Below are positions 1-32,092 of a DNA stretch of 32,092 nt, one piece after another. This stretch comes from an uncultured Clostridia bacterium (GTDB lineage: Bacteria; Bacillota; Clostridia; Oscillospirales; Ruminococcaceae): positions 1 through 32,092 of the forward strand of contig CAMCFA010000028.1 of assembly GCA_945873955.1 (NCBI GenBank), given 5' to 3'. The position numbers and the translations under genes were made by a program. The notes under the pieces are model-generated. The model made no database searches, was not told the DNA's origin, and was given only the letters and a program-made list of their open reading frames with translations. Position 1 is the stretch's first letter, and every line of letters starts with the position of its first letter.

Positions 1-353
1 TGGTCGATAAATCGATATGCTGCTAATCGATCTCCTTCGCGAAGAATGCCGCTGCTTTTTTTAGGAATTCGTTTTCCTTCCTCATTTCTTCAAGCTCCTT
101 TCGGAGTTTGAGATTTTCTTTCATGAGGTCGTATTCTTCCTTTGCAGCAGGATCCTTTGAGCATTCTTCACGGTATTTCTTAAGCCAGTACCCGATTCCG
201 TTCTCCGAAACGTGGTACTCCTCCGACAGACTTTTTATCGTCCGTCCCTCTTCTAAGTGCTTCCGCACTATCCTATTCTTGAATTCTTCATCGTAATTTG
301 CCATTGTTTTTCCCTCCTGTGTTTATTATATCACTTTGGGGGTGGGTGTTACA
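1..353 (-). mobile_element. IS3-family insertion sequence, partial (one end and orfA)
   Basis: The segment holds an IS3-type orfA on the minus strand and, just upstream of it, a plausible terminal repeat that starts with TG when read on the minus strand (TGTAACACCCACC, ending near 353). IS3-family ends normally begin TG and end CA. The element enters the window from the left, so orfB, the other inverted repeat and the target duplication lie outside. The exact boundary (about 350-354) is inferred from the repeat-like sequence alone. Confidence 0.6.
23..304 (-). CDS. IS3-family transposase OrfA (helix-turn-helix subunit)
   Basis: This 93-residue protein would be the DNA-binding subunit that joins the DDE subunit OrfB in an IS3 transposase. 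Residues 1-50 form a Tnp_1-type helix-turn-helix (the pattern SLSEEYHVSENGIGYWLKKY is typical). Residues about 60-85 form a leucine/glutamate-rich coiled coil (LMKENLKLRKELEEMRKENE) of the kind used for OrfA-OrfA and OrfA-OrfB pairing. The ATG is preceded by GGAGGG. The reading frame closes at 23, where a programmed frameshift into OrfB would be expected in a complete element; OrfB is out of the window. I am confident of the family, less so of the subgroup (IS150/IS3-like). Confidence 0.85.
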   Translation of the reverse strand: MANYDEEFKNRIVRKHLEEGRTIKSLSEEYHVSENGIGYWLKKYREECSKDPAAKEEYDLMKENLKLRKELEEMRKENEFLKKAAAFFAKEID

Positions 354-354
354 A
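325..354 (-). promoter_or_regulatory. Putative promoter of the IS orfA
   Basis: Read on the minus strand there is TTGTAA (349-354), an 18-nt spacer and TATAAT (325-330), about 20 nt before the orfA start. The -35 box overlaps the presumed terminal repeat, as is common for IS promoters. Assigned from sequence pattern only. Confidence 0.5.
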
Positions 355-403
355 CTTTATTATAGCACATCAACACCATCCTAACAGCAAGGAACATCAC
401 GCC

Positions 404-562
404 ATGAAAGCCGAATATGCCGTGGTAAATACATATCCCGAATCGTCAGACGCGCAAAAGCGACTAACCGCTGAAAGGACCAATGTGGTATTTGCTGCCG
501 CCCGCAGTTTGTATGTACCTGTCAAAATCAGTTGCTTGCAGCAGGGAGCATCACAACGTTAA
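404..562 (+). CDS. Possible small hypothetical protein (52 aa)
   Basis: An open frame of 52 codons starts at an ATG that follows AAGGA with 10-nt spacing and stops just before the convergent glycosyltransferase gene. The product is mixed polar and hydrophobic with no membrane segment, signal peptide or motif that I recognise. It lies between the IS end and the tail of the GT4 gene, so it may be a chance frame or a remnant of a gene cut by the insertion. There is no independent support for expression. Confidence 0.25.
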   Translation: MKAEYAVVNTYPESSDAQKRLTAERTNVVFAAARSLYVPVKISCLQQGASQR

Positions 563-1621
563 TTAAGCAGAATACTTTTTCAGCAGTTCACACAGTATAG
601 CGGCGCTTTTCTCCCAACTGTATTTCTCCAGCAGCGGTTCCGGAGAAGCACAGGGCTGTGAGATTATCCTCTCAAGGTCAACCTCAGGGTCGTCGGGAGA
701 TATGTAGTAAACACAATCTCCGAAAATTTCCTTCATACAGCTTCTATCGGAAACAACAGCCTTTGCGCCGATGCTGAGAGCCTCAAGCGGAGGAATTCCG
801 AAGCCCTCGTAGTACGAGGGAAACAAAAAGGCACGGCAGTTTGCAATCAGTTCCTTCGCTTCTTCATCGCTGACGTAGCCGAGAAACTTCAGATTCTGCG
901 GTATCTCAAAGTCAAATATATCCCCGAAAACCTTGCTATTTACGGCGCCGCTGACCGCGAATATCGCGTTTGGATTTGCCCTTGCAGCCTTTGCAATCCA
1001 CCTGAAGTTTTTGTTAGGAGCCATGCTGCTCATGGAAAAGTAATACTCCCCCTGAGTAAGCCCGTATCTGCTGAGAGTATCTCTTTCCGAAACAATACGC
1101 CGCAAATGCTGCCAGCCATTGCAGGTCACGGTTATTTTCGCAGGGTCAATGCCGTAGCAGCGGCTTATTTCGCTCCTGCTGAACTCCGACACCGTGACAA
1201 TGGCTTTGATGCGCCTGATTATCAGCGAAAACACAAGATTATACCACATGGCGAATTTCTTTGAAAAAAAATTCCTGTTTACCTTAAAGCTTACGTCATG
1301 AATGACAACGATATCCGGCTTCAGAACAGGCGCCATATTGCAAAGGCTGACGCACAGCGCTTTGTGGGACGCCGCATACAGCGGCAGCGACAACTGCTCC
1401 CACAGATTTCCGCACAGCCCTCCGACTCTGACCACGCGAATATGCCGATACTCCGGAATATCCCGACCGTTTCTGTCTGTAAGCAGGACAATTTCAGGAC
1501 CGTTTTCGGCAAGCTTGTCCATTTCCAGGAGAATTTCTCTTGCATAACGCTGTACCCCGGTCACATTCTGCGATAAAAATTTGCCATTTATAACTATCAT
1601 TTTATACTTGTTTTTTTTCAC
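563..1621 (-). CDS. Glycosyltransferase family 4 (GT-B fold)
   Basis: A 352-residue cytosolic retaining glycosyltransferase, probably adding a hexose or deoxyhexose from a nucleotide sugar to the growing lipid-linked glycan. The C-terminal half has the GT4 donor-site signature EGFGIPPLEAL with the two spaced glutamates, and the family-typical SYYEGFG context. The N-terminal half has GVQRYAREIL and VIHD, as in mannosyl/rhamnosyl GT4 enzymes. The start is a GTG at 1621, chosen because GGAGAG sits 8 nt upstream; the in-frame ATG at 1600 has no ribosome site. It is divergent from the main operon with its own promoter, so it may be regulated separately. It resembles the GT4 at 12437. Donor and acceptor cannot be read from sequence. 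Confidence 0.85.
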   Translation of the reverse strand: MKKNKYKMIVINGKFLSQNVTGVQRYAREILLEMDKLAENGPEIVLLTDRNGRDIPEYRHIRVVRVGGLCGNLWEQLSLPLYAASHKALCVSLCNMAPVLKPDIVVIHDVSFKVNRNFFSKKFAMWYNLVFSLIIRRIKAIVTVSEFSRSEISRCYGIDPAKITVTCNGWQHLRRIVSERDTLSRYGLTQGEYYFSMSSMAPNKNFRWIAKAARANPNAIFAVSGAVNSKVFGDIFDFEIPQNLKFLGYVSDEEAKELIANCRAFLFPSYYEGFGIPPLEALSIGAKAVVSDRSCMKEIFGDCVYYISPDDPEVDLERIISQPCASPEPLLEKYSWEKSAAILCELLKKYSA

Positions 1622-1654
1622 TTATTTTTCTCTCCTACGAACAGATTTGTGTTT

Positions 1655-1683
1655 ATTATACCATTTAGCTTAGGAAACGTCAA
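1655..1683 (-). promoter_or_regulatory. Sigma-A-type promoter for the divergent GT4 gene
   Basis: On the minus strand TTGACG (1678-1683), exactly 17 nt, then TATAAT (1655-1660). This places transcription start near 1648 and leaves a short leader containing GGAGAG before the GTG at 1621. Near-consensus hexamers at ideal spacing make this a strong candidate. Confidence 0.8.
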
Positions 1684-1710
1684 GCTATTTTGTGACAATA
1701 ACACAAGTCT

Positions 1711-1732
1711 GCCCTGTTTTTCAAAAAAGGGC
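1711..1732. repeat. Inverted repeat between the divergent promoters
   Basis: GCCCT and AGGGC arms bracket a T-run/A-run core, giving a near-perfect hairpin of about 10 bp in the gap between the two divergent promoters. There is no U-tract after it in either direction, so it is not a classical terminator. An operator or a simple AT-rich palindrome are the alternatives. Confidence 0.4.
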
Positions 1733-1789
1733 AAGGCTTAGGCAAGACGCCGCGAGTAACCGCTGCCTACTGTATGCAGCAAAAATATG

Positions 1790-1818
1790 TTGACAAACAT
1801 AGGACAATGATGTATAAT
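1790..1818 (+). promoter_or_regulatory. Consensus sigma-A promoter of the polysaccharide operon
   Basis: Perfect TTGACA (1790-1795), a 17-nt spacer and perfect TATAAT (1813-1818) predict a start near 1825. It drives rfbF and probably much of the downstream gene string, where genes are overlapping or closely spaced and no terminator was seen before 25051. Confidence 0.9.
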
Positions 1819-1824
1819 TATATA

Positions 1825-2082
1825 GGGTTATTGTGTTTTTTGTTGGTTTTTGTATATTTTTATTTTGTGGTTGGTTGGAAAATAAAAGGAAAAATGGCAG
1901 ACATTCCACTAGAAAGCAGAAAGAATAACCCGAAAGCATGAAGCTCGTAGCAGTCGCAGTAGTGACACTCTCCGGCAAGGCATGGGGGGTTCAGCTAAAA
2001 AACACATTATAAAAAAACAATGACTGCGTTTAGGCGGACCTGTCCGCAAATAACGGCGCAACGGAAAGGAATGGCAACAAGC
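1825..2082 (+). promoter_or_regulatory. Long untranslated leader of the operon, possibly structured
   Basis: About 250 nt separate the predicted transcription start from the rfbF start with no convincing gene. The 3' half can form a long-range helix: AACCC (1927-1931) with GGGTT (1987-1991), and CATG (1937-1940) with CATG (1981-1984). These enclose small hairpins such as GCT-CGT-AGC (1943-1951). I do not recognise a known riboswitch class. A leader of this kind before a ~23-kb operon could host a processive antitermination signal (RfaH/LoaP type), but no specific motif is established. Confidence 0.4.
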
Positions 2083-2862
2083 ATGAAAGTAGTACTACTC
2101 GCCGGCGGCCTCGGAACCAGGATATCAGAGGAGAGCGTGTACAAACCCAAGCCCATGATAGAAATAGGCGGAATGCCTATATTGTGGCATATAATGAAGG
2201 AGTATTCCTATTACGGGTTTAACGAATTCATCGTGTGCGCAGGCTACAAGCAGCACGTTATAAAGGAATGGTTTGCGGATTATTTTCTCCACACATCGGA
2301 TATCACCTTCGACTTTACAAAGGGCAACGATATCATCGTACATAATATGCACGCAGAACCGTGGAAGGTGACGGTGGTGGACACCGGTCTTAACACTATG
2401 ACGGGAGGCCGTATCAAGCGCATACAACCCTATATCGGAGACGAAACGTTTATGATGACATACGGCGACGGCGTGTGCGACGTAAATATAGCGGAGCTGG
2501 TGAAGTTCCATCAGTCCCACGGAAAAATCGCTACACTGACGGCTGTTATGCTGGAACAGCAGAAGGGCGTTCTTGATATAGGAGGAGATAATGCGGTGCA
2601 TTCCTTCCGTGAGAAGAGCACAGCAGACGGCGCGCCGATAAATGCAGGATATATGGTGCTCAGCCCCAGGATATTCGATTATATCGACGGCGATGATACC
2701 GTATTTGAGAAAAAGCCGCTGGAGGCTCTTGCGGCAGAGGGTGAGCTGATGTCCTATATGCACCGCGGTTTCTGGCAGTGCATGGATACAAAACGCGAAA
2801 TGGATATGCTTGAAAAACTGCTTTCCACCGGGCAGGCTCCCTGGAAAAAGTGGAACGACTGA
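2083..2862 (+). CDS. rfbF: Glucose-1-phosphate cytidylyltransferase
   Basis: Makes CDP-glucose from CTP and glucose-1-phosphate, the first step to CDP-3,6-dideoxyhexoses. The 259-residue product has the nucleotidyltransferase start VVLLAGGLGTR, followed by KPKPMIEIGG and YGDGV, which are hallmarks of RfbF. Its length matches the family (about 257). Start chosen at 2083 because GGAAAGGA lies 12 nt upstream and the family begins MKVV(I/L)LAGG; an in-frame ATG at 2071 abuts the ribosome site and the frame also extends further upstream. First gene of the operon, followed 19 nt later by rfbG. Confidence 0.95.
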   Translation: MKVVLLAGGLGTRISEESVYKPKPMIEIGGMPILWHIMKEYSYYGFNEFIVCAGYKQHVIKEWFADYFLHTSDITFDFTKGNDIIVHNMHAEPWKVTVVDTGLNTMTGGRIKRIQPYIGDETFMMTYGDGVCDVNIAELVKFHQSHGKIATLTAVMLEQQKGVLDIGGDNAVHSFREKSTADGAPINAGYMVLSPRIFDYIDGDDTVFEKKPLEALAAEGELMSYMHRGFWQCMDTKREMDMLEKLLSTGQAPWKKWND

Positions 2863-2881
2863 GAGCAGAGGAGCGATACTG

Positions 2882-3976
2882 ATGGAGCTGAAAGAATTCT
2901 ACGAAGGAAAAAAAGTGCTTGTAACAGGCCATACGGGCTTCAAGGGCTCCTGGCTCTGTAAGATTCTTGCGGGGTTTGGCGCAGAGGTGACGGGCTATTC
3001 CCTGACGCCGCCCAGCAATCCCTCGCTTTTTGAACTGGCGGATATAGAAAGGGATACCGATTCCGTTATCGGAGATATCAGGGATATCGAAAAGCTTAAG
3101 AGAGTATTTGAGGAAACACAGCCCGAAATCGTTCTCCACCTAGCGGCACAGCCTATCGTCCGCGAAAGCTATAAAAATCCCCTTGGGACCTACGAAACAA
3201 ATGTGATGGGCACGGCAAACATTCTGGAGTGCGTAAGGCTTAATAAATGCGTGAAATCTTTCCTGAATGTTACCACGGACAAGGTGTACCTTAACCGAGA
3301 ATGGGAGTGGGGCTACCGTGAAACCGACGAGTTGGACGGCTACGACCCTTATTCCAACTCGAAATCCTGCTCGGAGCTTGTTACCCATTCGTACAAAAAC
3401 AGCTTTTTCGCTGACGGAAGCACGGCGATTTCCACCGCCCGCGCAGGCAACGTAATCGGCGGAGGCGATTTTGCGGCGGACAGAATAATTCCGGACTGCA
3501 TAAGAGCAGTACAGAAGCATGAGGATATAATAGTGAGAAATCCTTTTTCAACGCGTCCCTATCAGCACGTCCTGGAGCCGCTGTTTGCCTATCTGATGAT
3601 AGCTGCAAAGCAGTACGAGGATATCTCCTTTGAGGGCTACTATAACGTGGGACCAGATGACAACTGCTGCTATGAAACCGGAAGACTGGTTGACTTGTTC
3701 GTCTCCAAGTGGGGAGAGGGCGCTAGGTGGATAAACAAATATGACGGCGGTCCACATGAAGCAAATTTCCTTAAGCTGGACTGCGCAAAGATAAAGACAA
3801 AATTCGGCTGGAAGCCCACATGGAACCTGGAAACCACCATGGAAAAGATTGTCGAATGGACTCGTCTGTACGCTGAGGGCGCTTCGACTGAGGAACTTAG
3901 GAGATGTATGGACAAGCAAATCTGCGAGTTTATGGAACAAATGGACAGAGTATCCGGAAAGGAATGTATGACATGA
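2882..3976 (+). CDS. rfbG: CDP-glucose 4,6-dehydratase
   Basis: Converts CDP-glucose to CDP-4-keto-6-deoxyglucose with bound NAD. The 364-residue extended SDR has the glycine motif TGHTGFKGSWL at residues about 15-25 (typical of this dehydratase), the catalytic TTDKVY segment, and the YxxxK pair Tyr157/Lys161 in PYSNSKSCSE. The start at 2882 has AGAGGAG 8 nt upstream. Its stop TGA overlaps the ATG of rfbH (ATGA), implying translational coupling. Residues such as RPYQHVLEPL agree with RfbG rather than a generic epimerase. Confidence 0.95.
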   Translation: MELKEFYEGKKVLVTGHTGFKGSWLCKILAGFGAEVTGYSLTPPSNPSLFELADIERDTDSVIGDIRDIEKLKRVFEETQPEIVLHLAAQPIVRESYKNPLGTYETNVMGTANILECVRLNKCVKSFLNVTTDKVYLNREWEWGYRETDELDGYDPYSNSKSCSELVTHSYKNSFFADGSTAISTARAGNVIGGGDFAADRIIPDCIRAVQKHEDIIVRNPFSTRPYQHVLEPLFAYLMIAAKQYEDISFEGYYNVGPDDNCCYETGRLVDLFVSKWGEGARWINKYDGGPHEANFLKLDCAKIKTKFGWKPTWNLETTMEKIVEWTRLYAEGASTEELRRCMDKQICEFMEQMDRVSGKECMT

Positions 3977-5313
3977 GCAAATGGAGCAATGAAACAGAGG
4001 CAAGAGAGCAGATAAAGGCTCTCGTTACCGACTACTACCATGATTTTAAGGAAAACAAGCTTCCCTTCCAGAAGGGCAGCAGAATAAGTTATGCTTCAAG
4101 AGTGTTTGATGAGAAGGAAATGTGCGCTCTCACCGACGCAATGCTGGATTTCTGGCTCACCACAGGCAGGTTTGCCGGGGAGTTTGAGAGAGAGTTTGCA
4201 AAGTGGATAGGAGTAAAGCACGCGTACCTTGTAAACAGCGGTTCTTCGGCTAATCTTATCGCATTTATGGCACTTACCGCACCCGAGTTGGGCGACAGAC
4301 AGATAAAGAGGGGCGACGAGGTTATCACAGTAGCATGCGGCTTCCCCACAACTGTCACACCCGTTCTTCAGTACGGCGCAGTGCCTGTTTTTGTTGATGT
4401 GACCGTACCTCAGTATAATATTGATGTAAACGCCCTTGAGGCGGCGCTCAGCGAAAAAACCAAGGCTGTCATGATTGCCCACACCCTCGGAAATCCCTTT
4501 AACCTTAAAGCAGTAAAGGAATTCTGCGAGAAGCATAACTTATGGCTCGTTGAGGACAACTGCGACGCGCTCGGCTCCCAGTACACCATAGACGGCGAGA
4601 CCCGCCATACGGGCACCTGGGGCGATATAGGAACATCAAGCTTCTACCCTCCCCACCACATGACCATGGGCGAGGGCGGCTGCGTTTATACAAATAACAG
4701 CAAGCTCTCCAGACTTATCCTCTCCTACCGCGACTGGGGAAGAGACTGCATCTGCCCCTCCGGACGGGATAATTTCTGCAACCACCGTTTCGACGGTCAG
4801 TACGGTGAGCTTCCCCATGGCTACGACCACAAGTATGTGTACAGCCATTTCGGATACAATCTCAAGGTTACGGATATGCAGGCGGCTATCGGCTGCGAGC
4901 AGTTGAAAAAGTTCCCCTCGTTCATCGAGCGCAGACGCCACAACCACGAACGGCTTCTGAAGGCTCTTGAATGCGTCAGCGACAAGCTTATTCTCCCCGT
5001 TCCCGCAGAGAACAGCCGCCCCTCCTGGTTCGGTTTCCTTATCTCCGTCAAGCCCGAATGCGGCAAAACCAGAAACGAGGTCACAAAGTACATCGAAAGC
5101 CACAACATTCAGACAAGGCTTCTGTTTTCAGGAAACCTCATAAAGCACCCCTGCTTCGACCAGATAAGAGGCACAGACGCCTACAGAGTATCGGGCAGCC
5201 TTGAGACAACGGATTATATTATGAACAACACCTTCTGGGTAGGCGTTTATCCCGGTATGACCGATGAGATGATTGACTATATGGCTGAGGTTATTATAGA
5301 GGCGTTAAAGTAA
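3973..5313 (+). CDS. rfbH: CDP-4-keto-6-deoxyglucose 3-dehydratase (E1, PMP/[2Fe-2S])
   Basis: Removes the C3 hydroxyl of CDP-4-keto-6-deoxyglucose, the step that makes 3,6-dideoxy sugars. The 446-residue protein is a DegT/AspC-fold enzyme in which the usual PLP lysine is replaced by histidine (His228 in SFYPPHHMTMGEGG), the diagnostic change of E1. The cysteines for the [2Fe-2S] cluster are present: Cys197, Cys259, Cys261 and Cys269 (C-X61-C-X1-C-X7-C; the Yersinia enzyme, from memory, has X57, and the difference is a small insertion near TIDGETRH). The start at 3973 overlaps the rfbG stop; another ATG at 3964 is possible. E1 needs an electron-transfer partner (RfbI/DdhD), which is not found in the window. 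Confidence 0.95.
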   Translation: MSKWSNETEAREQIKALVTDYYHDFKENKLPFQKGSRISYASRVFDEKEMCALTDAMLDFWLTTGRFAGEFEREFAKWIGVKHAYLVNSGSSANLIAFMALTAPELGDRQIKRGDEVITVACGFPTTVTPVLQYGAVPVFVDVTVPQYNIDVNALEAALSEKTKAVMIAHTLGNPFNLKAVKEFCEKHNLWLVEDNCDALGSQYTIDGETRHTGTWGDIGTSSFYPPHHMTMGEGGCVYTNNSKLSRLILSYRDWGRDCICPSGRDNFCNHRFDGQYGELPHGYDHKYVYSHFGYNLKVTDMQAAIGCEQLKKFPSFIERRRHNHERLLKALECVSDKLILPVPAENSRPSWFGFLISVKPECGKTRNEVTKYIESHNIQTRLLFSGNLIKHPCFDQIRGTDAYRVSGSLETTDYIMNNTFWVGVYPGMTDEMIDYMAEVIIEALK

Positions 5314-5340
5314 AATACTTTTTTAAGGAGAAAAATACAA

Positions 5341-6963
5341 ATGTCTGAAATACAGCTACTGGACTGTACACTGCGCGACGGCGGCTATATAAACGACTGG
5401 GAATTCGGTCACAATAATATTATTAGCATTATTGACCGACTGGAACAGGCAAAGGTTGATATAATCGAGATAGGATTTCTCGACGACAGACGTCCCTTTG
5501 ATATCAACAGGACAATTATGCCCGATACAGCTTCTGTAGGTAAGCTGCTGGGATGGCAGTCTCATTCCGCAATGATAGTGGGTATGATAGATTACGGAAC
5601 CTGTAGGATAGAAAATCTCCAGCCTGCGTCGGAATCCGTACTAGACGGAATACGCGTTATCTTTAAAAAACACCTTATGCACGAAGCAATGGAGTTCTGC
5701 GCACAGGTCAAGGCACTTGGCTACAAGGTGTTCTCCCAGCTTGTTTCCATAACAAGCTATAACGATGACGAGCTTATGGAGATAATCGGGCTGGTGAATA
5801 AGGTAAAGCCCTATGCAGTATCAATGGTAGACACCTACGGACTGCTTCACCCAGATGATATGCTGCATTATTACGAGATACTGGATGAGAATGTGGACAG
5901 CGAAGTGCAGATAGGCTTCCATGCCCACAACAATTTCCAGCTTGCTTACGCAAATGATATAGCATTCCTTAATAAGCCTGCCAAGCACAATATCGTAGTG
6001 GACGCAACGCTTTACGGCATGGGAAAAAGCGCAGGCAATTCACAGATAGAGCTGGTTTCCATGTATTTGAACGACAGGTTTGGAAAAGAATACAGAATAA
6101 ACTATCTGCTGGAGGCAATCGAGGAAACGATTATGGACCTCTACGACAAGTCTCCTTGGGGATATAAGATGTTCTTCTATCTTTGCTCCAAAAACCGCTG
6201 CCACCCGAATTATGTAAGCACCTTCCTCAAGAAAGAAAACCTCTCGGTATCAGACCTTGATAAGGTGCTCGACAGGATTGAGCCGGAGCCTAAAAAGCTT
6301 CTCTACGACCAGGAAATCGCTGACTCTTTATACGGCGAGTTTGAGCAAGAAATTGACGACGCAGAAGAATATGCAAAACTGTCGGTGGAACTGAAGGGAA
6401 GAAATATCCTTATTATCGGACCCGGAAAGAATGTGGAGCTTCAGCAGCAGACTATATCCGATTATATAAGCGCAAACAATCCTCTTATCATTTCTATAAA
6501 TTATATACCTAAGGCATTTAAGGTAGATTATGTTTTTGTTACAAACAAAAAGAGAAATCAGCAGATGACCGACAGCCTGAGGGAGCCGAAAAACTCGGAT
6601 ATCGGCATAATAGCCACCACTAATATCACGGCAGGCAGAATACCCTACAAGTACCACCTTAAGCTCTCGGAGCTTCTGGAAAAGGACAGCTTATACAGCG
6701 ACAACTCCTTTATTATGCTGATAAAAGTGCTGAGGAAATGCGGCGTCAAGAATGTAAGCTGCGCTGGACTCGACGGCTACTCAAATAAAGAGGATAACTA
6801 TGCTAACCCCAAAATGGAGTATTCCTTTATTAAGTCGCAGGCTGATTATCTGAATAAGATGATAAGAGCAGAGCTTTTTGAGAAGTATTCGGATATGAGA
6901 TTTGATTTTATAACCTATTCAAAGTATATGGAAAGCGAGGACTGCCACGATGCCGCGTTTTGA
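5341..6963 (+). CDS. DRE-TIM pyruvate aldolase with extra C-terminal domain
   Basis: A 540-residue protein. Residues 1 to about 310 form an HMGL-like/DRE-TIM barrel of the 4-hydroxy-2-oxovalerate aldolase kind: CTLRDGGY (Arg12-Asp13), metal-binding HAHNN (His194, His196) and DATLYGMGKSAGN. Such enzymes add or remove pyruvate enolate at an aldehyde through a divalent metal. Residues about 345-530 are a separate alpha/beta, Rossmann-like region beginning NILIIGPGKNVE, which I cannot name; it could be a partner-aldehyde or nucleotide-binding domain. It overlaps the next gene by 14 nt and sits inside a CDP-sugar operon, so the likely role is building a 2-oxo-acid side chain. Direction of reaction and substrate are inferred. 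Confidence 0.8.
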   Translation: MSEIQLLDCTLRDGGYINDWEFGHNNIISIIDRLEQAKVDIIEIGFLDDRRPFDINRTIMPDTASVGKLLGWQSHSAMIVGMIDYGTCRIENLQPASESVLDGIRVIFKKHLMHEAMEFCAQVKALGYKVFSQLVSITSYNDDELMEIIGLVNKVKPYAVSMVDTYGLLHPDDMLHYYEILDENVDSEVQIGFHAHNNFQLAYANDIAFLNKPAKHNIVVDATLYGMGKSAGNSQIELVSMYLNDRFGKEYRINYLLEAIEETIMDLYDKSPWGYKMFFYLCSKNRCHPNYVSTFLKKENLSVSDLDKVLDRIEPEPKKLLYDQEIADSLYGEFEQEIDDAEEYAKLSVELKGRNILIIGPGKNVELQQQTISDYISANNPLIISINYIPKAFKVDYVFVTNKKRNQQMTDSLREPKNSDIGIIATTNITAGRIPYKYHLKLSELLEKDSLYSDNSFIMLIKVLRKCGVKNVSCAGLDGYSNKEDNYANPKMEYSFIKSQADYLNKMIRAELFEKYSDMRFDFITYSKYMESEDCHDAAF

Positions 6964-7600
6964 GCTGGCTGTTTTTGATGTGGACGGCACCCTCCTTGAT
7001 ACCACAGAGGGCGTTCTTTCCTCCGTTAAATATACCATAGACAGGTTCGGATTTGAGCCGCTGAGTCAGGAAAAACTGAAAAAATTCATCGGCCCCCCGA
7101 TACAGAATTCCTTCGCCTCGGCTTACGGGCTTTCGGGAGACATTCTCCAGGAAATCGCAGGAGTATTCAGAGACAGATATAAGAACGACGACCTCTTAAA
7201 AGCCGTGCCTTATGAGGGAATATACGACGCCATGAAGTGGCTTTCGGACAATAATGTAAAAATCGCCATCGCAACATATAAGCGGCAGGATTATGCGGAA
7301 AAAATCCTGAGAGCATTCAGGTTTGACAGATTTACGGATATCATGTACGGCGCAGACCACGAAAACAAACTGAAAAAGCGCGACATTATTGAAAAGTGCA
7401 TTGCTGATTCCGGAGTGACAGACTATTCCCGGGTTGTTATGATAGGAGACAGCGATAACGACGCAATAGGCGCGCGGGATATAGGCGTTAATTTTATTGC
7501 AGTAACGTACGGCTTCGGATTTGACAGCGCACAGGACGCTATGGGTTTTCCGAATGTGGGAATTGCGTCCTGCCCCGATGAACTGAAGAATTATTTCTGA
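6950..7600 (+). CDS. HAD-superfamily phosphatase (phosphoglycolate-phosphatase-like)
   Basis: A 216-residue soluble HAD hydrolase. Motif I is DVDGTLLD with nucleophile Asp10 and acid Asp12; the cap follows at about 17-85; motif II is IAIATYK; the motif III lysine is in KLKKRD; motif IV is GDSDND (166-171). It begins inside the aldolase gene (14-nt overlap, GCGAGG 9 nt upstream), so the two are probably produced together. The simplest reading is removal of a phosphate from the aldolase product or its precursor before the ThDP enzyme acts. Substrate is not visible from sequence. Confidence 0.85.
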   Translation: MPRFELAVFDVDGTLLDTTEGVLSSVKYTIDRFGFEPLSQEKLKKFIGPPIQNSFASAYGLSGDILQEIAGVFRDRYKNDDLLKAVPYEGIYDAMKWLSDNNVKIAIATYKRQDYAEKILRAFRFDRFTDIMYGADHENKLKKRDIIEKCIADSGVTDYSRVVMIGDSDNDAIGARDIGVNFIAVTYGFGFDSAQDAMGFPNVGIASCPDELKNYF

Positions 7601-7655
7601 ATGCCAGGCGCTTTAGGGAATGTATGGCTAAAATCCAACGAAAGGGAAAATGGGA

Positions 7656-9464
7656 ATGAAAATCAAACTTGCCAAATATGTATCTGAGTTTATGGTGAAA
7701 AACGGAATAAAGGACGTTTTTACCGTTACAGGCGGCGGAGCAATGCACCTGAACGACGCAATCGGACATCAGGATGGTCTGCACTCCACCTATAATCATC
7801 ACGAGCAGGCCTGCGCCATAGCTGCCGAGGGATATGCGCGTATATCCAACGAAATCGCTCTGGTATGCGTTACCAGTGGTCCGGGAGGAACAAATGCCAT
7901 AACAGGAGTACTTGGAGGCTGGCTTGATTCCATTCCCATGTTTATAATCTCCGGTCAGGTAAAGCGTGAGACAACCTTGTGGAGCACCGATTTACCGTTA
8001 AGACAGCTAGGCGACCAGGAATACAATATCATTGATTCTGTCAGACCTATGACCAAGTATGCAGTCATGGTGACAGACCCCTTATCAATAAGATATCACC
8101 TTGAGAAAGCGTTGTACCTTGCCAAAAACGGACGTCCCGGACCCGTGTGGCTGGATATCCCCCTTGACGTCCAGGCGGCTGTTATAGAAACCGATGATCT
8201 AAAACCCTTTGACAGCACCGAATGTGACCTGATTGAAAACCCAGGATATAACGAGGAGCTTACTTCCACCATACTTAGAAAAATAAAGGAAGCAAAGCGA
8301 CCGGTTATCCTTGCGGGAACGGGAATACGCTTGGCAGACGCCTACGAGGAATTCCTGGAATGCGTGGACAAACTGCATATCCCCGTGGTCACCGCCTGGA
8401 ACAATCACGACCTTCTCTGGAACGACCACCCCTGTTTCTGCGGAAAGCCCGGAACCGTGGGCACAAGAGGTGGAAACTTTGTGGTATCAAACTGCGATCT
8501 GCTGATAACACTTGGCTGTAGAATGAACATAAGAATTATCAGCTATAATAAGCTGGGCTTTGCTAAGGACGCATATAAAATAATGGTGGATATCGACGAA
8601 AACGAGCTGAAAAAGCCCACCATAAAAATAGATATGCCGATACACGCAAATGTCAGGGATGTTCTTAAATCAATAAACAGGTCTGATTATCAGGCAGACA
8701 GCGCCGACCATAAAAGATGGCTGGAATGGTGCAAAAGCATTGACGCAAAATACCCTGCAACCCGCCCGGAGTTTTATGACGATGCAGAGTACATGAACCC
8801 CTACGCATTTATGAGCGAGGCATTTAAGGCTTTTGAGGAAGATGAAAAAATCGTATGTGGAAACGGATCTGCCTGCGTTATGTCTTTTCAGGCTGCCGAA
8901 ACCAAAAGGGGTCAGCGACTCTTTACAAACTCGGGATGCGCGGCAATGGGTTATGGCTTCCCCGCTGCTGTGGGCGTGTGCGTTCAGCAGAATGGCAAAA
9001 GAGTTGTCTGCATCGACGGCGACGGAAGCTTTCAGATGAATATTCAGGAGCTTCAGACAGTGGTCTATAACAACCTGAATATGAAGATAATTTACCTAAA
9101 TAATAACGGATATCATTCAATCAGACAGACCCAGACAAATCTCTTCAAAGGACAGCCACTGGTGGGCGTTTGTGTGGGAAATGGTCTGAGCTTCCCAGAC
9201 ACGGAGAAGATTGCCTACGCATACGGTATTCCATTTGTGCGCATAACCGATATAAAAACAGCCAGAGCGCAGATTGAGAGCATACTTAAAACCGACGGTC
9301 CCGTTATGTGCGAGGCGGTAGTTGACCCGCACCAGAATTTTGAGCCGAAGCTGTCGTCTAAGGTGCTTGAGGACGGAAGGATTGTGTCTCCCGATTTGGA
9401 CGATATGTTCCCGTTCCTTCCTAAAGAAGAATACGAACAGAACAAAAGAATAGATTTGATTTGA
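7656..9464 (+). CDS. ThDP-dependent enzyme, acetolactate synthase-like (YerE-type candidate)
   Basis: A 602-residue three-domain thiamine diphosphate enzyme: N-terminal PYR domain with the catalytic Glu50 (HHEQACAIAAEG), a central domain at about 190-330, and a C-terminal PP domain with the ThDP/Mg motif GDGS (455-458) ending in NN about 27 residues later. Next to rfbFGH this matches the idea of YerE, which transfers a decarboxylated 2-oxo acid (acetyl from pyruvate) to C4 of CDP-4-keto-3,6-dideoxyglucose in yersiniose synthesis. Here the donor may be the aldolase product. The start at 7656 gives proper spacing from AAAGGGA; ATG 7650 is too close. A housekeeping acetolactate synthase is less likely because no ilvN or ilvC neighbours occur. 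Confidence 0.8.
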   Translation: MKIKLAKYVSEFMVKNGIKDVFTVTGGGAMHLNDAIGHQDGLHSTYNHHEQACAIAAEGYARISNEIALVCVTSGPGGTNAITGVLGGWLDSIPMFIISGQVKRETTLWSTDLPLRQLGDQEYNIIDSVRPMTKYAVMVTDPLSIRYHLEKALYLAKNGRPGPVWLDIPLDVQAAVIETDDLKPFDSTECDLIENPGYNEELTSTILRKIKEAKRPVILAGTGIRLADAYEEFLECVDKLHIPVVTAWNNHDLLWNDHPCFCGKPGTVGTRGGNFVVSNCDLLITLGCRMNIRIISYNKLGFAKDAYKIMVDIDENELKKPTIKIDMPIHANVRDVLKSINRSDYQADSADHKRWLEWCKSIDAKYPATRPEFYDDAEYMNPYAFMSEAFKAFEEDEKIVCGNGSACVMSFQAAETKRGQRLFTNSGCAAMGYGFPAAVGVCVQQNGKRVVCIDGDGSFQMNIQELQTVVYNNLNMKIIYLNNNGYHSIRQTQTNLFKGQPLVGVCVGNGLSFPDTEKIAYAYGIPFVRITDIKTARAQIESILKTDGPVMCEAVVDPHQNFEPKLSSKVLEDGRIVSPDLDDMFPFLPKEEYEQNKRIDLI

Positions 9465-9480
9465 GCTTGGAGTAACAAAT

Positions 9481-10389
9481 ATGAAAACTGCCGTAATCAC
9501 CGGTCCCACCGGAGCCATAGGTACAGCCCTCTGCGCGAAGCTGATAAAAGAGGGCGTAAAGGTATACGCCGTATGCCGGAGAGACAGTACCAGAACAGAC
9601 AGGCTGCCTGAGGGTGCAGAGCTGGTCTTCTGTGGTCTTGACGAGCTTTCGGAGCTTTCCGGAAAAATCGACCATGCAGATGTGTTCTATCACTTCGCCT
9701 GGGCACACACAATAGGCGCAGGGCGAAACGATATGTATTCCCAAACGGATAACATAAGATATACCCTTGACGCCGTAAAAGCGGCAAAGGCGCTGGGCTG
9801 CGAGTGCTTCGTGGGCGCAGGCAGTCAGGCAGAATACGGGCGTCACAGTGGGCCGCTTACGCCCGATACACCCTGTTTCCCGGAGAACGGCTACGGTATG
9901 GCAAAGCTCTGCGCAGGTCAGATGAGCAGAGAAATGTGCGGCGAGTACGGAATACGCCATGTGTGGGCGCGTATACTAAGCGTATATGGACCCTACGACG
10001 GGGAAAAAACGATGATTACTTCCGTTATCCGCTCACTGCTGAACGGAGAGGAACCCCCTCTCACAGAGGGCGGTCAGATGTGGGACTACCTTTTCTCCGG
10101 TGACGCCGCAGAGGCGCTTTATCTTATGTGGTTAAAAGGTAAAAACGGTTCTGTGTACCCTTTGGGAAGCGGAACGGTAAGATCCCTTAGAGAATATATC
10201 GAAATCCTGCGGGACGCTATTGACCCTAGCCTTACGCTTGGCTTCGGAAAAATACCCTACGGCAAGCGTCAGGTAATGTACCTCGGCGCGGATATGTCAA
10301 AAGTGTCGGAGGATTTGGGATTTAAACCCTCCCGCAGCTTTGAGGACGGCATAAAAGCCACTATAGATTACATAAAAGCAAACAGGTGA
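9481..10389 (+). CDS. NAD(P)-dependent epimerase/dehydratase-family reductase
   Basis: A 302-residue extended SDR. The Rossmann motif is GPTGAIG at about residues 8-14; the catalytic pair is Tyr138/Lys142 in GYGMAK; SVYGPYDGE and the C-terminal GFKPSRSFEDGI are typical of nucleotide-sugar SDRs. It directly follows the ThDP enzyme (GGAG 8 nt before the ATG). A reductase such as YerF would be expected there to reduce the keto group of the newly attached side chain or C4. Epimerase or 4-ketoreductase action on CDP-4-keto-3,6-dideoxyglucose is an alternative. The next gene begins within 3 nt of its stop. Confidence 0.8.
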   Translation: MKTAVITGPTGAIGTALCAKLIKEGVKVYAVCRRDSTRTDRLPEGAELVFCGLDELSELSGKIDHADVFYHFAWAHTIGAGRNDMYSQTDNIRYTLDAVKAAKALGCECFVGAGSQAEYGRHSGPLTPDTPCFPENGYGMAKLCAGQMSREMCGEYGIRHVWARILSVYGPYDGEKTMITSVIRSLLNGEEPPLTEGGQMWDYLFSGDAAEALYLMWLKGKNGSVYPLGSGTVRSLREYIEILRDAIDPSLTLGFGKIPYGKRQVMYLGADMSKVSEDLGFKPSRSFEDGIKATIDYIKANR

Positions 10390-10391
10390 TT

Positions 10392-11348
10392 ATGATGAAG
10401 AAAATTAGCGTTATGGTTCCCACATACAATGAGGAGGAAAATGTAGTTCCTCTTTCTGAGGCAATCATTGAACAGCTTGAAGCGCTGCCCCAGTATGATT
10501 ATGAGCTTGTTTTTATAGACAACGACTCCAAGGACTCAACACGGGAAAAGCTTGAAATGCTCTGTAAGGGCAATCCTAAGATAAAGGCAATATTCAACGC
10601 AAAGAATTTCGGGCAGTTCAATTCTCCCTTTTATGGAATGCTCCAGACAACCGGCGACTGCACAATATGTATGTGCGCAGATTTTCAGGACCCCGTGGAA
10701 ATGATACCCAGGTTTATCCATGAATGGGAAGAGGGCTATAAGATAGTAACAGGTATAAAAACCACCAGCAAGGAAAACCCTATAATGCGGTTTTTGCGCA
10801 CCTGCTATTACAAGGTAATCAAAAAGATGTCCGACGTTGAGCAGATAGAGCATTTCACCGGTTTCGGACTGTATGACAAATCCTTTATAAATGTTCTGCG
10901 AGAACTTGATGACCCAATGCCTTTTTTGCGTGGAATTGTTGCTGAGCTGGGATTCAGACGAAAGGATTTGCCATATGAGCAGCAGAAAAGGCGCGCCGGA
11001 AAAACCAGCAACAACTGGTATCGCCTGTATGACGCCGCTATGCTGAGTTTCACGTCATATACAAAGGTGGGAATGCGCATTGCGACAATAATAGGGTTTA
11101 TTATCGCGTTTTTCAGCATTGCAATAGGTTTTGTATATCTTGTGCTGAAACTTATCTATTGGGACAGTTTCGCAATGGGCAATGCGCCAATGCTCATAGG
11201 AATGTTTATGCTGGGCGGAATACAGCTTTTCTTCATCGGTCTGCTGGGCGAATATGTGCTGAACATTAACTCAAGAATGATGAAGCGCCCCCTTGTGATA
11301 GAAGAACGCAGACTGAATTTTGAGGAGAAAACTCCGATTAAATTATAG
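10392..11348 (+). CDS. GT2 polyprenyl-phosphate glycosyltransferase (DPM1/GtrB-like)
   Basis: A 318-residue family-2 glycosyltransferase that probably charges undecaprenyl phosphate with a sugar on the cytosolic face. It has VPTYNEEENV at the start, the ADFQDP metal/nucleotide motif near residue 97, and two C-terminal membrane helices (about 235-260 and 270-295). This is the layout of GtrB and bacterial dolichol-phosphate-mannose-synthase relatives. Start at ATG 10392 (10395 also possible; a GTG at 10386 overlaps the previous stop). Its natural partners in the locus are the GtrA-like protein at 25178 and the GT-C proteins at 22889 and 25655. Donor could be any nucleotide sugar made here. Confidence 0.88.
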   Translation: MMKKISVMVPTYNEEENVVPLSEAIIEQLEALPQYDYELVFIDNDSKDSTREKLEMLCKGNPKIKAIFNAKNFGQFNSPFYGMLQTTGDCTICMCADFQDPVEMIPRFIHEWEEGYKIVTGIKTTSKENPIMRFLRTCYYKVIKKMSDVEQIEHFTGFGLYDKSFINVLRELDDPMPFLRGIVAELGFRRKDLPYEQQKRRAGKTSNNWYRLYDAAMLSFTSYTKVGMRIATIIGFIIAFFSIAIGFVYLVLKLIYWDSFAMGNAPMLIGMFMLGGIQLFFIGLLGEYVLNINSRMMKRPLVIEERRLNFEEKTPIKL

Positions 11349-11364
11349 TGAAAGGCGATATTTG

Positions 11365-12435
11365 ATGAAAACCACAGCAGTAATTATGGCAGGCGGACGA
11401 GGCGAGAGATTTTGGCCCAAAAGCCGCGTAGAGCGCCCAAAGCAGTTTCTTTCCCTCACCAGTGACGGCAGAACTATGATACAAAAAACGGTGGACAGGC
11501 TTGAGAGCCTCGTGCAGCCGGAGGATATTTTTGTAGTCACCAACGAAAGCTACGCGGGGCTTGTAAAGGAACAGCTTGCGCAGATACCGGGCGAAAATAT
11601 CCTGCTTGAGCCTGCCGCCAGAAATACTGCTCCCTGCATAGGACTTGCAGCAGCGGTCATCAGAAAGAAGTATGGGGACGCCATTATGATGGTGCTTCCT
11701 TCCGACCACCTGATAAAATTCAATCAGATGTTTGTTGACACCCTGAAAACCGCGATAAGCGCCGCTGAAAAGGGCTCGGGACTGGTTACTATAGGTATCA
11801 CCCCAACCTACCCTGAAACGGGCTACGGCTATATCCATTTCGGCGACGGCAGCGGACAACCGGGCGTGTATAACGTAAGGCGGTTCGTGGAAAAGCCAAA
11901 CATAGAGCTGGCAAAGGAATACTACAACTCCGGAGAATACCTCTGGAACAGTGGTATGTTCGTGTGGAAGGCGTCCTCCATTGTTACAAATCTGAAAAAG
12001 CACCTTCCCGATATGACTGAGGGTATGCAGAGGATATACGACGCGGCAGGCACCGAATCTTTCAGAGAAATCGTGGCGGAGGAATTTCCGAAATTCCGCT
12101 CGGAGTCCATTGATTTCGGCGTAATGGAGAAAGCGTCGGAGGTTTACACCATTCCCGGAAATTTCGGATGGGACGATGTTGGAAGCTGGCTCGCTCTTGA
12201 GAGAATCAACAGAACCAACGAATACGGCAATATGATACAGGGCGACGTTATCTGCATTAATACCAGCAACACAATTGTCTGCGGCGGAAAAAAACTTATC
12301 GCCACAGTGGGTGTTGAAAACCTCGTGGTGGTGGATACCGATGACGCACTGCTTATCTGCGCCAAGGACAGCACTCAGGATGTGAAAAAGGTTATAGAGA
12401 ATCTGAAAATCTGCAACAGAAACGAGTTGGTTTGA
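11365..12435 (+). CDS. manC: Mannose-1-phosphate guanylyltransferase
   Basis: Makes GDP-mannose from GTP and mannose-1-phosphate. The 356-residue enzyme shows the signature GGRGERFWPKSR with PKQF just after, then PSDH, FVEKP and the WNSGMF segment. It lacks the C-terminal phosphomannose isomerase domain of bifunctional ManC/AlgA enzymes, so it is the short form. The start at 11365 follows GAAAGGCG by 8 nt. It begins the GDP-sugar half of the operon and supplies gmd. Confidence 0.93.
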   Translation: MKTTAVIMAGGRGERFWPKSRVERPKQFLSLTSDGRTMIQKTVDRLESLVQPEDIFVVTNESYAGLVKEQLAQIPGENILLEPAARNTAPCIGLAAAVIRKKYGDAIMMVLPSDHLIKFNQMFVDTLKTAISAAEKGSGLVTIGITPTYPETGYGYIHFGDGSGQPGVYNVRRFVEKPNIELAKEYYNSGEYLWNSGMFVWKASSIVTNLKKHLPDMTEGMQRIYDAAGTESFREIVAEEFPKFRSESIDFGVMEKASEVYTIPGNFGWDDVGSWLALERINRTNEYGNMIQGDVICINTSNTIVCGGKKLIATVGVENLVVVDTDDALLICAKDSTQDVKKVIENLKICNRNELV

Positions 12436-12436
12436 T

Positions 12437-13591
12437 GTGAAAATTGCCGTAAACATTCAGCCTATACTCGGTGCGGGGAAGTCAGGGATAGGCTTTTATC
12501 AGCAGGGGCTTCTGAAGGCGCTTGTCGATATGGACGATAGGGACGACTTTATCCTGCAGTATTTCGACCTCAAAAGACGGCATAAAAACCCCGCCGCGCA
12601 GTTCGGAAAATCCTGCGTTTCCAACGAACCATGCAGGTGGTTCAGTTTTTCTCTTTATCATCTGATAGAGGTGTTCCTGCCTGTGCCATACAGGCTGTTT
12701 TTTAAAAGCAGCCCCGATGTGACCATGTTCTTCAATTATTACCTTCCCCCCTTTGCAGGAGGGAAAAAGGTGCTTGTGGTATACGATACCGTATTAAAGG
12801 ACTGCCCCGAGACAATGAGCTTTAAAACGAGAACCATGCTCAAACTCACCCTAAAGCGCTCCATAAAACGTGCGGATAAGATAGTAACTATATCTCAGTT
12901 CAGCAAAAATCAAATAATAAAGCACTATAATGTGGCTCCCGAGGATATTGTTATAATCCCCTGCGCCGCAGATAGTAAAAGGTTCTTCCCCGTTTCCGAC
13001 AGGGAAGAACTGCGTCAACAACTCTGTCCAAAATACGGAATAGACGGGAAATACTACTTGTATCTGGGAACACTGGAGCCGAGAAAGAATATTTCGCGGC
13101 TGGTTGAGGCATACGACAAGGCAGTGAAAAAGTGCGCCAATCTCCCTCTGCTTGTGATAGCGGGAGGAAAGGGCTGGCTGTATGAGGAGATATTCAGGCG
13201 GGTCGAGGAACTGGGGCTTTCCCGTAGAGTGGTGTTTACGGGCTATGTAGATGACAGCGATGTGCCGCTGCTGATGAACGGAGCAGAGGCGTTCTGTTTT
13301 CCGTCCCTCTATGAGGGATTCGGAATGCCGCCCCTTGAGGCGATGTGCTGCGGCGTACCCGTTATTGTATCGAATACGTCCTCGCTGCCCGAGGTGACGG
13401 GAGACTGCGGTATCTCCGTTGACCCGTACAGCACCGATGAAATCGCAGAAGCGCTCATCAAAATGACCGACAGGGAATTTAACGAGGCACAAAGAATAAA
13501 GAGCGTCGAAAGGGCAAAAATTTTTTCGTGGGAGAAAAGCGCCGAGCTGCTGAAAAGCCTTGCAGAGGAGCTTATAAAGGAGCAGGAATAG
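12437..13591 (+). CDS. Glycosyltransferase family 4
   Basis: A 384-residue GT-B enzyme starting at a GTG only 1 nt after the manC stop, so probably translationally coupled. C-terminal signature EGFGMPPLEAM, preceded by YLGTLEPRKN, which is characteristic of mannosyl- and rhamnosyl-transferases of the GT4 type. Similar in layout to the minus-strand GT4 at 563-1621. Given its position between manC and gmd it may use GDP-mannose or GDP-rhamnose, but this is inference from context. Confidence 0.88.
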   Translation: MKIAVNIQPILGAGKSGIGFYQQGLLKALVDMDDRDDFILQYFDLKRRHKNPAAQFGKSCVSNEPCRWFSFSLYHLIEVFLPVPYRLFFKSSPDVTMFFNYYLPPFAGGKKVLVVYDTVLKDCPETMSFKTRTMLKLTLKRSIKRADKIVTISQFSKNQIIKHYNVAPEDIVIIPCAADSKRFFPVSDREELRQQLCPKYGIDGKYYLYLGTLEPRKNISRLVEAYDKAVKKCANLPLLVIAGGKGWLYEEIFRRVEELGLSRRVVFTGYVDDSDVPLLMNGAEAFCFPSLYEGFGMPPLEAMCCGVPVIVSNTSSLPEVTGDCGISVDPYSTDEIAEALIKMTDREFNEAQRIKSVERAKIFSWEKSAELLKSLAEELIKEQE

Positions 13592-13668
13592 GCGCAGCCG
13601 CGAACAGTAAGAACGAGCCGACAGCACCAAAAGGCTCATCCAATAATGCGAAAACAGGAGGAATAAAT

Positions 13669-14721
13669 ATGAAAAGAGCACTTATTACAGGAGTAACAGG
13701 TCAGGACGGCTCTTATCTTGCCGAACTTCTGCTCGAAAAGGGCTATAAGGTATACGGCCTTGTAAGAAGAAAGTCCCGCCTTGATTTCGGCAACCTCGAG
13801 GGGCTGCCCGCAAAGGAAAAGATAAACTTCATCTTCGGCGATATCACCGATATGGCAGCTATGATTAACGCTATAAAAGAGGCTCAGCCCGACGAGGTGT
13901 ATAACCTCGCCGCACAGTCCTTTGTTGCACAGTCCTTCAGGGAGCCTGTCGCAAGCGCAAACATCACGGGTGTTGCTGCGGCGAATATCCTCGAGGCAAT
14001 CCGTACCGTAAAGCCCGACGCAAAATACTATCAGGCAAGCACCTCCGAGATGTTTGGCGGCTGCATAGAGGACCAGGGGGAGAATTTTGACGGATATACC
14101 GAGAAATCCTTCTTCCACCCCAGAAGCCCCTACGGTGTAGCAAAACTCTACGCTCACTGGATAACAAGAAATTACCGTGAGGGATATAATATGTTCGCCT
14201 GCTCCGGTATTCTGTTCAACCACGAGAGCGAACGCAGAGGTCATGAGTTCGTCACCAGAAAAATCACCGACGCAGCAGCAAGAATAAGCCTGGGCGTACA
14301 GGAGTGTCTGGAGCTTGGCAACATGGACGCAAAGCGCGACTGGGGTCACTCTAAGGATTATGTGAGAGCAATGTGGCTCATGCTTCAGCAGGATAAGCCG
14401 GAGGATTATGTTATCGCCTCCCACGAGACCCATACCGTAAGAGAGTTCGTGGAGCTTTCCTTTAAGGCTCTGGGTATTGACGTAAAATGGAGCGGAGAGG
14501 GCGTAAACGAGGTTGGAACCGACGCCGCGACAGGCAAAGTAATCGTTAAGATAAATCCTAAGTTCTACCGCCCCGCAGAGGTTGACCTGCTCCTCGGCAA
14601 TCCCGCAAAGGCAGAAAATGAGCTTGGCTGGAAGCGCGAGGTGTCTTTCCCCATGCTGGTTGAGGGAATGGTGAAGAACGACCTCGAGCTTGTACAAAAA
14701 GAACTCGCAAATTCCCGATAA
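13669..14721 (+). CDS. gmd: GDP-mannose 4,6-dehydratase
   Basis: Converts GDP-mannose to GDP-4-keto-6-deoxymannose. The 350-residue SDR has GVTGQDGSYLAELLLEKGY at the N-terminus (Gmd hallmark), the SEMFGG active-site stretch, Tyr155/Lys159 in SPYGVAKLYAHW, and NHESERRG with FVTRKI, all strongly Gmd-specific. The start at 13669 has AGGAGG 7 nt upstream, the best ribosome site in the operon, which suggests high expression. An upstream in-frame extension exists but is not family-like. Confidence 0.96.
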   Translation: MKRALITGVTGQDGSYLAELLLEKGYKVYGLVRRKSRLDFGNLEGLPAKEKINFIFGDITDMAAMINAIKEAQPDEVYNLAAQSFVAQSFREPVASANITGVAAANILEAIRTVKPDAKYYQASTSEMFGGCIEDQGENFDGYTEKSFFHPRSPYGVAKLYAHWITRNYREGYNMFACSGILFNHESERRGHEFVTRKITDAAARISLGVQECLELGNMDAKRDWGHSKDYVRAMWLMLQQDKPEDYVIASHETHTVREFVELSFKALGIDVKWSGEGVNEVGTDAATGKVIVKINPKFYRPAEVDLLLGNPAKAENELGWKREVSFPMLVEGMVKNDLELVQKELANSR

Positions 14722-14736
14722 GCAGGGAACGAAACT

Positions 14737-15699
14737 ATGAAAGCATTGATAATCGGTGCGGGCGGCTTTGTGGGCGGATACCTTATCAGCGAGCTTTGCT
14801 CAGGAGAATGGGAAGTATGCGCCACAAAGCTCCCCCATGAAAGAATTAGCATATTCAGCGGCAGAGAGGTTTCATACAGCACGGCAGATTTAGATATACT
14901 GGACGAAAACGCCATAAGAGAAGTGCTGAACAGCTATAAGCCGGACTGCATTTTTCATCTTGCGGCACAAAGCTCAGTAGCTCTCTCCTGGAAAAAACCC
15001 GCCCTTACTGCGGACATCAACATCAAGGGGTGCATAAATCTCCTTGAGGCTGTCAGAACCGCGGAACTTTCCCCGAGGATTCTTTTCATAGGCTCAAGCG
15101 AGGAATACGGCTATGCCGCCAACCGTCCCGAGCCTGTGGACGAGACGGTAAAACCCGAGCCGGCAAACATTTACGCAATAACAAAACTCACCCAGAATAT
15201 GATAGGGGAGCTTTACTGTAAGGCATACGGTATGGATATCATATCCGTGAGAGCTTTCAATCACATAGGCCCCGGTCAGCTTCCGCAGTTCGTTGTGGCT
15301 GATTTCTGCAAACAGGCAGCCGAGATATCCATGGGTAAGCGTGAGCCTGTTATATATGTGGGGAACCTTTCCGCGAAGCGGGATTTCACCGATGTGCGGG
15401 ATATAGTAAGGGCTTACGCCATGCTGTCCGAAAAGGGAAAAAGCGGAGAAACCTACAACGTGGGCAGCGGACGCGCTGTAACAATACAGTCCGTGCTTCT
15501 TAAAATAATAGAGCTGTCGGGTGCGGAGATAAGGGTGGAAACAGACAAGGAGCGCTTTCGCCCCGTTGACGTGCCCTTTATCGAGGCAGATGTGACAAAG
15601 CTGAAAAAAGATACGGGCTGGGAGCCGAAAATAGGACTGACAACAGCGCTCAGCAGTATTATCGAATACTGGAGGAGCTGTCCGGAGATAAAAAAATGA
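14737..15699 (+). CDS. rmd: GDP-6-deoxy-4-keto-D-mannose reductase (GDP-D-rhamnose synthesis)
   Basis: A 320-residue extended SDR with GAGGFVGGYL at the N-terminus, GSSEEYG, catalytic Tyr146/Lys150 (IYAITKL), and SVRAFNHIGPGQ, RDFTDVRDIVRAY. This pattern fits Rmd, which reduces the Gmd product to GDP-D-rhamnose, rather than GDP-fucose synthase, whose N-terminus and length differ. It lies 15 nt after gmd and overlaps wzm by ATGA. The manC-gmd-rmd-wzm-wzt order recalls D-rhamnan (A-band/common antigen, S-layer glycan) loci. A 4-epimerising reductase giving GDP-6-deoxytalose is the alternative. Confidence 0.85.
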   Translation: MKALIIGAGGFVGGYLISELCSGEWEVCATKLPHERISIFSGREVSYSTADLDILDENAIREVLNSYKPDCIFHLAAQSSVALSWKKPALTADINIKGCINLLEAVRTAELSPRILFIGSSEEYGYAANRPEPVDETVKPEPANIYAITKLTQNMIGELYCKAYGMDIISVRAFNHIGPGQLPQFVVADFCKQAAEISMGKREPVIYVGNLSAKRDFTDVRDIVRAYAMLSEKGKSGETYNVGSGRAVTIQSVLLKIIELSGAEIRVETDKERFRPVDVPFIEADVTKLKKDTGWEPKIGLTTALSSIIEYWRSCPEIKK

Positions 15700-16475
15700 C
15701 TGTGTTTCGAGAACTGATAAACTACCGCCAGATGATAGTGAGCCTTGTAAAGAAGGACCTTCGGGGAAGGTATAAAGGCTCTGTGCTGGGATTTCTGTGG
15801 ACCTTTATAAATCCGCTGCTGCAATTGGCGGTCTACTCCATAGTGTTCTCCACCATAATGAGAGTGGTGGATACCGATAAATATTACCTGTTTCTTTTCG
15901 TGGCTCTGATACCATGGATATTCTTTTCCTCCTCGGTGTCGGGCGGAGCTGGCTCTATCCTTGCTAATAAGGATATGGTCACAAAGATTTACTTTCCGCG
16001 AGAGGTTTTGCCGATAGCATATGTTACAAGCTGCTTTGTAAATATGCTTTTTTGCTTTATAGTGATATTTGCGGTGCTTATCATCTCGGGAACAGGCATA
16101 AATCCCGTAGCCCTGCTTTATCTTCCTGTTGTAATGATAACAGAGTATGTTCTCGCCCTCGGAATAACCATGATAACGTCCTCTGTGACGGTTTTTTTCA
16201 GAGACTTGGAGCATATTCTCGGAATAGTCATGATGGCATGGATGTACCTTACCCCCATAATGTACACGCCGGATATGGTACCCGAACAATTCAGGACGCT
16301 GTTTGAGCTTAACCCTATGTGCAGTATTATCGTTGCATACAGGGATATTCTGTACTACAAGCAGACACCTGATATGACCTCGGTTCTATGCTCGGCAGCT
16401 ATAGGGATAATTATGCTCGCGGCAGGCTTTATAATATTCGGGCGGTTAAAGAAAAGATTTGCGGAATCATTGTGA
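15696..16475 (+). CDS. wzm: ABC-2 polysaccharide exporter, membrane subunit
   Basis: A 259-residue integral membrane protein with about six helices. The conserved cytoplasmic N-terminus KKDLRGRYKGSVLGFLW is typical of Wzm/TagG/RfbA-type permeases. It would dimerise and pair with Wzt to export a lipid-linked glycan that has been fully polymerised inside the cell. The start overlaps the rmd stop by 4 nt, and the stop is followed by wzt after 29 nt (or overlapped, if wzt starts at GTG 16472). Confidence 0.93.
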   Translation: MTVFRELINYRQMIVSLVKKDLRGRYKGSVLGFLWTFINPLLQLAVYSIVFSTIMRVVDTDKYYLFLFVALIPWIFFSSSVSGGAGSILANKDMVTKIYFPREVLPIAYVTSCFVNMLFCFIVIFAVLIISGTGINPVALLYLPVVMITEYVLALGITMITSSVTVFFRDLEHILGIVMMAWMYLTPIMYTPDMVPEQFRTLFELNPMCSIIVAYRDILYYKQTPDMTSVLCSAAIGIIMLAAGFIIFGRLKKRFAESL

Positions 16476-16504
16476 TTCCTCCGACAGAGGAAAAGAGTGA
16501 AGGA

Positions 16505-17788
16505 ATGATACAGAACGATATTGCAATAAGCGTAAGAGACGTACAGAAATCGTTCAAGCTGTTCTACGACAGGGGTTACAGCCTTAAAGAGGCGCTCCTG
16601 TTCAGTAAAAGACGGCGGTATGAAAGACATCAGGTGCTTAAGGGGATATCCTTTGACGTTAAGCGGGGAGAGGCTGTGGCGCTGATAGGTCATAACGGCT
16701 GCGGAAAAAGCACCATGCTTAAGCTGCTGACAAGGATAATGTACCCCGACAGCGGCACCGTAACTATGAACGGGAGAGTGTCAAGCCTTATTGAACTTGG
16801 AGCAGGCTTCCACCCGGACATGAGCGGCAGGGAAAACATCTATACAAATGCCGCCATATTCGGTCTGTCCCGAAAGGAAATAGATAACAGAATACAGAAA
16901 ATTATAGATTTCTCTGAGATAGAGGAGTTTATCGACAACCCCGTAAGAACCTATTCCTCGGGAATGTATATGAGGCTTGCCTTTTCGGTCGCCATAAACG
17001 TGGACGCGGATATACTGCTTATTGATGAAATCCTCGCAGTAGGAGACGTTACGTTTCAGCGCAAATGCTTTAACAGGCTCAAGGAAATAAAGGCAAAGGG
17101 AACAACTATCGTCATAGTATCGCATTCGCTTTCTATGATAGAGCAGATATGCGACAGGTCTATATGGATACATGAGGGCGTAATAAAGGAAGAGGGGCGT
17201 CCTAAACAGGTTCACATGGACTACTGCGATTATATGATACAAAAACAGCAGGATAAGGATACTTCTGCTTCAGCAAAGGCAGCCGGAGCCGATAAGCCCA
17301 CAGAAACCCCAAAGCCCGCAGAAGCGCCAAAGCCCGCAGAAACCCCAAAGCCTCAGCCCGATAATAAAAAGCGCTGGGGCAACCATAACGCTGAGATTAC
17401 CTCTGTGACTGTCTCGGATGAGAAAAACGAAGTGCGCAGGGTTTTCAGAACCGGGTCGGATATTGTGATACATTTTGATTACACGCGCAGCGGGCAGGTT
17501 CCGGACGCAGTGTTCGGGATTGGGATATTTAACCGGGACGGAGTACAGTGCTACGGCACCAACACAAGGATAGATGATATTCCTGCATTTTCGCTTAAGG
17601 AAAACGCGTCTGTCAGAGTTCTGCTGAAAAATGTCAGCCTGCTGCCCGGTGAATATCTTGTGGATATTGCGATAGAAAGCGGAGATGGAATACCCGTGGA
17701 TTATTACAGAGAGGCGTGCAGCTTTGAAATGGCGTCCTCTGTAAACGACGTGGGAATTTCCCGCATAGAACATCAATGGACCATTTGA
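16505..17788 (+). CDS. wzt: ABC exporter ATPase with C-terminal glycan-binding domain
   Basis: A 427-residue ATPase partner of Wzm. The nucleotide-binding domain has Walker A GHNGCGKST, signature YSSGMYMRL, Walker B ILLIDEILAVGD and switch His (SHSLS). After about residue 255 comes a proline-rich linker of three repeats (TETPKPAEAPKP...), then a beta-sandwich Wzt_C-like domain (about 290-427). In E. coli O8/O9a and Klebsiella O12 this domain binds the capped end of the glycan and is required for export. Start at 16505; a GTG at 16472 overlapping the wzm stop is possible. The domain implies the exported chain carries a terminal modification made by the neighbouring methyltransferase. Confidence 0.93.
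   Translation: MIQNDIAISVRDVQKSFKLFYDRGYSLKEALLFSKRRRYERHQVLKGISFDVKRGEAVALIGHNGCGKSTMLKLLTRIMYPDSGTVTMNGRVSSLIELGAGFHPDMSGRENIYTNAAIFGLSRKEIDNRIQKIIDFSEIEEFIDNPVRTYSSGMYMRLAFSVAINVDADILLIDEILAVGDVTFQRKCFNRLKEIKAKGTTIVIVSHSLSMIEQICDRSIWIHEGVIKEEGRPKQVHMDYCDYMIQKQQDKDTSASAKAAGADKPTETPKPAEAPKPAETPKPQPDNKKRWGNHNAEITSVTVSDEKNEVRRVFRTGSDIVIHFDYTRSGQVPDAVFGIGIFNRDGVQCYGTNTRIDDIPAFSLKENASVRVLLKNVSLLPGEYLVDIAIESGDGIPVDYYREACSFEMASSVNDVGISRIEHQWTI
17301..17354 (+). repeat. Three tandem 18-bp repeats coding the Wzt linker
   Basis: Three consecutive 18-nt units starting CAGAA (17301, 17319, 17337), differing at a few bases, encode PKPAE-type repeats joining the ATPase and glycan-binding domains. Such a repeat can change copy number, altering linker length without a frameshift. 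Confidence 0.85.
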
Positions 17789-17804
17789 TTTAAGGTGATT
17801 GACA

Positions 17805-18893
17805 ATGAATATAATAGCAAGGGCTGTCCACTTTTTGCTAAAGCCCTTTCACCGGCTGAATAAAAGGCTTTTTCCCGAAACGGACATTAATCTGACGCAG
17901 CTTTCCGAGACGCTGGAGCGCCTGACGGAGGAAAACTGCCGCCTGAGGGAACAAGTGAACGAAATCCACCGTATACAGCAGCATAATTCTGAAAGAACTG
18001 ATATATTTCAGAAAAATATCGAGGTCGTCTCAGAGAATGTGCGGAATATAAATGCTATGCTGGACGGCTATGATAAGGTTATCCTTAACCTACAAAACCT
18101 GAACACCGAAACAGCCCGCCTGACAGCAGACCATGACAGGCTGAGCTTTATGCTTAACCGCATAAGCAGGGGCAGCGCTAATGAAACGCTTCCGGCAGCT
18201 GCCCCCGCTGCCGGGAAGGAATGTGCCGGCAGCGACAGCTATTCCGCTGTGGATTATTTTGATTTTGAGAACTACTTCAGAGGCTCAAGGGAGCTTATAA
18301 AAAAAAGACAGGCAGAGTACCTCGCCTATTTTAAGGGCTGCAAAAGGGTGCTGGATATAGGCTGCGGCAGAGGAGAGTTCCTGGAGCTTATGCAGGAGAA
18401 TAATATCCCCGCAGTAGGCGTTGATACCTACAGCCCCTTTGCGGATTACTGCAAGGAAAAGGGGCTTACCGCCCTGTGCGCGGAGGGTATCGCATATCTG
18501 TCGGAGGAACAGGGCTTTGACGGAATATTTGCGGGACAGGTCATAGAGCACCTGACCTTGGGGCAGATTGTGAGCCTTATTGACACGGCGTATGATAAAC
18601 TGCCCGAGGGTGGGGTTCTGATAATGGAAACCCCAAATCCGCAGTCCTTGTCAATATATGTGAACGCATTTTATCTCGACCCGTCCCACGTCAAGCCTGT
18701 TCACCCTGAAACTATGAGGTATCTGTTGAAAAATGCAGGCTTCAGGAATGTGGAGATAGTGTATACGGAAAACAGCCGACCCGATATCACCATTCCACCG
18801 ATAAAGGGCGAAGATGAATTCAATCAGGCAATGAGCCGCGTCAGCGAGATGCTTTTCGGAAGTCAGGATTACGCAGTTATAGCAAGAAAGTAG
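17805..18893 (+). CDS. Coiled-coil SAM-dependent methyltransferase, candidate chain terminator
   Basis: A 362-residue protein. Residues about 25-115 are a heptad-rich coiled coil (LSETLERLTEENCRLREQVN and following). Residues about 150-300 are a class I methyltransferase with motif I VLDIGCGRGEFLEL, the acidic GVDTYS strand end and QVIEHL. A coiled coil plus methyltransferase beside a Wzt with a glycan-binding domain matches the logic of WbdD-type terminators, in which methylation of the non-reducing end stops elongation and the coiled coil sets chain length. No kinase domain is present. The start is ATG 17805 after AAGGTGAT; TTG 17799 is an alternative. Terminator role is inference from architecture and neighbours. 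Confidence 0.75.
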   Translation: MNIIARAVHFLLKPFHRLNKRLFPETDINLTQLSETLERLTEENCRLREQVNEIHRIQQHNSERTDIFQKNIEVVSENVRNINAMLDGYDKVILNLQNLNTETARLTADHDRLSFMLNRISRGSANETLPAAAPAAGKECAGSDSYSAVDYFDFENYFRGSRELIKKRQAEYLAYFKGCKRVLDIGCGRGEFLELMQENNIPAVGVDTYSPFADYCKEKGLTALCAEGIAYLSEEQGFDGIFAGQVIEHLTLGQIVSLIDTAYDKLPEGGVLIMETPNPQSLSIYVNAFYLDPSHVKPVHPETMRYLLKNAGFRNVEIVYTENSRPDITIPPIKGEDEFNQAMSRVSEMLFGSQDYAVIARK

Positions 18894-18899
18894 GATAAT

Positions 18900-19397
18900 A
18901 TGTCTGTAAATGTAGAAAAAATAATGCAGGAAATACGGGAGGAAATCAAGGAAAAAGGCTACACCTATGATATGCTGTCCTTTAACGACATCTCCGCCTC
19001 CCCCGCTACCGATAACGGGGACGTCTCCGTTGAGAGGGCAGAAAAAAATCTGGCGTATATGGATAATGTGCACTTGGTGGCAGGTTACAGACCGCTGCCC
19101 GGAAACAAGCTCGTCGTGCTGATAAAGAGGATAATCCGAAAGCTGACGAAGTTTTACGTTGAGCCGGTTGTGGCGTCGCAGAATGAGTTTAACGCCGCCG
19201 CAGTACAGTCCGTAGCCTCCGTGCTGGAGCTGGTAAAGCAGCAGGGCGGCAGTAACAGTACCGCTGAGCTGAGCGAACGGCTCTTGACAATGGAACTGAA
19301 GCTTAAAACCGCCTACGCCGAGATAAAGACCTTAAACGAAAGAATAAGCCGTCTCGAAGCCGAAAACAACCTCCTTAAAAATCCGAAGGCAGAGTGA
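18900..19397 (+). CDS. Small coiled-coil protein of the polysaccharide locus
   Basis: A 165-residue protein starting 6 nt after the methyltransferase stop, with its ribosome site (TAGGAT) overlapping that stop. The N-terminus VNVEKIMQEIREEIKEKGY is helical; the middle (about 70-105) has a basic amphipathic stretch LVVLIKRIIRKLTKFYVEP that could lie on the membrane; the C-terminus (about 120-160) is a leucine-zipper-like coiled coil. I recall similar short segments fused to or beside methyltransferases in ABC-type glycan clusters. A scaffold that docks the methyltransferase or GT4 enzymes at the membrane is plausible. No catalytic motif is seen. Confidence 0.65.
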   Translation: MSVNVEKIMQEIREEIKEKGYTYDMLSFNDISASPATDNGDVSVERAEKNLAYMDNVHLVAGYRPLPGNKLVVLIKRIIRKLTKFYVEPVVASQNEFNAAAVQSVASVLELVKQQGGSNSTAELSERLLTMELKLKTAYAEIKTLNERISRLEAENNLLKNPKAE

Positions 19398-19401
19398 AAC
19401 A

Positions 19402-20502
19402 ATGAAAGTGATACAGATAATGCCTACCGTGTCCTTTGGGGACGCAGTAAGCAACGACGCCCGCGCGCTGAATCCCGTAATCGCGGGAATGGGATATAAA
19501 ACGGGCATATACGCCGAGAATATAGACCCCAGTATCAGCGACCCCTGCGTACATCATTTGTCAAAGCTCCCGAAAACGGAGCCGTCGGACATACTGCTGT
19601 TTAATCACAGTACGGGAACGGAGCTGTGCAGCAAAATCCGCGAAATGACCGGGCGGAAGTTTATGATATACCACAACATAACGCCGTCGCATTTCTTCAG
19701 TGAATACAGCAGGCAGGCAGAGCGCCTGACCGAATACGGATATCAGGGCACAAAGGAACTCGCGGGAGTTATCGAGGCGGTTATCGCAGACTCGGAGTAC
19801 AACGCCGCAGAGCTGAGAAAAATGGGGTATAAATGCGACATCTCCGTTCGTCCGATTCTTATCCCTTTTTCCGACTACGAAAAACAGCCCGACAGAAAGC
19901 TGATAGACCGATATCGTGACGACGGATATACCAATATTTTATTTGTGGGAAGACTGGCTCCCAACAAAAAGCAGGAGGATATCATAGCCGCCTTTGCCTA
20001 CTATAAAAAGTATGTAAATCCCAGGTCAAGACTAATCCTGGCAGGCTCGGACAGCGGCATGGAGAATTACAGCGCAAAGCTGAAGAAATACGCCGGGGCG
20101 CTGATGCTGGACGATGTGATATTTACGGGGCATATAGGCTTTGACGGAATTCTCGCGTGGTACAGGCTTGCCGATGTGTTTTTGTGTATGAGCGAGCATG
20201 AGGGCTTCTGTGTTCCGTTGGTGGAATCGATGTATTTTAAGGTGCCAATTATCGCCTACGACAGCAGCGCAATAGGAGATACACTGGGCGGGTCGGGCTT
20301 GCTGATAAAGGAAAAAGACCCGATACAAACAGCCCTGCTGATAGATAGGGTGGTTAGCGATAAGAAACTCAGGGAAGAGATAATCGACGGTCAGAACGAA
20401 AGGCTGAAGTGCTTTCAATACGACAGGGTAAGATCCCTTTTTGAACAGCAGCTGGAGGGCTTTATCAGAAAGAAAACCGCAGAGGTACCGGAGGAGAGCT
20501 GA
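19402..20502 (+). CDS. Glycosyltransferase family 4
   Basis: A 366-residue GT-B enzyme with FVGRLAPNKKQED and the donor-site motif EHEGFCVPLVES (the two conserved glutamates). The N-terminal VSFGDAVSNDARAL and YHNITPSHFF are typical of a GT4 group common in ABC-exported glycan clusters. It starts 4 nt after the coiled-coil gene and shares its last base with the next start (TGATG), so it is coupled to both. Acceptor and donor unknown. Confidence 0.87.
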   Translation: MKVIQIMPTVSFGDAVSNDARALNPVIAGMGYKTGIYAENIDPSISDPCVHHLSKLPKTEPSDILLFNHSTGTELCSKIREMTGRKFMIYHNITPSHFFSEYSRQAERLTEYGYQGTKELAGVIEAVIADSEYNAAELRKMGYKCDISVRPILIPFSDYEKQPDRKLIDRYRDDGYTNILFVGRLAPNKKQEDIIAAFAYYKKYVNPRSRLILAGSDSGMENYSAKLKKYAGALMLDDVIFTGHIGFDGILAWYRLADVFLCMSEHEGFCVPLVESMYFKVPIIAYDSSAIGDTLGGSGLLIKEKDPIQTALLIDRVVSDKKLREEIIDGQNERLKCFQYDRVRSLFEQQLEGFIRKKTAEVPEES

Positions 20503-21716
20503 TGAAAAAAATAGGATTTGTTATCCCTTGGTACAGCGAAAAAATACCGGGCGGAGCCGAAATGGAGCTTCGGGGACTGACAACTCACCTTCACGCAAGC
20601 GGCGTTGAGGTAGAGATACTGACAACCTGCGTCAGGGAGTTTTCATCGGACTGGAACGAAAATTATTATCCCGAGGGCGAGGACGTCGTCCACGGATTTA
20701 AAATACGCAGGTTTAAGGTGAGGAAACGGGATACCCGCGCGTTTGACGCAGTAAATCTTAAGCTGATGAATAATCAGGCACTGTCAGACGAGGAGGAAAA
20801 AGTATTCACCGAGCAGATGATAAACAGCGACGCGCTGTATTCCTATATGAGGGAGCACAGCGGCGAGTATTCGCTGTTTGTGTTTATCCCCTATATGTTC
20901 GGAACCACATATTACGGTATGCAGGTCTGCCCGGAGAAGTCGGTGATTATCCCCTGCTTCCACGACGAGGCGTACCTGTATATAAAGCGGTTTAAGCCTG
21001 TATTCGAGAACGCTGCGGGAATAGTATACAACGCCCGCCCCGAATACGAGCTGGCAAACCGGGTCTTCGACCTGAGCCGCACAAAGCAGATTGTTATGGG
21101 CATAGGTATGGACACGGATCTTAGTTGTGACCCGCAGGCTTTCCGAAAAAAGTACGGGATAGATTCGCCTTTTATCCTGTATGCCGGAAGAAAGGATATG
21201 GGCAAAAACGTCCATACGCTGGTAAAATACTACTCCGAGTATATAAAGAGACAGAAGTCTGAACTCAAACTTGTTCTGATTGGCGGCGGGGAAATAGAGC
21301 TGCTGGAGGAACTGGTGAGAGAGAAGAAAATCATAGATTTGGGTTTTGTGGACATCAGCGATAAGTATAACGCCGCAGCGGCGGCAGAGCTGCTGTGCCA
21401 GCCGTCAAAAAACGAGAGCTTCTCTCTTGTGATAATGGAAAGCTGGCTGTGCGGGCGTCCTGTCCTTGTTCACAATGACTGCGCTGTTACAAGGAATTTT
21501 GTCTGCGAAGCTAACGGGGGGCTTTATTTCAGCGACTATTTTGAGTTTGAGGGGTGCCTGAATTACATCGGGGCGCATAGAGATATCGCCGATGAAATGG
21601 GACAAAACGGCAGAAATTACGTCCACGCTAATTTCTCGTGGGACGTAATCATAAAAAAATATCTGCACTTTTTTGATGAGGTGAGCGGCAATGGGAAAGA
21701 AAATAGCGCTGGTTAA
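20502..21716 (+). CDS. Glycosyltransferase family 4 (paralogue A)
   Basis: A 404-residue GT-B enzyme. N-terminus GFVIPWYSEKIPGGAEMELR, donor region ILYAGRKDMGKN and CQPSKNESFSLVIMESW. It overlaps the next gene by 26 nt. The last ~70 residues (NGGLYFSDYFEFEGCLNY) are nearly shared with the following protein, indicating tandem duplication and divergence. In similar clusters such pairs make successive linkages of a repeat unit. Confidence 0.87.
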   Translation: MKKIGFVIPWYSEKIPGGAEMELRGLTTHLHASGVEVEILTTCVREFSSDWNENYYPEGEDVVHGFKIRRFKVRKRDTRAFDAVNLKLMNNQALSDEEEKVFTEQMINSDALYSYMREHSGEYSLFVFIPYMFGTTYYGMQVCPEKSVIIPCFHDEAYLYIKRFKPVFENAAGIVYNARPEYELANRVFDLSRTKQIVMGIGMDTDLSCDPQAFRKKYGIDSPFILYAGRKDMGKNVHTLVKYYSEYIKRQKSELKLVLIGGGEIELLEELVREKKIIDLGFVDISDKYNAAAAAELLCQPSKNESFSLVIMESWLCGRPVLVHNDCAVTRNFVCEANGGLYFSDYFEFEGCLNYIGAHRDIADEMGQNGRNYVHANFSWDVIIKKYLHFFDEVSGNGKENSAG

Positions 21717-22866
21717 TCAAAGATACGGGCTTGAGGTCAACGGCGGCTCCGAGCTGTATACCAGACAGATTGCCGAGCGGCTGACCTGCCGCTATGATGT
21801 AGACGTAATTACCACAAAGGCGCTGGACTATACCACATGGGATAACTATTACAGCGCCGATGAGGAGTACATCAACGGCGTTCGTGTACTGCGCTTTCCC
21901 ACAGAATGCTGCCGCGCAAAGGATTTCGACAGCTATAACGGCGAGTATCTCCAAAGTGTTTCTGTGGGAAACACCGACGCCGAAAAGGAACGGGTGTGGT
22001 TTGAAAAGCAGGGACCCAAATGCCCTAAGGCGGTTGAGTATATCGCGTCCCACAAGGAGGAATACGACGCGATAATATTTGTGACATACCTGTATTACCT
22101 TACGGTGTTCGGGCTGCCTGAGGCTGCGGAAAAGTCCATATTCATACCGACAGCCCACGATGAGCCGTTTATCCGCTTTGAGACATATAAAAAGCTGTTT
22201 AATATGCCAAGGGGCTTTATCTACCTCACCAATAAGGAAAAGCAGCTCGTAAACGGGATTTTCGGCAACTCGGATATAATGAGCGAGGTGCTGGGAGCGG
22301 GGGTGGACGTCCCCGAAAACGTGAGCGCAGCAGCGTTTCGGGAAAAGTATGGCATAGACAACTATATCATCTATGTGGGAAGAATAGACGAGGGCAAAAA
22401 CTGCCCCCAGCTCTTTACCTACTTCTCGGAGTATAAAAAAAGGAACAAAAGCGACCTTAAGCTGGTGCTGATGGGAAAGGCGGTATGCGATGTGCCGCAG
22501 AGGGAGGATATCCTGCCGCTTGGGTTTGTCAGCGACGAGGATAAGTTCAACGGAATAAGCGGCGCGAAATTCCTCGTTCTCCCCTCAAAGTACGAAAGCC
22601 TGTCCATATCCGTGCTGGAGGCAATGGCGCTGGGAGTGCCGGTGCTGGTAAACGGCGCCTGCCCCGTGCTGAAAGACCACTGCATTTGCAGCAACGGCGG
22701 ACTTTACTATACCGATTATTTTGAGTTTGAGGGCTGCGTAAATTACCTGCTGGAGCACCCCGCAGAGTATGCCCAAATGCAGAAAAACTGCCTGGAATAT
22801 ATAGAGAAGAATTACAGGTGGGAAGTAATAACAGACAGGATTTGCGGAATCATCGACAAAATCTGA
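21691..22866 (+). CDS. Glycosyltransferase family 4 (paralogue B)
   Basis: A 391-residue GT-B enzyme with N-terminus ALVNQRYGLEVNGGSELYTR, donor region IYVGRIDEGKN and LPSKYESLSISVLEAMA, then NGGLYYTDYFEFEGCVNY shared with paralogue A. It begins 26 nt inside the previous gene and ends 22 nt before the GT-C gene. Likely adds another sugar of the repeat unit; specificity not visible. Confidence 0.87.
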   Translation: MGKKIALVNQRYGLEVNGGSELYTRQIAERLTCRYDVDVITTKALDYTTWDNYYSADEEYINGVRVLRFPTECCRAKDFDSYNGEYLQSVSVGNTDAEKERVWFEKQGPKCPKAVEYIASHKEEYDAIIFVTYLYYLTVFGLPEAAEKSIFIPTAHDEPFIRFETYKKLFNMPRGFIYLTNKEKQLVNGIFGNSDIMSEVLGAGVDVPENVSAAAFREKYGIDNYIIYVGRIDEGKNCPQLFTYFSEYKKRNKSDLKLVLMGKAVCDVPQREDILPLGFVSDEDKFNGISGAKFLVLPSKYESLSISVLEAMALGVPVLVNGACPVLKDHCICSNGGLYYTDYFEFEGCVNYLLEHPAEYAQMQKNCLEYIEKNYRWEVITDRICGIIDKI

Positions 22867-22888
22867 ATACACTAAGGAGCAACAGAAA

Positions 22889-25051
22889 ATGGGAAAAAAA
22901 ATTAAGCTTAATTATGACGTGGCGCTGTGTGCAGTCCTGTCGATAGTTGCGCTTATTATCGCTGCCGTCTCCCTGGGATTTGCAAAGTATGGAGTAAAAA
23001 TCCCGTTTGCCTACGGCGGAGGCGACGACTTTACAGGTATCGCCAGCACCAAGCTTATCGGCGAGACAGGCTGGTTTTGGTATAACGACAAAATAGGAGC
23101 GCCCTTCGGCTCCAACGCCTTCGATTTCAGCGCCAATATGCTGATGAACTTCGATATGCTGGTCATCAGAGTGCTGTTTTTGTTTGTAAAGGACGCGGTG
23201 ACCGTCAATAATATCAGATATCTGCTGGTATTCCCGATGTGCGCCGTGTCGGCGTTCTATGCCCTGAGGTCGATGAGGATAAACAGGGTGTTGTCCTCCT
23301 TTGGCGCGGTTATCTTCTCCCTTACCCCCTATATCTTCTACAGGAACGTAACCCACTTCTCCCTGTCAGCCTGCTATTTCGTGCCGCTTTCGGTGCTGCT
23401 GTGCTTCTGGTGCTGCGAAAGGGACGACGCCTACTGCGCCTTTAAAAAGGGCTTCTTTAAAAACAAAAAGAATATCCTTTCCATTCTGTTCTGCCTGCTG
23501 ATTGCAAATAACGGTATCGGCTACTACGCATTCTTTACCTGTTTCTTCCTGTGTGTTGCCGCTTTGTGCAGGCTCTTCTCCGAGAAGAAACTGAGCACCC
23601 TTATCGCACCCGCCTTTAATATCTGCCTTATCGTAGCGTTCTCCGCATTAGCACTGGCACCGTCCTTTATCTATATGCTGGATAACGGAACTAACCCCGC
23701 CGCCGTAGTCAGAAATACCGCAGACGGCGAGCTGTATTCCCTTAAAATAGCCCAGCTATTTATCCCGATAAACGGACACGGTATCCCCCTGCTGCAAAAG
23801 GTTATCGACATCTATAACTCCTCTATGCCCCTCATAAACGAAAACCAGGGCGCTTATCTCGGCATTGCAGGAATAGCCGGATTTCTTATCAGCCTTGCCC
23901 TGCTGATAAAAAAGGACTACAAGGAAACGGAGCATTCCCTCTTTGTGCTGAGCAGAATGAATATCTGCGCAGTGGTGTTTGCCACAGTGGGCGGGTTTTG
24001 CAGCCTTATGTCACTGGTTTTCCATATGCTGAGAGGCTTTAACCGCATTTCTGTATTTATTATGTTTATCAGTATTGCGGTGCTGCTTATGGTTTTGCAG
24101 AATTTCTACGCCGAGTATCTCAGCAAATGCTCAAAGCCAAAACGGGTGACAGCCTGCTGTATTGCCGCAGCCCTTGGGGTGCTGTCCGCAGCGGAGGCTG
24201 TTCCGGATTACGGCTCCCACGACAGCGCCTTTGAATACTACGCCGCAGAGTATCAGTCCGACAAAAGCTTTGTGGAACAAATAGAAGCGCAAATGGACGA
24301 AAACGCCATGATATACCAGCTCCCGTATCACGCCACCCCCGAGGCGGGTCCCCAGAACAACATGAACGACTATCACCTCTACGCAGGCTATATTAACTCA
24401 AAAACCCTAGCCTGGAGCTACGGCGGCACAAAGGGGCGCGAGGGCGACATCTGGAACCGCAATGTGGCTTCCCTGCCGACAGAAATCATGGTGCAGAAAA
24501 TTTGCACTGCGGGCTTTACGGGGCTGTATATCGACAACAGAGCTTATACCGACGACCAGCTCGCAGACCTCAGGGAGAAGCTGGGGTCAGTCCTCGGCAC
24601 CGAGTGTATCACCAGCGAAAACGGAAACCTGAGCTTCTATGACATGAGGGGGTATATAAGCCGAACGGGGATAACCCCCGACCCCGCTTCCCTGAGCGAT
24701 ATGGGATTTACCCTGGTATTCGGGCACAACCAGCTATATTATCTCGGGGAAAGCACAGCCGAGGCAGACTTTACCTCGATAGCCCCCGGCACAATCCAGT
24801 TCGGACCCTACGCCTCCCTTGCCGCAGGCAGCTATACCGTAAGAATACACGGCGAAAAGCTTGACGCGGCAGATTTTGATGTCACATATAACGGCGGCAC
24901 TGCTGCTGTTCCTATCGAGAACATCTCCAAAGAAAACAGCCTTGTTGAGTATACCATAACCGTGGATAATATTGAGTCCGCCGAGTTCAGGACGCTTAAC
25001 AACAGCGCCGAAGCCGTTAGGATAAGCTATATAGAACTGGTTAGAAACTGA
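22889..25051 (+). CDS. Large GT-C/YfhO-like membrane protein with C-terminal beta module
   Basis: A 720-residue polytopic protein. One helix at about 10-32 is followed by an extracytoplasmic loop (YGGGDDF...) and about ten further helices to residue ~430. Next is a soluble region (about 435-620) and a beta-rich module (about 625-720; IQFGPYASLAAGSYTV ... EFRTLNNSAEAV). The topology and the acidic first loop resemble lipid-phosphate-sugar-using GT-C enzymes (YfhO/GT39-like). The likely job is transfer of a sugar from a polyprenyl-phosphate donor to the glycan outside the membrane. The terminal module is homologous by eye to the end of the 1008-residue protein at 25655. AAGGAG lies 9 nt before the ATG. 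Exact family uncertain. Confidence 0.7.
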   Translation: MGKKIKLNYDVALCAVLSIVALIIAAVSLGFAKYGVKIPFAYGGGDDFTGIASTKLIGETGWFWYNDKIGAPFGSNAFDFSANMLMNFDMLVIRVLFLFVKDAVTVNNIRYLLVFPMCAVSAFYALRSMRINRVLSSFGAVIFSLTPYIFYRNVTHFSLSACYFVPLSVLLCFWCCERDDAYCAFKKGFFKNKKNILSILFCLLIANNGIGYYAFFTCFFLCVAALCRLFSEKKLSTLIAPAFNICLIVAFSALALAPSFIYMLDNGTNPAAVVRNTADGELYSLKIAQLFIPINGHGIPLLQKVIDIYNSSMPLINENQGAYLGIAGIAGFLISLALLIKKDYKETEHSLFVLSRMNICAVVFATVGGFCSLMSLVFHMLRGFNRISVFIMFISIAVLLMVLQNFYAEYLSKCSKPKRVTACCIAAALGVLSAAEAVPDYGSHDSAFEYYAAEYQSDKSFVEQIEAQMDENAMIYQLPYHATPEAGPQNNMNDYHLYAGYINSKTLAWSYGGTKGREGDIWNRNVASLPTEIMVQKICTAGFTGLYIDNRAYTDDQLADLREKLGSVLGTECITSENGNLSFYDMRGYISRTGITPDPASLSDMGFTLVFGHNQLYYLGESTAEADFTSIAPGTIQFGPYASLAAGSYTVRIHGEKLDAADFDVTYNGGTAAVPIENISKENSLVEYTITVDNIESAEFRTLNNSAEAVRISYIELVRN

Positions 25052-25065
25052 TTTTTTTGGGGGTA

Positions 25066-25094
25066 TTGCCAAACAGACGGAAAAGTGCTATAAT
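25066..25094 (+). promoter_or_regulatory. Internal sigma-A promoter before the GtrA gene
   Basis: TTGCCA (25066-25071), a 17-nt spacer and a perfect TATAAT (25089-25094), placed just after the preceding stop, predict a start near 25101 and a 77-nt leader. The last part of the locus can therefore be transcribed independently of the main promoter. Confidence 0.82.
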
Positions 25095-25177
25095 ATACAA
25101 CGGTGGCGAAAAAAGCCGATAAGCAGGACAATATGTCGGCGCATCGCGCCTTAATATCTCGAAAAAGGATTGAAACG

Positions 25178-25651
25178 ATGAAGTCATTAGTGCAGTTTAT
25201 AAAATTCGGCATAGTGGGAATATCCAATACGCTGATTTCACAATTGATATATATGTTCTTTGTCTGGCTCGGCGCTCACTATCTGGTTGCCAGCGTGATC
25301 GGGTTTATCGTCAGCGTACTTAATGCCTTTTTCTGGCAGAACAGGGTGGTATTTAAAGAGGACAAAGATAAGGAGCACAGAGTGTGGTGGCAGGTGCTGC
25401 TGAAAACCTACGCCGCCTACGCCTTTACGGGTCTGCTGCTGAATAACCTTCTGCTGATAATGTGGATAGACCTGATAAAGATTGAGCAGTTCACCCCGCC
25501 TCTCACCGGGTTTATAAACGGTCTCGGTATTAATATATACAACTACGATCTTGCTGTTGACCTCGCCCCCATACTTAATATCTTTGTAAACGTCCCAATC
25601 AATTTCGTTATTAATAAATTCTGGGCTTATAGGCAGAAAGGAGAAAAATGA
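25178..25651 (+). CDS. GtrA-family membrane protein (putative glycolipid flippase)
   Basis: A 157-residue protein with four predicted helices and the GtrA opening LVQFIKFGIVGISNTLISQL, later SVLNAFFWQNRVVF and the end NFVINKFWAYR, both typical of the family. GtrA proteins are thought to flip undecaprenyl-phosphate-linked sugars made by GtrB. The start at ATG 25178 has AAAAAGGA 8 nt upstream; an upstream in-frame GTG at 25103 lies on the transcription start and is rejected. Its stop is 3 nt from the next start. The GtrB-like partner is 14 kb upstream in the same locus. Confidence 0.92.
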   Translation: MKSLVQFIKFGIVGISNTLISQLIYMFFVWLGAHYLVASVIGFIVSVLNAFFWQNRVVFKEDKDKEHRVWWQVLLKTYAAYAFTGLLLNNLLLIMWIDLIKIEQFTPPLTGFINGLGINIYNYDLAVDLAPILNIFVNVPINFVINKFWAYRQKGEK

Positions 25652-25654
25652 CAG

Positions 25655-28600
25655 ATGTCCGAACTGAAAAACAAGGTCGTCAGGACAGTTACATACTGGT
25701 ACAAAGTGACCGTTAGACGATTTAAGCAACAGCCCGTGCCTTTCATATTCTGCTCGTGTTTGCTCATTGCAACAACAGCGGCGCTTGTTATGGGATACCT
25801 AACACGTGGGCGCAGTATTGAGAATATGTTGTTCTTTAATCGTGGCGACACATTCATGGACTTTTTCAACAGCATACAGTATGGGCGCAAACCCTATGAA
25901 AATGGCGTAATTTACCCGCCTCTTATGAACGCCATTTATAGCTTTTTCGGTCATTTTATCCCTGAAAGCATTCTGGTAGACCAGGGCACCGTTTTTACAA
26001 GAGAATATCAGCTGGGCAAAGTAGTTTTTTTTACATATATGCTGGTTTCGCTGGTGTTATTTGTGCTGATAATCTGCAAGGTTTACAGCAAGGATAAGAG
26101 AGAGTCTATGGCATTTGCGCTTATTGTAATTTTCTCTCTGCCGTTTTTCTTTTGCATCGAAAGAGGAAACTCTATTCTGCTTTGCACAGATTTTCTGCTG
26201 ATGTTCTATTACGGCTATCGCTCTGAGGATAAACTGACGAGAAATCTTGCGCTTATCTGCCTTGCGATTGCCACGTCAATGAAGATATATGTCGTCTGTT
26301 TCGGACTGCTGCTGCTGCGTGAAAAAAGATACAAGGACGCTATTGTGTGCTGCATCTACGGCGCTCTTGTATTCTTTGTTCCGTTCCTCCTGTTTGCAGA
26401 GGGTAACAGAAGCGTGTTTGTCCTTATACACAATATTCTCAATGCGTCAAACGAGTTCTCCTTCGACCATTACGGGTATAAACTCAATATCTCCAGCATA
26501 ACCGATATCTTTGTCAGGATAACTAACCTTGACTTTACCGTATTGAACCTGCCTTTGATGGTGCTGTCATTGATACCTTTAGCATACGGCTTTTTCTCAA
26601 AGAACTTTGAGAGATGGAAGGTTTCTTGTCTGTTGTGTATGTGCATGATAATGCTTCCCTCATTCAGTTATACATATATGCTGATGTTCCTAATCGTGCC
26701 GTTGCTCGACTTTCTGGATTATTCGCGCAAGCAGAAAACACTTACCGTCTGGGACGTGTTGTATCTCATCTGCTTTATACTTTTGTTCATACCATTCTCC
26801 CTTCAGGATAACGGAACGCTTTCGATTTTTGAATCCGTACACAGCCGGCTTACTTGGACTACTATCCTGGAGTACATCGTTTTTTATGCCCTATGGCTGA
26901 TTTTATGTATAGAAAGTGTGGTCAGGATAATGAAAAATAATGGTATTACTAAGTGTATCCTTTCAATAATTCCTTTTGTGTGCGTGATTGCGCTTATAGG
27001 GGTGCAGTTCTGCAACTTGAAAGAATACGAGTGGCCCAGAGAATCTTCTGTAGGTATGTCCATAAGAGAAAACGATGAGTTGTATACACAGATATCCGAG
27101 CAGGTATTTAATGCGGTCGGAGAAAAATTCACAACGCAGGATACTGTTTTCTGTTTCCCGACTGTCCCGGAATTTATCGCCGATACCGAGCAGGAAGATC
27201 CCGACAAGGTTGAGGAAATAAACAATATCATGGCAAACTGGAAGTCTCCGAGCGATTTTGAGAGTCTTCTGGCAGAGCCCGAACAGATAAAGGCGCTTAA
27301 GCCAAAGTATATCCTGATTAACGATAAACTGGTATATGAAAATGCTTCGTATAGCGAACTGTTAGGGAAGATATACGATCTGGGATATTTATGCGATTAT
27401 AAAAACCTGGGCGTTTTTTCAGGCGAACAATCCACTAACTTCCAGGTTTGGATTCTTAATTCCGAGAACGAATCCACTCTCTTTACATATGACGGCGGAA
27501 CGGAGAGTAAACCATATGTCATAAAATCAGTCGTTGATTTTCAGGAGTTTGGAAAGAAAGTAAACAACGGATGGAACTTCATTGGAAGATATATCAGGCT
27601 GAACAACGACATTGATTTGAGTAATGCAGAATGGACGCCGATAGGCATCATTGAAAAGGGTTATGCTTTCAGCGGACATTTTAACGGAAACGGTTACGCT
27701 GTGAAAAATCTGAAGATTTCCAAGTCACAGCGCTTGAATAACGCCGCTTTGTTCGGCTTTATGAACGGCGCGGTATATAATCTTGACCTTGTTGGCGGTG
27801 AGGTGAACGGAAAGAACAGCGCTTCTATTGTCGGCTGCAGCACCACAGATAAGGCAATTCTGGTCAACTGTTCCGCTAGCACAACCATAAACGGAGATGA
27901 CTGCGGCACATTTGCATATGTTTTTCAAGGAAGAATAGAAAACTGCATCTTTTCAGGCAGGCTGAACGGCAAGAAAAGCGAATCTGTGATTTCCGAGTCC
28001 TCAGGCGCAGTGCTTTTCAACAATTATTTCGTTGATAATGAGTTTGAGTTGGAAAACGAGGATATGTCCGAACACGACCAGCGCATTTACAAGGCAAAGT
28101 TTTATAACGAGCGTTTCGGGATTGCGCCCTACTCCGAGGATGAATATAATATCAAGGGATACAGCAACTTCTTTGTGAATACCAGTATTATTGAGTCTCA
28201 GGAATTTGTCGAAACCTTTAACGAAACACTTCTTTCCAGCAGTTATGCTTATATGCATCTGAATAAATATCAGTACGACAGCAGGAATGCGCTGCTAGGT
28301 CATACCACCGAGTGGGAATACGTCATTCCGAACGATAAAATTTATTTCACCCAGGGCAGTGAAACAGATGACATTGACCCTGATGTTATATCCAGCCTTG
28401 TTGCATACCCGAACTCCATTCAGTATGGACCATACTACCCTCTGGAAAAGGGTACCTATGTGGTAACTTATGAAGGCGAGGGCTTGGCACAGGCCAAATT
28501 CGACGCATACTCCAACTCCGATGAGAAAAACTTCGCCGTAAAGAAAATCCAGCAAAAGAATGAACTGATAGAGTATCAGTGTACGATTGACGAAGATGTA

Positions 28601-28681
28601 CAGGATATTGAGTTCAGGCTGTTTAACGAGTCGGCCGATGTGATACTTATTGACAAGGTTACTTTATCGCATATCGGGTGA
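25655..28681 (+). CDS. GT87-like GT-C glycosyltransferase fused to GLUG-like and C-terminal beta modules
   Basis: A 1008-residue protein. Residues about 20-450 contain roughly ten membrane helices with the GT87-like sequence RGDTFMDFFN, YENGVIYPPLMN and ATSMKIYVV, as in PimE/DUF2029 polyprenyl-phosphate-sugar mannosyltransferases. Residues 450-610 are a soluble extracytoplasmic domain. Residues about 612-810 form a GLUG-like right-handed beta-helix stretch (DIDLSNAEWTPIG, FSGHFNGNGYAVKNLKI). Residues about 890-1008 carry the beta module also present in the 720-residue protein (SIQYGPYYPLEKGTYVV ... EFRLFNESADVI). AAAGGAG lies 11 nt before the ATG. It probably glycosylates the exported glycan with the sugar flipped by GtrA; the appended modules could hold the substrate polymer. 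Family placement is by motif only. Confidence 0.75.
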   Translation: MSELKNKVVRTVTYWYKVTVRRFKQQPVPFIFCSCLLIATTAALVMGYLTRGRSIENMLFFNRGDTFMDFFNSIQYGRKPYENGVIYPPLMNAIYSFFGHFIPESILVDQGTVFTREYQLGKVVFFTYMLVSLVLFVLIICKVYSKDKRESMAFALIVIFSLPFFFCIERGNSILLCTDFLLMFYYGYRSEDKLTRNLALICLAIATSMKIYVVCFGLLLLREKRYKDAIVCCIYGALVFFVPFLLFAEGNRSVFVLIHNILNASNEFSFDHYGYKLNISSITDIFVRITNLDFTVLNLPLMVLSLIPLAYGFFSKNFERWKVSCLLCMCMIMLPSFSYTYMLMFLIVPLLDFLDYSRKQKTLTVWDVLYLICFILLFIPFSLQDNGTLSIFESVHSRLTWTTILEYIVFYALWLILCIESVVRIMKNNGITKCILSIIPFVCVIALIGVQFCNLKEYEWPRESSVGMSIRENDELYTQISEQVFNAVGEKFTTQDTVFCFPTVPEFIADTEQEDPDKVEEINNIMANWKSPSDFESLLAEPEQIKALKPKYILINDKLVYENASYSELLGKIYDLGYLCDYKNLGVFSGEQSTNFQVWILNSENESTLFTYDGGTESKPYVIKSVVDFQEFGKKVNNGWNFIGRYIRLNNDIDLSNAEWTPIGIIEKGYAFSGHFNGNGYAVKNLKISKSQRLNNAALFGFMNGAVYNLDLVGGEVNGKNSASIVGCSTTDKAILVNCSASTTINGDDCGTFAYVFQGRIENCIFSGRLNGKKSESVISESSGAVLFNNYFVDNEFELENEDMSEHDQRIYKAKFYNERFGIAPYSEDEYNIKGYSNFFVNTSIIESQEFVETFNETLLSSSYAYMHLNKYQYDSRNALLGHTTEWEYVIPNDKIYFTQGSETDDIDPDVISSLVAYPNSIQYGPYYPLEKGTYVVTYEGEGLAQAKFDAYSNSDEKNFAVKKIQQKNELIEYQCTIDEDVQDIEFRLFNESADVILIDKVTLSHIG

Positions 28682-28825
28682 AATCCCCGCCGTGCAACGT
28701 TGCAATGATTGTGGCAAGCGGCTCTCTGTTATTTGACGTGCGGCAGAGGGCTGCTGAAATTTTTTAGCCATGCGATGCAAAAGCACGTGTTTTCATCGGG
28801 CTTGTATTGCAAGCGGGAGGTAAAA

Positions 28826-29785
28826 ATGGAAAAACGAAACGGCTTTGTGGATTTTCAGAAATTCTTGTTTTCTATACTCATTTTATTGCACCATGCCAAC
28901 CCATTTTTCAGTGGCAAAGGGGGAGCGATTGTTCAGAGCGGTTATATCAGTGTAGAATTCTTCTTTATGGTTTCCGGATTCCTTATGGCCAAAAAGTCTG
29001 AGCAGGAGATTGACCGTGAAAAAGTATTTGACGAAAACATAAAATCAATCACCAGACAGATAAAATCATATTTCCCATTTATATTGGTTGCCGCTTTGTT
29101 TTCAATCCTCTTCTTTCAAGTGGGACAGTTCAATATAAATACCATTTTCAGCCAGTTGAAGGATATCTCAATTGAGATATTCGGTCTGCAAATGTATGGC
29201 TACATCGGCAATTTTGCAACAGGCGTAACATGGTATATTTCGTCATTGCTGATTTGCAGTTTTTTGCTTTTTCCGGTTCTGCGCTGCAAAAGAAACCTGT
29301 TCATAAAATATATCGGCCCGGTCTCAGCAATAGCAATATACGGTTATTTTTTCTGTACAAGTGGCTGCATAAACCACCCCGGTACATGGCTGGGTCTTTG
29401 CTATAAGGGTTTATTAAGAGGATATGCGGACCTCGCCGTAGGCGCTTTTACATACGAAATATCCCGGAAAATGGACGGAATAACCGACAAAAGGTCTGAG
29501 ATAATGCTGAACATCGCTGAGGTCGTCTGCTTATTTAGCGTGGTTGCATTTGCCATCTTTCATGGGCCATCTGATGCCTGCGATTTCTTTATTATTCCGC
29601 TGGTACCTGTTCTGGTGGCCATCTCATTCAGCAGCAAGAGCATTGGCAGCAGGATTTTTAAGGGCAAAATTTGGAACCTCCTCGGAGTGTTCAGCCTGTC
29701 GGTTTATCTGAATCATTTCTTCGTCAAGCAAAATCTGGTGCGGCTTTTCCCGTTGGAAAACAAAGACAAATCATATATATATTGA
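28826..29785 (+). CDS. Acyltransferase-3-family membrane protein, reading frame interrupted
   Basis: A 319-residue frame encodes most of an acyltransferase-3 (OafA/NodX type) membrane enzyme that O-acylates sugars. It has the N-terminal FVDFQKFLFSILILLHHANPFF with the conserved histidines, YISVEFFFMVSGFLMAKK, and about nine helices. The frame ends at TGA 29783-29785, immediately before the last helices, which continue in another frame (see next entry). So this is either a broken gene or a frame error. GGGAGG lies 5 nt before the ATG 28826. A possible weak promoter (TTGACG 28733-28738, 16 nt, TGAAAT) lies upstream. Confidence 0.85.
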   Translation: MEKRNGFVDFQKFLFSILILLHHANPFFSGKGGAIVQSGYISVEFFFMVSGFLMAKKSEQEIDREKVFDENIKSITRQIKSYFPFILVAALFSILFFQVGQFNINTIFSQLKDISIEIFGLQMYGYIGNFATGVTWYISSLLICSFLLFPVLRCKRNLFIKYIGPVSAIAIYGYFFCTSGCINHPGTWLGLCYKGLLRGYADLAVGAFTYEISRKMDGITDKRSEIMLNIAEVVCLFSVVAFAIFHGPSDACDFFIIPLVPVLVAISFSSKSIGSRIFKGKIWNLLGVFSLSVYLNHFFVKQNLVRLFPLENKDKSYIY

Positions 29786-30642
29786 TATCGCTTGTGCTTG
29801 CAATACTGAATTTCATTATTGGCACTGCGCTGAAAAACAGCCGCAGCAAAACAAAAGCATATTTAATACTGGCCGCTTCGTTTGTGGTGCTGTGCTTTGG
29901 CGTTGCGAGAACGGATAATGCTCTCCCGCTGCTGAATTTTAAAGGCAGCGGAACTATCGACAATCCTTACCGGATTTCCTCGGAGTTGGATATGCTGAAA
30001 TTCCGTGAAATGGTTAATAACGGGTATAGTTTCGACGGCGAATATCTCCGCCAGACAAATGACATAGACCTGAGCAGCGAAGAAAACTGGACGCCGATAG
30101 GCATTATGCCAGACGGTCCGCTGTTCCGCGGAAACTACGACGGCGACGGATACAGTATTTCCAATGTCACCATGAACCATTTTGGTGAGGACGTAGGCTT
30201 TTTTGGAAAATTGGCGGGTACCGTCGAAAATGTAGTAATGACAGACTGCAATGTTGTGGGCAACTGCGTCGGAGGTATTGCTTCCCACGGAGAAAACGGA
30301 CCAGCCATCTACAATTGCATCGTGACAGGATCTCTGCACGGCGATACACGGGCAGGCGGCATTGCCGACAATATGATGGGAACAGTAGTCAACAGCGTGT
30401 CCTATGCGGTTCTGGAAAGCCCCGCAATTGGCGGAATCTCAGGCTACGACTCCAATGAAATCATAAACTGCTATTCTGTTTACGGGTATGAAGGCTCTGT
30501 ACTTGACGGTAGCGAAATCAGCGAAATCACAGCCGACCTGCTTAACCAATATATTGACTGTCTGAGAGACGAGCCAAACGGCTCTCTGCTTAATGATTGG
30601 GTATATCAGGATGGATTGCTTACTCTGACGCACAAGGACTAA
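29782..30642 (+). pseudogene. C-terminal part of the acyltransferase with GLUG-like module, out of frame
   Basis: After the TGA, the other frame reads on as LISLVLAILNFIIGTAL (a membrane helix), then a second helix (YLILAASFVVLCFGVA), then from about 29938 a GLUG-like beta-helix domain (GSGTIDNPYRI, NDIDLSSEENWTPIGI, FRGNYDGDGYSISNV). It has no start codon with a ribosome site of its own, and it joins perfectly to the upstream frame if one base is restored near 29768-29782. Together they would form an acyltransferase fused to an extracytoplasmic module closely similar to that of the 25655 protein. Function of the module is unknown. Confidence 0.75.
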
Positions 30643-30652
30643 TAACCCCATA

Positions 30653-30682
30653 AAGGCTCCGCAAAGGAAAGCGGAGCCTTTT
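30653..30682 (+). terminator. Rho-independent terminator of the polysaccharide locus
   Basis: A 10-bp GC-rich stem AAGGCTCCGC/GCGGAGCCTT with an 8-nt loop is followed by TTTT, starting 11 nt after the last stop. It ends the polysaccharide transcript and, read in reverse, has only a weak U-tract for the convergent gene. Confidence 0.93.
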
Positions 30683-30764
30683 CCTATCTACCGTGGATTA
30701 CGCCGAGGCGGAACTGCCGCAGAAATGGCGCATTCAGCCGTATTGCCCGCGGGATCACCCCGCC

Positions 30765-31619
30765 TTAAAAGAAGTCGGCGTAGGGGCAGCGTATGTCGTG
30801 TACGGTTACATATGACGAAGCCGACACACTATAAAAGCCAAAATAACCGAGCTTGCCCGAAGGCACTTCAAGAGTGAAAAGAGTAGGCGATGTCGGGACT
30901 GATTGTTCTGTAAACCACTCTCTGGCGACGCCCTCGTTCTGTATCTGCGGGTAGGTGCCTGTGCCGTAGCCGTACTGACAAATGGGTCCCTCTGCCATTG
31001 CCGAGGCTATCAGGCATACTATCACGCGCTGCGATGAATTGTTTCGGAGGAAAATTCCTCTTGTTACATCGTCGTCGTCGGAAAACAGGCAAATCCTGTC
31101 GCCCAGCGCATAGTATTTCATGTTGAAAGGTGAAAACTGCACCAGTGCGGATTTCTCAAGAAAGTCTGAGGCTGCTAAGCCCCCCAGAGTGTCCGCGTTG
31201 CCGCCGTTAGCGGGCAGTTCGGTCGGGATATCCGAAAGGTCTGCCTTGGCATTCCATGCCGCTTTTTCGGCAGCGGAAACGTGCATGGCGGAGTTTCTCT
31301 CGTGCTCGCCTATAGCGGCTCTCGCAGTCACGTCCACCGCCGAGCCGCCGGAAGCTGTGGAGAAACTAAAATTTGGGTAGTCGTTGCTCTGGATTTCCGC
31401 AGAGCCTGTGCCCAGCAGATAGATTGTTCTGCTTATTCCCGTAAGCGTTCTGTTCTGACCGGCGGGAATAGAGATAACTCCGTCCGCGCCTGCCGAGATA
31501 CCGGATATTTTCGAGGCGTAAATTGTATCAACGCCGTTGTTCCATATGTGTGCGTGAGAACCGTCAAGCTCTGTGACTGCGGTCTCGCCGCCTGAAAGTG
31601 CAATAGTTCTTATTGCCAT
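30765..31619 (-). CDS. Phage tail fibre/baseplate-like protein
   Basis: A 284-residue protein convergent with the polysaccharide operon. The N-terminal ~90 residues are a beta-rich domain (ELDGSHAHIWNNG, SIPAGQNRTLTG). A central segment has the motif HVSAAEKAAWNAKAD and NADTLGGLAASDFL, both very common in tail fibres and upper baseplate proteins of phages of Firmicutes. The C-terminal ~120 residues are probably the receptor-facing or host-interaction domain. AGGAGGAG precedes the ATG. No other tail gene is in view, so it may be the edge of a prophage or a stand-alone cargo gene. Confidence 0.65.
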   Translation of the reverse strand: MAIRTIALSGGETAVTELDGSHAHIWNNGVDTIYASKISGISAGADGVISIPAGQNRTLTGISRTIYLLGTGSAEIQSNDYPNFSFSTASGGSAVDVTARAAIGEHERNSAMHVSAAEKAAWNAKADLSDIPTELPANGGNADTLGGLAASDFLEKSALVQFSPFNMKYYALGDRICLFSDDDDVTRGIFLRNNSSQRVIVCLIASAMAEGPICQYGYGTGTYPQIQNEGVAREWFTEQSVPTSPTLFTLEVPSGKLGYFGFYSVSASSYVTVHDIRCPYADFF

Positions 31620-31669
31620 TTGTTCTCCTCCTTTGTAGTTTTTTCCGGGGGTGTTTTCCCCCTTGATTT

Positions 31670-31703
31670 ATTATATCTTCCCTTTTTCTGCAAAACACTG
31701 CAA
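31670..31703 (-). promoter_or_regulatory. Putative activator-dependent promoter of the tail-fibre-like gene
   Basis: On the minus strand there are two direct TTGCAG hexamers (31698-31703 and 31688-31693, 4 nt apart), then 12 nt, then TATAAT (31670-31675). The normal 17-nt-spaced -35 is missing, so the repeats may bind an activator. The same arrangement is seen on the other strand at 31783-31817. Confidence 0.45.
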
Positions 31704-31728
31704 TGTTATTCGCCGAACAACAGCGCAA

Positions 31729-31769
31729 AACCGCCCCTTTGAGGAGTTCTCCTAAGGGGCGGTTGTTTT
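31729..31769 (+). terminator. Strong bidirectional hairpin (terminator-like)
   Basis: AACCGCCCCTT (31729-31739) pairs with AAGGGGCGGTT (31754-31764), with an inner AGGA/TCCT extension, followed by GTTTTT on the plus strand and TTTT on the minus strand. It lies between two divergent genes, an unusual place for a terminator, and may act as an insulator. Confidence 0.7.
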
Positions 31770-31782
31770 TGCGTATGGGGTT

Positions 31783-31817
31783 TTGCAGTTTTTTTGCAGT
31801 TACTCTCATGCTATGCT
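31783..31817 (+). promoter_or_regulatory. Putative promoter with paired TTGCAG sites for the replication-like gene
   Basis: Two TTGCAG direct repeats (31783-31788 and 31794-31799) are 11 bp apart start to start, followed after 12 nt by TATGCT (31812-31817). This mirrors the minus-strand arrangement. AAAGGAG and the ATG at 31840 follow. Confidence 0.4.
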
Positions 31818-31839
31818 TTTCCCGAAAGGAGCTGATACC

Positions 31840-32092
31840 ATGGGCAGAAGCAGAAAGGCGGGGATAGACTATTTCCCCGTGGATGTGAATCTTATGAGCG
31901 ACACCAGAATAAGGGTGCTGTATCAAGATACGGCGCCGAGGGCTGCTGGCTGTTGTATATATACCTGACGGCGGCGGTTATGAGGAGCGGGTATTACGCG
32001 GAGCTTAGCGAGGATTTCTTATGCCTTGCGGCTTCAGATGGGTGGTAAACGGCGCAACAGGAAAGCTGGATATTATAAGCCTTGTGAATGTT
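31840..32092 (+). pseudogene. DUF4373/Lin1244-like phage replication-associated gene, frameshifted and incomplete
   Basis: The ATG at 31840 after AAAGGAG opens KAGIDYFPVDVNLMSDTRIR, typical of the DUF4373 (Lin1244/Lin1753) N-terminal domain of phage replication or helper proteins. The frame breaks near 31928: after LYQD the expected YGAEGCWLLYIYLTAAV lies one base out. It breaks again near 32036-32045: after LAASD the sequence WVVNGATGKLDIISL is another base out. The gene runs past the window edge. Each break is explained by one missing base, so either the gene has decayed or the sequence here has deletion errors. Confidence 0.7.

Follow-up and report, generated by a model that had tools for sequence, protein, structure and literature searches.

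What might a pathway for a CDP-linked 3,6-dideoxyhexose produce when its genes are joined to those for a pyruvate aldolase, a HAD phosphatase, a ThDP enzyme and an SDR? The question is raised by a 32,092-nucleotide stretch of DNA (hereafter the window; contig CAMCFA010000028.1 of assembly GCA_945873955.1) from an uncultured Clostridia bacterium of the Ruminococcaceae. The cassette appears to build an unusual cell-surface sugar, and its product is probably a 3,6-dideoxyhexose carrying a long polyhydroxyalkyl branch at C4, a reading that leaves open the aldehyde from which the branch is made.

All seven genes of the set described in an earlier note on this DNA (rfbF-rfbG-rfbH-aldolase-HAD-ThDP-SDR) were found by profile and ORF analysis at 2083-10389 on the + strand and matched family profiles, and the unit extends to an eighth gene. 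The first three encode a glucose-1-phosphate cytidylyltransferase (rfbF, 2083..2862; TIGR02623, 372 bits, cutoff 300), a CDP-glucose 4,6-dehydratase (rfbG, 2882..3976; TIGR02622, 442 bits, cutoff 278) and a CDP-4-keto-6-deoxyglucose 3-dehydrase (rfbH, 3973..5313; NF011936, 711 bits, cutoff 423). The rfbG ORF opens with a TTG at 2810, but its profile match runs from residue 30 and is preceded by the ATG at 2882; the rfbH ORF opens at 3904, with a probable start at the ATG at 3973 that overlaps the rfbG stop codon. Next come a DRE-TIM pyruvate-aldolase homologue that carries an additional C-terminal domain and is proposed to be a 3-deoxy-2-ulosonate(-phosphate) synthase (5341..6963; HMGL-like Pfam family, E 1.4e-26), and a HAD-superfamily phosphatase (6950..7600; HAD_2, E 2.2e-33), which starts inside the aldolase gene and so bears out the 14-nt overlap reported earlier. 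The YerE-like ThDP-dependent carboligase (7650..9464) has all three TPP_enzyme domains (N, M and C), and its sequence contains both the catalytic Glu, within HHEQ, and the ThDP motif IDGDGSFQMN (GDG...N). It is followed by an extended SDR (9481..10389; Epimerase family, E 2e-37), the proposed branch-ketone reductase in the role of YerF, and by the eighth gene, for a GtrB-like GT2 glycosyltransferase (10386..11348) with two C-terminal hydrophobic segments, which matches sll0501 (5eke; presumably the protein called GtrB) at 164 bits and ArnC at 109 bits and is proposed to move the completed sugar from its CDP carrier onto undecaprenyl phosphate. These genes too lie on the + strand.

The HMGL-like match to the aldolase spans residues 4-246 only. 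The C-terminal domain, at about residues 339-540 (6355..6960, + strand), is conserved among cassette aldolases and falls in no known family, sequence profiles returning just weak MptE-like/SteA-like matches for residues ~340-540. DRE-TIM pyruvate aldolases have an Arg, a metal-binding Asp and an HxH motif, and R12, D13, H194 and H196 of the cassette enzyme align to 4-hydroxy-2-oxovalerate aldolase (1nvm) and do not vary across 35 aligned sequences. Against TIGR03217 (DmpG family) the protein scores 86.6 bits, under the curated 286-bit cutoff, and Tyr16 occupies the position of the His that follows RDG in the 4-hydroxy-2-oxovalerate aldolase DmpG. That His matters in DmpG, and with Tyr16 in its place the acceptor chemistry may differ. 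Judged by sequence, the cassette aldolase is a subfamily different from DmpG.

Conservation was followed around the ThDP gene in the 80 best-scoring of at least 573 confirmed stretches; since these loci are related, counts among them are not independent. The cassette aldolase lies near the ThDP gene in 70 of these 80 close relatives, the others having an aldolase fragment (1), an aldolase of the unrelated HpcH/HpaI type (4), a distant DRE-TIM protein only (1) or a cut by the contig end (4). Where the sequence extends 6.5 kb or more in both directions from the ThDP gene (49 relatives), the aldolase is of the cassette type in 45 and of the HpcH/HpaI type in three, and one (L131) has the distant DRE-TIM protein alone, which at 50 bits scores no better than the LeuA-like matches of controls (up to 58 bits). 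The controls, 20 acetolactate-synthase loci, included none with a cassette aldolase above 100 bits, rfbFGH, HAD or HpcH, and their best aldolase matches were distant (maximum 58 bits). Gene order, counted by skipping unlabelled ORFs and GT87 genes, is aldolase-HAD-ThDP in 45 of the 80, from Bacillota, Bacteroidota, Actinomycetota and Kiritimatiellota (4 unranked), and the complete eight-gene order recurs in 13; it differs in two Treponema loci. Where the flanks reach 4 kb or more upstream and 2.5 kb or more downstream (59 relatives), at least one of rfbF, rfbG and rfbH is present in 49 and all three in 34. With starts guessed as the nearest ATG, 42 aldolase-HAD pairs could be measured, of which 18 overlap, 7 of these by exactly 14 nt. 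A GtrB-like glycosyltransferase scoring above 250 bits is near the ThDP gene in 52 of the 80 best-scoring loci, and its gene belongs to the unit as the eighth member; among the matches listed, many relatives also have an SDR nearby. The linkage of the cassette genes is not chance. The co-occurrence across genomes that the earlier note proposed to look for is thus seen, the cassette being conserved as a unit, and many relatives show its aldolase and HAD genes in linkage with rfbFGH; a lack of such linkage in all of them had been named as grounds for abandoning the idea. In a search for plasmid carriage, the ThDP query matched nothing but two acetolactate synthases at E 1e-70, and at E 1e-15 none of nine records with an aldolase match reached 80% query coverage.

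The partners of the aldolase point to its product. The question of a ThDP or a CMP partner was posed before the first three cases came up, and in 26 aldolase-centred loci the partner is a ThDP enzyme in 11, a CMP-ulosonate cytidylyltransferase (KdsB- or PseF-like, in other clusters of the same aldolase family) in 14, neither in one and both in none, an alternation that needs just 3 changes on the tree. Because the aldolase has one partner or the other and never both, it probably makes a 3-deoxy-2-ulosonic acid, and the cytidylyltransferase partner supports the 4-hydroxy-2-oxo acid proposed earlier; the enzyme is likely to be a 3-deoxy-ulosonate synthase of a new type, feeding either CMP-ulosonates or ThDP chemistry.

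The partners of the ThDP enzyme are also exchanged. HAD is near its gene in 55 of the 80 best-scoring loci (7 of these 55 calls being weak, at 22-28% identity), neither HAD nor an AroB-like protein in 17 (of which 8 have a flank shorter than 6.5 kb), and the two together in none of the 80; strict exclusion is nevertheless broken by L069, a relative outside the 80, which has both. Named strains that carry the cassette genes include Murimonas intestini DSM 26524 (L095, in a record flagged UNVERIFIED_CONTAM), which is of the HAD type, Desulfosporosinus metallidurans OL (L097), which has the AroB-like enzyme and an SDR, and Megasphaera paucivorans DSM 16981 (L098), which has neither HAD nor AroB-like gene. 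A more distant ThDP relative, L072, combines a true DAHP synthase (373 bits, cutoff 335) with HAD, and L076, judged by homology, carries these genes too. With the DRE-TIM and HpcH aldolases and DAHP synthase, three unrelated actual or possible makers of 3-deoxy-2-oxo acids therefore stand beside such ThDP genes.

From which genes are present, how they are ordered and conserved, and how partners are exchanged, we infer every chemical step of a route. RfbF, RfbG and RfbH would make CDP-4-keto-3,6-dideoxyglucose, the established product of these families. By condensing pyruvate and an aldose phosphate, the aldolase would form a 3-deoxy-2-ulosonate phosphate, which the HAD enzyme would dephosphorylate; the YerE-like ThDP enzyme would then decarboxylate the acid and attach the remaining acyl chain at the C4 ketone, after which the SDR would reduce the new branch ketone and the GtrB-like enzyme would pass the sugar to undecaprenyl phosphate for an exported cell-wall glycan. 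Comparative genomics thus lends support to the sequence of aldolase, HAD and ThDP addition at C4 first suggested by the earlier note. The aldehyde, the chain length and the final sugar we likewise infer: tentatively, we favour D-erythrose 4-phosphate, since relatives have DAHP synthase or an AroB-like phospholyase in clusters of this kind, and it would give a twelve-carbon caryophyllose-like sugar.

TIGR00118 (acetolactate synthase) is the best NCBIfam match of the ThDP enzyme, yet the 352 bits fall far under the 538 cutoff; the genome encodes two true acetolactate synthases elsewhere, with large subunits of 715 and 642 bits and their small subunits, while a small-subunit search of the window's contig found none. 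The nearest solved structure is the YerE-like JanthE (8rph), at 378 bits against 230 for acetolactate synthase 6lpi, and a C-terminal tail of the PKxxS...DG...LEDMxPFL type is present in most aligned YerE-like relatives and missing from 4 of 4 acetolactate synthases. That the enzyme is a true acetolactate synthase, the outcome that the earlier note had said would count against its proposal, is consequently most improbable, and we set it aside. The enzyme seems closer to YerE-like enzymes, though 5ahk, which we take to be the pyruvate-using PpYerE, scores just 231 bits. A greater chance, albeit still a low one, attaches to an enzyme that uses pyruvate and forms a two-carbon, yersiniose-type branch, with the aldolase and HAD producing some small metabolite that has nothing to do with it. 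YerE itself uses pyruvate, according to a review (PMC12247030), and L186, an rfbFGH-SDR-GT2-ThDP cluster without a recognised aldolase, indicates that such aldolase-free clusters seem to exist. Against this, a gene of pyruvate-aldolase type, belonging to one of two unrelated kinds, is present in 75 of the 76 uncut ThDP relatives among the 80 best-scoring (70 DRE-TIM, one fragment and four HpcH; the 76th has the distant DRE-TIM protein), the acetolactate-synthase controls have distant matches only, and the ThDP sequence is nearer to JanthE than to 5ahk.

The aldolase and HAD could instead make a separate, CMP-activated ulosonic acid residue of the same glycan, the ThDP gene being adjacent by accident. 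The coupling of this aldolase family to KdsB- or PseF-like enzymes in other clusters speaks for such a residue, but no CMP-ulosonate cytidylyltransferase matched within the window, the two partners never met in the 26 aldolase-centred loci, and a weak cytidylyltransferase match (26-27% identity) occurs in only 2 of the 80 best-scoring ThDP loci; we regard this explanation as quite improbable. A much stronger contender, with a probability not far below one half, keeps the route and changes the aldehyde to glyceraldehyde 3-phosphate, a pentose phosphate or an unphosphorylated acetaldehyde or lactaldehyde. Glyceraldehyde 3-phosphate would give a five-carbon branch, a pentose phosphate a seven-carbon branch, and acetaldehyde or lactaldehyde an erwiniose-like one. 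HAD is missing from the surroundings of the aldolase's nearest relatives (L246, L125, which shares its contig with L245, and L115), a point that also tells against the route as a whole, a KDG-kinase-like gene adjoins the aldolase in L032 and L251, and enzymes of the KdsB family act on the eight-carbon KDO, all of which would suit another aldehyde; DAHP synthase and AroB-like partners indicate seven-carbon acids, however, and HAD is near the ThDP gene in the 55 of 80 best-scoring loci counted above.

The cassette could belong to a modular system that builds higher-carbon branched sugars and exists in several versions, in which a chain maker and a chain-end module are combined with ThDP joining, an extension that we consider rather doubtful. 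A DRE-TIM aldolase, an HpcH aldolase or DAHP synthase would supply a seven-carbon 3-deoxy-2-ulosonate 7-phosphate; the chain end would become CH2OH by HAD hydrolysis, or CH3 by AroB-like phosphate elimination without ring closure followed by an SDR; and the ThDP enzyme would link the chain to a CDP-4-keto-3,6-dideoxy sugar (GDP- in L031). Were this so, AroB-like clusters would make caryophyllose itself and the window its twelve-carbon 10-hydroxy analogue, of which we know of no example. The main route, for its part, predicts which among the many YerE-like clusters should form long branches and which swapped parts set the length and the end of the chain.

Longer-branched sugars are known from LPS and mycobacterial glycolipids. 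In this host, an LPS O-antigen was set aside as the destination, since LpxC had no match in its 99.68% complete genome, and the window's ABC glycan exporter (15696..17788, + strand; PF01061, PF00005, PF14524), comprising a Wzm-like protein (15696-16475) and a Wzt-like protein with Wzt_C (16388-17788), suggests a cell-wall glycan instead. A GtrA-like membrane protein (25103..25651, + strand; PF04138, E 2e-20) is tentatively a flippase for the lipid-linked sugar, and a GT87 / GT-C type glycosyltransferase (25655..28681, + strand; PF09594, E 1.1e-9), with about 10 hydrophobic segments by hydropathy, may be an external transferase. Such sugars would now be placed on a Bacillota-type genome lacking an lpxC match, and in many gut and rumen bacteria.

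The proposed route shares CDP-4-keto-3,6-dideoxyglucose, a YerE-like ThDP enzyme and an SDR (presumably YerF there) with the yersiniose A route, which differs in using pyruvate as donor and requiring no aldolase or phosphatase. With the KDO route, in which KdsA, KdsC and KdsB act and a synthase and a phosphatase yield a 3-deoxy-2-ulosonic acid, it shares that synthase-phosphatase logic, and the aldolase family adjoins KdsB-like enzymes in other clusters; the KDO synthase is of another family, however, and the window's acid is a proposed acyl donor rather than a CMP-activated sugar. Chemistry of this general kind has precedents in a few bacteria, but the route by these genes, with its exchangeable parts, looks new. 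JanthE, the closest solved relative, takes long and hydroxylated 2-oxo acids, among them 4-hydroxy-2-oxovalerate (with benzaldehyde), and the same source gives its physiological substrates as not identified (PMC12188165); it has a CDG motif (PMC12247030) where the window's enzyme has the usual GDG. Longer 2-oxo acids as donors have, in general terms, been described before: as reviewed, ErwE of Pectobacterium atrosepticum (erwiniose) prefers 4-hydroxy-2-oxo acids over pyruvate, its reaction having been shown in vitro with a substrate analogue, and MMAR_2332 of Mycobacterium marinum (caryophyllose) behaves like ErwE (PMC12247030). Section 2.1 of that review names no biosynthetic source for the longer donor acids (PMC12247030), for which the cassette would supply a gene-level route; the genes for bradyrhizose are called unknown in another report (PMC4743980). 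The erwiniose route resembles ours in that YerE-like ErwE joins a hydroxylated 2-oxo acid to CDP-4-keto-3,6-dideoxyglucose (PMC12247030), whereas the window is set apart by its aldolase-HAD pair and probable monoderm host. Caryophyllose carries a six-carbon 4-C-(1,3,4,5-tetrahydroxyhexyl) branch on a 3,6-dideoxyhexose (PMC5706390), which formally requires a seven-carbon 3-deoxy-2-oxo acid donor like that proposed here, but its chain ends in CH3, where dephosphorylation by the window's HAD enzyme would leave CH2OH.

The seven cassette genes, encoding RfbF, RfbG, RfbH, a DRE-TIM aldolase, a HAD protein, a YerE-like ThDP enzyme and an SDR, lie on the forward strand of the window at 2083-10389, where the earlier note had placed them, and are followed immediately 3' by an eighth gene, a GtrB-like GT2 (10386-11348). 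In a profile search of the window, rfbF, rfbG and rfbH score far above their NCBIfam cutoffs. A glycan cluster makes up the remainder of the window, with Pfam matches for ManC-like, Gmd-like, Wzm-like and Wzt-like genes, a GtrA-like protein and a GT87 protein, some of these names being what we take their Pfam families to signify. Near the GtrA-like and GT87 genes, a 720-aa protein (22889-25051) with about nine hydrophobic segments and no Pfam match is possibly another GT-C enzyme. Because no LpxC match was found in the near-complete source genome (3.47 Mb, 99.68% complete), by a search that was positive in four of 14 control genomes, including E. coli, the host is probably monoderm and the product probably a cell-wall glycan rather than LPS.

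One scan of genome contigs with the ThDP tail region returned at least 573 confirmed stretches, the best 80 of which were taken as loci and their ORFs labelled from BLAST comparisons with the window genes and a small number of other sequences. These best 80, picked for similarity and mutually related, come, by NCBI rank, from Bacillota, Bacteroidota, Spirochaetota, Actinomycetota and Kiritimatiellota, with five unranked. The conserved co-occurrence that the earlier note had proposed to search for is present: if unlabelled ORFs and GT87 genes are ignored, consecutive aldolase-HAD-ThDP genes occur in 45 of the best 80 and the full order rfbF-rfbG-rfbH-aldolase-HAD-ThDP-SDR-GT2 in 13. The aldolase label is found in 72 of the best 80: 70 at 100 bits or more, one a fragment of 81 residues where the contig stops (L113), and one a DRE-TIM protein of 20% identity and 50 bits that is no better than control matches (L131). 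The match in L114, a locus cut on its upstream side, is a shorter aldolase of 349 residues and 32% identity. An HpcH/HpaI-type aldolase is found instead in L103, L118, L126 and L151, none of which has a DRE-TIM gene, and in the remaining four (L108, L116, L140 and L148) the contig ends close to the ThDP gene. Flanks of 6.5 kb or more on each side are available for 49 of the best 80, of which 45 carry the cassette aldolase, three the HpcH type and one the L131 protein; 59 have 4 kb or more upstream together with 2.5 kb or more downstream, and of these 49 carry at least one of rfbF, rfbG and rfbH, and 34 all three. Twenty control acetolactate synthase loci of the same phylum (32-36% identity), labelled identically, contain no cassette aldolase above 100 bits and no rfbFGH, HAD, HpcH or AroB-like gene; the aldolase query matches at 58 bits or less in 15 of them, probably to LeuA-like proteins.

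A true acetolactate synthase using pyruvate was a rival reading of the ThDP gene. Its protein scores 352 bits against the acetolactate synthase profile, well below the cutoff of 538, and its best solved-structure match is 8rph (378 bits), with 5ahk, which we take to be the pyruvate-using PpYerE, and an acetolactate synthase at about 230 bits each. A C-terminal tail is present in most of 13 aligned ThDP relatives and absent from four acetolactate synthases, and two genuine synthases with small subunits are encoded elsewhere in the source genome. By sequence, the window enzyme is YerE-like. The structure 8rph is JanthE, which takes 2-oxo acids from pyruvate up to 4-methyl-2-oxovalerate, and also 4-hydroxy-2-oxovalerate with benzaldehyde, and whose K567 lies close to the active-site cleft (PMC12188165). 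Counted along the ThDP/JanthE alignment, to an accuracy of one residue, K567 appears to be the Lys of a PK pair invariant in an eight-sequence alignment.

The aldolase is a 540-aa protein whose Pfam HMGL-like match is confined to its first half; no family match was found for the second half in a profile search. Certain Asn, Arg, Asp and Gly positions are invariant in this conserved C-terminal domain (6355-6960), which gives weak indications of an MptE-like or SteA-like fold. Arg12, Asp13, His194 and His196 are invariant across a 35-sequence alignment and correspond in position to presumably catalytic or metal-binding residues of 4-hydroxy-2-oxovalerate aldolase 1nvm; Tyr16 takes the place of the DmpG His after RDG. 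Whether ThDP-less aldolase loci of the window's genus and phylum (L028, L029, L032) carry a CMP-ulosonate gene was written down as a question before the answer was seen; a PF02348 cytidylyltransferase lies directly upstream of the aldolase in all three, two scoring above KdsB cutoffs and the third PseF-like, below the PseF cutoff. An aldolase-centred search found the gene in 26 of the 391 genomes searched from the class, the source genome among them, at 27 places, giving 26 loci besides the window: 11 have a YerE-like ThDP gene (at least 330 bits, within 6.5 kb, same strand) without a cytidylyltransferase, 14 the reverse, one neither (L256, an 8.8-kb contig) and none both. Five of the 11 (L242, L243, L244, L245 and L252) were already among the best 80, in which a weak cytidylyltransferase match occurs at only two ThDP loci. 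The partner types require three changes on a tree of 92 aldolases, so these counts represent few independent events. The simplest reading is that the family makes a 3-deoxy-2-ulosonic acid that would be either CMP-activated or used as a ThDP acyl donor. In L032 (340-3706) and L251 the aldolase is flanked on one side by a cytidylyltransferase (KdsB-like and PseF-like, respectively) and on the other by a PfkB protein resembling KDG kinase, an arrangement that hints at CMP-ulosonate production via an aldolase.

In the route that we infer for every chemical step from these genes, the aldolase would join pyruvate to an aldose phosphate to give a 3-deoxy-2-ulosonate phosphate, the HAD protein would remove the phosphate, the ThDP enzyme would decarboxylate the acid and add the acyl chain to C4 of CDP-4-keto-3,6-dideoxyglucose, and the SDR would reduce the resulting ketone. 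The GT2, whose nearest matches are sll0501 (5eke, 164 bits), presumably a GtrB, and ArnC, would then transfer the sugar to undecaprenyl phosphate; such a GT2 (above 250 bits, mostly about 65-75% identity) lies near the ThDP gene in 52 of the best 80. The GtrA-like protein and a membrane glycosyltransferase of the window could complete external transfer, and a protein with at least seven hydrophobic segments lies within 7 kb downstream in 29 of the 46 related loci where such a GT2 is followed by 3 kb of sequence.

The overlap described in the earlier note is present in the window, the first 14 nt of the HAD gene lying within the aldolase gene. HAD lies near the ThDP gene in 55 of the best 80 (seven of them weak, 22-28% identity); an SDR and an AroB-like gene replace it in eight, both types never occur together, and 17 have neither. 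In five of the eight, the pair occupies the usual place of HAD between the aldolase and ThDP genes. Among the AroB-like proteins, those of L097 and L117 score above the cutoff of NCBIfam TIGR04425 ("AroB-related putative sugar phosphate phospholyase (cyclizing)") and that of L156 does not; the L097 protein, aligned with 3-dehydroquinate synthase 3clh, keeps the regions around the putative Lys, Glu and His, positions we take to be catalytic in 3clh. Since seven AroB-type rows need six changes on a tree of 59 aldolases (shuffled-label mean 6.8), at least three forced by well-supported branches, exchange between HAD and the AroB-like pair appears to have happened on several occasions within a single aldolase family, which fits two alternative ways of losing one and the same terminal phosphate. 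The exclusion is not strict, since L069, which is not among the best 80, has both; L190 combines HpcH with the SDR/AroB-like pair, and L072 and L076 combine DAHP synthase with HAD. No HAD gene was found near the nearest relatives of the window aldolase on the 92-aldolase tree (L246, L125, which is L245, and L115), so another phosphatase or an unphosphorylated acceptor would serve there.

Other gene combinations were also observed. L072 (8286-11694) and L076 (1532-4900) carry, beside a YerE-like ThDP gene, HAD, DAHP synthase, a ribulose-phosphate-epimerase-like protein with CBS domains and an RraA-like aldolase, which is another donor module. Near its YerE-like ThDP gene, L074 (9496-10347) encodes a xylose-isomerase-like TIM barrel protein (PF01261), with BLAST kin similarly placed in L073 and, weakly, L071; no cassette aldolase was seen near the ThDP genes of these three. 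L031 (4707-14645; genome G019, of the window's genus) contains Gmd, a presumably ColD-like protein of the RfbH family that falls short of the RfbH cutoff, and Fcl-like, SDR, YerE-like ThDP, aldolase, split transketolase and ManC-like genes, a set suggesting that the coupling also operates on a 4-keto-3,6-dideoxy sugar linked to GDP. In L031, L033 (6077-13783) and L267, the aldolase gene is followed by transketolase genes split into N and C halves. The L030 aldolase forms a fusion (680 aa) with a weak GT2 domain and is accompanied by rfbFGH and two split transketolases; no YerE-like ThDP gene was seen in the 20 kb read.

The general idea of longer 2-oxo acids as donors for a ThDP enzyme is already published, for ErwE, the erwiniose ThDP enzyme, and for MMAR_2332 of Mycobacterium marinum (PMC12247030). 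Steitz 2022 is said to be the primary paper on ErwE, Rombouts 2009 reportedly that on M. marinum, and Krug 2024 reportedly describes more than 200 YerE-like clusters. In the literature covered, which takes in few subscription papers, no description was found of the aldolase-HAD cassette, the HpcH or DAHP synthase substitutions, the AroB-like swap or the CMP/ThDP alternation. That DAHP synthase and AroB-like genes occur as partners suggests seven-carbon acids, hence D-erythrose 4-phosphate as acceptor. Caryophyllose, the long-branched sugar of M. marinum, is 3,6-dideoxy-4-C-(D-altro-1,3,4,5-tetrahydroxyhexyl)-D-xylo-hexose (PMC5706390), which formally requires a 3,7-dideoxy-hept-2-ulosonate donor; as we read the D-altro descriptor, two of the centres in its branch match D-erythrose. 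The HAD route would leave CH2OH at the chain end, and the putative action of the AroB-like/SDR pair, the boldest step of the proposal, could leave CH3.
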